Source: Trissonchulus latispiculum
Taxonomy: Eukaryota > Nematoda > Enoplea > Enoplida > Ironidae
Direction: 5' to 3'
NCBI GenBank assembly: GCA_030248195.1
Contig: JASAND010004299.1
Location: 1 to 64,000 of the forward strand
DNA length: 64,000 nucleotides
Position 1 is the stretch's first letter; each line of letters opens with the position of its first letter. Of this stretch, positions 1-64,000 are shown piece by piece. Below the pieces are notes generated by a model. The model saw nothing but the letters and a program-made list of their open reading frames with translations, did no database searches and was not told where the DNA came from. A program made the position numbers and the translations under genes.

Positions 1-507
1 TTTGACAATTGTTTCGACGAAACTAGCTATAATCCTTCTTTTTCTGTCGAAAGCAGTTGCTAGGAGGGAAACTTATATATGACGTATGAAAATGTATTTC
101 CTATTTTTTAATAACAGTTACTTATTCTTTACTGCAGAATTCATGTTTTCATTTTTAAAATTTAGTTTTCACAGTTTTCGAGATTGTAAGATACATAACT
201 ACTTGTATTAAGATTTTAGTGTTTGTGTTCCATCCATCTTGTTCCGTTTTTTGTGGCCGCTACTGAATACAATGCCAAATAGGGGCTTTTATGTGGCATT
301 CTGTATAAAAAACGGGAAAACTCCACGCCAACAGTATTGGTTGACTTAACATCTTAGGCCCTATTTGTTTAAAAATTAAAATACTTTAACTGGGCGGATT
401 AAACTTGACTTAACTTAGACTTAAATTAAACTCAGCCGGATTGAAATCTTAGTCTTTAATGCCGGATTGAACTGATTAAAATTAACTCGTTTAATCCGCG
501 GATTAAA

Positions 508-575
508 TGATAGAGCGCTCGAAGCGTTATTGCGCAAGTCATGGGTTCGAATCCTGCCGGAGGCCTGAATTTTTC
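508..575 (+). repeat. tRNA-derived SINE fragment
   Basis: The stretch has a D-arm remnant (atagagcgctcg), about 25 bases of linker and a canonical B box (ggttcgaatcc, 544-554), followed by gccggaggcctgaattttt. That arrangement is typical of tRNA-headed SINEs in invertebrates. The 5' half of the D arm is missing, so it is a relic rather than a tRNA gene. The 350-505 stretch before it is full of TTAATCCG-like repeats and starts with a TTA-GGCCC motif that could be one end of another mobile element. Confidence 0.4.
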
Positions 576-748
576 GGTTTCGCGGGTGTTAGAGTGACAA
601 TTAAATTTCTTTAATCAACCAAATGTGAAATAATTAGCAGTGTGCCAAACGTACCATCAGTTTTACATTTATGCTATTATCGAATATATATGACTATATA
701 ACTACTATATAACCAGTTTGCAATTATTTTGAATTTGAATTTTTGCAG

Positions 749-1015
749 AATTCTCGGGCGCGACAGAAAAAGTACCAGGGTCAGAAAGTGCGACAAGGAG
801 GAGGACCTCGAAGCTCTTCGGGTTTGGAGGATGCTTCCTTAGACGGTTCTCTGAGCGGGGAAGAATCCTATGTGGACCTTCATGAGTCTATACCGCCCAA
901 TCCCATCGACGTTGCGCCCCATTCCTGTGTTGATAGTCCCAGTCTTTCTGGCCCCCCGGATCCCACCGACCCCTCAAATATGGCCCCAATTGCGTCCCTG
1001 ATGTACGACTGCTAG
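749..1015 (+). CDS. Terminal coding exon of an unrecognised gene
   Basis: An open frame of 88 codons follows a good splice acceptor (T-rich tract ending in ttttgcag at 748) and ends with TAG at 1013-1015. It is phase 0 if the frame is read as N-S-R-A-R-Q-K-K. The translation starts basic and glutamine-rich (residues 1-16), then becomes Ser/Pro/Asp-rich with a tyrosine in an acidic setting (EESYVDLHES) that resembles a phosphotyrosine docking site, and ends SLMYDC. Two AATAAA signals follow at 1126 and 1188, which fits a 3' terminal exon. I do not recognise the family. It could be the cytoplasmic tail of a receptor or an adaptor, but nothing proves this. The upstream exons lie outside the window or within unrecognised sequence before 740. 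Confidence 0.5.
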   Translation, partial: NSRARQKKYQGQKVRQGGGPRSSSGLEDASLDGSLSGEESYVDLHESIPPNPIDVAPHSCVDSPSLSGPPDPTDPSNMAPIASLMYDC

Positions 1016-1125
1016 TCTTCTTTTTCCTTTTGATAGTCATTTTTTACGGATCTATGGTAGTGTATGACTTTTTCATTTCATCTAGTCAAGTTTGTGGTAC
1101 GGACAGAAGCAAAACGTTAAAGCCA

Positions 1126-1193
1126 AATAAAACTCGTTTTACATATTATATTGTTGCAATGCTCTTTATGATTGTTGCAATGTGTATAATAAA
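1126..1193 (+). promoter_or_regulatory. Two poly(A) signals
   Basis: AATAAA occurs at 1126-1131 and again at 1188-1193, 111 and 173 bases after the stop codon of the exon ending at 1015. The second is followed by T-rich sequence. They would define the 3' end of that gene. Confidence 0.45.
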
Positions 1194-1199
1194 CTCATA

Positions 1200-1490
1200 T
1201 TAGATTATATTTGCATCCTTTTAGATTTTTTTACAGCCACCTCACCCCAGTCGGTGCTCCGGTTAGGGGTAGTGCCAGCTTAGAACGTATGCTTTTTTGT
1301 AGGGAAGGGGATGCTGACACTGAATAATTGCCATAGCAATTACCCGAGGTGTTCTACAAGGCAATCAGTACGCCCATTGCGTCCACCGTAATGGAGGTGC
1401 TGTGGTAGCTCCACCAGACAGGCGGCCACCCCTTGACAATCTCGGTAAATTGCCCAGGAGGGATTTTTGAAATAGGGTGGCTAGAGCTTA
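1200..1490. other. No recognisable feature
   Basis: The stretch lies between the terminal exon's poly(A) signals and the first dispersed repeat. It is mixed-composition sequence with no ORF, tRNA or terminal repeat that I can support. Confidence 0.3.
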
Positions 1491-1499
1491 TTTTTTGTT

Positions 1500-2505
1500 G
1501 AAGCTCTAGACTTTACATGATCCTCCACGATCCTATAGGCTTCAATTCTTTGTGAAAGTAGATGAAACTTTCCAAATATGCTATTTTGATGCTCTTTCAC
1601 ATTCTGGGATCAGTTCCACATTTTTAGGTGCAAAGATTAAAAATTTTTGGTTTTTATCGTTATTCTCTCAGTACATAGTCGAGAGACCGAATTGGTTGAT
1701 GTGGCTGGAAAGAGGGCACAGAAATGAACATTTTTGCTTTTACAACATTTGAATATCTCTATTGGTTAAGTCAGTATAAGCAAAAAACGATTTTTGGGGT
1801 CAAATCGGCCATTTTCGAGGAAATCAGTTTTTTCAAAATTACTGCCAAATCGTACGGACAATTTTCGTTTATTTCTACTCAATCGATACGCGGTCTAATT
1901 GCCCATTTTATCAATACCTATTAGCTGGGATTCGTTGCTTTAAGCTAGAGATTTGGCCGAAAAACCATTTTGGCAAAACTGCTATTATTTTGGTTTGAAC
2001 ATCGATTTCTCAAAAACTACCTAATGGATTTACGTGATTTTTGGCTGAATGAAAGTTCGTACTATATTGGGGAGGGCATTTTTCTTGGTTTGAGCTAAAA
2101 CATCTCCAGTTGCGAGAAAACTGAATACAAAGTTGCGAAATTTCGAGTCACCGCACATTTGCCGGATTTTCTGGAGTAATGAGGCTTGTTGAGCCAAATC
2201 CAAAAAATGTCCCTAGGCCTATATGTCCTTCATATTATGGCACAAGAAAAAATTTTGGCCGATTCTACAGCTCTGAGAAATCGATGTTCACAAATTTTTG
2301 GTCCATATTCAGCCTGTCAGATGTCAGTGTGTCAGAAAATTTTTGCTAGTTTTGTGCTAATTTTGTTAGTTTCGTAAGCTCATGTGAATGTCCTGCTTAT
2401 AAGCTTCAAAACGATGTATAATGTTCTTTCCAACTCCCAAAATTTTGAAAGCTATAGCATTTCAAAGAAGCACCACAAAAGCACTGCACAATAGGATCCA
2501 TCACC
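1500..2505 (+). mobile_element. Dispersed TTAA-type repeat, copy A
   Basis: About 1 kb is collinear with the element at 43,737-44,760. Shared blocks include the gctggaaagag region near 1704, the cattttcgaggaaatca block near 1810 and the gcacaagaaaaaattttgg region near 2240. The right end reads ccatcacc followed by TTAA at 2506-2509, matching the right end of copy B. The left end is eroded, so 1500 is approximate. No coding capacity is visible. It is probably a non-autonomous DNA transposon that targets TTAA. Confidence 0.6.
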
Positions 2506-2519
2506 TTAAAAGGATTAAG

Positions 2520-5184
2520 TCAGTGTAGCGTGTAGGCTTAAAGATTAGGTTAAGCCAGTAGCGGTGTTCAAAGTTTTAGAGAGTCCATAGTAGTATTATT
2601 TTAATAGTAGTTTTTGGGCGATTTTCTTACGAATTTGTTTCCCCACTTCCTTCCCGCCTTGGCTCCGAACGGAGTTGTTTGTTAATCCGTAAATACCTTG
2701 ATATTTCTAAATTACCAACTTTGACTAAGGGTATAGGTCTTTTCACCGTTGGTAAGTGCCTGCAAAACGGGTTGCAAAATGGAATTAGCGTAAATTAACA
2801 CAACTTCTGCCGTTGTCAACTAAAGATTCAACTGGAAACGTTTCTGATTAGATATTGCTAAAATAGATTTTTGAGATAGAGTAAGATATAGAAAGGGAAA
2901 AGAGGCCTGGAGGCGATTCGAGAGAAAAGTTAATAACAAGCTCAGAACCTGACTGACTTTTGTGTAATCGGCTTTCTCCTCGGCTTACTGACACTTTTTC
3001 GTTCTTCTTGTCTATATAATATTTGAGTGTGTACAGAATAAGGCAGTTACCCTGCTTAATTACGATGCTACATTATTGCGTCTAATAGCGTTAAAATAAG
3101 TTTGATTCGCATATTGAACACTGTGTAAACGCTACTCTTCTCTAAAATCCTTTAGGTATGATATGAGAATGTGAGATGTGAGGTGTGATGTGAGGTTAAA
3201 TATGAGACATGTTTTTAGAAAACTTACAGTTAATTCTGTTATGTAGAACTGGAAATAATGTACTTGACCAGTTGTCAGAAGCTGATTCTTGCCCCAGCTT
3301 GTAGCCAATCAGATTCAGCTTACAAGCGGATTTTAGAAGGCTACTGATTAAAATTGTAATTATATACGTAGGTAGGTTGTAGCTGGAGGCACTAGCGTCG
3401 CCAGACAAAAGTTTCGGAGGGGGGCAAGCCAAAAGTTTTCAGAAATTTGTGTTGAAACGGAACCTTGTGGAAGCCGATCAAGTAAAAGCTGGTATTCTTG
3501 AAGCATTTTCGTGTTAAATTAGCGCCGCCGGCGAAATTTTTTTGGAAATGTTTACCCGAATTCCTATTTTTTACTAAATTTTTTTCTTTCGCCTCCGATT
3601 TCGGGGAGAGGGGAGTGCCCCCGTCGTCCCCCCCCCTGGCTACGCGCATGGCTGAAGGTATATACCGTTTACTCAACATCATAGAGGAATTATGCTTTGG
3701 TCCAGTAGCATTCAACTGTTTTAAACGTTTTGCATTATTTACCAGATAAAGCCGGTTTTTGTTGAAATGTAATTTGAACTTGCGAAGAAAGTTCAGAAGA
3801 AAGATTTACTTTCCATCTCGCCCCATCTGCGCTAGAACCATTAACGTGCAGAAGCTCTGCCAACTGAGTCACTGGTGCATCAGTGGTTAGAACTTAAACC
3901 GTGATTCGAATCCAATGTGTGCAACATTCAGCGCACAAGTGCTGTGCAGATTTAAAGTATAGCGAGGTCCAAATCTCAAGACTCCAATTACATCGGTGGC
4001 GTCACTGCAGAAACATTATTAGTACTAAATTATTCGTGAGAATAAACTATGTAGCAACTAACCAACCATAGCATATTCAATAAAACCACTAGAATCAGCT
4101 AATCATCTACAACATTTTCCTAGTATAATGGTACAGAGCAGACGGGGTTCGAGACTGTAAAAAAGCTTATAAATCTTTCTTCGCTTCATCTTTATGAAAG
4201 TCAATCTTTTCTTGTTTGTCACTCAATCAAAGCATGAAAACATGTTTCAAATTGCATTAATTTCAAGATAACTATGTATATACCTGTAGCAGGCTAACAC
4301 AACGTTAAGCTCCCCCACCTGTTTTTAGGAAAGGTAGACGCTCGTCCGCCGTTTTTGTGACTCCATGAACGGCAGGAAAGTGCATCTCAAACTGTTTCTG
4401 TTTTTATGTAATATTAGGTAAGTTAAAGTTTGCCCAGAAATTGTGAGGACAGAGAACTACTAAGGCCAGAAGGAATATTCTAGAGGGGAGGAGGAGTTAG
4501 TTGAAATTAATTCGAGACCTGCACGACAGAGGAGGTCTTGTCTTTGGCTAATTCTTTGAGGGATGGTAATTTGTTAAATTCTCTGAATTATTGATAGAAA
4601 ATACAGAAATATCATAGCAGTATCACTTTGAACATGAAAGCGTTATAGGATCCCATCTAATTACTGCTGACATAAAATAGCTGTCATACATTTAGATATA
4701 CTCATTTAGGAGTTCTTTACACAGACATTTTGTTGGACAACTTTGATGGAGGTCTCGCTGTTGTGCCTCCCTTATTGCCGTTTTCTTACCAATTTTGCTG
4801 AGGCAGAAACCTTTTTGATGAATATCGGTCCCTTTTGAGTTTACGTGCCCTTTTGCGTATTTCTTATACAGTATATAGGGCTTTTAACCTTCGTGGCTTG
4901 TGGTTTCTTTGATGTTTTGAGATGATTTAACGATGCGATACTAAGGCAGACGCACACCACACCTTTCGCAAAACTTATCCGATTTATTTCAAATTTGGTA
5001 TGGGTACATTTAAACACGGTTTGTCGATGTGTAGCAAAATTTTAAAATTATAAAAAATTTAAATTTTTATGTTGTCCAAGATGGGGGAGCAATGGGAACC
5101 AAAAATATTTTGTCTCCGATTTCGCTGAAAAGTTGCATATCACGGTTTTTCTGAGTAGCTGAACAGGAATCTGAACATCGTTTT
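2520..5184. other. Gene-free AT-rich sequence with repeat scraps
   Basis: No supported gene is present. Near 3,394-3,655 a G-rich left edge and a C-rich right edge (gtcgccag / ctggctacgcgc) hint at a decayed hAT-like element, without clear duplications. Around 3,885-3,925 a tRNA-like B box (gattcgaatcc) suggests another SINE scrap. Confidence 0.3.
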
Positions 5185-5271
5185 TCGATCCAGCTTTTCA
5201 TTAGATACATATAAGCTTAAAGGTTAAGCTTAGAACTTTTCTTATTTCGAGCTAACGAAAAGCTGGATCGA
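5185..5271. repeat. 15-bp perfect inverted repeat
   Basis: The arm at 5185-5199 (tcgatccagcttttc) is the exact reverse complement of 5257-5271, with 57 bases between. The loop holds a smaller pair (aagctta / taagctt). It could be a transposon end or an RNA hairpin. No function is shown. Confidence 0.5.
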
Positions 5272-5462
5272 GACGGCTTTAGGATTCGATACTTCGATTT
5301 AACTTCAATATTGCTTTAGTCTCAGGCGTACTCAAGGTATAGAGATATAATAAAGGTGACATAAGGTATAATTAAGTCATATAGTAAGTTTACATTTAAG
5401 TTTGCGACAATTGCTAAGGCACTGAAGGTCCACATAACACTGTGTGTAGGGCTAGTTACTTA

Positions 5463-5631
5463 GGGCCTTTTCAAGAAAGAGTAGAGTAGAGTAGAGTAGA
5501 GTAGAGTAGAGTTGAAATTAACCATTCTGACTCGTTATAACTCCACACAAGCTTGAGTTTATCTCTTCTAACTCTTTCATGAAAGGATCGAGTTTGTTTT
5601 AACTCTGCACTACCCTTGCTTGAAAAGGCCC
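5463..5631. mobile_element. 169-bp MITE with TTA duplication
   Basis: The element starts gggccttttcaag and ends with its reverse complement. It is flanked on both sides by TTA (5460-5462 and 5632-5634), the target duplication typical of PIF/Harbinger elements. Inside are six or so copies of AGAGT (about 5480-5511) and a partly inverse right half. It has no coding capacity. Confidence 0.7.
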
Positions 5632-6064
5632 TTAGAGTTTACCTGCTGTCTTTTTAGGATTTGGTTAGCAATATTTTCAAAATGTCCAGCGCTACTCGTG
5701 GTTTTCAATGAAAACTTTTCATGTCGGCACGGTTTACGAAGTGGGAAAAAACGTAATCAGACATAGGATCTTGTTGCAGTTATTGTTCAATCAAGTTTTT
5801 TGGTATTTTGGTATATATGTTGGTTTCGGATTGCTTACGATTTTGCTTTGATCTTGCGAGTAGGTTACATGACCCAAAATTTCGTGACTACACTACACTT
5901 ATTCGTTTCTCCAGATGAAGTCCCATATAAAAATGTCTAGTCTGTTGCTGAGCGGTTATATATTATATATACTTTAGGATACTTGAGGTTCTTTAGTTTA
6001 ATATCATGTCAAGAAAGATACTTGTCTGGTTGTATTGGTTTTCCGGTTGACCGGTTGGTTTTGT

Positions 6065-6481
6065 CAAGAGTACATAATACATAAGAGTATGACAAGCGTC
6101 ATACGCTATATATTATGAGCTCGCTACATCCTCTGCACGCTATCGGCTGAGCCCCCCCATAAATCAGACCACCCTTGACCCCGCCCCTATACATGTACTG
6201 GGTCCAAACGGGGGGTCGGGTTCTATGTTAGTATACTTACATGTTAAACTTGACGGGGCCCCAATTTGTGTATGGGGTTTAAGCTTGTATGATTTACACA
6301 TCCCTACAAAATATACAAGCACGAGCCCGATCCCCCGTTTGGACCCCGTACATGTATAGGGGCGGGGTGAGGGGGGTCTGATTTATGGGGAGGGGTCAGC
6401 CGATAGGGCGCATCGGATGTAGCGAGCTCATAATACATAGAGTATGCCAGCTGTCATACTCTTATGTATTATGTACTCTTG
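6065..6481. mobile_element. Palindromic MITE, CAAGAGTAC family, copy 1
   Basis: The element is 417 bp, beginning caagagtac and ending gtactcttg. The two halves are reverse complements over roughly 200 bases each, including G-rich/C-rich stretches near 6150 and 6370, so it is a foldback element. Flanks gttttgt (6058-6064) and gttttat (6482-6488) look like a 7-bp target duplication with one change. Related copies are at 17,277, 17,625 and 57,294. Confidence 0.7.
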
Positions 6482-6489
6482 GTTTTATT

Positions 6490-9253
6490 TAGGAGAAAAG
6501 GACGCTTCTAGTTTCATGATCATGGTCATTCTGCGTATGTTCAAAATGACTTACTAACACTAGGATCTACTGTTCACTAATGAGTCAAACAGTATTTCTT
6601 ATTCTCTGAATCTTTGGAGATTTGGAGATTGGACTAGTGTAAATTTCTTTCTAAATCTGTATAATTAAAAATTTTCTGAATTCAAACTTTATACTAGGAC
6701 GAAAGGAGAGAAGACATTTTGTAGGGGAAACTAACAATGGGACAGAGGTTTGGGTTTCACTTTACCCTTTCTTGCCTTCACCCTGTCCAAATGGATTTGT
6801 TTGTCCTGAATTAGGGCTGACTTCCTGGCTGCATTAGGCGAGGACTGAGGTTGGAGAAAATTTGTTGCTCTAGACTCCAGAATTTTACCCCACTCCAATA
6901 CTGGGAAAGAAAATTTGCACTCCAATCAAATAAAGCATTAAGCTCTATCTTTAGGTAAACTTCGATAACAGCATTTCAAAGTTTCTGGAGAGGTCCTTAC
7001 TTGTCGTAAATTTCTGTCTCTCTTGGTTTACAGTTACTAAAATGAATTCTTTACAGATTGGTCAATCTTCAACTTCTTCATTACTCCGACAGCTCTGCCA
7101 AATCCAGCCTACCAAAAACTGCTAATAAGATGAATAGATATGGTTTGGAATTAGTGTAGGCCGGATAGCACTCCTATTCCGTGTTAATAATTTAGGATTG
7201 TCTCATTAATCGTCATTCTAATAATTTGGCATGGTTGAGTGAGACTCTTATTCTTAGACTTATTATTCCAAAACAATGCTTCTATCAGTTGTTCATTCTT
7301 TTGGAATGGAGAAGAGGGAACCAGCAGCGAATTACATCCATTTCTCCAAACAGGTTTGAGTGGGCAAAAGTGTCGACTGAATACTGCCATAAATAGATGG
7401 GTCGCCAACACCCACCCACCACCCTTGCGAATCGGGATGCTCGCTTAATGTGGTCGGAGCAGGGCTACGCAAACATAGAAAAATTATGTACTCTTGCTTT
7501 CTATGCTACTCCCACTCAGTAGTACCTGAACTAGCTTTCCTAGTATTCACCATAACGTATTTCCTACCTCTCCTCAAAGACAGGTACAGACATACATTTT
7601 TGTTTTATTTCGGACTGACTCTGGACTAAGCTGAAAGTGGATACCACTAATTACAAAGCTTTCTGAAGTTTCATCCATCTAAATTTACTGATTACAATTA
7701 GAAAATCACAAACATAAACACAAAACAAGTGAAGATTATTAAGTTTCTGTCAGCAGGTTTCGAAACTATATCTCATTTTACTATATGTCGAAGCAATGGC
7801 TAGTAAAGTTTGCCTAGTGTTAAATCTGGAGTAATTTGACAAACTCAAATCTTAATGCTGTATCCATGACGCATGAATATTTATTTTTTTGGAAGGTGCT
7901 GCATCACGAATAGTATATATTTCTAGTGCCTGTTATTAGCGTTTTTTCAACCTTTTGCATTCCTCGATGCTTTGAGCTTTTAGGTTAGCACACACACAGC
8001 GCAGAAATTGTGTGAAAAGTATACTGCATAATGTCGCAAAATGTGTTCAGGAAAGATTGAAGTCAGAAGATAAAATTGGATATCAACCATTTCATAGTCA
8101 TATGGTTAACATTTAATTTACACTTAAGCTAGAGTCTTAAAGATAATTATTCAAAGTCATCGAAAGTGGAAGCATCAATTTCTTTTCTGGATCTAAAGAG
8201 CAGATTCTTAAGCATCAGTCAATGTCAAGCTGTGGCCCGAAATTGAATCAAAAGGTCAATGTATATCTACATGCTTTTCTTTACTTTTATCTGTTTGAAA
8301 ATCTTCTGAGTTATGTGTTGAATTGTGTGCAATAACGAGCTGTAAGACTACAACAAAGCAAACTGTAGTGTAATGATGCTAAAGTTAGGTAAAATAATTT
8401 GTATCGAGGTGTCCAGCACTAATTGTGCACTCATTGAGTAATGCGAAATGATGGCCCTCTATAAGAGCCTCTCACACACCCCTTCTACGGATGTGGTCAT
8501 TGTAAACGAATTCTGTAACTGTTCAAAGTGGCACTCCTGTCCCGGTGTGAAGTTAGCACCGACAGGAAAGATATAAATAAATTCTATGCGAGCTGCTTCT
8601 GCTAAGCCTAAGTGAATTAATATTATATTTTGACAAACGTTCAATGATTTTGTATCACTTCTGTCTAAATTCATAGGTCTGGCTAGCTAATATTTGATGT
8701 CTGCCATATTGGGTAGTTCGGGTTCAGTTGTAGTGGGATCGGCGTATGAGTAAGTCGGGTGAAGCTTTTGGGGGAAAGATATTTTTGGTATTTTGGGTAG
8801 GTTTTGTGCTCTGGCGGCGATTGCCGAAATTCTAATATTTGCTCTGTTTTTATCCAAGTTTATGTGGTTTCTCAAGTTTGTATTTTGAACTAATTTGTCA
8901 TCAAGTTTTGTTGAAATTACAATAAACCGTTGTAACCGTTTCGTCGGGTTTTAGTTGGTCAGGACCGAACAGTTCTCCAGCATCGCACACCGCTGTTGTT
9001 CACCTGTAGTTTTTGGATCTTAAACTTAGTGCATCAAAGTCAGACAACAACATTTTACTAAGATTCGTATAGTCAAAGTTCTCACCGGATATACGGCTGT
9101 ATATGCCGAGAGGAGCACCGGCCTCTCGATGGCTCCCTCCCTAGATGGCCATACCTACAAGATCTCTAAAATGATCCCCGCAAAAACTTCGAAAGCCTAT
9201 CCTCGAAATAGAACTGTAAGGGAAGTAGGCATAGGAAAAATTGATAAGCCTGA
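6490..9253. other. No supported gene
   Basis: Only short, overlapping frames occur on both strands, with no splice-supported exon, no family motif and no terminal repeats that I can see. Confidence 0.3.
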
Positions 9254-9261
9254 TATGGGAG

Positions 9262-10347
9262 CAGTGTTTTTTTTGCTCAAAAAAGTGCGCAATGACCCAC
9301 TTTTTTTCTGAAATTAGCAAAAAATTTTGGGCTTGTGCGCACGCGTGCGCACTTTCTCTAGCGTAACAAAGATAAAATTACTGAAAATTAGTTGTTCTAA
9401 GTGCTCAGAAAAATTGCTTCTGGCTCTCAATTTCACAAAAATCTCTTGTTTTTTCCTGGGGGCTCCGCCCCCAGACCCCCGTACTTACTTTTATACAGCT
9501 GCTATAAGCTAAGTTGTGACCTAACATTCACTAAACATGCTAACATTAATATACAAACACCCGTGGCCTAATGTATGAGCTAATCTAGCTTGTGTATATT
9601 TTGGTGCAACTCGCATTGCTCATGTTATGACATAATTTTAATGTTTGTTTGGCAGTTTTTGGAGACGTTTACACACGTTAATATAATACAGAACAAACTT
9701 TCACAGGAGGTTTTGTGTTTGTCAGCTAGGATTATGCTTTCTATCAGTGCTTTCTTACCCGCCGACGCTTCGAAAAAGCATTTAAAAATAGATATACCCC
9801 TGGCTGAGTCCTGAAAATTCAAGTTCATGGAAAAGTCAAAGATCGGAACCTTGAATCATTTTCTGAAACTACGTAAGTTTGAATGAAATTTCAAACCCGC
9901 ATTTATTTTTGTTTTCATTAAAAGCAGTGAGGAATCTTGAAATGAAGATAACTTAAAAATTGCCAATAGCTTTCATCATTTCGCTAAATACGTACTTATA
10001 CAGAAAACAGATTTACTTCAACAAATAAAACTTTTGAGAGTTATGATAGGGAAATGTTTGCTACGTATTTTTGAAATCTATTGCTTCTGGGGGCTCAGCC
10101 TTCAGACCCCCCGTTCCGAAGAAGGTTGGGTTTCCTAATCCACATTAAGTTCTGGCATCTTATATATAACCTGCTGCAGCTCTGAAGGTTGTAGTAAAGT
10201 CAGGTAATTACTAATAAATACAAAACAGCAATTTTACGCGAAATTATAGCTTTTTTCCTGCTATGCGCACTTTTTTAGCAATTTGCGCAAAAAATTTTGA
10301 GGCAGTGCGCAGAAGAGCGCAAAAGTGTCCGAGCAAAAAAAACACTG
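9262..10347. mobile_element. hAT-type non-autonomous transposon (1,086 bp)
   Basis: Both ends carry the 17-bp inverted repeat cagtgttttttttgctc. An exact 8-bp target duplication, tatgggag, lies at 9254-9261 and 10348-10355. CAG-start ends plus an 8-bp duplication are hallmarks of hAT elements. Subterminal GTGCGC-rich segments near both ends (9288-9353 and 10262-10322) are also inverted with respect to each other and could be transposase binding sites. No transposase frame exists, so it would depend on an enzyme encoded elsewhere. Confidence 0.85.
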
Positions 10348-10360
10348 TATGGGAGTACAG

Positions 10361-10640
10361 CTGATGGCCCGGTGGTGTAGTGTTTACTGTTTAGTACGTT
10401 TGTCCCGGGATCAGAAGGGCCGTGGTTTGAATCGGACCCGGCAGGGCCAATTCTTACCTTCAGTGGTGAGTGAAAAGCTGAACCTCCCTCTTCCATTCTC
10501 TCCCCTAGGTTCTGGTTTCGTGGGTACAAGTGTGCCTGACGCCTCCCGTTCGGGCTGGTCCACAATTTTCTCTTGGTCCACCAGCCTGGTAGAAGCACTA
10601 CAGAACGTAGCAAATACCGATGAATTTTATTGAGAACGTG
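10361..10640 (+). repeat. tRNA-derived SINE
   Basis: It begins with a tRNA-like head: an A-box-like ggtggtgtagtgtttac near 10371 and a B-box-like ggtttgaatcgg near 10423, closing with ggcagggcc, which pairs with the starting ggcccgg. An unrelated body follows. It sits 6 bases after the hAT target duplication. The A-T rich edge near 10,620-10,640 may be the 3' tail. The SINE family is not identified. Confidence 0.55.
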
Positions 10641-11072
10641 ACATGACCAATGAGAAGGTCTCTGTTTGAGAGACTAAAATCGGTCAGTAATCTGTGGCGG
10701 CCCTGCCAAAGGGTAGAAATTTTTTGTGTGAAGGAGGGTCTTTAGGATATCATGTATGCAAAAGAACTGCTGTGTTTTGGTTTCGTATTCAAATACTGTT
10801 CAGGTCTAGCAGCTATCCATGGGGCTTGAAGGCATTTTGATGGAACTGGGCCCTGGTATCACTAAACGCCCAGCAGCAGGCTCTTCTACAAAAACACAAG
10901 AGTTTTGCACAGGGCTGACATTTGGCAAGTGTGAGGACTCCTGCAAAGGTATATACATAGGTGTCGCCCGGATCCCTGTGGTGCCTTGCACAGGGGACCA
11001 AGTGGGAGTCCCCCTCAATGGTCCGAAATCGCACTTTTAAAAGTGGTCAGATTTGGCATCCAATGAAAACCC
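10641..11072. other. No supported gene
   Basis: Two overlapping frames of about 70 codons lie on opposite strands here, with no family resemblance and no splice or polyadenylation context. Confidence 0.3.
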
Positions 11073-11075
11073 TTA

Positions 11076-11904
11076 AGGCCAGTTTACACCACCAAACTTT
11101 CGCCAAACCAATCCTTGACCAAACTCAAGTTTGACAAAAGTTTGGTGGAAGTTTGATGGTGTAAACATACACCAAACGTCCACCAAACTTCCCAACTAAG
11201 TTTGGCCACATAGCAAATTTCACCAAACGTTTGGTGAAACTGACCAATAAGAATCCACCAAAAAGTCACATGCCTGTGTCTGTGCTATGTATATATACAC
11301 TTGCACAGATATTCTTAATGCATTTGTTTCCGCCCTTCGTCACCTTTTTTGTTTTGTACTATTTATTTGTGTTGTTTCCGAAGGATTTAAAAAGACGGTT
11401 TCCAGTCTTCAGAATTAAAGTACGTAATGCATTGGAAAGCAGTATTGGAAATATTAAATGGAAAATTGAATAAGAACTATTAAAAATTATAAATTATTTA
11501 TTGTACTAAAATTTTGCTAGGACCAAGTTTATATTTTGCCACTTGACTGTCACTTTTACCAGTCAATAGAACCAATGTTAATTAAACCTTTTAATGTTCC
11601 AGTCGCTTAATACAATTTGCTTCAAAATTACCAGAAAAACATCTGTGAATGGGGAAGCCTCTAAACTCGGCCACCTATGAAAGAACCATTTTAATATCGA
11701 CAATCTGGAAGAAACTGTTTAAATAAGTTTAAGTTGGCGCTCATATTCTCTTCAATTTCATTGGTTCCCTCCCAAAGTTTGGTGAATGTTTGGAGGAAGT
11801 TTGATCAAACGAAGTGTAAACACAAAGTTTGCCAAACTTTTTGCAACAAACTTGAGTTTGGCCAAGGTTTGGTTTGGCGAAAGTTTGGTGGTGTAAACTG
11901 GCCT
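11076..11904. mobile_element. PIF/Harbinger-like MITE, first of an abutting pair
   Basis: The element is 829 bp with long inverted ends (aggccagtttacaccaccaa and its complement). The arms of 70 or more bases are packed with short CAAACTT/AAGTTTG subrepeats. It is flanked by TTA at 11073-11075 and 11905-11907, the latter shared with the next element. It has no transposase. Confidence 0.75.
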
Positions 11905-11907
11905 TTA

Positions 11908-12667
11908 AGGCCGTTTCACACGATCAAAGTTTGGTCAAAGTTTTCTTTGTCAAAAAACTTTGAGTCAAAGTTTAAGCGTCAAAGTCTTGCTTTCACACGT
12001 TCAAACATTTGGCGCCAAACTTTGACGGACAGTTACTTCAAAATTACATTGTTTTGCTTGCACTATTGTTGCAATTGTTTTCTAATAAAACACGATTTGA
12101 TTAGCTCTTCGAAATAGAAATGTATTTTTCTGACACGATTTTAAATCTAATTTCAAATTGATTATTCTGTTCAGTCTGTAATTTTCTAAGCTAACGAGCA
12201 ACCATGCCTGCAAAAGTAGTACACGTAACTCTGTTCATTTTCACATACCTGCTGCCCGATTTGTATTTTTAACCAGAGGACCTCTTCCGATTGTTGGCTT
12301 TCTTTCTAAAATTTTTCATGATGGACCCTCTTAACAAACTTTGTGCAGCGAATTTTGCAGATCGTCGACGTCTCGTTTGTGGAATTTTGGGTGATGGACA
12401 AGAAGCAGTGTTATTTATACTACAATAAAAACACAGAAAGTAAACAATACACTGAAATTCTTCTGGGTTATTCCTGCATTCTGATTGGCTATTTGATCAA
12501 ATTTCTTTGATGGAGTCGCTCTTCAAATAAGCGAACTTTGATGGTTTCATCAAAGTTTGATGCCCACTTTGACGGGGTTTCACACCATCAAATTTCCATC
12601 AAAGTCCTGGTTCGTCAAAGTTTGACAAAGAAAACTTTGATCAAACTTTGATCGTGTGAAACGGCCT
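11908..12667. mobile_element. PIF/Harbinger-like MITE, second of the pair
   Basis: The element is 760 bp, with ends aggccgtttcacacgatcaa and its complement. The subterminal zones are dense in TCAAAGTTTG-type repeats. TTA flanks lie at 11905-11907 and 12668-12670. Its ends parallel those of its neighbour (GGCC, GTTT, ACAC) but the internal sequence differs, so it is a distinct relative. Confidence 0.75.
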
Positions 12668-12670
12668 TTA

Positions 12671-15600
12671 GACACAAGAGCAACTGTTATTGTTTAACTA
12701 CCCTCACGATCTGGAAGCACTGGCGTTACTATGAGCATGGGCTTGGACTGAGGCATTGGTTCAAAATTGAAATTTGGAAATGTGGTCAGATTTAGTATCA
12801 AATGAAAGTTCTCAAACTTCAAAAGAACGAATCGTAAACTTTCCAAAGGAAAACTAAAAAAGCCCACGCACATATCGAAGAAGGAACCAATCCTGAACTG
12901 TTGATAATTTACTTGAATCGATTGATTGATTGAATCCAAAGCCATCCTTGGCAGAAACTCATTTGTATGCCGCATATCCATGAATCTGCCGTTTTCAAGA
13001 TCCAGAAAGTATCAGGTTAGATCGTACACTTTACATCCATTGGTATTATGTCAGGAATGCTGATAGCTGGACAATGAATTTATTAGTCACTAACTACTTA
13101 ACAGGGCGGTCCCTTATCTTACGGCAGTTCCACAGTTCTTTAAAAGTGGGTTACTCGTCGTGAGGAAACTCGAACCTCTTATTTTTAAAATTTTAATCAA
13201 GAGCCTCCTGAGTACCGAAGTACAGAACGAACAGAGTCTATACAGAAAAACAACTCGCACATTTTCAAAATTGATTGGAGCTTTTCCAAAAGCCAAAGCT
13301 GGTATTTTTAATTCGTCCATTTTCATTTTCGATATTATCTACCTTAATTTAGGCCGGAATCTTGATTTATATCTTTCATTTTATCCTGCTCTTGGATTTA
13401 GACAGCGCTCAGCATAAAAAAAGGGGGTAGGTAGGAAAAAAAGGGAATTTATTAAGTAATTAAGTAATAACTGGTCTTTTCCGGAATAATTGATTAACTA
13501 ATTTAAGGAAAATTAATAGAACTCTGTTGCTGACTATAACGGGAATTTGATTAAGCGACAGGAAAATTTAACCTTTACCTTTGAGCAAAGCAATTTTACA
13601 GTCTATTGGAACATATACAAGATCGTACAAACGTTCAAGCTAATTCTTACTGATCAACAGTCGTAAATCTGCTCCAGTTGCTTCAGATAGTCCTTATTGT
13701 TTATGTGAAGTATCAGCATTACATTATCTAACATTGTATGTCCTTCCTAAATTATTAGACTGTTGCAAAAAATACTCCTAAGGATATCTACTTGGGAGGA
13801 GACTTAGGAGGATATGAGCTGTCTAGGATGGAATTAGGAGACCTCCTATACCTAGTTTCACATTATTCAGTTTTGTAGACTTCCGCCATCTTAGCCACTG
13901 TGGGGGCAGCATCGCTGGCCAGCCGTCTTGGCGCCCTGAGTTTGACGGAAAGAGCGGTAAATTAGTGCTGCTTGGAGGTCATATGTTGTATCCGTGACTC
14001 GACTGTCCGCATTTTGTCCACCTTATTGGGTCCCCTTATTGTAGTTGGATAAAATGCGACATAAAAGACCGCAAGGATCCCTAACGAGAATCTAAGTTAC
14101 TGGGCACCAAGACAAAAATTCGTCTCTGCCAATTCCTAAAGTAAAACCTGTGCCTATTTCTAAAATTTGGAATGACTGTTGTGATGTTGTCTATTCTTAA
14201 AACCCTGCGGCCCTATAATTATACTATCTTATCTAGTGGTTGAAAGGTTTTTGATCAAGTTGTCTCCTCTCGTCAACGTTCGATAACGAGCTGAGGAGTT
14301 TTAGAAACAGAATGTCAACCAGAATGCTAAATATCATCTTAATTTGTAGTATATGTATCTATATTAAACTAGATTATTTTTGATAAATATTACATTACAT
14401 CTTATTCATTTCTGCCTCCTTCCGTACTTTCCCTGAGCAAAAGATCATGTTTCGAAATGAAAAAAGTTCGAATTCTTAGTTGGAAATAAGAAAAAATACA
14501 ACTAATTAATTTTTTCCTCACAGCTTTTTCTGGTTTGATATACCTAATCTTCCTGTTTTGGCCAAGTCAGTCACTACTGAAAGTCAGAGAGGTCTCTTCG
14601 TCTATATACCCTTATTTCTTACCTTCTATATGTATTATATAGAATACTATGGGATATAATATATTATATGATATATGATATATAGACATAGACATTCTAG
14701 GTTCCCATTGTACGCTCTAATTGACTTCGAAGGATGACTTGGCCAAAAAAGGACGATCAAATTTTCATTTATCCGATATTTATCTACCTAACTAGGGTTT
14801 CTGAGCGCGTGAACTACTTGTGTTATTTATCGTTCCATTTTATTGGAAATTATGCCGTACTAGCTTTTTTCTCAGATTTCAAGCAGGTTTGGGCAAGATC
14901 ATATATATACTGGAATTTTTTACGTAGGTTTAGGCAAGGTCATAAACTGGAATTTTTTAGCTGGAGCTTAGGTACTTTTAATTGCTGTTCTCAGGTGAAA
15001 GATACTTTCGTTATCTCAAAGCGTCAGTTTTATGACCCCACTTCCAAACGCCGAGGTGTGATTGTTCAAATGGATTTGTTCATTTAATCCTTGGGCTAGA
15101 GCCGAAATGGTGACATTTTTCATTTTTTCATGACTGCGCCTAAGCTTGTCACTTCACACAGCCGTAGAGGCTACAACTGTTTATAGCTGTATAAATGTTA
15201 GAGATTCCTTAGGAGGTACATAACATAAAAGTGACAAATTTATTAGGTAAATCAAACAAACTAATTCTAAACAACTATTTAAAATAATTTTTAAGACTTA
15301 AACTCCTAAATGTAGGTTCGGCTATTTCTGATAGGCATGACGGGTAGAAAAAAATCCCACTAGTACATAAAATTCTGGAAATGTTTTTATGTTAGGTTAT
15401 AAGTTTTTCCAAATGTGGGTACTTTCTTTCTTCCCTATCTGCGGTTGCAGGTCATCCCTTTTCTTTCATTTGTTTATCTGCAATACTTTTTATCAATTGC
15501 CTTCAAGGTAGGCTGTGGTATGTAGGTTTTCGCCTTCTTAGTCGCTCGCTATTGACATCAGGGTGCCAGCCAACCACTGTTGGCTCTCTTTTCACTGCGA

Positions 15601-17276
15601 CAGAGGAAGATCTTGTACAAAAATTATTTTAATTGTTTTTATTGTTCACATATTTTAACATATTAACATATTTTTTACATTTAACTTCTAATACTATACT
15701 GATTGAGCTGCATATAAACTTAATTCACGATTATATGCATTACAGCTGAAAGGCTAAAAAAGTAAAAACTTGGTTTTTTCTGCGCTAGACAGACATTACG
15801 CAATAGGTGTCGTTAGTGCTGAGGTCAGAAACAATGCTTGACGTCAAAGTATGTTTAATACAACAGCGTACTATATTGTACTGTAAAGCGTGCTTTGATG
15901 TGTTTAGCAGATTTGGCTTAATAAAATTAGGCTTTACACAAGATGTCATTAATTAATGACCTATGCAGGAACATAAATCTCTATAAATTTACCTTAGGTT
16001 ATGTCTTGGATCTAAGACACTGTCTTGCACTTAATGAAGTTAGCCTGCTTGATTCTCTCATTTTTATTATGTTATTGCTCTATATTTGTTGTTGTTATTG
16101 TATGCTGCTGTTTATACAAAACTAGCATGTCACACAGCTTACATAATGTTTTATCATTGACAATGTTATCAAGACATTGATTGAAACATAGGGAACATAA
16201 AAAGAAATATGATTCTGAAATCGGATGCCTTTATAGATCTAAAGATTTAAAAGCAAGTTTTACTTAGTTCAAGCTCCATTTCTTGACGATCGCAGAGTTG
16301 AATTGCCTAATTAGTTCAACTTGAAATTTTTGGCTGTGACAATAATTTCAAACAAATTAAGGAAATTACCTAGAGATTTTATTTTTAAAATTTTTTCCAA
16401 AATTACCGTCTCGTTCAACTAAGTGTTGTAATCTGTTCCTTGGCCAATTCCCTGTTTAAAATTTACATGCTCTGTTAAAGAAATGTTTGATGGGAATTTA
16501 TCTTCATTTTGAATTAGCAAGGGTTTTTACCAATCCAATTGTTCCTCAGAATTGGTTTGAGAAAATCTCTATCATAGTGCCATATCATCAATTATAAATG
16601 TATTTATGCTAAAATCGTTCAAGGACTCTCATGGTCTTATCTGTTTTTAAACTCGGACTACTTTTCATTTGAACTCCTCCAAACGAAAAAGTATCAGAGC
16701 TTAATTTTAGGGGAGGAAAAAGAGGGAATGCTGGGCCTGGCTGGTTGGACGGGTCTCACGACCAAGTCTATTTCATTTAGGTAGAATACGCTATTTAAGA
16801 GTTTCATACATAGGCAAGGTATATGTTGGATGAATTCATTCTATAGTTGGTTTGGTAGGCTATATTTCCATTTTCATACTGATGGACTTCTTTGATTCTA
16901 TGAAATTTTTCCATTGAAATAGGTATAGAGGCGTTTAATGAAAAGTGTAATGTGTTAGCCGTTATTGCAGCCTTTTAGCCAAGATCTTTTCACAGCTAAC
17001 GTTACCGACGAACATTTATTCATAGGTAAAATTGGGTAAATATCACCCAAATGGATCTCCTCTCTCTAACTCCAGATTCTGCTTTCAGCTGAATAAAATT
17101 TGCTTCTATCCGAGTCTCTTTCACAAGTTTATGACAAATTGCCTTTATATCAATTGAAGTCACCAAGCTGTTTGTGGAGGAATACGCATGCTTTTGCAGT
17201 AGCAAAATGATCAAGATTTTGTGGTGAGTGAGAAAGTGAAATATAAGGTTCAGTTAAATATAATTTCTTTCGTTTA
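12671..17276. other. Gene-free stretch
   Basis: The longest frame (117 codons at 14,734) spans an imperfect 50-bp tandem repeat (gcaag.tcat...ctggaattttt) and has no recognisable domain, so I do not call it. At 14,620-14,690 there is a run of TATA/GATATA simple sequence. Nothing else is supported. Confidence 0.3.
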
Positions 17277-17605
17277 CAAGAGTAGGTACATAATGATAGA
17301 GTATGCTGCTAGCTAGGCAAGTTCTGTTATCAGAGCAAAAACTGTTCGCTAACGGCTGACCCCCATGCAGATTAGACCCATCACTTCTATGCTATGCTTG
17401 TGTTCTAAAGCTTGAAGCTGGCACAAAATTCGCGCGCACACTGCTTGTGTTTTTGAAGCGAGCGAGTGAGCGTACCCCCGTTTCGACCAGGTACTAATTT
17501 GCTGGTGGGAAAGTCCCAGCCGTTAGCGAACAGATCATATATAATTTTTGTTCCGATAACAGACAGCATGGCCAATGACATACTCTTATCATTATCAGCT
17601 CTTAG
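17277..17605. mobile_element. Palindromic MITE, CAAGAGTAC family, copy 2
   Basis: It begins caagagtag. The left arm reads through gttctgttatcag and gttcgctaacggctg; the right arm (17,515-17,605) carries their complements and ends in ctcttag. Ends are more diverged than in copy 1 and no clear target duplication is seen. Confidence 0.6.
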
Positions 17606-17624
17606 CCCAACCAATTAGAAACAA

Positions 17625-17776
17625 CAAGAGTACATATAAGAGTGTGCCACTAGGCACAATGTTATACACCCTCGTTTCGAACAGGTACTGATTTGCGGGG
17701 GGGGGGGGGTTAACGAGTAGAGCATGGCTTTTGCTCTTATAACATAGAGTACACACTCATATATTATGTACTCTTA
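17625..17776. mobile_element. Short CAAGAGTAC-family element, copy 3
   Basis: The element is about 152 bp, starting caagagtacat and ending atgtactctta, with a run of G (17,697-17,710) inside. It is a shortened member of the palindromic family, 20 bases after copy 2. Confidence 0.55.
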
Positions 17777-20229
17777 TTAACACTCGTACAATGGTCAAGA
17801 AATTTGTATTTGCCGCATTACAGTAAATGTAAAGGATCGAAAATCGATGTGATCGCAAATTATATATGCCTGAGCGAAAACTTTTCTTGTGAGCTGAAAT
17901 TAGACAATATTTTTTCTTTTTCGATGCAAAATTAAATTGCAGCAACGTACGGATTAAGCTAACCTGTAATAGTACGTATAGGTAGGTATCTCATACTCAC
18001 TCGAATTTATAGTGTTCAAGTGGAACCTGAATATTCCCTAGTGTGAAGTGTTTACTGGTTTTCATATGCAAAGTGAACATTTTCTAACTTAGCACAAAGC
18101 CAACTAAAGTAAACTCCTAAACCAATGAAAAAGCGAGCGACCAACTCTTTTGCTCTAATTTTTCAAGACACATACAACTCCTGTCCTGTTCTCCCGAAAT
18201 CTCTACCCCCTATGTATTTTACAATTTAATTTAAGCCTCTTAATCTAAACGTAGTCTATCCCTAAATTTTGGAAGAGATAATTACGGCACCCAAGGCAAA
18301 AAAGTGGCTGGTTTTCTCAATTTTTGGCCATTTCAATGGGCCCTATATATGTGACAAGAGTTGGGACGTTGATTGCTTCAAAGAAAAGCCAGAAAGTTTT
18401 CTTCCCACACAAGGACCAGTAATACGCTTATCATCAAATTTTAACAGTACTGTCTGAGGTCTCCATCCCGCTCTAACTCTTTCTTCCTACTATTCTTGTC
18501 AGTCAAGTTCTCTATTTTAGTAAGTATACCTAAACTTGCTTCAGGGTTTTGGAACAAACTTTCTCATAGTCCCATGCTTTTCATCGGTTCTTGCGGCAAG
18601 GTTGCATTTGCCTTCTTGTATCCTATAAAAAGCCAAACTGGCAAAGTACATAAACTAACCAGAAAACGACCAAATGCTAATCACTAATCAGTATCTGCAT
18701 CTGCATGGTCTAACAAATCCCTTTGTAATTTTCTCTTTGCCTTGACTGCAAGTATTACGAAATAACTGTATTCAAATGTATGTCATTAATAGGGTTATTG
18801 TGGCACGACCTGTGTTACCTGCTATCATTTGTCAATTCAATTTACAAGCCATTAAAAAGTAGCTAATTTTGTTAAATCAATCCGTATCGAATGAATCATG
18901 CAACTCAAAAATATGAAGAACGATGCTTGGAGCAGGTCGTTTGTTATTACTGGAGAATCTACTGCAAAAATGATTTTGTATGAAGTTGACGTTTATTTAA
19001 GTATAGCTACTGAAATTTAAAATTTCTGTTTACGATTTATAATTTCTATCATATATGTAGATCTCCAAGGAGTCAGCCCTGGTAGGACGTTTTGTCTTTT
19101 CACCCTTAAGTTACTCCTTTCTTTCTTTCATCACTGCTCGTGAATGACTAACTTATGTTATCCGAGGGCAGTCATCCGTTATTAAGTTTTGGGATGATTT
19201 TGCACTACCACTGCTATGCTTCTATAAGATTCCTATTAAGCTATTCAAGCCTTACTAACGAGTAGCCTTTCCGTTTTGTTGCCCTACCACTAATAATCAA
19301 CTACTAGGAATGCATCCCCTTTGATTTCACCATTTACGTAAACCACACAAACCAATTCAACTTCTGTCTAAATTTGGTTTTCTTGTGTGTAAGTTTTATA
19401 CTCGTAGGCGTAAGCTTGGCTTGAATTTAGTCTCCGAACGGTATGGTATGATCAATTTTTAAACACTGGCTTTCTAACTTTTCAGAAGTTGCTGGTTCGG
19501 CTTCGTGCATTTGCCTAAATATTTAAAATTGCAAATATTTAAATGCAAATATTTATAGCTGCAATTTTATATCGAAAACTTGGTGAAAGCAATAAACACG
19601 ACACGACACACGACATGTGTTGTGTGCACTGGTCACTCGGTCAAAATAGTCTTATTTTTGATTCCGTTTTTCGGCCGCTATTCGAAAACTCATATTGCAA
19701 GAATTTTCCTGAATTTCGCCTAGTTGTGGGTAAAGTATGTTACTAATGTAATTAATGTACTATGTACTATTGTTAATTATCATACAGGAAAAAGAGTCCA
19801 CTGCTATGTTCCAGAAATAATATTTTTCCACATTAGCATAACCTGAACAAAAGGTGAAACTCAATATTCTAAATATAAAACAATTCGATAGTTATTTTCG
19901 AAATTTCAATTAGTGTTTACAATGTTGAGCTCCGCTTTCGTTCAAGAAAAAACATGCGCCCGACTTAACATTTTCATCAATCGAACTTCATATAAACAAC
20001 TGTAATGAAGTGAGCAAGATCAAAACTCTGATCTGTTCCAAATTCTAAATACTCTAAACTCCTCTTCTTTACACGGAAGGTCAGCACGTCTGTTCGCAAT
20101 GAAGCAGACTTAAGCACCAGATCTCTGAAAGGTGGTGTTCCAGAATCAGAGATTCTCTGCGGCCAACCTTGGTAGGGGTCTTTGTCGGTGAGTTCGTTTG
20201 AGGCTCCTGAGTTGATTCTCCAGTCGGAC
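17777..20229. other. No supported gene
   Basis: Only short frames without family motifs occur. The stretch ends where the repeat- and hairpin-rich block begins. Confidence 0.3.
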
Positions 20230-20310
20230 AGCAAGAGGGGTCAGCACTTGCTTCCTTGATGACCTCTCCAAATGTATAGCAAGCGGGGTCAGCACTTGCT
20301 TTCTTGATGA
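20230..20310. repeat. Two-copy tandem repeat
   Basis: Two imperfect units (agcaagaggggtcagcacttgc and agcaagcggggtcagcacttgc, each followed by ttyttgatga) lie about 47 bases apart. Confidence 0.55.
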
Positions 20311-20374
20311 GCACTGGATTTGGTTGAGTTCTTCCTCACTGGATCTTCGGTTCTTTCTTGTGTCGAGTAGTTGC

Positions 20375-20489
20375 ACGGTAAACGCACCGTATGAGTAGGC
20401 TAACGCGCCTTTGTTTGCTTGTAATAAGATTAGACGGTAAACGCACCGTAGTTGAAGGCTAACGCGCCTTTATTGCTTGTAATAAGGCT
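20375..20489. repeat. 59-bp tandem repeat, two copies
   Basis: Units begin at 20375 and 20434. Each carries acggtaaacgcaccgt (itself a short hairpin, ACGGT/ACCGT), ggctaacgcgcctttg and cttgtaataag. Confidence 0.65.
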
Positions 20490-22895
20490 CGGTAACTAAC
20501 ACACTGATTATTTAATGAGAAACACTACAATTGCAGGTTGTACAATTCTGTGCGTTCAAACTAACAATTATGACAATGCTAACGGTTAGGTTACAGTACA
20601 GTAAGATACAGTACAAAGGTTACTGTACCAGAGTTGCCAGTTACTTTCCCTTCCTAGGTTACTAATTAATATTATTCCAATTTGGAATAATATTACAAAC
20701 TCTGATTAAGTTGACGGGACAAGGTCGACACTCTTAACGCCTTTTACACCCTTTCACTCTACTAACTCTTTCTAACTCAATTTCCCTATATGCTGTGTGT
20801 TGCCCTATATGCTCGTGCTTTGTTACTCTTTATACGTCCCCTTACAATAGGACTGTCAAACTAATATCACAATAAACTAAGTTACTATCTGTTAACCTAG
20901 GTACGGTCTTTGGGTGAGCCCCTGAAAGTCGGACACCGCTTTCGCTCCGACACTCAGTTCAGGGATGCTATGTGGGATAGAATTTGAGGATGAGCGAAAC
21001 TGTTGGGGGTTTGGTAGTCCTTCCTTACTTATCGCTAACTAATGAAAAATTAGTACAGTTATACAAAGTTCCAGAACTGGTGCTTCTTCGGTTTCTTCTG
21101 CTCTCAAGATACAAGAAACTTCTGGCTGCTACCTAAGCTCAAGCCAGAGACAGGGGGGGGGGGACTGAGCCCCGGAGGCGAGAAGGTTGAACTGGATGAG
21201 GTTGTACATTTTTTTTGCAAAGAAGTACCGAATGATTTTTAGATGTCAAAGTCCACTTTACGGTTTGCCCAAGTGATGTCAAGCGCCGGCTGGATTCGTC
21301 TCTGATCTCGACCTTAGTTATGCTCTAAGTCCACAAGGTACCTACAGTGATTCGGCTCCACAATAGTCTGTCTGATACTCCAAATCTGGGATCTCCTCCG
21401 GATCCAATAATCAACCCAAAATACTGATTCTGACCAAAGTTACTGGATTAAGCACTTCCACTGACTGATCCAAGTCTGACTAGCTCACTGGCTCTGATTC
21501 CGAACTAGAGACGATCCGCGCACCTGAATCAAATGGGTTAAAACCCATTAATACAAGGTCACGGTGCGGGAATCGAACCCAGCAACCATTACTCGTTCTT
21601 TAGCTTTCCTGGCCCAAAATGTGCATTTTGGGCCCTAGTTGAACTTGTGAAATGACGAAATGACACAAAACCCTTGGCTATTGCCTTCTTGACAAAACTA
21701 GCTGTTCATTGTAAATTCTTGTTGTAAAACAGGCCTTTCTCGGCCCTTTTAGGTTACAACTTGGTGACTTTGATTAAACTTGAAGTAATTCTTTGCGCAG
21801 ACAAAACGATTCGCAATGTTCTCACGTCTGGACCCAAATTAGGTCGTAATGACTTGCAATTAGACGAAACAACTCTTAAAAACGTATAAACTTCGCTATT
21901 CGTACATTATTTGAAAACCTTGCTAGTTTCTATCTTTTGTCTTGCACAAACCGGGCCGCCTGGCCCGTCTTAGATTAATACAAACCGATTCTGATAGAAA
22001 CTCACAGGTTAGCTTGAATAGATTAAGTGACTGAACAAAACTTGCATTTCTGGCCTAGTTCTGGCCCAATTTTGTTGATTTGCCACGGGAAACAGGCTTG
22101 TTTCCCGTGGCCCACTGCTAATCTTAAACGTATACAAAACTTGATATTTTTACATAAATTTCTAATGTTGGAAGATGGTCAGATATTTATTGTTTACTAC
22201 AATTAACCTAGCTACTGCCTACTTACCTATGTATATTAAACTACTAAGACCTACGTAATACTAACTTAAGAATTAATACTGCTGTTTATTTGATTAAACG
22301 TTCTATGACTAATCAGTTTTCCTACCTATGTTGATAAAATTAAATTAATAGGCTGCTTTGTGGGTGAGTTTTTGCACTTAATTAGTATTAACTGTTTTCT
22401 TACCAAAATGCAAAAACTCACTCACTCACTGTCTCAGCAGCCATTTTACGCAGTCCCTACTTACCGACCTACCGAACTGCGTCTACTTCTAAATCTACCT
22501 GCCCCTTATCCTAGTGCCCTAACAGGGGACGTGCCGAACCGCTATTCGATCCGGTGCTGGCAACCCCAGCAGCCAGCCGAGTGACAGTCGCGCGTACTAC
22601 CACCCTTTCACACGAGCACATAATTGCATTCGTGCAAAACTGGCATATAAATTAACAAAATTTCGATGAACACGGATTTAAGTAAAAGTTATATATTTTT
22701 GTAGAGCTTGATAAACTGAGCATTTTTTGTGCTTACAGCACCAAAAAATGTTAAGTAATTAGTGAGAAAAACATCATTAAAGTTTGTTTCTACATATGCA
22801 TAATTAACACATATAATGTACTAATTGGACTGCACACGTGCTAATTTGCAACATTGCTTTCTTATATAGGCTAGCTTGAACTCGTTCTAATTGTA

Positions 22896-22967
22896 ACCCG
22901 TTCGCTCAATGGAAGAGCACTGGACCTATTAATCCAGAGAACCTGAGTTCGAACCTCAGTACGGGTC
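22896..22967 (+). tRNA. tRNA-like sequence, anticodon uncertain
   Basis: A cloverleaf can be drawn. The acceptor acccgt pairs with acgggt; the D arm is ctc/gag around aatggaa; the anticodon stem is ctgga/tccag; the T arm is ctgag/ctcag around ttcgaac. A T-rich tract with TTTT follows from 22,975, suitable as a polymerase III terminator. The anticodon loop has 8 rather than 7 bases (cctattaa), so the anticodon is ambiguous (ATT if the first base is ignored) and the gene may be a pseudogene or a SINE head. It lies between hairpins of the 20.7-26.0 kb block. Confidence 0.45.
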
Positions 22968-23157
22968 TACTTCTTTTCTTTTAGTTTAGTCTGTCTTTTG
23001 GCCTTTGACATGGGAAGTTGAGTGTTACGGTAACGACCGTGAGCCCATGATGAGTTTTAGGCCAAGACTATTGATATCCCTATCCTAACTAGACTTAACT
23101 ATTTCCCCAATTATTAAGAATGCCAGCTAATTAATATAACAGGACTGCAACTATTTT

Positions 23158-23275
23158 CTTACCTAGAACTGATTTAAACTGCCAGTCCGCTAATCGGACA
23201 TTTGTTATAAGGCTTTACCTAGAACTAACTAAACTACCAGTCCGCTAATCGGACATTTGTTGTGAGACTCTTACT
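23158..23275. repeat. 55-bp tandem duplication
   Basis: Two units each carry acctagaact and agtccgctaatcggacattt; the second forms a GTCCG/CGGAC hairpin in both copies. Confidence 0.6.
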
Positions 23276-24467
23276 AGTGACAGATTTCTACCTATTTCAT
23301 ACATTATCTACCTGTCCAATCTGGTTAGTGTTGGATTTCATGGTTGCGGCTCATCCGTCCCCTAATAGCAGGGCGACCTACACGGATGACCGGAAATACG
23401 ACAGACCTGCAAACCTAATAGGGGTCCCCGTGACCCTAGGCTGCAGAGTTTGCCCTAACCGTCAAACAGAACAACATTAGACAGAATTTCACATTGCATT
23501 TACTCCGAAACTGGCAATTTTACATCAAGCACGCGTCTAAGATTTAACTGAAATAAATCCCCTAATTAGTTGCGAATAGGGGCCAAATTGCTACTCAATT
23601 TGGCCCAGTTCCCGCCTAATAACTGAGCAATTACACATTCACTCTGGCATTTCCAAGACCCTTATCAAACAAAGGGAGTTTACATGGTAAGCCCTCAATC
23701 ACACTCACAGTCACACAATTTTGGTTCAGAATTCACGCCTTAAAAAGGGGCTAAACTTGGAACCTCATAATCCATAAGGAATTTACCCAAGAAGCCGACT
23801 ACGTAAATTTAGGGTTCACATTTACACAGTTACGAGCACAATCACACCAACAGTTACATAATCAGCAGAATAATATAATACAAATCCTAACACTCTCCTA
23901 CCTAAATCTACCTACTCTACCTATTCTTTGTATGCACATTTTGTTGTATTTTGTGGCATCAACGGGTCTCCGTCTGGAGCCCTGATTTTGTAGGTTTGAA
24001 CTTTAACCGAGACTGGAATTTTGAAACTTTGGAAGTTTGTTGGAAAGCAAAACGAGTAATAATTGCTCGGCAATTATTACTAAACAACACAATCATTTCC
24101 GCTAAGGACAGCTTGATTAAGTTAGGCCGGCCATTAAGTTAAGCCGGCCATTCCCCTCGAAAAGGCTAAATAATTAACGATTAAAGCAACTTCTGAGTTT
24201 TAAGTCCTATTACTTTTAGGTAGCCGACCTACACAAATAGCATAACACGATTACAAACAATAATTTTAACTTCAGTAGTGCCTAGTTGTACGAATATGGC
24301 CGGCAATTCCTAATTGCCGGCTGTGGGGAGAATTATTCCCTAGACTTAACTCAATTCAGAACACGAGGTCGTAACCAAGGGACCTCCTATCTCAACTCAA
24401 GGGTGGGTCCCCACTCAAAATCCCTTCATTATTAAACAGCCCCAAAAAATGTGAAAAAGGAAAACGA

Positions 24468-24600
24468 CTGGCCACGAGGGCTTGCTGAGTGAAAAATGTA
24501 AAAACTGGCCACGAGGGCTCGCTGAACAAGAATGAAAAACTGGCCACGAGGGCTCGCTGGATAAAAACAGAACAAAAATACTGGCCACGAGGGCTCGCTA
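24468..24600. repeat. Four-copy minisatellite
   Basis: The core actggccacgagggctcgct occurs four times with 16-22 bases of A-rich spacer. The first copy has ttgct instead of tcgct. Confidence 0.7.
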
Positions 24601-26039
24601 ATTTTGAGTTAATGATGAGCCAAAAAGGGGCTATATTTTGATTAAAAATTAAAGGCCCGAAGGCCGAAAAACAAGGGTAAAAATAGGCCGAAAGGGCCTT
24701 CTAAAACCTGAAAAAAGGTGTGTTTTCTGTGTGAATCTGGCCGAGCATAATGCGCTCATATGGCCCTAGATCGTGCGTGTCTTTGCTTCGTGTTGGCTCA
24801 ATTCCTCTCCTCTGACCTGTGTGGGCCAGAGGAGGTCCTAACTCATGATCCTATAGGGGGGGGGGGGGGTGAAAAGTGCGTTGGGGGTTCTCCGGCCAAA
24901 ACGCTGGCACACCAGGAGACGCACTAGAGAAGGGGGGATACACGGCCGCTCTCGGCCGGAGCTGAAGCAAAGACTGACTGGAAATTTTGAATTTCCAGTC
25001 AGTCGACCTCACGCCTGTTGGCGGTTTCTTTGAGGTGGACGGGATTTTCAGACTCTTCTGGAAATCCCCTTTGTGGGTGCAGACCCGACGTGGACTGTTT
25101 GCACGCCTGGCCCACCGGAATAGAGATTTATGGGGGGTCTAGAATTATGACCCCTTTGTGTGCGAAATTTCCAGAGCTGAATCTCTAGAAACTTTCCAGA
25201 CTTTTTGGTTAACACATAAAGGTAACCAAAGGGGAAAGTTTCTGATAAAAAATGTAAATTTTCATGAAAAGAAGAACGAAACAGTGCAGAATAATGGCCT
25301 CTCAGGGCCCAATATGAAAAAATGAATCTTAAGTGTTGCTGTTACTGTAAACTTTTATAAAATTTGTATTTTATATTTTTCAGGCGCTCCCTTATTCACT
25401 GGCCCCTTTCTCTTCCTTTTAGTCATGATTTTTCGGCCAGGAACAAGGGAGGCCGCCTTGTTAATCCCAGCGACAATTGCTCTCCCTCACTAGCGCTGGA
25501 AGTTCCTACCGTAAGGAACAGGAGGGCAATTGTCGCGCAAAAGTTGTGCATACAAAGAGTTACGTATTTTTCTAGCTAACAAAAATTATATATTGATAAT
25601 CCACGTATGTAACTACCTAAGGTTACTTATTTTCTTTTTATTTAAACAATTTGGGAGAGGGTTACGCCCCCTCCGAACCTATTGTTACCTATGAAGTACA
25701 CACTAAGTCTTCTTCTGCAAGGCAAGTCTTCGCTGGGAGAGGGCCAACAGAAGCCCAAGAATGGATAGGGGGATGAATGAAAACATGAATGGGCGTAACA
25801 ACAAGTGTTTGTTATGCCCACTTAAGGGGTTTACGTAAGGTTAAAATTAAAGAATTAAATTTTAAAGTTACAAAACTATTTTAACCTATATCTTTCGCAA
25901 TATTGGGAGTTAAAAGACCGGGTTTGGCTTTTTAGAACCAGAAAGAAATTACCTTTCAGATAAACCTAAGTTATATTTTCACTTAAAATTGTCAAAATTC
26001 ATCAATTATTGCCTAATTAACACTAATTAGGCCTAACTA

Positions 26040-26994
26040 GCACATATTAGTGCTCCAAAACCATATTTCATACGCCTAGCTACAAATAATTAAGTTCAAA
26101 TGACCCATCTTCCAACGTACGACCGTATATGTCATTTTTAACTGCAATTTCTGTAATAGTTCACTTCTTCTTGAGTGATACCTTTGATAAACTTTCCTCT
26201 TCACTAGTATGAGTTTACTTTAAATGAAATTTTGAACCATTTTCAAATAATAGGAGGCCCGTTAAGGCCTGGGGAAGAGTAACGACTCCTCCGTTAGTTG
26301 ATCAAAGGCTATAGTTGGGGCCTATTACTGACCCTGGAGTGGTAACGACCTCTCCGTTAATTGTTAGCCCTGATCGATCCTCATTAGCTCATATTACGCT
26401 AGGTTCCTATCCTATTCTGGCACTACCGATGCAGATTATAACGCTATTTTTTAACCTTATTCCTTGCTCCTAGATTCTACTGAGTTCCTATTCTCTTCTT
26501 GCGCTGTTCATTCGTGTTCTAACACCATTATAAACCTAGTTTCTTAACCACGCTAGAACCTATGTCCCCTTTGGTAAGATTATTAGTGATTTGAGTTATT
26601 TGAACCGGCTGGCAACTCTGGTATTCACAAGAACAAAAGATAATTACAAGGATTGCTTGGACGTTTACACACTGCATTCCAGGTTCTGAATAACTAATTC
26701 CAAAAGCAACAAACAATAACAATTCCAATTCCGATCGCAATTCATGGTTTTATGAGTTTTCTTAACTTTTTGGCTTTTACTTCATCCGTAACATTACACA
26801 ACTTTTCTCAAATTATACTGCGGAATTCAGAACATCCGAAGGTATGCTTCAAAGTGACGCATTTTGCACGCTTCAATGTGGTGTGGTGAAGTAGACTCGC
26901 TTATGAGTAGAGTAGTTTCACCTCTTTGCTTAAAAGCAACTATAGCTTTAAAATGGCAGGACAGACAGACACTAAGTTAAGTAGAGGCACTTGT
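26040..26994. other. No supported gene
   Basis: Mixed sequence containing two diverged copies of a gtaacgacYYctccgtta motif near 26,279 and 26,342. Nothing coding is visible. Confidence 0.3.
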
Positions 26995-27597
26995 CAAGGA
27001 AGCAGAGTTGGAAGTGGGTCGCGGGTACCCGCGGGTCGACTTTCAGGTCAGTGGGTGCCCGCGGGTCAGAGCGGGTCAAGAGTTATTTTGTTCACACAAT
27101 CTTTATGCTAAATTTTGGGTTAATTTCACCAGAAAATTTACAATTTATGTTAAATTTTCCATTTTTTTCTAACTTTTCGCTCTTTATACATTATAATATT
27201 GTTTTTATGATAAAGTTATTTATTTCTATTCTTTCTCTTGAATCTTCAGTCAAAATATTTCAGTAATATCTCCCGGACATAGTCATTAGCATAAATAAAA
27301 AATATGTATTTTATTACGCAAAGCCTTTAATGTTTCTGCATTGATTGACAAACTGTTTGCGCGAAAACAATGTTTACAGCTTATTACAAACAGCCTGCAA
27401 ATCTATCTTTCCGTAAAGAGCGACAGCTGCTTCCAACAAATAGTTACATAATGTCAAGCTTGAAATTTCGACATAGTTCAAAGAGTGATGATCATTCCTA
27501 ATTTTCTTGATGCTAATAAAGTGTATGATATAAATGGCAGTTTGCTATCATATCCAAGTTAGGACTGGACAGTGTTATATAAACACTCCTGCGGTAG

Positions 27598-28160
27598 TGT
27601 GGAATATTTTCTTGATTTCATTCAAAATTATGCAAAGGTATGTGCAAACTTTATGCAAATCAATCTAAATTACTCTGCTGTGTACGGTCCAAGGCCGGAG
27701 ATAGCTAATTATTCTTTCTTTCAATTTTTGATCGCGCAATCAGTCAGTTGTCATGCCAAAGTTCTGGGAGTCGCCCGCTTCTCTCTCCAACACCTATCAC
27801 GTCAGGTTTGTGAGCCTACGGGCAATTTTGGGACTGTAACTTGGGGGTTTTCCCTTTTGGGGATTTGGGGGTGTTCTCCCACTTTTGTGTGTGGTTCATA
27901 AAAGGTGCTTGCTCTAGTTTTGTTTTGTTCACTCTAGAAGGAGCATTTTGTGTCTTTTGTGAAAGTTTTTTATGTTTCGGAATTCTGGTTAATTTCGTAA
28001 TTTCTTGTAAAGTAAATCCGTGTTAAATTAGGGTCGTGTCGTCTTTATTCTTGTTAGGTTAGCGATTAAGTAGGGAGTATCAGACATATTGCACACTCTT
28101 TCACGAACCTCTAATTTTTAATGCAATCAAATTATTTACTGAATATTTTCATATTCCACA
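27598..28160 (+). repeat. Left LTR (563 bp)
   Basis: The LTR is intact and starts and ends with an 11-base inverted pair (tgtggaatatt / aatattccaca). It holds the empty TTAA site (27989-27992) that is filled in the right LTR. Confidence 0.88.
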
Positions 28161-28163
28161 AAC

Positions 28164-28181
28164 TGGCGACCGTAACTTTTG
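28164..28181 (+). promoter_or_regulatory. Putative primer binding site
   Basis: TGGCGACCGTAACTTTTG begins three bases after the left LTR. Starting with TGG is expected for pairing with a tRNA 3' CCA end. The tRNA species is not identified. Confidence 0.5.
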
Positions 28182-28188
28182 AGTAAAT

Positions 28189-29404
28189 ATGTCTGATTCT
28201 TCCCCCCGGCTTACTCGCTACCTCAAAAAATTGCGGGACGGCACTGCCCGACTTTTTTCCGAATTACCAACCGGGCAAGCACCCGAAACTTCGGATAGTT
28301 TTTTAAATCAACAATTTTTTCCAAAACGTCGGTCCACTAATTTGGGGGGAACTGAGTTGGGGGGTTCAACCCCCCCCTCAAATTTCTGGGGGTGCTGGCG
28401 TATCTGCTCGGTTGTCTGTAGGGGAGGTGGGGGGACAGAGTCTCCCCCAAAATTTTCAAAATTTTTCTCAAAATTCCCAGAACCCCCCCCCACAATTCTA
28501 CCGATCTGCCCCAAAATTTTGGGGCTGTTGGGGGGTCTGAAAACGTTGTAGGTGTGCGTAGGTGTACCTCAGTGGAGGTGTTAGGGGGATCGAATCTCCC
28601 CCAAAATTCTCAGAATTTCCCCCAAAACCCCATAAACTCCCCCCAAAATTCTCAGAATCTCCCCCAAAATTCTCAGAATCTCCCCCAAAATTCAGTAAAT
28701 TCTCCCCAGAATTTTTCGAATAATCGACCTCATTTTAGTTTACAGATTCCCCAATCTGTACCCCCCCCCCAAGTTATAATTTCGTCGCCATCCCCAAACT
28801 CCGAATTTGATCAGTTACAGGGGGAACTCCCCCAACCCCAAAATCAAGATTTTTCTGAACCAGAAAATTCGGAAAATCGGCTCCCCCAAAATTCAGTCCC
28901 TTCACCTACAATTTTTCGGGGGGGTGTCCGCCCTCCTACCCCCCCTCGCACCAGACGTAATTTTACTGCTGGAGAAATTTGTCCACAGGGAAAACCTCCA
29001 GCAGTAATCTTAATTTTTCTGGTGCTCTGCAAAATACATGGGGGGGACCCACTGAGCTACACCTATCAAATTTGCGCCCCTCCCAATCCACTAGGGCTGT
29101 CCCTCCCCAAAATTCGGACCAGAATTATACACAGAGCCAGAGGGAGACCCGGGTAAAAATGCTTGGGGGGTCAGTTCCTGCACCCTCACAAATAACTCCC
29201 CAGTCTGTAGAAAAACCCACTACTCCCCAACATTCTGAAAATTCAAATTTTCGACGTGATTTCGACAATTTTATCTCTCCCCGGTTCGATGCTGCCAAGG
29301 CAGCCAAAGAAGTCGTTTCTGCCTTGTTGGGTTCGGGGGAAGCCTCCCCTAAATCATCGTACCCCCCGTTTTCTTTTTCATGTCGTTCTATACATTTTGG
29401 ATGA
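28189..29404 (+). pseudogene. Broken proline/asparagine-rich leader ORF of the LTR element
   Basis: An ATG at 28189, just after the primer-binding site, opens 120 codons (MSDSSPRLTRYLKKLRDG...) that stop at 28551. Coding-like sequence continues in other frames to about 29,404. The middle is a low-complexity run in which blocks of CCCCCAAAATTCTCAGAAT repeat, giving LPQNSQN-type peptide repeats. The last piece has a helix-like segment, FRRDFDNFISPRFDAAKAAK. Its position is that of gag, but I see no zinc knuckle and no clear capsid motif, so the identity is inferred from location only. Frame changes show it is not intact as read. Confidence 0.45.
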
Positions 29405-30301
29405 AAATTAAATTTCTTGAAAAGCTCATTTTATCAACAGCGTACTTGCATGTTTACGTTTTTCACTTTTTATTTCTTTGTAGCACACTTAACAGCTTGC
29501 ATAAATATTTCTTGAACAAAATTTCATTGTAACTCTTTCTGATCAAATTATCTTTATCTTTGATTTAATGGATCAAAATCATTGTCTTTCTCTATTGGAT
29601 GCAAAATTCAAACTTGATTCTTCTCATTTACTTGAATTGCAATCTTAAAAATTTCTTAGAACCAAATATACCTCTAATTTATTTTTCATTGGTTGCGCCT
29701 CTCATACTTTGTATTTTATCATTTAATGCTTTTTATCTGTCTGTAGGCAATAGTACTGGGGTATAAATAACACCGTGCCGCACCTCGGCGGGTCCGTGGC
29801 TGCTCGTCACCTGCGCTTTCCCCACAGGGAAGGTAACGGTGGGCGGTCAGCCCCGGACCGGCAGTTTTGACTCTTGAGAATTATTTTCCGCTTTCTCTGA
29901 TTTGGCGTCTCCTACGGTGCCTGCGTTTTCCCCACAGGGAAGATAACGGTTCCGCCGGTTTCTGCCTACACTCTCTAAATTAATCGGGCCTCATATATAT
30001 GTATTGCGGGCTTTTGCCCATTTATTTTTGTTTGCTATTGTTAGGCATCGTGCCTATATACTTACTCACATATATACATGCCGTATATTATTCCATTTTT
30101 GTTTGTTTGTTCTGTATTATACTTATCGTCCCCCTCCCTCCCCCCTGTCTCTTCTGACGGCGAGCGTTCCCATGTTACACTGTTGTTTGTTTGTGATTGT
30201 ATTGCCCCATATGTGATACCGGTTGGCCCCTATGGTTACATCTGGTTTGGACGGGCCTGGTTTCGTGTTCGGAAGGCTGGCGGCGTTGGTCCTGGTTGAG
30301 C

Positions 30302-30330
30302 GGGCGCTTGATGCCGAGAGGCATCCGCCC
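30302..30330 (+). other. Hairpin with GNRA-type loop
   Basis: The outer stem is GGGCG/CGCCC (5 bp), followed by a 3-base bulge CTT, an inner stem GATGCC/GGCATC (6 bp) and the tetraloop GAGA. GNRA loops are common in structured RNAs, including packaging signals. A role in RNA packaging of the element is a guess. Confidence 0.45.
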
Positions 30331-31599
30331 AGTGGTCCGGAGGTCTCGGTCCGGTGATATGGTATGGGACTTTTCCCGAGGTGCTTGGAATTGGAAATCT
30401 CTCCCGCAGCCTGGAGTTATCTATGATTGTGAACTTTTTGAGTCAAATTTGTGATGTTTGTTATGAACCCGGTTGTATGTCCCCCTACCTCGTCCGTCCC
30501 CCCTCCCCCTTTCCCCTTTCTTTTGCTAACAGTTATTTCACTGTCTATATTTTTATGTCCTCTACACACTTAGCGTTAATCTTGGTTGGGTGGGGTCTTT
30601 GGTCATTGTTTGGGGTTTCTTCTCCGGGGGTAAATTTTCTTAAATTAATTTCTAAATTTTACTTTCCTGTTTCTCTTTTTCCGAGATCTCATTTCCGGGT
30701 GGGGTGGTTCCCTCTAGCTCAGCTTGGCTGTTCTATATGTGCTGTATGTTACTCTATTTTCTTAATTTTTCGGGTCTTTGTTTCTCTTAACGTGGTGTTT
30801 GTTTCACTTTTCTTTCTAAAAATAGTCACGGGTTTACTTTATCTTAAAAATTTTTCTACATTCTACTGCCATATTTTTGCCATGTCCATTTTGAACAGCT
30901 ATGCCAATATTGCTTTACTTTTGTGCTTTATAATTTGGTGGCATTTACTAAAGATTCTATTATATTTCTGTATGCTGGGGCAGGCAGGTGTTCAAGGAGA
31001 GACCACCCTTCTGAGTTTGAAATACTCTCCTTTCTGCTTTATCTCGCTCCTCTGGAGCATTTGAAATTGAGTCTCCCCTCGAGTCTCGCTGCCTTCCCCC
31101 TGTCAGTTCTGACTTCGTATATGCGAACTTTTTCTCTAATTATTTCTATATTTCTTATATACTAAAAATTTTCTTCTCTTGATTTTTCGAGCGCTTTTGT
31201 TGGCACTCGCTTTTGATTATATTACTTTTATACGTTATATTATAAATTTATATCTTCGGATTATCTCCTGTTTTGTAATGTGCGCTCTAGTCGCGGCTGA
31301 AGGGCTTGTCCCACTTTTCTTTGTATTTGTATGTCGGCAAGGCCGTTATATGTTGAATGTACCCCCGGTATGTTCCGGCGTAGTTTTACCCGTGTCTCGG
31401 AATCCCCTAGTATGTGTATAAGTGTGGGGCCCGAGTAGTGTCCCCGGAAGACGTCCCCGAGGGATACGAAAATTTTGTATCATTTTTCCCATTTTTTCTA
31501 AAACGCATTTTATCTATACTAGTAGCTGTGGTACGTAGGCTAACACAATTTTATTACTAACCTATGTGCCCGGAGGCCGCGGCGAGGAGGCGCGCTTCT

Positions 31600-31612
31600 A
31601 TAAAAAGAGGGG
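31600..31612 (+). promoter_or_regulatory. Polypurine tract
   Basis: The purine run aaaaagaggggg sits six bases before the right LTR, where second-strand priming would start in an LTR element. Confidence 0.6.
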
Positions 31613-31618
31613 GTAATC

Positions 31619-32014
31619 TGTGGAATATTTTCTTGATTTCATTCAAAATTATGCAAAGGTGTGTGCTAACTTTATGCAAATCAATCTAAATTACTCTGCT
31701 GTGTACGGTCCAAGGCCGGAGATAGCTAATTCTTCTTTCTTTCAATTTTTGATCGCGCAATTAGTCAGTTGTCATGCCAAAGTTCTGGGAGTCGCCCGCT
31801 TCTCTCTCCAACACCTATCACGTCAGGTTTGTGAGCCTACGGGCAATTTTGGGACTGTAACTTGGGGGCTTTTCCCTTTTGGGAATTTGGGGGTGTTCTC
31901 CCACTTTTGTGTGTGGTTCATAAAAGGTGCTTGCTCTAGTTTTGTTTTGTTCACTCTAGAAGGAGCATTTTGTGTCTTTTGTGAAAGTTTTTTATGTTTC
32001 GGAATTCTGGTTAA
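31619..32014 (+). repeat. Right LTR, 5' part
   Basis: It matches the left LTR from its first base to the TTAA at 32011-32014, with only a few substitutions (for example agctaattcttc instead of agctaattattc). The remainder resumes after the inserted array. Confidence 0.88.
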
Positions 32015-32381
32015 CCCCCGCCCAAGATCTCGGGGAAACGGCCAGACAATTTACATTTGGCCATTAGCGAGAGAGGGGATACCGAAGAGAATATGTATCG
32101 GGGGGGCGGCGCCAGAAGTAGGTTGGGAAGTAAAATTTTTGTAAGGTGACATAAATTTATTCTAGATGTGGGGGATATAGTTATTTGGGGGATTGGTGGG
32201 GTTGGCGGGGTGTGGCGGGAAGTAGTGCAGGTGTCGAAATATTCTCCCAAAATAGGGTGGACGTGTTAAAGATAAAAGGAGCAAATGCCCAGATTGCCAA
32301 CCGGCAACTGGACCCTGTCCCAAAAAATAAGATGTCAAAAATCAGCACTTGTGCCAATTGGCAGCCGCGGGCATAAAAGGG
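32015..32381 (+). mobile_element. First, diverged copy in the array
   Basis: The element is 367 bp. Its start (cccccgcccaagatctcggg) is a diverged version of the other copies' start, the middle is unrelated and G-rich, and only the last 160 or so bases (from gtgtcgaaatattctccc) match the full copies. It therefore supplies a distinct outer left end for the whole block. Confidence 0.7.
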
Positions 32382-35300
32382 TTAATCAGTTGCTTTGATT
32401 TTGTGAGTTTTGCACAAATTCATTTAAAAATTGATATTTGGGATTGAAGACACTGTAAAACTGTGCTGGATGGCTGTCAAAAGATCAAATTTTGATTTTT
32501 GGTGTTACTCTTTAACCCTCTTCTGCCCAAGACTTCTCGGGGAAATCGGCTCAAAATGACCAATTTTACATTTCTGGCTGCCAATTTTTACTGTGACCAC
32601 CTAGAGAGATGGGACTGCCACCAATCGATAGAGAATTAATTGCTATACATTTCATAATTAGCATTGAAGGGTCTCCGATGCACCCAGAAAAAGTTACAAG
32701 CCGTCAAAGTCGGACAAAGTACGAAATTTTGCTAAATTTTCATTGCAAACATCCAATAAATTTATTTCTAGCTGCAAGACTTGATTCAGAGGTGGGATCA
32801 ACTATACGTTATTTTAATGCGCAAAACCTCCCGCATCACCTGGTGGAACGACTGTTCTGCCGACGAACTACAGCCGGCTCTGGATTTGCTTGAATGCAGC
32901 GCTCGAACAGGGCATGAAATCATCAAAATTTCCATAGCCGGCGGAATGTCATAGAAACTAGATTTTTCAAGCAGGTGTCGAAATATTCTCCCAAAATAGG
33001 GTGGACGTGTTAAAGATAAAAGGAGCAAATGCCCAGATTGCCAACCGGCAACTGGACCCTGTCCCAAAAAATAAGATGTCAAAAATCAGCACTTGTGCCA
33101 ATTGGCAGCCGCGGGCATAAAAGGGTTAATCAGTTGCTTTGATTTTGTGAGTTTTGCACAAATTCATTTAAAAATTGATATTTGGGATTGAAGACACTGT
33201 AAAACTGTGCTGGATGGCTGTCAAAAGATCAAATTTTGATTTTTGGTGTTACTCTTTAACCCTCTTCTGCCCAAGACTTCTCGGGGAAATCGGCTCAAAA
33301 TGACCAATTTTACATTTCTGGCTGCCAATTTTTACTGTGACCACCTAGAGAGATGGGACTGCCACCAATCGATAGAGAATTAATTGCTATACATTTCATA
33401 ATTTAGCATTGAAGGGTCTCCGATGCACCCAGAAAAAGTTACAAGCCGTCAAAGTCGGACAAAGTACGAAATTTTGCTAAATTTTCATTGCAAACATCCA
33501 ATAAATTTATTTCTAGCTGCAAGACTTGATTCAGAGGTGGGATCAACTATACGTTATTTTAATGCGCAAAACCTCCCGCATCACCTGGTGGAACGACTGT
33601 TCTGCCGACGAACTACAGCCGGCTCTGGATTTGCTTGAATGCAGCGCTCGAACAGGGCATGAAATCATCAAAATTTCCATAGCCGGCGGAATGTCATAGA
33701 AACTAGATTTTTCAAGCAGGTGTCGAAATATTCTCCCAAAATAGGGTGGACGTGTTAAAGATAAAAGGAGCAAATGCCCAGATTGCCAACCGGCAACTGG
33801 ACCCTGTCCCAAAAAATAAGATGTCAAAAATCAGCACTTGTGCCAATTGGCAGCCGCGGGCATAAAAGGGTTAATCAGTTGCTTTGATTTTGTGAGTTTT
33901 GCACAAATTCATTTAAAAATTGATATTTGGGATTGAAGACACTGTAAAACTGTGCTGGATGGCTGTCAAAAGATCAAATTTTGATTTTTGGTGTTACTCT
34001 TTAACCCTCTTCTGCCCAAGACTTCTCGGGGAAATCGGCTCAAAATGACCAATTTTACATTTCTGGCTGCCAATTTTTACTGTGACCACCTAGAGAGATG
34101 GGACTGCCACCAATCGATAGAGAATTAATTGCTATACATTTCATAATTTAGCATTGAAGGGTCTCCGATGCACCCAGAAAAAGTTACAAGCCGTCAAAGT
34201 CGGACAAAGTACGAAATTTTGCTAAATTTTCATTGCAAACATCCAATAAATTTATTTCTAGCTGCAAGACTTGATTCAGAGGTGGGATCAACTATACGTT
34301 ATTTTAATGCGCAAAACCTCCCGCATCACCTGGTGGAACGACTGTTCTGCCGACGAACTACAGCCGGCTCTGGATTTGCTTGAATGCAGCGCTCGAACAG
34401 GGCATGAAATCATCAAAATTTCCATAGCCGGCGGAATGTCATAGAAACTAGATTTTTCAAGCAGGTGTCGAAATATTCTCCCAAAATAGGGTGGACGTGT
34501 TAAAGATAAAAGGAGCAAATGCCCAGATTGCCAACCGGCAACTGGACCCTGTCCCAAAAAATAAGATGTCAAAAATCAGCACTTGTGCCAATTGGCAGCC
34601 GCGGGCATAAAAGGGTTAATCAGTTGCTTTGATTTTGTGAGTTTTGCACAAATTCATTTAAAAATTGATATTTGGGATTGAAGACACTGTAAAACTGTGC
34701 TGGATGGCTGTCAAAAGATCAAATTTTGATTTTTGGTGTTACTCTTTAACCCTCTTCTGCCCAAGACTTCTCGGGGAAATCGGCTCAAAATGACCAATTT
34801 TACATTTCTGGCTGCCAATTTTTACTGTGACCACCTACAGAGATGGGACTGCCACCAATCGATAGAGAATTAATTGCTATACATTTCATAATTTAGCATT
34901 GAAGGGTCTCCGATGCACCCAGAAAAAGTTACAAGCCGTCAAAGTCGGACAAAGTACGAAATTTGCTAAATTTTCATTGCAAACATCCAATAAATTTATT
35001 TCTAGCTGCAAGACTTGATTCAGAGGCGGGATCAACTATACGTTATTTTAATGCGCATAACCTCCCGCATCACCTGGTGGAACGACTGTTCTGCCGACGA
35101 ACTACAGCCGGTTCTGGATTTGCTTGAATGCAGCGCTCGAACAGGGCATGAAATCATCAAAATTTCCATAGCCGGCGGAATGTCATAGAAACTAGATTTT
35201 TCAAGCAGGTGTCGAAATATTCTCCGAAAATAGGGTGGACGTGTTAAAGATAAAAGGAGCAAATGCCCAGATTGCCAACCGGCAACTGGACCCTGTCCCA

Positions 35301-38300
35301 AAAAATAAGATGTCAAAAATCAGCACTTGTGCCAATTGGCAGCCGCGGGCATAAAAGGGTTAATCAGTTGCTTTCATTTTGTGTGTTTTGCACAAATTCA
35401 TTTAAAAATTGTTATTTGGGATTGAAGACACTGTAAAACTGTGCTGGATGGCTGTCAAAAGATCAAATTTTGATTTTTGGTGTTACTCTTTAACCCTCTT
35501 CTGCCCAAGACTTCTCGGGGAAATCGTCTCAAAATGACCAATTTTACATTTCTGGCTGCCAATTTTTACTGTGACCACCTACAGAGATGGGACTGCCACC
35601 AATCGATAGAGAATTAATTGCTATACATTTCATAATTTAGCATTGAAGGGTCTCCGATGCACCCAGAAAAAGTTACAAGCCGTCAAAGTCGGACAAAGTA
35701 CGAAATTTGCTAAATTTTCATTGCAAACATCCAATAAATTTATTTCTAGCTGCAAGACTTGATTCAGAGGCGGGATCAACTATACGTTATTTTAATGCGC
35801 ATAACCTCCCGCATCACCTGGTGGAACGACTGTTCTGCCGACGAACTACAGCCGGTTCTGGATTTGCTTGAATGCAGCGCTCGAACAGGGCATGAAATCA
35901 TCAAAATTTCCATAGCCGGCGGAATGTCATAGAAACTAGATTTTTCAAGCAGGTGTCGAAATATTCTCCGAAAATAGGGTGGACGTGTTAAAGATAAAAG
36001 GAGCAAATGCCCAGATTGCCAACCGGCAACTGGACCCTGTCCCAAAAAATAAGATGTCAAAAATCAGCACTTGTGCCAATTGGCAGCCGCGGGCATAAAA
36101 GGGTTAATCAGTTGCTTTCATTTTGTGTGTTTTGCACAAATTCATTTAAAAATTGTTATTTGGGATTGAAGACACTGTAAAACTGTGCTGGATGGCTGTC
36201 AAAAGATCAAATTTTGATTTTTGGTGTTACTCTTTAACCCTCTTCTGCCCAAGACTTCTCGGGGAAATCGTCTCAAAATGACCAATTTTACATTTCTGGC
36301 TGCCAATTTTTACTGTGACCACCTACAGAGATGGGACTGCCACCAATCGATAGAGAATTAATTGCTATACATTTCATAATTTAGCATTGAAGGGTCTCCG
36401 ATGCACCCAGAAAAAGTTACAAGCCGTCAAAGTCGGACAAAGTACGAAATTTGCTAAATTTTCATTGCAAACATCCAATAAATTTATTTCTAGCTGCAAG
36501 ACTTGATTCAGAGGCGGGATCAACTATACGTTATTTTAATGCGCATAACCTCCCGCATCACCTGGTGGAACGACTGTTCTGCCGACGAACTACAGCCGGT
36601 TCTGGATTTGCTTGAATGCAGCGCTCGAACAGGGCATGAAATCATCAAAATTTCCATAGCCGGCGGAATGTCATAGAAACTAGATTTTTCAAGCAGGTGT
36701 CGAAATATTCTCCGAAAATAGGGTGGACGTGTTAAAGATAAAAGGAGCAAATGCCCAGATTGCCAACCGGCAACTGGACCCTGTCCCAAAAAATAAGATG
36801 TCAAAAATCAGCACTTGTGCCAATTGGCAGCCGCGGGCATAAAAGGGTTAATCAGTTGCTTTCATTTTGTGTGTTTTGCACAAATTCATTTAAAAATTGT
36901 TATTTGGGATTGAAGACACTGTAAAACTGTGCTGGATGGCTGTCAAAAGATCAAATTTTGATTTTTGGTGTTACTCTTTAACCCTCTTCTGCCCAAGACT
37001 TCTCGGGGAAATCGTCTCAAAATGACCAATTTTACATTTCTGGCTGCCAATTTTTACTGTGACCACCTACAGAGATGGGACTGCCACCAATCGATAGAGA
37101 ATTAATTGCTATACATTTCATAATTTAGCATTGAAGGGTCTCCGATGCACCCAGAAAAAGTTACAAGCCGTCAAAGTCGGACAAAGTACGAAATTTGCTA
37201 AATTTTCATTGCAAACATCCAATAAATTTATTTCTAGCTGCAAGACTTGATTCAGAGGCGGGATCAACTATACGTTATTTTAATGCGCATAACCTCCCGC
37301 ATCACCTGGTGGAACGACTGTTCTGCCGACGAACTACAGCCGGTTCTGGATTTGCTTGAATGCAGCGCTCGAACAGGGCATGAAATCATCAAAATTTCCA
37401 TAGCCGGCGGAATGTCATAGAAACTAGATTTTTCAAGCAGGTGTCGAAATATTCTCCGAAAATAGGGTGGACGTGTTAAAGATAAAAGGAGCAAATGCCC
37501 AGATTGCCAACCGGCAACTGGACCCTGTCCCAAAAAATAAGATGTCAAAAATCAGCACTTGTGCCAATTGGCAGCCGCGGGCATAAAAGGGTTAATCAGT
37601 TGCTTTCATTTTGTGTGTTTTGCACAAATTCATTTAAAAATTGTTATTTGGGATTGAAGACACTGTAAAACTGTGCTGGATGGCTGTCAAAAGATCAAAT
37701 TTTGATTTTTGGTGTTACTCTTTAACCCTCTTCTGCCCAAGACTTCTCGGGGAAATCGTCTCAAAATGACCAATTTTACATTTCTGGCTGCCATTTTTTA
37801 CTGCGACCACCTAGAGAGATGGGACTGCCACCAATCGATAGAGAATTAATTGCTCTACATTTCATATGTAAGCATTGAAGGGTCCCCGATGCGCCCAGAA
37901 AAAGTTAGAAGCCTTCAAAGTCGGACAAAGTACAAATTTTTGCTAAACGTTCATTGCAAAAACCAATAAATTTATTTCTAGCTGCAAGACTTGATTCAGA
38001 GGCGGGATCAACTATACGTTATTTTAATGCGCATAATCTCCCGCATCACCTGGTGGAACGACTTTTCTGCCGACGAACTACAGCCGGCTCTGGATTTGCT
38101 TGAATGCAGCGCTCGAACAGGGCTTGAAATCATCAAAATTTCCACAGCCGGCGGAATGCCATAGAAACTAGATTATTCAAGCAGGTGTCGAAATATTCTC
38201 CCAAAATAGGGCGGACGTGTTAAAGATAAAAGGAGCAAATGCCCAGATTGCCAACCGGCAACTGGACCCTGTCCCAAAAAATACGATGCCAAAAATCAGC

Positions 38301-38335
38301 ACTTGTGACAATTGGCAGCCGCGGGCATAAAAGGG
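32015..38335 (+). mobile_element. TTAA-flanked tandem array of piggyBac-like MITEs
   Basis: A 6.3-kb insertion in the right LTR, bounded by TTAA on both sides. It consists of nine element copies separated by eight 126-bp spacers, each spacer also bounded by TTAA. Full copies are 609-611 bp, start ccctcttctgccc and end gggcataaaaggg (imperfect inverted repeats), and begin at 32516, 33260, 34005, 34750, 35494, 36238, 36982 and 37726. The period is 744-745 bp. TTAA targeting and CCC/GGG ends match the piggyBac superfamily. No transposase is present. The repeated 94-codon and 71-codon frames inside the units are overlapping shadows, not genes. Confidence 0.82.
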
Positions 38336-38507
38336 TTAATTTCGTAATTTCTTGTAAAGTAAATCCGTGTTAAATTAGCGTCGTGTCGTCTTTATTCTTG
38401 TTAGGTTAGCGATTAAGTAGGGAGTATCAGACATATTGCACACTCTTTCACGAACCTCTAATTTTTAATGCAATCAAATTATTTACTGAATATTTTCATA
38501 TTCCACA
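38336..38507 (+). repeat. Right LTR, 3' part
   Basis: It begins with the second TTAA (38336-38339) and continues exactly where the left LTR would, ending aatattccaca at 38507. One visible change is ttagcgtcg for ttagggtcg. Confidence 0.88.
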
Positions 38508-39127
38508 GTAGTTGCTACTCAGCTGTAAAAATAAATAACAATGAATGAACTGAACTTTTACGAAATTAGGTACTATAAGAAAATAGACTTTAAAATAAAG
38601 ATCTTCAAAACTTTGCCTAAACACTGATTCTACTGACCGATCTTGGTCCCAACACTTTCGCGATAGCATAGCATCCTCAGAACTAACGAAAACGAAGATG
38701 AAACATGCTGTAGTTAGCTGTAAACGCCAAATTTTTGTTTGAAAGTTTTACTACTTCACTACGTACATTTTTAAAGGGCTAATTGTGCTCGATGTACTAT
38801 AGACTTGTAGAGTACTTATATATGCAAAAATGTCCAAATTTAAGAAGTGGGTCAAGTGGGTCGATGAAATTTCAGTGGGTCACGGGTCGTGACTCGCGGG
38901 TCAGGGGTCCGCGGGTCGCGGGTACCCGCGGGTCACGAAATTGCGACCCACTTCCAACTCTGCAAGGAAGTGCTAGCATTGCTACGCAGCCGCGTGACCT
39001 CCTCCTAATCTTGGACTATCTCGGAGGCTCACATCACAAATAGCGTTGCCCCTTTTTTCTTAGTTGGTTCAATATAATTTCCAGCTGACGTGCTATTATT
39101 CATAATTCACTAATCTAGCTTGGAGAA

Positions 39128-39134
39128 TATATAG
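39128..39134 (+). promoter_or_regulatory. Possible TATA box for the Ly6-like gene
   Basis: TATATAG lies 279 bases upstream of the ATG at 39413, in otherwise mixed sequence. It is suggestive only. Confidence 0.25.
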
Positions 39135-39412
39135 AAGGTCAGTCAACAGTCAGCAGTCACCCACCTATTCTTCGATTTTCCAGCTAATCATAGCTGAACA
39201 CAGAAACTGCTGCTGCTCTGTTCAGGCCATCCGGTCTTAAAATTTTTCGTCTTCATAAAACAGATAATTGCTAATTTTTTCCCATATATATTTTCAGATT
39301 TTATACGTTTCATGAACATTATGCTTACAATAAATACTAGAGCTATGCAAACTTCTGGTGCATTCATTGATCGATTTAGAACATGACATGAAGCCTTAGG
39401 ATTCCAAAGAAA

Positions 39413-39889
39413 ATGCAACTAATCCGATTGTTGGAGACAGCAGTGACTTTATTCTGGACTCTTCCCTCTACTTTAAGTCTACGCTGTCGCCAATGCCACC
39501 CCGCAGATTCATTCTCAGTTCAACTGAACAAACTTCGCATCACCTTCTCCCTGCCTCATCCCTATTGCTTTCGCGAGATCGAAGTGGAATGTGAGCCACA
39601 TCAGGACGTCTGTGTTACCAAACTGACCCAGAGCGAGGACCACGGCTGGTGGTTGGCCAAAGGTTGTGACAATAGATCTCGCTATGCCCGACTAGGGTGT
39701 CAGGAAGGCGAATCCCTTCATTCCCAGACTCGAATCAAAAATCAGCGAACAATCAAGCAAGAAGAGAAACGTCTGACAATGTGCGTCTGTGACTATAACA
39801 GCTGTAACCACTCATCTGCTAGATTTCAACTGAGATACAGTTTAAAAATTTTATCACTTTTCACAATACTGGCTGTATTTCTGATCTAA
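39413..39889 (+). CDS. Ly6/uPAR-family three-finger protein, probably GPI-anchored
   Basis: A single 158-codon frame starts at ATG 39413. Residues 1-22 form a signal peptide (hydrophobic LLETAVTLFWTLP, then LS before the mature LRCRQC). The mature part has ten cysteines (25, 28, 52, 60, 67, 85, 96, 124, 126, 131) with the starting C-x2-C and the closing C-N pair (SCN at 130-132) that define the Ly6/uPAR (LU) three-finger fold. After NHSS comes a C-terminal hydrophobic tail (145-158, ILSLFTILAVFLI), as in GPI-anchored members, with Ser134/135 as possible attachment sites. The C-V-C spacing at 124-126 departs from the usual adjacent CC. LU proteins act at the cell surface as ligands, receptor modulators or junction proteins; the role of this one is unknown. 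It is intronless as read, although many LU genes are spliced. It lies tail-to-tail with LRP5/6. Confidence 0.8.
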   Translation: MQLIRLLETAVTLFWTLPSTLSLRCRQCHPADSFSVQLNKLRITFSLPHPYCFREIEVECEPHQDVCVTKLTQSEDHGWWLAKGCDNRSRYARLGCQEGESLHSQTRIKNQRTIKQEEKRLTMCVCDYNSCNHSSARFQLRYSLKILSLFTILAVFLI

Positions 39890-40149
39890 AAATTGATCCT
39901 GGTATTGTGTAACTTTAGCACGTTGTTGTTATTGTTGTTGTAATTTGTAAACCCGGTTTGTGTCCATCCAGTTTGTACACTGTTTTATATTACACCTAAA
40001 CATAAGCAACAACAACGTGTTTTATTCGCCACCAATTTTTTCAACGCATGGCACAAACACAACATGGCAGTTAAAACATTCCAATAGAAAACAATTATCT
40101 AAAGCTTTTGTAAAAGCAAGCTGTCACTTACCAGCGCAAGCATAAATAC

Positions 40150-40155
40150 AATAAA
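40150..40155 (+). promoter_or_regulatory. Poly(A) signal downstream of the Ly6-like gene
   Basis: AATAAA lies 261 bases after the stop codon of the Ly6-like frame and is the first clear signal on that strand. Confidence 0.45.
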
Positions 40156-40341
40156 CAATAGAAATAAGGTTTTTCAAAGTATATATACAATACAAACCAA
40201 ACTTTAGCAAGCGTCCAAAGTTAAGTCTAGTAAATTAGCAATAACAGTGACGAGTTGTAAATACTAAGTAAAACTGGGCCTCACACAACAAGAATCTGAA
40301 ATCCGTTTTAAAGTTAAGCCTTTCAGCACAGTACATCTTAA

Positions 40342-41307
40342 GGTGGTAGTACCACTACTGGGGTGAACTTTGAACAAACACTGTCAGTCAACTAAATACT
40401 TAATGAATCTGCTTGAAATTTGGCACATTTGCTCTTTATCATGCTTTGCATCAGACGAGATGACCTACCACGCTGCGGGGACTGGCTTGCTGTCTACATA
40501 ATAGGAAATGTATTAAAAGATTTAAATCTAATATCTTCTTCAATCCTTCATGAAATCAGTTGAAATTTTGTGTATCTGGTTAGTTTACATATACGCTCGG
40601 GCCGTTTTTTAGTTTTTCGCAAAAGTGAGTTTTCCGTTTTTAGCGTAGTTCAGAGATTTGTAAATTTTATATCTTGCTTAATATTGAGTGTTTCCAAAAA
40701 CAAAGGGTTGAAGCAGTGACGAGAAAATAAAAAAAGATTCTGTAACTTTTCATTGGTTGCTTTGGTTTTGGGAATTTCTAATGCTTTGAAGCAGCTGAAA
40801 AGTATTTTCTGTTAAATAATGTAAAGTAACACAACGACAGCCGTTAAAATCCAATTGAAATAATTTTAGGATAAACTGTTCTTACTTTGCATTGTGTCTG
40901 CAAACGGTCAACGTAGTTCCGTCATATGTAAAAACATCTGTTTGTCAGAAACCACGCACAGAATTATTTTATTTTAAAGTTGTTTTCATCCTTTTAATTT
41001 TAAAGTTTTAAATTTTAATCAAAAATAAAAAAATCATTTTAAATTTTAATTTTAAACATAATTTTAAAGTTGTTTTCATGTTCTTTCGCGTGGTAGAGTC
41101 AAATATATCATATAAAGCTTGAATAAAATTTTGATTATTTGCGCATGCGCAAAGTCACCATGGTAGCCAGATAATTATGCGATCTTTGACATCAAAACTT
41201 TGTGCAAAGGTAGCCTGCCAATCAAACCAGCTTCTCCTAAAATTTTGCCAAAATTGGTTCATACATACCAAAATTACGTACGAAATCCCGCTAGTGGTAC
41301 TACCACC
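40342..41307. mobile_element. TTAA-flanked transposon with GGTGGTAGTACCAC ends
   Basis: The element is 966 bp between TTAA at 40338-40341 and 41308-41311. Ends ggtggtagtaccacta and its complement form a 16-bp inverted repeat that is itself palindromic (GGTGGTAGTACCAC). The interior is AT-rich, with TTTTAAA runs near 40,960-41,070 and no transposase. The ends resemble those of the element at 43,737. It lies between the Ly6-like gene and the LRP5/6 3' end. Confidence 0.75.
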
Positions 41308-41366
41308 TTAAGCTCACAAGTTTGGTTATGTTAACGAAATATGGAAGTTGAATCGAAAAACTGAGA

Positions 41367-41387
41367 TCAGATCAGATCAGATCAGAT
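41367..41387. repeat. (GATCA)n microsatellite
   Basis: Four tandem GATCA units follow actga, about 370 bases downstream of the LRP5/6 stop codon. Confidence 0.7.
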
Positions 41388-41753
41388 TCGTGTTCAGCGG
41401 CCCAGCAAACTCCTGATATTCAACTTTTCAGCAAAATCGACGACAAGTTTTTCGGTCTCACTTGGTGCACCCTTGCGAATGGGAAAAATCTAATTTTGCT
41501 ACGAATTTCGCTATTAATCCAAAAGTATTTCGATATTTGAACTCAGCTTCAGCATGGACGAAAACATACCCATACCAAAATTGAGCAAAATGGGTCAGGT
41601 TTTAAAAATTTTGAGAGGCAGGGGTGATCGAGACAAAGATCCATATAAACTACAAACTGACAGATAACAATGACAAAATATATTACAGGGGCATTGAATT
41701 ACACCTGATTCATTTGTTTATGCATTTTAAATGCTACAAATACAAACAAAGCC

Positions 41754-43316
41754 TTAAATCGGCTCGTCCGGAGAGTCGTCCTCTTCATATCCATCCTCCT
41801 CAGAAGCACTGGTTCGATCATAGGGAGTAGGCGGAGGGCCAAAGTAGTGGCGACTTCCAATCGGATGACGCCGCCTGGAAGCGCCAGTGGCAGTAGCTCC
41901 AACCGTACTCACCAGAGACTCCCTTTCAGAGCCAGTGCCTATCCCGGTTCTGGAGCCGGGCGGTCTGCCTGTCGTCGTCGTATTCTCATAGGAAGCACAG
42001 GGGGAGGGGGGTGGGGCCACGGCCACCAACGGAGCATAGACAGAGTCATTGGCCGTTCCCGTTTCAGTCGACTCTGCGACGTCAGTGCCCGACAGTTGTC
42101 GACCGACAGGCAAACCTGACACTCCAGGCAGATCCGCCGGAGGGTTCACCTTAGCAGCACCTTTAGAGGGAATGTTGGCAAGACTGGATACCTGAGATGT
42201 ACAGCTGGACGGATATGGCGGCGGAGGTGTGCCCAGATGATGATGATGATGATTCTGATGATGATGACGCCGAGAGCTGGAACGTCGATCTCCCCGACGT
42301 CGGCCGCTCTGCTGACGTCGACGATGACGCCCCGAGGAACGGCGCGTACGATCGCCTGACGCGTCACGTTGCGGCAGCGGTCGCTGGTAGCCGCCCCCGC
42401 TGAACTGAGACCTGTAGTCCAGGGTGATCGAACTGGCCAGGCTGGGGGGTGGATTGGGATAGGCGGGTCGTTTGGACAACAGCCCCCCACCGTCTCCTCC
42501 ACCCTCAGAATTTCCACTGACATAGAGACCACCGCAACCGCCCGGACCGTTGACATTGTTCTGGGATGAGCTGCTGGATTTCCCCGTCAGATCCAGCCGG
42601 CCACCGCAAAACGTGGACGACTCCGCCCCGCTGCTGGGCCGGTTATACTGGACAACCCCGTGCGGTCCGAACATAATCTCCTGCGTTGGTAGGGGAGGGC
42701 AGGTCGTAGAATAGTCTGAGCGAATGTGGCAAGACATGCCGCTGGAATGTGAGTTGAGCATCAGTTCAAACTGAGTCCCAGCCGAAGAACAGGGAGCCAC
42801 CTGAGCACCACCGTCTCGAGACAGAGAATACTGATGATGGTGTCCAGTGGCAGAGGAAGGACCACTGAAAGCAGGAGTGGCACAGAATTGACCGCAGCCA
42901 CCACTACCGGCTGGCACAGCGGCGTTAGCCTGGGCCGAGTTAGTCTGCTGCGGACCATGCTTAAACTTTCGCCAATAGACAACAATCACCACAAAAATCA
43001 CTAACAGAATTGCCGATATCACCGATAGGGCACCCCATAGCGGTCCGTTCCGAGTCGGAAGGGGACTGTTGTGACCGGTGCCAGACAGTCCGTTCCCTGT
43101 AACTCCCCTCCCATAGCAGGTCAGCTCATCCATTCCATCATCGCAGTTGGGATGGCCGTCACACTGCCAGTCTCGGGAGGCACAGAACTTAACGCCATCC
43201 CGTTTACACTGGAACTGTTCCGCCGGCTTAAAACAGGCACAGTAGCTTTCATCTGAACCATCGGAACAGTCCTGTCTCCCGTCACAATACAGATGATTGG
43301 CTATGCACTCGTCAGT
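41754..43316 (-). CDS. LRP5/6: LRP5/6 terminal exon: LDLA2-3, membrane helix, tail
   Basis: The exon starts [20 protein letters not shown], completing LDLA2, then LDLA3 ([10 protein letters not shown]...[10 protein letters not shown], without the usual SDE), a short stalk, the transmembrane segment (43,043-42,975) and the basic stop-transfer YWRKFKHG. The tail carries [18 protein letters not shown] (42,227), APPPSPCAS (42,014) and GPPPTPYDR (41,837), and ends with an acidic [18 protein letters not shown](S/T)P motifs are phosphorylated to recruit Axin in known LRP6. An Arg/His-rich block lies at 42,350-42,237. Stop TAA is at 41,754-41,756. Confidence 0.93.
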   Translation of the reverse strand, partial: TDECIANHLYCDGRQDCSDGSDESYCACFKPAEQFQCKRDGVKFCASRDWQCDGHPNCDDGMDELTCYGRGVTGNGLSGTGHNSPLPTRNGPLWGALSVISAILLVIFVVIVVYWRKFKHGPQQTNSAQANAAVPAGSGGCGQFCATPAFSGPSSATGHHHQYSLSRDGGAQVAPCSSAGTQFELMLNSHSSGMSCHIRSDYSTTCPPLPTQEIMFGPHGVVQYNRPSSGAESSTFCGGRLDLTGKSSSSSQNNVNGPGGCGGLYVSGNSEGGGDGGGLLSKRPAYPNPPPSLASSITLDYRSQFSGGGYQRPLPQRDASGDRTRRSSGRHRRRQQSGRRRGDRRSSSRRHHHQNHHHHHLGTPPPPYPSSCTSQVSSLANIPSKGAAKVNPPADLPGVSGLPVGRQLSGTDVAESTETGTANDSVYAPLVAVAPPPSPCASYENTTTTGRPPGSRTGIGTGSERESLVSTVGATATGASRRRHPIGSRHYFGPPPTPYDRTSASEEDGYEEDDSPDEPI

Positions 43317-46300
43317 CTAAAATACGTAGAGGAACACAATCAAAACAAAATCGCTTGGTGTTTTGTACTGGGGCGGGGCGGTAAGCCCTTTCCCTGTTTT
43401 TGGGTTCCCCCGACGTTTTTGGACTTCCCCATCATATTTAGATGCACAAAAACTGCCAAATTTTAAGAAGCTTTGGTCAAAAATGTCAGAATATTTCGTC
43501 TATCTTGGTACAAAAACTTAATGTTTGAGCACTTTTTAACTGAGTTAGATATGTAGAAAACGGGCTCATTTCACTGCATTCTTAGCCCATTTTATTCCCC
43601 CATTTCTGAACTCCCCCTACTGGTGGGAGGAAGTGGCATCCCACGTATTTATTGCCTAGAAAAACTCCAGAACTCTAATAATCAAGAATTAAAAAAGTAC
43701 AACTGTTAAAGCACAACTATTACAGTCGCGGTTTAAGGTGCTGGTTTCCTTTCGGGTATTTTTGACTCCTACGGCCTTAATCCCTTACGCAAAGGGCTAA
43801 AACTTACGAAATAACCTATTTCCGTGCTCTTTTAACATTTTAGGACCAGTCCCGTATTCTTAGGCCAAAAGATAAGAAAGTTTTGGTTTTTGGCCTTAAG
43901 CTCCCAGTAGGTAGACAAGACACGGAATTGGTTGGTATGGCTGGAAAGAGGACTCGAAAATTAACATTTTTGGTCTTACAACCTTTGAGCTATCTCCAAT
44001 GGTTAAGTCAGTATAAGCAAAAAACTGTTTTTAGGGTCAAAAAATGGCCATTTTCGAGGAAATCAAGTTTTTTCAAAATTACTGCCACATGTTAAGGACA
44101 AAATTGGCTTAGTTATACTCAATCGATACATCGTCCAAATGCACATTTTATGAATGCCTATTAGCCGGACTTTATTGCTTTCAGCTAGAGTTTTGGCCGA
44201 AAACCCATTTTGGCAAAACTGCGACTATTTTGTTTCGAACATCGATTTCTCAAAAACTACTCGACGGATTCCGGAGATTTTCGGCAGAATCGAAATTCGC
44301 ACTTCTGCGGAGGGACGTTTTTCTTGGTTTGGGCTAAAACATATTGAGTAGCAAAAAAACTCAATGCGAAGTTGCGAAATTTCGTGTTACTGTGCATTTG
44401 GCCGATTTTCTCGACCGTTAAGACCTGCTGAGCCAAATCCAAAAAAACGTCCCTCGGCCCATATGTCCTTCATATCGTGGCACAAAAAGAACTTTTGGCC
44501 GATTCTTCAGTTTTGAGAAATCGCTCTGCCACTGGACACCATCATCAGTATTCTCTGTCTCGCGACGGTGGTGCTCAGGTGGCTTGTCAGAAAATTTCTC
44601 CTATTTTTTGCTAATTTTGCCAGTTCTGTAAGCTCATGTGAATGTACAGATAATAAGCTTTAAAACGATGTATAAAGCTCTTTGCAACTCCCAAAATTGC
44701 GAAAGTTATAGCGTTTCAAAAAATCACCACAAAAGCACTGCACAAAAGGATACCACCACCTTAAGGGAAGGGGGGAGTCACTTTTTTGCCGATTTTTCGA
44801 CCATCTCCGATTTTGCTCATTTTCACATATTTTGTAGTCCCCATGGGTCCGCGAAACAAGACAAGAGCGTTTTGCGAAATATTGCTTCTATCGTTCTGTA
44901 CAGGCCCTCAAAGGTGACCTCGACATGTGTTAAACATAGGAAAATAAAAAGTTAGGGTAAAAAGTTTGTGGCAGAAAATTTTTTCGCTGTATAAGAGTCA
45001 GAACTCTGAAACCTTTTCAGAACCATTAAGGACATATTGTAGAGTGCAGCTATCTCCTCTGAAGCGATTCAGTTCAGTATTGGATTTTTGGCGAATTTTT
45101 AAAGTCAGAATTTTGGAAAATCGGTCATTTTTGGACCATGAAAAACAGGACCCACGGTACTCTTTAACTTTTGCTTGTCCTGAACGATTGGCAAAAGCTA
45201 CAGAAACGGCCAATAGATAGCTACACTCTAAAACGCATAAAACCACGTCTTATGAAAGTACTCGCATGTTTCTATCATCTACAGTAAGCTCAAAAAACTT
45301 GCCACAAAAACAGCAAATTTTGCTAAAAATGGCCATTTTTCATAATTTTCACATTCTTTTGATAATTTCTCACTCATTATGTGGTAAAAAATCACCAAAC
45401 TTGGCAGATTAATCTATGTCTGTCACTTAATGTGGCCAAAACAAATGCGTCAATATTGAACATGCTGCTGTGGCGGCACCTTTGATCTTTATAGGTGAGA
45501 AATGTCAATTTTAAAATTTTTCCAAATATAGACAAAATGGGTATCAATCGATAGCTAATGGAACGAGGAGCAACTTTTCGCATACAACCATGGGTTTAAA
45601 ATGTTGTCTGCGCAAGATAAAACGAGTTAAAGTTATACTGGGCAGTCCTGCAAGGTTAGGTCAGTGCAGCACTCAAGCATGCATTATGAACGCCTGGATA
45701 GCTGGCCTTGAGCCAGGTCTGCACTTAAATATTACCTTAGTAAAGGCTTTAATTTGGTGTATCGGTTAACCCTATTTTCGGTCGCGTTTGCTCTCCACCT
45801 GACCTTGCAGGGCTCATCACCGGACTTTTCAAGTTTTCCGGCTTTGAACCTGAATAACTCTGTCACAGTTTGAGTTCGAACGCTAATATTCTAAGTTATT
45901 TTTGAGAACATATGGGGGCATATTATGTGTGAAAATGAGCGAAATCCGTTACTATCGATTTTTGACCAAAGTGACCCCCCCCCCTAAGAATATGAATAAA
46001 TAACTTTCCAACATATCGAAGCAGACCTAATGTACTGCACCATTTTTATTTAATTTGGCTACAGTATACAACTTGTTACTAAGTTTGTATTAGTGTTTTA
46101 CTTATATACAACTGTGGCAAGAATACATCATGATTTTGATATTATTTGCTAGAAGAGTAAGCCGCTAGACTGCTTTCTTCAATATAAGCGCATAACGGTG
46201 CTCTGAATATTCCCGCGCTTTGGGGTAGGGAATGTTTCCATTTAGCGGCTTACTGCCACTCACAGTATTACAAATTAGTATTTAACAGACTTTTACTTGA

Positions 46301-49300
46301 GGTCTAGCATTCGTCAGCACTGCACATCAATTAATATAAAGTGTGGAATAAAAATTCAGAATTCCTCCCTTACCGTAATACATTTGAAAAATTCCGGCGT
46401 CATACAGCCGCTGCAGTTGTCCTCATCCGACTCGTCCTGACACTCAGTCCCTCCGTCACAGCGTCGGTCCATATCCACACAACTGACTCCATTCCGACAG
46501 GGAAACTGATCCTTCAGGCAGCTGACCCGGGCCGCACAGGTGTGTCCATCCCCAATGCGCGGAACCATGCCCTTAGGGCAGCCACAACGTACGTTACGAC
46601 TCCCTTCCAAGCCGAACATACAGATATACTCACAGCTATCTGCTGCCAAGCATTCCTCATTATCCAACAGTTCAGGCCTAACCTGAACTGCCAATAGGGC
46701 TAGTGCATCGCCGCTATTGAAGAAATAGTTTTCAACACTGTCCTGCTGACGTCGCCCGGACACTGGAACCGACCTGATTCGCGACTGACCCTTTTCTAGC
46801 CAGTACAGTCGGTCACCGCCAACTGTCAGGGCAAGAACGCGGTCGTCTGTCTCGGCCAGATCCAACTGTCGCGTGCCGCCATAGGTGGCAGCACGGATCA
46901 GGTAGGAAGTGGTGCTGCTTCCGTGCTCACTTCCATCCGCAGCACTGGTGCTGCTCCCATGGCGAATGTTGTGATGGTGCTGCTGGTGCGAAGAAGAGCT
47001 ACCGCTACGTTCAACCCAAACCATAAGCTTGGACACAGTGTCCAGGGTCAGAAGGTCAACAGTAACCTCAGGCCGGATCGCCACAACACTGCTGCAGTGC
47101 TCACCGGTGAGATAACATTTGTAGATTCCTTTTGCAGCAGGTGATGAATGACGGGTCGTTGTACTTGAGTCAGAACCAGCACCGCCCTGGGATAGACTGT
47201 TGCGCCCGTTGTTGACAAAAAATAGCTGCCTAAAACAGAAAATCATATACACATAACGAGATATAGAATAAGCAATTGGTTGATTGTGTAGACGAACAGA
47301 ACAGGCACACAAAGTATGCCAGAATAATATTATCTAACAGCCTATCAATATTTTACAAAGGATGCCGCCGAAATGCTTGCATAAAGCTAGAAAAAGTATA
47401 AAACAGAACAAAGAAACCCAACAGGAATAATTCAACCTACGAAGCCATAGAATCCAGCACAACTGAGGAAGGAATCAAGCCAGACTCCGGGTCCAATACC
47501 ACATGTCCAATGTGCGGGGATCCCTTGCGATTCTTTCGCTTGGCCACCAGAGTGATATTGATGGAATTGGTGACACTGTTGACCCAGTAGAGCATCCCAC
47601 CGAAGCCGTCCACAGCAAAAGACTCAATGTCAGTCTCACGAGCACTTCCCATCTTAATCGTCCCATTCTACAAAACATGGCAAAACAAACAAATACAGCA
47701 CATTTCACGCAAAAAAATACGACGTTTGGCGAATATTCCAAAATTGGCGAAATAACGCGATTTTGTCCAATGTTAACGAAAGGTCAATTAGATGCGGAAA
47801 AATTTCGAGACCGTCGGCAAGCATCGCCACCAGTTCGCCACAGTTTTTCTTTTTCGCCAATTTGCAATTTTTTTTAACAGGATGCGTTATCAGTCTACCT
47901 AACCTAAAATGCAAATAACCGACAACTACAGACTCGCATCGTGTTGGGTTTTTATAACCATTATAGGGAACAATTAAATTTACATGAAACCGTATCAAAG
48001 AACTGACCATATTGCCGTCACGTGACACCCAGTGAATTTCATTTGGCTGTACTCCCTGCCAATACATTACATCCGCAATAAAGTCGTAGTCTATCCTTCT
48101 GAGACCGCGAATGCCGCGATAAGGCAATAGAACTCTGGGCTCTTGCTGCGGTTCGTAATTATAATTGGAAAAGCTGTCTCCAAATTTGCCGAAAAAATGT
48201 TTCTGTGACGTTCGGAAAGTCTGAATTAGACCAATCCGACCAACCTGATCCTGTTGAGCCAGCAATATGTATGAACTGGGGGCTAAAATTACAAGAAAAA
48301 ACTGGAATTCACGGAAGAGAGAGAGAGACAAGATTTCAGGTAGGAAAAGCGTTAATAAAACCATGTATCCATTTTACCAAGAGTACATAACTAGACATTA
48401 ATTAATTACATACAAATTAATGTACACAGTAAACTAAAGCAGTTTGATTGAGCTATCTATTTTGAGAAAATAAAGTGTAGAACTGATAAAAACAATTGGT
48501 ATCCAATTTAATTGTAGCAAGGAAAACGAAATCGAGTTTTATCAAATATATAATTCCAAGTTTTTCTTGTGTTCAGTCATATTACATTTTTGTAGCAAAG
48601 TACGTACGACACCAGACATATGTACACATAACGTACGTTCACACGTATTTTGACTGGTAATAGTGTAGTGAGTCGGACACTGGCATTCCACTTCCAACAC
48701 ATGAGAACTGCGCTCAGAGCTCACAGTGGGTTTGGCAATACAGAAGGAGTCAGACGGACAGTCACCGTTGTTACGAGCGCATGGATTCCATCCTAAACAA
48801 AGCACGAATATTGCAAGAGTATAATAGTAATACAGGCCACGGTAGTCAGGCCCCAGGCCCCGGTTTTGAGTTAAATTGTTACATACAGCAACTTTACCCA
48901 GCCATATGAATGAAAGCAACTAGTTAGAAATTAGTTAGAAGATCTGTACTTTTAAGTTTATAAATGCTTGAATATTGTGAATTTGTACCTCCCAATTCTC
49001 TAGCACATGCCCGGTACTCCACTAATAATTTTAACCAAAGACAGAAACACATTTCAGAGCAAAATATGTTCAAAAAACGCTGCCAACTTCCATTGCAAAC
49101 AAAGAAATCTCTCTAGCTAGACACGAGCTGCACACCGTAAATGTCTACACAAAAATCATTTCCAAACTATGCAGCATGAATCAGGGTTCAGCTAAGAACA
49201 GACGGGCGGGGAAGGGGTGGTTCCAACTTACTGGGCTGTTTGAGGGAATAGACAGTCACCAGGCCAAGAATGGGAAGATGGTCCTCGTAGACTAGGACGG

Positions 49301-52300
49301 GCTCTGAACAGCTGGCGCTGCTGGTGGTATTGCACATCAGAATCTGAGAATGATGCCTGTTTGGCTCAGCCTGAGACCAGAACAGCCAGGACTGGTGAAT
49401 GGCCAGTGAAAAGGGATGCATCCGCTGGGATTCCAGAAGCAGCTCTGAGTTTCTGCCTAAACAATCAACTCAGAAGTACACAAGTACATAAATGTAAATG
49501 AGGTGTTGCGGTCCTCAAATCCTCAATCCGGTGCTTAAATTATACCATCACAATCGGGTGGAAACTGAGCCTTGTCCAACAATGGGCCTTCCTCGAGTAG
49601 TGATGTTCAAGATGGAAATGAAGGTGCAACGGCACCTAAATATACTTTTCGGAGGAAAAAACTATCGCTTACTTTGAAGAGATCATCATCTAACCAATAA
49701 TTGACTAGTCAAAACCTGTCACTTCTACTGTAAAATTAAGAAAACCAATGGAAAACTTTCGACAACCGTGCGCAGCGCATGTCTCTTATCTACCTTTATA
49801 GTCAAAAGACCGAATGAAATAGCTATGAGAAGATGGAACAGACGCCAATATCTCCCCAGTAATGTAGAGTCGACCAGAGTTGGGACGTTTATAGTCATAC
49901 AGGTCCAAAGTCATGGCTAACACTCGAACATTCTCTCGGAATATAGACTCCGCCCTTGACGCGTCCAAGGAGGCCCGTTTCACCACAGTAGTTGTTTTAT
50001 CAGCATTGAGCTTCTCAGCCCAAAACAGATATCTGAAAAAACGAATAGAAATAATGACAAAAGCTAGAACACTGCAATTTAGGAAGAGAACTGACCTGCA
50101 GGTAAAAAATGTTGTAAGCATAATATAACAGTATTCTTAGAAAAAAGGTGGGCTTTTCACCTCTTAGCTTCATCCTTCCAGCACGTTAAGACACGCAGAA
50201 GATGGAGGGATACTAATACATTAAAAATGGACCACGGAACCACGGATACAAGTTATGAAACTGGGGCCCGTTGCATAAAAGTGATTAGTTGATTAGTGAT
50301 TAGTTGATTAGTGTAGCAGTTTTTCGAGCAAAATTTGTGCTGCAGTCCACCATTTTTGGAGTTTTTGGTATATACCATATTGTAGCTGCAGAAGCGCTTT
50401 ATCCAGAACTGATGAAGTATTTAATTTATCCTCATTCAGTCAAAGGAAAATTTTGAACTCAATCGTAATTTCTTTACTTTTTCCGCCGGCATCACTCCAA
50501 TTTAAGTTGTAACTTAATTTAGACTTTTTAGTTCACTAGAACGATCTTCCACATTAGATAAATTATTGTCGTAGCTCATTCGTAACTAAAACTGCTACAC
50601 TAATCAACTAATCGCTAATCAACTAATCACTTTTATGCAATGGGCCCCAGTTATGTATTCCCGCAGTACTTAAATATCATGAGCCAAATCGGATCTTGCA
50701 CAAATATTTCCAGCACCTAGATTGGTGCCTTACGTGGTTATTGCTTAAGCTACTGAAATAAACTAAATTAAATAAACAATGTTAAGCATTTAATAACAAT
50801 TATATAATTGAATACCCAGATTTGGGGTCCACGGAAAGCGAGCCAGGACGTGCGCCATGATCCCATACCAAGATCTTCCGAACACTAGGATTGTCCAGTT
50901 TGACCATCTCAATCTGAGAATAGTGCCAGTCGCTCCAGTAGAGATTTTTGGCCAACCAATCCAAAGCAATCCCCTGAATACGCTTCAGTCCAATGTCAGC
51001 CACAACACTGGCATAGCTACCGTTCAGATAGGAAGAAATGATGCGCTGCAAGAAAAAAACGTTAACAGTCAAAATTTGCAGATTGTAACTTAATAAATTA
51101 AGGTAAAGGTGACACAAGGGAAGATCACGCTATGTTAAAAGGCCCCCCGGTGTGTCAATGCTTATCTCTGTATACACAGACGTAAGTCAAAAAAGTGTCA
51201 TCTCCAATGATGACTGGCATGTACATCCATAAACTTAGAAAGTCCGCCCAAGTCATCAGAATTTCATCACGTTTATGTACAAAAATAAGGATCAATGCCA
51301 AACATCCTACCCAGGACGTCATTAGCTTTACTGCCCATAAGCAAACCTCGTTCAACGCATTGTTACGCTCAGATTTCGAACAAAATAGTATTTTTTCCAA
51401 GCCATTAATTGCGTCTATTAGTTGTAGAGTTTAAAAACAAAATCTAACCCGCTCGTCTTCAGACCAATAGACACGGGAAGCGTCCACGTCAACATCGATG
51501 AAATGGGGCGACTGAACCCCGGAAATGAAGAGTCTATCCACAGATCTTGGTCCAGCCATAGACAATTCTGAACTTTTGGCTGAATTATGACTATAAGGAG
51601 ATGCAATGACGCCTGTGGCATTGTCAATCGTCAATCGAAAAATATCTTCCTGAAACAAAGCCAAACCAAAATGAATATTACAAGCTTAAATCAAAATCTT
51701 TAAGTGAAGACTCAAGAACAGTTATTCAACCATGTCCTTACCCTAAACAAGTTCTTCTTCAGATTATTTGCAAATGGAAGTGTATCCGTATCGCCAAGCG
51801 AGACCAACCCCTTCACATCGTAATAATATTTACTCACCTTTCCTGCACGAGTAAACAGTAAATATGACTTTGGAGCTACACAAGTTTTATTATCCGGACC
51901 AAGATCGAGTCCAGTGGGACAGAGACAAACACTACCAATCGGTCTGTGGCAACAAAGATGGGAACAGTCACCATTATTCACAGCGCAAGGATTTGTTCCA
52001 CCTAAAAGTAAAAATCAGGGTTTCAGTCAAGTCACGTTAAAGTGCGAAAAAAGAGGATTCTAAATATCAGTTATAAAAAGTAAAACCATTACTTTTTCTT
52101 AAACTGCTAACTGTTTGGCACAACGAAGCTTTAGTAATCATCCCACCAAGCATATGTACAGTTTATAGACTGAAATCACGTCATGTAAATGATCTGGTAA
52201 GCTTATAAGCAAAAACAGTGAAAGTAGGGATAACACACTTGGCTTATCCGTTAAGTTTACAGCAACAATTCCCATCAGGTCAGTGTGAACGGCAATGGTA

Positions 52301-55300
52301 GTCACTTCTCGCCCAGTAATCTTGTTGGCGCGAGATACCCAACGCTTCTGCCAGTCAGTCCAATAAATGTAGTCACCTACAGAAACACAATCACACTCAC
52401 ACACTATCTGTCAGCAAGCCCTAAAATGCTAAATCGAAATTAATGATTACTTTTTGACAGACCTCTCTTTTCGGCGCCGAAAAGTAAAGGAGATCGGACC
52501 TTGATTAGTTCAAAATCGGAGTCCGAAACTAAGGTTAACATCACGCCCCAAACTTAGCACAAACCAAACAGCTGCATCCAAAAGAACTGAAACCCACCCA
52601 GAAGTGACATTCCAAAAATGTGGCGAACACTTTCGGTCACAAGAATGCGTCGATCCAGACCATCTGAAGCTCGAGCAGACTCGATTCTGTACTGTCGAGC
52701 ATCGCCCCAGTAGATACGATTGGCCGGTGGATCCAGAACCAGGGCGTTGGGCCAGGCATTCTGGAGACCGTTCCCGGTATCATTTAGATTGACCAGGATT
52801 CGGCGATTTGAGCCATCCAAATAGGCTCTTTCAATCAAGGCATATTCCCAATCACACCAATACATATATCTAAACAGCAAAACAAAAGGTCACTCTAAGT
52901 GGGAAGTAAAGTGACTGCTACCACTTTTGTAAGCTATAATGTGCACACAAGTAAAGAAAATTAGACGCATACACCTGCGTACCCTGCAACAGGATCCACA
53001 ATGATTGATCTAGGTTCCTGCAATCCTGTCTTGATCAGAACTCGCCTGGCGGAGCCGTCCAGCCGGGCCATCTCAATTCGATCCATTCCAGTATCAGTCC
53101 AATAGAGATTTCGTCCGATCCAATCCACAGCGACACCGTCCGAGTCCACAAACTCGGAACTAATCACATCTTCCAATTCTAAGCAAATGAACACAACAGG
53201 AAATACATTGGGCGAAACAGTGCGACGATAAGATCCAGGTGGCTACGGTCCAGGTTCCAGATTAATATAGTAAAATTAGGTTACGTACCAACTTTTTATT
53301 TTCCTTTTCCGGGATTTATTTACTGGGAAGAAGTTAACACGAAATAGAAGTCCGACCGAAACTAAAGAAATAAAAATACACTCTCTCGTGCTAATTCATG
53401 AACTTTCCAGCTATACACGTAAAAACATATAAAGTTCCTATATTAGTAGTGCATGCGACCTCTGCCAGACTTGGTTCAAACACTTGCGGCTCATCAGTGG
53501 AGAAGTGTAGAACTAAGTTGTTTAGGATGGTTTGGAAAAAATCCTGTACAAAATAACAGAAAGATAGTTTCGCCGCCAGTCGCCTCAGAAAGTGTAATTA
53601 GTGTGAACTACAAATAATGTATATATATGTAATAAATAATACAAGAAAATAAGATAAATACAAAAACAGTTGTTAGATTGAACAATTACTTTGTTAGGTG
53701 AATACGTATGATATATAGTCTTTGATACAATAAAAGAAAATACATGCGTAGATTAAAAGTCAGCTTTAGCACAAACATCTGGGGAAGTAAGTTATAATAG
53801 GACATATACGTATATCCCTTCAGAAATTAGTTTAGAACATTTTCGTTAGAATACTTTTGAAAACCGCTAACAAAACGTAAGAAAACGGACACTTTTGTAT
53901 AATATTAGTCTCCAATTGGCTGTCTAATATTTAGACATTGCAAACATAAAACATGAAATTCTAACAGAGGTAATTTAACGGATTTTACTACTGTCTAGTT
54001 GAATGTTATTTCATTATTTCTTTCGTTTCGTTATTTCATTTTGTTAATACTTAAATGTTAATTCTAGGTACTAAGACAGGAAAGAATACATTGATTACAA
54101 ATTCTGAAGACAAGACAAAAACCGATTCTCATTCAACAATACAACACAACAATTCAATTTCAATTTTGGAAGAATCTGACATTTGAAGAAAAGACAAAAA
54201 TCCGATTCGCATTCAACAATACATATACGTATACATTCCTTTAATTTTAGTACAATTTTTGTAGAATCTGAAAGAATTATAAGCCTGTTTGTAATTTATT
54301 TTGTAGACATTATAAATATATGAAATATATTTGAATGACATGCAATACAGAACGGTTTCTAATTGAGGATCTTGAAGATAATATCATATATATGTACCAT
54401 ATTGTCACAAAATTTGATATCAAGTTAGATAAACATTAGCAGACATAAAACTTTATTACGACATATACGTATGTAGTAGGGACATTTAGTCATTTAGTAC
54501 GACATAAGTCGTAAATCACTGAGTACGACTGAAAGTCGTAATTCGTAAGTATAGACGTTTAGTACGACTGAAAGTCGTAAAAGGGAAGGGGGTAGGATAG
54601 CATTAAACGAATTTTGTTCAGAATTAGGTTAAAAATGAGAGTGTATATGGAATGGTACGTAAGTTCGAAAATCTAAATAAAAGCACTTTTAATTTATGAG
54701 AAAGGAAAAACTATTAATCTAGAATTATATCTCAAACATTGAGGTACGTTCAAACTCGTTAACTCTACTCTATCTAGAAAGAAAGATTGTTTATACGGCG
54801 ATATAATTTCGTAAACATTTTAAAAAAAGAGCGCAACAGCGCTAGAGTGGTATGGAAAGGGACGAGAGTAATCACTCTACAAGTACCCTAACCAGTTCAC
54901 TCATGCTTAGTCGTAAAAAACCGACAGAAAACAGGACGTTCTAATGCAAACGTCAGCAGAACGAATGAAACGTCAGCGGATAATACTCACCGGATAACGG
55001 CGGAGAGGCCTAAGGCGTTAGTTTGAACTACCCAGTTTGCGCTCAGTGGTTGGGTTGGTTCCAGCCCTGATGACTGCTGAATCTTGTTCCGCTCTGGCTC
55101 TAGCCAGCCCAGCTAGCTATCCACTACTGATCGGTAATTGGGTACCACAAGGAATGGGCGGCTCCCGATTCCAAGGCTGTACATCATTCAGTTTATCAGT
55201 GAAGTGAAGGCTCTACCGTTTTCCCTTAGTTCCGCCAATAACCGGTGACCAGGGGCGGATCCAGGGGGGGTGGCGGCCGCCCCCCCCCCGTCGCGATTCG

Positions 55301-58300
55301 AAGGTAGGAAAAATTAAGGAGAAAAAGAGGAAAAAGGGCAAAAAACCAAAAAATTCCGCGCCTTCGGCGCGATTTTTCTACTTTTTAACCGCATATTTAT
55401 TGCATTTGTGAAGAAAAAGCTTGGAATGCATCCGATTTTTCGGAGAAAATTACCATTTTTGCCTAAAAATGTCAAGAATTTTAAAAAATGTGTTCAGTTC
55501 TTCAATATAAAAAGAATTAAAGATCCGAAGACCGATTTTATTGCAAAAACATAAAATTTCTTCAACTTCTGGGGGGCTCTGCCCCCCCTGACCCCCCGCT
55601 GGAAAAATTTTACCGCCCCCCCGTCACGAATATCCTGGATCCGCCAGTGCCGGTGACCTGTCTGCAATTGCCTACAAACTAGTACACTGCTTATTTAAGA
55701 ATAGTTTTGAGCTTTAAACTATTAACCTTTTGCCATGAAGAAAACAATATCAGATTTGAAGTGAGAAAAAGTCTTACCAGTTCCATCAAAACGAATTCGC
55801 CGAATGGCCTTTAAATGTTTATCAGAGAAATAAATCTTTTCCTCCAGAGGGTCCCAGGCAACCGCCGTTGCCCGAACCAGATCCGAAAGAATGAGAACAT
55901 CGGTGTGATCTGGAGTATCCAGTGAGATCCATCTGAGATCAGGTCGTCGAGCAATAATCAGCAAGGCACTCGGCCCTAAAAAACAATATTACGTTCTTTA
56001 ACACTAGCTAAAACACTTACGCATCTACACGGGAGATTCCACCGAAAATATACCCACCATAGGATAACGTAGGAAATGGGAGGGGGGATGCAAACCACGG
56101 GCAGACCCCTCAGCGCGAAGAGAAAACGAGTAGACACTCCCGTCCAGTAGGAAAAAGGACATATTTCCCTCAGCAATTTTTTCAAAACATTTTTGCCTTC
56201 TTGCGGGCGCTGGAGGACGACGCTGCCATGCTGATTCTGAGGAAGGACAGGGAGGGCAGCGCGAATTCGATGTGTTTCCACCCGTATTAGGCTATATCAT
56301 TGAACAGCACACTTAGAGTTCGTCTCACTTTCGTGCATTGGCTGTTATTGCCGTTGTTTTTGCATTGAAGATTTGTGCTGTGTGCTGCTCCTCGGGCTAT
56401 CCGCCAATTATGGCAACGCCGAAGTCAACGGAGCATGTTTCTTTAAAGGAGGAGGCGTCATCTATCGTGATGTCGACCAGGCTTTGAGACTCCTTCTGGT
56501 TGAGTTGTTTTGGCCAACCTTACGGGGCCAGTTTCCTGGCTAACACTTTGCACCTTCGGGTAGTAATCATCTCACACACTGTGATGTCTAATGCAGCAAA
56601 CAACAAAAACAACACTTCTTAAAAATCGCTAGAAATAGAAATTTGTTACTAACTTTTGGTAAACGAAAAAGTTAGCAATTTTGGAAACTTTTGGGCAGAC
56701 TTTATTAATATTTTGTACTTTTCCAGGGGTAGACCCGGCCCTCGTCGGAGTCGGAAGGGACCACCCAGAATCCGATCCCTATTTAATATAGTTAATGTAT
56801 CACTATACACATCAGCATGTTTCACTCGATTTGAAGAAAGCCACCTACAACAATTCGGCGGTTCAATCTGAACAAGCGCCACTGGAATACTATACAACCT
56901 CAAACAAAAAAGCACACTAAAACTAAATTATTAACAGTCCCGAAACTCAAAAATCTTCAAGTTCTGGCTTAGACTCACTTTCATGGCAAGTTTTGTTATC
57001 AGGCTTCATTTGTATACCAGTAGGACAGGCACACCTGTACAATGGAGCAATTGGGGATATAAGGCACAGATGACTGCAACCTCCGTTGTTAACAGTGCAC
57101 GGATGATCTTCTGAAAAATACAGCTATAGCAGTAAAAGGGAAACGATTAAATGATAAAATTAACTACAAAAATAAAAATAGCAATGTTGCTCCAAAGGGG
57201 TCTACAGACGCAGAGCGAGCGAGACCCTGACCTGCTTTCTGCTACTGTTCGGCTTTAGACAACTGTTAATAGTTAATAGTTAATTAATAACATCAAGAGT
57301 ACATGATATAAGAGTGTGACAGCTGGCAGGTTCTCTGTTATCAGCTGTAGGTACATGCTCTGCAGCTGACCTCCCCAAAGACGTGTATGTTCACTTCAAA
57401 CAAATTTGGCCGCTACGCTTGCATGCTGAAGCTAGAAAACACAACTACTCAGTTGGTTCAATGTGCGTCTGTTGCGAGCATTAACACGCAAAGATAGCGT
57501 TCTAATTTCTTTGAAGTGAGCATACACATTTGTGGGGGGGTCAGCCGTTAGCGAATATAGCATGTACCTTCAGCTGATAACAGAGAACTTGCCAGCTGTC
57601 ACACTCTTATCTATTATGTACTCTTGATAACATTAAAACTGTACGTATGCATAAATGCTCCGCACAAAAGGAGATAATATGTGTGTTGGGCCTATGTCTA
57701 TCCTTTAAATTCCGGTTGAGAAAGTGAAGGCAACACAGCAACTTTTGGTGGATTGTACTTGCTTTACTTGTACTTGTTCCATCTCTGTTGCTGCTGCAGC
57801 AATCTGATGGGCTCCAGATCCATACCAACTTGATTAACCCTTGCCCTCCACTGGTTTCTATCCTGAGCCATGGTTTTGACCACATCACCCCACCGGTAAC
57901 CAGCGTTTCTACATGGGGTAAAGAGGGCCCACAAGTCCTTTTCCACTACCTGCCGCCATGACGTGGCCGGCCGACCGGGTGGTTTCCGCCGGTGACCAGG
58001 GATGGGGGAGAAAAACAGCTTCCCCGGTGCCCGTGGAGGATCCATCCACCCTAAGTGGCCCAGCCACCGGAGGCAGCCGCGTTGGAGATAGGCTGATAGC
58101 CGTTTGTGGTTATGGCATATGTTGTAGAGATCCGTATTTCTAATATTGTCTTGCCATGGTGCGTAGACAGGTGCGTTCGAAAACCTAAAGTTTCTGAAGG
58201 TCCGATTTTCGAACTACCCATGATTTGCTGGCATATAGTAGCACAGGCACAACCATAGCATCGAATACGCGCAGCTTCGTTTTTACGGAGATCTGCCGCC

Positions 58301-61300
58301 GGGACCAAAGGCATCTGTATAGTTGACGAAAAACAGCACAAGCCTTGGCCAGTCTGGCATCAGTTTCAGAACCCTGGTCGCAGCCATTGGACACAATGCA
58401 GCCCAGGTATGGAAAATTACGGACTCTGGTTCTTCGTTGACAGTTACGTTACCAGGGCCTACGGCAGATGTGAGCGGAGGGACAACCGTACATTTCCCAG
58501 CATTTAACAGAAGACCGACCAGTCGGCCATAGGACCAGACCGACCAGCCAGCAAAATAGGTTCGTCGGACGCGGACGGCAAAACGAATACCGGGAATGAG
58601 CTGGGCGTACCAGAAAACCCCTATAGACAAAGTTTTGAGAGGCCAGGTAAAGCCTACTATGGACCTCCAGGAAGCGGTTTCCGACCTGACCCTCCCGACG
58701 GCAAAGTAGAACCAGCCCAGCAAGGTACGTCGGACGGCAAAATGGATACCGGGAATGAGCTGGGCACACCAGAAAACCCCTATAGACAAAGTTTTGAGAG
58801 GCCAGGTAGAGCCTACCATGGACCTCCAGGAAGCGGTTTCCGACTTGACCCTCCAGACGGAAAAGTGGAACCAGTCCATCAAGATGGGTGGGTCTGACGA
58901 TAAAACTGACAGTGGGAATCGATTCTCCGTGCCAGAAAACCATTGTATGGAAGATTTGAGCTTTCAAAGTTGAATACATAGAGAGAAATTTCGATTTTTC
59001 ATTTTTCGAATTTTCGCCATTTTGACGGGCCAGTGTGGTCGCCAGGGAAGTGATACAGAAACGCAACCTGGACCGTTAGTTAGTTCAATATATCTAATTT
59101 CTGAATATAAAAAGAAATCAGCTCCAGCAAGCTCGTAACATTCGACCTGAGCGACGACCACAAAAATGGCCACTTTTCGCTATGAGCCGACTTTGCGGGC
59201 GCAGCTGCGGCGAAAAAAGTTGCAATTCGTAAATTCTTTAGAGGGTACTACTAGACCCTATAGCCCTTGAGGTTGGCCCACCGCTGCAGTTCACGTGAAA
59301 GCGGCGAACATTCTGCACAATACAACCATCAAATAGGAGAAACCGGGAAAAACATCGCCGTCAAAACCGGTCCGGGGCGCAACTTTTTAACGGTAAGTGA
59401 TACGGGGCTGAAACTTCCCAGACATACTAAACTCGATGTGCTCTACAATTTGCACATGAAATCTGCGCAGGATTTTGCGCAGCTTATTTTACACCGTCTC
59501 CAGCCACTTTTCATGAATATTATAGGGGTCGCTGCCGCGACCCCTATGATACATATATAACTATACGTACAAGTAACAAAAATGCTCCGCACAGAAGGGG
59601 ATAATATGTGTGTTGGGCCTATGTCTGTCGTTTAAATTCCGGTTGAGAAAGCAAGTATATAAATCCGACACAGCAAGCTTGGGTGGGTGGTTCTATGGCG
59701 AAAGTTGTTCAGTTCGATGCGGGCCTTCATTTGACTCGACATTTGACCACTTTTGAAAATTTTAATTTTTGACCCAAAATCGCCTAAATCCCCACCCCAC
59801 CCCATCACAGCCACTTTAGGCACGCACTTCTATGACAAAAGTTGCTCAGTTCGATGCGGGCTTTCATTTGGTACCAAATTTGACCATTTTTGAAAAATTT
59901 TATTTTTGACCCAAAATCGCCTAAGTCCCCACCCCACCCCACCACAGCACTCTACAGCCACTTTGAGCATTCATTTGGTACCAAATTTGACCACTTTTGA
60001 AAAATTTTATTTTTGACCACTTGACCCCCTACCCGATTTACCCTTCAAACGGCAAAGTGGAGCCAGTCCAGCAAAATGATTGGGTCGGACGGCAAAACGG
60101 ACTCCGGGAATGAGCTGGGCGCACCAGAAAACCCTCTATGGACAAAGTTTTGAGAGGCCATGCACAGTCCTATATGGTGTTCTTGTAAGTCGGTACCGAC
60201 TTGACCCTCCCGAACGCCAAGGGGAACCCGCCCAGCAAAATGGGTGGTCGGACAGCAAAACGGACACCGGAAATGAGCTGGGTGCACCAGAAAACCCCTA
60301 TGGACAAAGTTTTGAGAGGCCATGCACAGTCCTATATGGTGTTCTTGAAGCGGTACCGACTTGACCCTCCCGACAGCAAAGTGGAACCAGCCCAACAAAA
60401 TGGGTGGGTCGTACGGCAAAACGGACACCGGAAATGAGCTGGGCGCACCAGAAAACCCCTATGGACAAAGTTTTGAGAGGCCTGCACAGTCCTATATGGT
60501 GTTCTTGTAAGTGAAAGAACTGAATAGCTTTGTAATTGAAACGAGCTTTCTAAGTTGAATACACAGCGAGAAATTTCGATTTCTCATTTTTCGAATTTTC
60601 ACAATTTTTGACCGGCCACTGTGGTCGCATGGAAAGTGATAGAGAAACGAGACTTACGTAGCTATTTAGTTAGTTCAATATATGCAGTTTCTGAATATAA
60701 AAAGAAATCGGCTCCAGCTCTTAACGTTCGAGCTGCGCAGCGACCACAAAAATGGTCACTTTTCGCTCTGAGCCGACTTTGCGGCGCCGCTGCGGCGCTG
60801 TGGCGCACCTGCGGCGCAAAAAAAGTAGCGATTCTTAAATGGCGCATGGGGTACTACCAGACCCTATACCCCTTTAGGTCCGGCCTCCGCTGCAGATTAC
60901 GTGAAAGAAACGGAAAGTCAGGACAATACTACCATTAAATAGGAGAAACCGAAAAAAAACATCGCCGCCATAACCGGTCCGGGGCGCAACTTTTTAACGG
61001 AAAGTGATACGGGGCTGAAACTTCGCACACATACTAAACTCGATGTGCTCTACAATTTGCGCATGAAATCTGCGCACGATCTGCGCAGGATTTTGCGCAG
61101 CCTCTGCGCAGCTTATTTTACACTGTCTCCAGCCACTTTTCACACATAATATATATTACAAGAATAAAAATATTCCGATGGAGCATGAAAAATGCAATAT
61201 AGATGACATTAGGTTTTAAGCGCACAGAGGACTAGGTTTTAAAACGTTAATATGAGAGGGGCAGGTTGTAATTGACACAGAGGACTAGGTTAAAAGCGCA

Positions 61301-63932
61301 ATAATATGGACCAGCTTCGCTCAACAATCCATATTCGCGGTCACTCATGCTCCACTCCACATGACATACAATAGGAGTAAGCCCTACATTCTACAGCTTT
61401 CCACGCAAGCGTGAGGATTTCGATATATATATTAAAGTTTATTCCAAATAAACAACGCAGATGTCGGTGAGGTGTTTTTTCTGCACGGTCAGCGCAGTCA
61501 TGACGTCTGACGTCAGCTTTCAGTCTATGATATATTCCTAATACACTCTAATATGGACCAGCTTTGCTGAACAACCCATATTCGCGAAAACTGCCGATAC
61601 AGTCGCTATCGGCAGTTCGTCAGAAAACGTTACAATTTGTCAGCATGCCTCTGCAAGTACGTAGTTGTGATTCTTACACAACTGAATTATACACTTACGT
61701 AATGCCAACTGTTTTTCGCACCGACTAAATACAGACTGTGCAGAAAAACACCTTGAACACCATGTTACCAGAACTGCATTCTTTATTTGGAATAAGCTTT
61801 AATATTTCAAAACCTTCTCGATAGCCTGGAAAGCTGAAGAATGTAGATATTATTAGTATACGTCCTAATATGTTGGAGTGGAGCATGAGTGATCGCGAAT
61901 ATGGGTTGTTCAGCGAACATGGTGGTCGGTTCAGCGAATATGGTCCATATTAGTGCGCTTTTAACCCAGTCCTCTGTGTCATTTACAACCTGTCCCTCCC
62001 ATATTAACGTTTCAAAACCTAGTCCTCTGTCCATTTACTATCTAACGTCACCCATATTGCATTTTTCATGCTCCACTGGAGCATTTTTCTTGTCATATTT
62101 CATTTTTAATGTTCCCAGTAAACCTATAGTAAAAACGTCAAAGTTTCATAAAAGAAAAATTCCGACAATCATTAATCGTCAACCGATAGCACAGAACAAA
62201 GAGGCTTGAAAAGTTCCAACTTCTTCCTTTGTCTATTGTCTCTATTTTGATAACAGAAATCCTACACCCAGTACAACAGTTGCTGTACTTATTATTTATA
62301 GGTATATGTCGTTAGTTATAGACCGTGATGTACTTCCGCAGCGTGTACTGCAGTGCAACCAGATGCAAACTATATTTACTGTCAATGAAGGAAACTTATA
62401 GACGGCACGATTTCTAATGCTCTGTCGCACACTTATGCAAAATTTCGGACGATTGCAATTTATCTGTAGCTAGTTATAGGTCGTGTTGTATTTTAGCAGA
62501 ACTCTACTGCACCGCAACCAGATGCAAACTATGGTGTCAATACGTTAATTTGCCATGTCCTGAGCTATCTACGCACCCCATTTAATACGTTTAACCGTTT
62601 ACAGTAAGTCTACAGTCACCGTTCTATGCTTGCTGCATAACAGTACAGCACGATAGCAGCACCACACCGCGCTGCGACTATGCTCATCGTGTTCAGCGGC
62701 CCCGATAACTCTTATATGCGTCCCGCTAAATGGCCCAAAACAGCATATTTAGACATATTTTTGACTATTTCCTGTATAGTTGGGAATGTCATAAAAATGT
62801 TTATTTGGCCGGACCAGCTTTGGGCCTGCACGATCCCGGCCAGATATCGAAAAGCGCATTCGCTAACTCATAGTAGCAAACCAAAGTTTCTTATGCAACA
62901 ATGTGCTTGTCTCTAGCTGGTTCCCTGAGCTCTGCCACTCTGACACAAAATTGGCCTTTTCGGCCAAAATAGCCGTGAGGCCCCCTTTGGCCGGCCGGCC
63001 GGCCAGGTAGCATGCCGGGCCAGGCAGCGAAAAACTATCAAAAAGGTTCACTTTCGGGGTATATACGATCAGAAAAACCAAACGTCACCTGCTGAAAATG
63101 CCCAGATCATTCTATCATTAAGTCAGAGAATTGCACTTTTCCGAGCGTGACTTACGCGGAAAAAACAAACGGACCTAACTTGCCCGGAAGTAAAAATTTA
63201 TTTGAAAGAAATTAGAATAGAAAAAAGTTAATTTTTACCAAAACGTTTTGCCCCTTGTAGTATTCGTCGTGCTGATTTCAACGATACCAAATTAGTCTAG
63301 TTTCGTTGTCGTTGAGTATTTAGCTGGCACGGTGCTCGAACGGGTCTCTAAGGGCCGCGCTGAGCTTTTACACCCAAGCTATAATTATAGGGGAGCTCCC
63401 CTATACTTGGCGTCATTTGCGAATTAACTCCAGCTAGTATATTATATCAGATCATTTTAAGAAGATTCTCCAGAAACGCCAAAATGAGCCTCGTTACAGC
63501 GGCAGGCACAAGTTAGGCTTTTACAGCTTGTTTTCACTTATTTACAACCTCACCTCTTTACAGGTCCACTCTTGTTTCGTCCACTGTATATACGCACAAC
63601 CTGCCTTCCAAGGACTCATAATACAAGCGACGACGGTGCATTTTTGTTCAAGCATCCTCCAACGGGAAGGGCCGCGCTAAGCCTTTTATATGGGAGCGCG
63701 CTTTTATAGGGGAGCGCTAACCTGAACTGAACGTTTAAGCAATTCTGCCGCCGATATAAAGAGAAAATGATATACCCAAAGATGGCTGTCGCGACTCAGA
63801 AAATGCAACAACAGTATCCAACTTCTTCTGAATATCCCAAATGGCCACCGGCTCTTTCCTAACATACGACGAGGTCGCCTCCAGATTCCATCCAAGAATA
63901 CCACCATTATAGTCACCCCAGTACAAATAATT
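41754..63932 (-). CDS. LRP5/6: LRP5/6 (Arrow) Wnt co-receptor, 3' part, 16 exons
   Basis: This is a single-pass receptor that with Frizzled receives Wnt signals at the plasma membrane. Sixteen exons join with consistent phases to 5,349 bases (1,782 codons plus stop). Order: last blade of beta-propeller 1, EGF1, propeller 2 ([37 protein letters not shown]), EGF2, propeller 3, EGF3, propeller 4, EGF4, three LDLR class A repeats, a transmembrane helix ([20 protein letters not shown]) and a tail of about 400 residues. Four propeller-EGF units, exactly three membrane-proximal LDLA repeats and PPPSP-type tail motifs separate LRP5/6 from LRP4 and LRP1/2. The tail is longer than in vertebrate LRP6 (about 220 residues). 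Most of propeller 1 and the signal peptide lie beyond 64,000. I could not identify a convincing poly(A) signal below 41,754. Confidence 0.92.
43737..44760. mobile_element. TTAA-flanked repeat in the last LRP5/6 intron, copy B
   Basis: The element is 1,024 bp between TTAA at 43733-43736 and 44761-44764. Ends ggtgctggtttcct and the complement of ggtggtggtatcctt are imperfect inverted repeats. It is collinear with copy A at 1.5-2.5 kb. A 61-bp segment of LRP5/6 coding sequence replaces the native sequence at 44524-44584. Confidence 0.72.
44524..44584 (+). other. Inverted 61-bp copy of LRP5/6 terminal-exon sequence
   Basis: The segment matches the reverse complement of 42795-42855 at 60 of 61 bases (C for A at the 40th base). 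Read on the plus strand it would encode [19 protein letters not shown]. The repeat sequence on both sides aligns to copy A (2281-2345), where about 46 different bases occupy this place. It is non-coding here, being in antisense relative to the transcript. Confidence 0.9.
44770..46373. other. Rest of the last LRP5/6 intron
   Basis: AT-rich intron sequence with a C-run at 45,976-45,984 and no additional exon or element end that I can support. Confidence 0.4.
46374..47229 (-). CDS. LRP5/6: LRP5/6 exon: end of propeller 4, EGF4, LDLA1-2
   Basis: This is the longest propeller exon. It has blade text ([30 protein letters not shown]), a Ser/His-rich insertion ([19 protein letters not shown]), EGF4 ([21 protein letters not shown]), LDLA1 ([14 protein letters not shown]...DESDEDNC) and the first third of LDLA2 ([11 protein letters not shown]). 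The donor acg|gtaagg is phase 0. Confidence 0.92.
47441..47667 (-). CDS. LRP5/6: LRP5/6 exon: propeller 4, second part
   Basis: [40 protein letters not shown] and [12 protein letters not shown] cover the second and third blades. The acceptor is gttttgtag and the donor ttc|gtaggt. Phases are 0 and 2. Confidence 0.87.
47984..48282 (-). CDS. LRP5/6: LRP5/6 exon: start of propeller 4
   Basis: [17 protein letters not shown] is the propeller 4 start; [20 protein letters not shown] is a blade with YWQG. The donor is taken as cat|gtaaat (47984). An in-frame alternative, atg|gtcagt at 48008, would drop eight residues. Phases are 1 and 0. Confidence 0.85.
48637..48792 (-). CDS. LRP5/6: LRP5/6 exon: EGF3
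   Basis: [29 protein letters not shown] and QNTCE form the third EGF module, with a longer loop ([15 protein letters not shown]) between the fourth and fifth positions. The donor gaac|gtacgt keeps phase 1 and gives CEPPSSYILL with the next exon. Confidence 0.9.
49232..49456 (-). CDS. LRP5/6: LRP5/6 exon: end of propeller 3
   Basis: [20 protein letters not shown] corresponds to the DDLPHPFGLT...YIYWTD blade of the family, and [12 protein letters not shown] ends the propeller. The acceptor is gattgtttag and the donor gtaagt. Phases are 1 and 1. Confidence 0.88.
49794..50032 (-). CDS. LRP5/6: LRP5/6 exon: propeller 3, fourth part
   Basis: [20 protein letters not shown] continues to [20 protein letters not shown]. 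Blade motifs are relaxed (LFWAE for YWTEW). Phases are 2 and 1. Confidence 0.88.
50263..50648. mobile_element. MITE with about 60-bp inverted repeats
   Basis: The ends ggggcccgttgcataaaagt and their near-complement (cttttatgcaatgggcccc) each continue into TGATTAGT repeats and a ctgctacac block, giving inverted arms of roughly 60 bases. Flanks gttatgaaact and agttatgta suggest a short duplication around TATGWA, but its exact length is unclear. It lies in an LRP5/6 intron. Confidence 0.7.
50816..51045 (-). CDS. LRP5/6: LRP5/6 exon: propeller 3, third part
   Basis: [40 protein letters not shown] and [12 protein letters not shown] are strong YWTD-repeat text. The acceptor is ttcttgcag; the donor tctgg|gtattc joins to give GYLFW. 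Phases are 0 and 2. Confidence 0.92.
51449..51649 (-). CDS. LRP5/6: LRP5/6 exon: propeller 3, second part
   Basis: [20 protein letters not shown] leads to [19 protein letters not shown], a blade with YWSE in place of YWTD. The insert before it is longer than in vertebrate LRP6. The exon has 67 codons, phase 0 at both ends. Confidence 0.85.
51742..52001 (-). CDS. LRP5/6: LRP5/6 exon: EGF2 and start of propeller 3
   Basis: [27 protein letters not shown] and [20 protein letters not shown] give EGF2 and the first strand of propeller 3. The following ~35 residues ([15 protein letters not shown]...) diverge from vertebrate proteins. The donor is agg|gtaagg, phase 0. Confidence 0.9.
52239..52376 (-). 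CDS. LRP5/6: LRP5/6 exon: end of propeller 2
   Basis: [20 protein letters not shown] and [16 protein letters not shown] match the family's last blade (DFIYWTDWQ, DLMGLKAVN). The acceptor is tttctgtag and the donor gtgtgt. Phases are 1 and 1. Confidence 0.92.
52598..52869 (-). CDS. LRP5/6: LRP5/6 exon: propeller 2, third part
   Basis: [39 protein letters not shown] and [11 protein letters not shown] cover blades 4-5. YWCD replaces YWTD once. The acceptor is ctgtttag and the donor gtgggt. Phases are 2 and 1. Confidence 0.92.
52983..53178 (-). CDS. LRP5/6: LRP5/6 exon: propeller 2, second part
   Basis: [39 protein letters not shown] and [15 protein letters not shown] are canonical YWTD-repeat text. 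The donor agg|gtacgc restores the frame as GYMYW with the next exon, and is preferred to the nearby cag|gtgtat, which would not. Phases are 1 and 2. Confidence 0.92.
53200..55240. other. LRP5/6 intron without exons
   Basis: AT-rich intron. Its only notable part is 54,499-54,582, where tacgacataagtcgta and two copies of tacgactgaaagtcgta form three small hairpins. Confidence 0.4.
55250..55649. mobile_element. hAT-type MITE (400 bp)
   Basis: It starts caggggcggatccagg and ends cctggatccgccagtg. The exact 8-bp duplication ccggtgac lies at 55242-55249 and 55650-55657. C-rich and G-rich subterminal blocks flank an AT-rich centre with a gcgccttcggcgc hairpin. It has no transposase and lies in an LRP5/6 intron. 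Confidence 0.88.
55778..55975 (-). CDS. LRP5/6: LRP5/6 exon: start of propeller 2
   Basis: [19 protein letters not shown] continues to [19 protein letters not shown], a close family match to the start of propeller 2. The YWTD position reads YFSD. The acceptor is ttttttag and the donor gtaaga. Phases are 1 and 1. Confidence 0.92.
56979..57110 (-). CDS. LRP5/6: LRP5/6 exon: EGF1
   Basis: [20 protein letters not shown] followed by a CACPTG-type loop and DNKTCHE is the EGF-like module after propeller 1. Six cysteines are present. The acceptor is tatttttcag and the donor gtgagt. Phases are 1 and 1. Confidence 0.9.
57294..57626. mobile_element. Palindromic MITE, CAAGAGTAC family, copy 4
   Basis: The element is 333 bp, caagagtac to gtactcttg, with an exact 7-bp duplication ataacat (57287-57293, 57627-57633). 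The arms share agagtgtgacagctggca and tctgttatcagctg with their complements. It is the best-preserved member for defining the target duplication. Confidence 0.8.
57640..58545 (-). pseudogene. 5'-truncated LINE: 3' end of reverse transcriptase ORF
   Basis: Read on the minus strand with frame shifts, it gives [72 protein letters not shown], then [18 protein letters not shown] and a tail ending [14 protein letters not shown]. This order is the thumb and C-terminal region of non-LTR retrotransposon reverse transcriptases (CR1/RTE-like; clade not assigned). The catalytic core is missing. A 3' UTR of about 100 bases (57,640-57,745) recurs at 59,578. It lies in an LRP5/6 intron in the same orientation as the gene. 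Confidence 0.75.
58555..59515. repeat. Dispersed repeat module, copy 1
   Basis: It starts with two to three tandem units of about 160-175 bp (core gggaatgagctgggc, gaaaacccctat, caaagttttgagaggcca) at 58,560-58,960. A unique tail follows (gagagaaatttcgattt near 58,980 to ccagccacttttc near 59,510). The same order recurs at 60,060-61,140. Confidence 0.75.
59578..59660 (-). repeat. Second copy of the LINE 3' UTR
   Basis: It matches 57,650-57,735 (aaatgctccgcac, ataatatgtgtgttgggcct, tttaaattccggttgagaaa) with few changes. It is a strongly truncated LINE insertion or a copy carried by another repeat. Confidence 0.65.
59690..60030. repeat. Tandem repeat of about 145 bp, three units
   Basis: Units share gttcagttcgatgcggg, atttgaccacttttgaaaat, tttgacccaaaatcgcctaa and ccccaccccacccca. 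The third is incomplete. Confidence 0.65.
60060..61140. repeat. Dispersed repeat module, copy 2
   Basis: Three tandem units (60,073; 60,240; 60,400) are followed by the same tail as copy 1, with extra GCGGCG and CTGCGCA repeats near 60,780-60,810 and 61,068-61,110. Orientation is the same as copy 1. Confidence 0.75.
61179..62075. mobile_element. Foldback element with about 175-bp arms
   Basis: The left arm (61,179-61,355) starts tggagcatgaaaaatgcaat; the right arm (61,870-62,075) ends with its complement. Both arms contain cagaggactaggt, cgttaatatg and a ccatattcgcg block, and each arm itself begins TGGAGCATGA and ends TCATGCTCCA. The centre has a further inverted pair (ttattccaaataaa / tttatttggaataa). 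No clear target duplication is visible. Confidence 0.65.
62300..62545. repeat. Two-copy tandem duplication, about 158 bp
   Basis: Copies share gttatagRYcgtg, actgcaNYgcaaccagatgc and aaactat, at 62,316 and 62,474. They are diverged. Confidence 0.55.
62560..63775. other. Intron sequence next to the first visible LRP5/6 exon
   Basis: A (GGCC)-rich run (62,989-63,005) and two related blocks starting gggccgcgct (63,353 and 63,669), each followed by a gggagc-type short palindrome. No exon was found. Confidence 0.35.
63776..63932 (-). CDS. LRP5/6: LRP5/6 exon: last blade of propeller 1
   Basis: [11 protein letters not shown]...[12 protein letters not shown] corresponds to the final YWTD blade of propeller 1, just before EGF1 in the family. 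The acceptor is tttttttag before 63932. The donor ttgg|gtatat at 63776 leaves phase 1, which fits the next exon. Confidence 0.85.
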
Positions 63933-64000
63933 CTAAAAAAGGAGAACAATCAGCATAAACAGGGTTGAACTTATCAAGCAAAAGTAAAGATTATATTATA

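Follow-up and report, generated by a model that had tools for sequence, protein, structure and literature searches.

The window analysed here is a 64,000-nucleotide stretch of the nematode Trissonchulus latispiculum (contig JASAND010004299.1, forward-strand positions 1 to 64,000). On its minus strand, the last coding exon of a gene (41754..43316) holds an open frame of 520 codons that runs to the stop and contains LDLa matches, then a hydrophobic stretch that by eye resembles a transmembrane segment, and finally a tail. A protein search with this exon scored 7986 candidates and returned none at E ≤ 0.001; the tail carries proline-rich PPPSP-like motifs, which we take to be hallmarks of LRP5/6. 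For the tested part of the preceding exon (46374..47000, minus strand), LRP6 was the best match among PDB sequences (E = 2.8e-25). The two exons are separated by the last intron (43317..46373, minus strand), a phase-0 intron that interrupts an LDLa domain. As read from the sequence on the minus strand, its donor GTAAGG starts at 46373, with the GT at 46373-46372, and its acceptor AG lies at 43318-43317. The LDLa matches, the hydrophobic stretch, the LRP6 match and an intron that splits an LDLa domain fit an LRP5/6-type gene, that is, a Wnt co-receptor gene. This identity had been proposed in an earlier note on the DNA, and the match of the preceding exon to LRP6 supports it.

The last intron contains a TTAA-flanked element (43733..44764, plus strand), hereafter copy B, with TTAA at both ends and terminal inverted repeats of 20 nt (43733-43752 and 44745-44764) that are complementary at 18 of 20 positions. 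Copy B overlaps open frames of 83 and 107 codons (threshold 80 codons), the latter running past the right end of the element, which from its size is apparently non-autonomous. A related element, copy A, lies at 1565..2509 on the plus strand and is 78.7% identical to 43800-44764 of copy B over 974 BLAST columns. Because the alignment begins only at copy B position 43800, the left end of copy A appears to be diverged or missing, while its right end retains CACCTTAA. A second TTAA-flanked element (40338-41311) with related ends (TTAAGGTGGTAGTACC) and 26-nt arms that are 92% complementary is found just downstream of the gene. Within the same intron, the stretch 44761-45990 directly abuts copy B, starts with TTAAGGGAAGGGGGGAGTCACTTT and ends near AAAGTGACCCCCCCCCCTAAG; by eye it is perhaps a further inverted-repeat element.

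Direct alignment showed that at 60 of 61 positions 44524..44584 (plus strand), inside copy B, equals the reverse complement of 42795..42855 in the last coding exon, and that the match breaks off sharply on either side. The exon segment lies on the coding minus strand beyond the hydrophobic stretch read as membrane segment, and its intronic counterpart is therefore antisense in the pre-mRNA. In the 20 bp compared on each side of the pair only sporadic matches were seen, without extension at either end. The sole mismatch, exon position 42816 versus intron position 44563, is synonymous (Arg CGA versus CGC). When the 64-kb window was compared with itself by BLAST, the pair was recovered with E = 5.5e-23, which excludes a chance origin, and the exon segment was unique in the window apart from this inverted copy. 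It was also the longest of three inverted-repeat pairs in a repeat search covering 40000-48000 with a minimum of 25 nt. The two arms lie one on each side of the last-intron acceptor.

To characterize the site of capture, we compared copy B with copy A. In the BLAST alignment the two copies are collinear to the left and to the right of the 61-bp segment, and between these flanks copy A has 46 nt of other sequence in place of the 61 nt of copy B. This gap, which amounts to 4.5% of the element, was measured by anchoring on hand-chosen words on each side of the segment, and the comparison sequence is a single related copy at 79% identity, that is, another copy of the element and not an ortholog of copy B. 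The right anchor, TGTCAG, is repeated in copy A near the edge; we used the instance before AAAATTT, which matches the BLAST alignment. Based on the collinear flanks and the 46 other bases in copy A, the 61-bp segment looks like a replacement of pre-existing element sequence. It sits 180 bp from the right end of copy B, about 17-23% in, and is thus internal without being central. The earlier note had described an antisense copy of the exon in the last intron of the same gene, with arms spanning the acceptor, inside a TTAA-type repeat that it replaces between two collinear blocks. All of this is supported: by the 60 of 61 matching positions, the splice sites at 43318-43317 and 46373-46372, the TTAA ends with 18 of 20 complementary terminal bases, and the 46 differing bases in an otherwise collinear copy A.

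Library preparation is known to yield inverted chimeras, and an error of assembly or library preparation that put exon-derived sequence into the intron would be one explanation of this arrangement. Such an error would have to produce jointly two junctions 61 bp apart, collinear flanks, a private mismatch and the apparent loss of about 46 bp of the element. In light of the mismatch and the accompanying loss in particular, we regard an artefact as unlikely, with only a small chance of being correct.

Several observations bear on the direction of copying. The G+C content of the segment (0.56) is close to that of the exon (0.58), while the element has 0.39; copy A is without the segment; and the exon reading frame continues uninterrupted through 42795-42855. 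For these reasons the exon was probably the donor and the element the recipient. The reverse direction, from element to exon, was rejected on the G+C content and on the absence of the segment from copy A. Both the exon-to-element direction and the loss of element sequence are well supported inferences. Copies A and B differ by about 21% with gaps counted, and the segment differs from the exon at 1 of 61 positions; if rates are comparable, the copying would therefore be younger than the split of the two element copies.

The junctions provide information on how the segment may have arrived. By eye, their flanks GAGAAATCG and TGTCAGAA show no flanking duplication and no A-run, and retrotransposition was rejected on the absence of both target-site duplication and poly(A). 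With copy A as a proxy for the lost sequence, microhomology was 0 nt at both junctions, a result shared by 32.8% of 20,000 random placements. Junction microhomology is frequent in templated insertions but not obligatory, and is therefore not a defining mark. The features found here, namely a near-identical copy with sharp junctions, an apparent replacement of pre-existing sequence and no marks of retrotransposition, are those by which templated insertions are recognized.

The left junction coincides with an internal hairpin of copy B. Its left arm (44243..44255, plus strand) is perfectly complementary to its right arm (44511..44523, plus strand), and the latter stops exactly where the copied segment begins, so that the junction cuts the hairpin arm and the perfect stem of copy B ends at the junction base. 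In copy A the corresponding pair is 17 nt long and, counting perfect arms no shorter than 13 nt, 34 of its 945 positions belong to one. The left arm of copy B keeps GAACAT before CGATTTCTC; the partner of this hexamer, ATGTTC, is present in copy A and absent from copy B, and GAACAT is thus probably a trace of the sequence that would have been lost at capture. A 401-nt region of copy B, which includes the captured segment, folds more stably than 100 of 100 shuffles (z = -4.70), and for the matching region of copy A z is -2.17, and 4 of 100 shuffles reach its stability. A junction placed at random would fall in a hairpin arm in about 4% of cases for one junction and about 7% for either of two, and we noticed the coincidence post hoc; as a sign of mechanism it is therefore suggestive only.

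We propose that the segment is a short templated insertion, in which a TTAA inverted-repeat transposon captured a local gene fragment by template-switch or gap-filling repair, and we consider this reading likely. It is suggested by junctions without visible duplication or poly(A), the apparent loss of about 46 bp and an inverted template nearby. In our working model, the TTAA element would already have occupied the last intron of this LRP5/6 gene before replication or repair was interrupted inside it, perhaps at the internal hairpin. From there, the free 3' end may have copied 61 nt from the exon template, which lies 1.7 kb away in opposite orientation, and rejoined the element with the loss of about 46 bp of element sequence. 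The copy itself, the way it is oriented, its junctions and the differing bases of copy A are read directly from the sequence; that synthesis broke off or stalled, that the events came in this order and that the polymerase switched templates we only infer. The outcome is most likely a neutral intronic scar.

This model resembles a process described for animal DNA transposons, in which single-copy Pack-TIRs are patched from nearby DNA by gap filling (Tan et al. 2021, PMC8277862). That survey gives a distance of less than 15 kb from the parent for 160 of 281 unique Pack-TIRs (56.9%), the majority of which lie within 5 kb, and a median gap of 4.6% of the size of the transposable element (n = 281). 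The present case likewise involves a DNA transposon with inverted termini and a captured host fragment whose donor lies less than 5 kb off, at 1.7 kb, and its gap of 4.5% compares with that median (PMC8277862). As in Pack-TIRs, the copy lies between the two termini of a single TIR element, and the captured and parental lengths (61 versus 61 bp) fall inside the 80-120% range applied to single-copy Pack-TIRs. For single-copy Pack-TIRs, the 100 bp around the parental copy are also required to be free of transposons; here the region 42695-42955 falls inside the open coding frame. Unlike Pack-TIRs, for which the survey sets a cut-off of more than 100 bp of captured sequence, the capture measures 61 bp, and unlike many of them it has junctions without microhomology, which the survey gives at one or more breakpoints in 190 of 281 cases (67.6%; PMC8277862). 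Pack-TIR breakpoints are stated to be moderately skewed to the element interior, compared with an internal but not central position here, and the element is of the TTAA type, while the word "piggyBac" occurs 0 times in the main text of the survey (PMC8277862). The 61-bp case thus works like a Pack-TIR; because it fails the length cut-off, we class it as a templated insertion and not as a member of that group. The earlier note had attributed the copy to templated repair or template switching. Gap size and distance, which resemble those of animal Pack-TIRs, speak for that attribution; junction microhomology does not add to it, being absent.

Two further systems share features with the insertion. 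Like the short-range template-switch mutations of the four-point model (PMC7954356), it replaces local sequence with a reverse-complement copy, and the switch point is linked with secondary structure; its template lies about 1.7 kb off, whereas that study looks within tens to hundreds of nucleotides of a mutation cluster. Like class 2 templated sequence insertion polymorphisms (PMC5110952), it is a copied patch of DNA of the kind seen in double-strand break repair, and it shows no sign of the class 1 marks, target-site duplication and polyadenylation. Class 2 insertions are described there as having distant templates and are defined as polymorphic, compared with a local donor here (PMC5110952). 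Among the papers listed by our literature search on exon copies in an intron of the same gene, none was a fitting report as judged by title and start of abstract, and none contained the phrase "exon copy".

A copy that lies inside an element with recognizable termini on both sides could also have been captured elsewhere by the element family and brought in by transposition, as for a multicopy Pack-TIR. Against this stand the identity of the source with the very gene that hosts the element and the lack of the fragment in copy A, the other element copy in the 64-kb window. In addition, multicopy Pack-TIRs are reported as always lying in distal regions, in frogs or alligators (PMC8277862). Delivery by transposition is in our view very improbable, and capture in place from the adjacent exon is the reading that we retain.

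A 61-bp duplex in the pre-mRNA is possible on paper: for the two strands in isolation the predicted energy is -129.1 kcal/mol, and the arms are 1668 nt apart. In substrates of ADAR, intronic editing complementary sequences pair with the adjacent exon. The intronic sequence described here is likewise complementary to an adjacent exon; it differs from editing complementary sequences in that it pairs almost without mismatch and seemingly by accident. A functional inverted copy, in which pairing would, as the earlier note suggested, guide A-to-I editing, modulate splicing of the last intron or feed small RNAs, would be consistent with the predicted stability of the isolated duplex, with arms that flank the acceptor and with the finding that editing would change the encoded residue at 8 of the 10 adenosines of the exon arm. 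The loop of 1668 nt argues against it, and a copying accident suffices for everything seen; the sole difference between the arms, being synonymous, fits ordinary exon constraint and is uninformative on pairing. Judged from the sequence, roles in editing, splicing or small RNAs are unlikely, and we give a functional copy very little weight. More doubtful still is the specific scenario that a one-step repair slip created a self-complementary pair that would now recode the cytoplasmic tail by A-to-I editing or control last-exon splicing; if true, a Wnt co-receptor gene would here show a cis-regulatory hairpin that arose de novo, caught near its birth.

Other short inverted pairs in the window resemble transposon ends (e.g. 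50259-50323 with 50588-50652), and the 61-bp arms could be read in the same way, as the inverted termini of a transposon running from 42795 to 44584. This reading is contradicted by the sequence and hardly conceivable: the insertion of a transposon should break up both frame and element, yet the exon arm lies within an uninterrupted coding frame, and the element around the intron arm aligns collinearly with copy A to either side.

A short templated insertion from the neighbouring exon would make the locus a clean example of an inverted exon copy arising beside its own gene, probably via repair inside a transposon, with the donor, the junctions and a related uncaptured element copy all visible together. 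In principle, RNA hairpins, editing substrates or small-RNA loci could originate from events of this kind. Because the animal survey sets a cut-off of 100 bp, above the 61 bp found here, short captures may be undercounted in it (PMC8277862).

Elsewhere in the window, further repeats and frames were observed. The short stretch 50259-50652 has 65-bp ends that are 97% complementary and is perhaps a miniature transposon, and further inverted pairs occur at 11071-11910 and 11907-12668. By eye, a minus-strand frame at 57764-58213 resembles the end of a LINE-type reverse transcriptase and a frame at 39392-39889 a small cysteine-rich, Ly6-like protein, each with no Pfam match at E 0.001. In the search against Rfam, a tRNA at 22896-22967 was the one match to reach the gathering threshold. 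The interval 32227-38340 is a tandem array in which the spacing is about 744 bp, with offset matches that are 96-99% identical by BLAST. The segment 27598-28160 matches both sides of the array region (31619-32014 and 38334-38507) at 98.5% and 99.4%, as though a duplicated segment enclosed the array.
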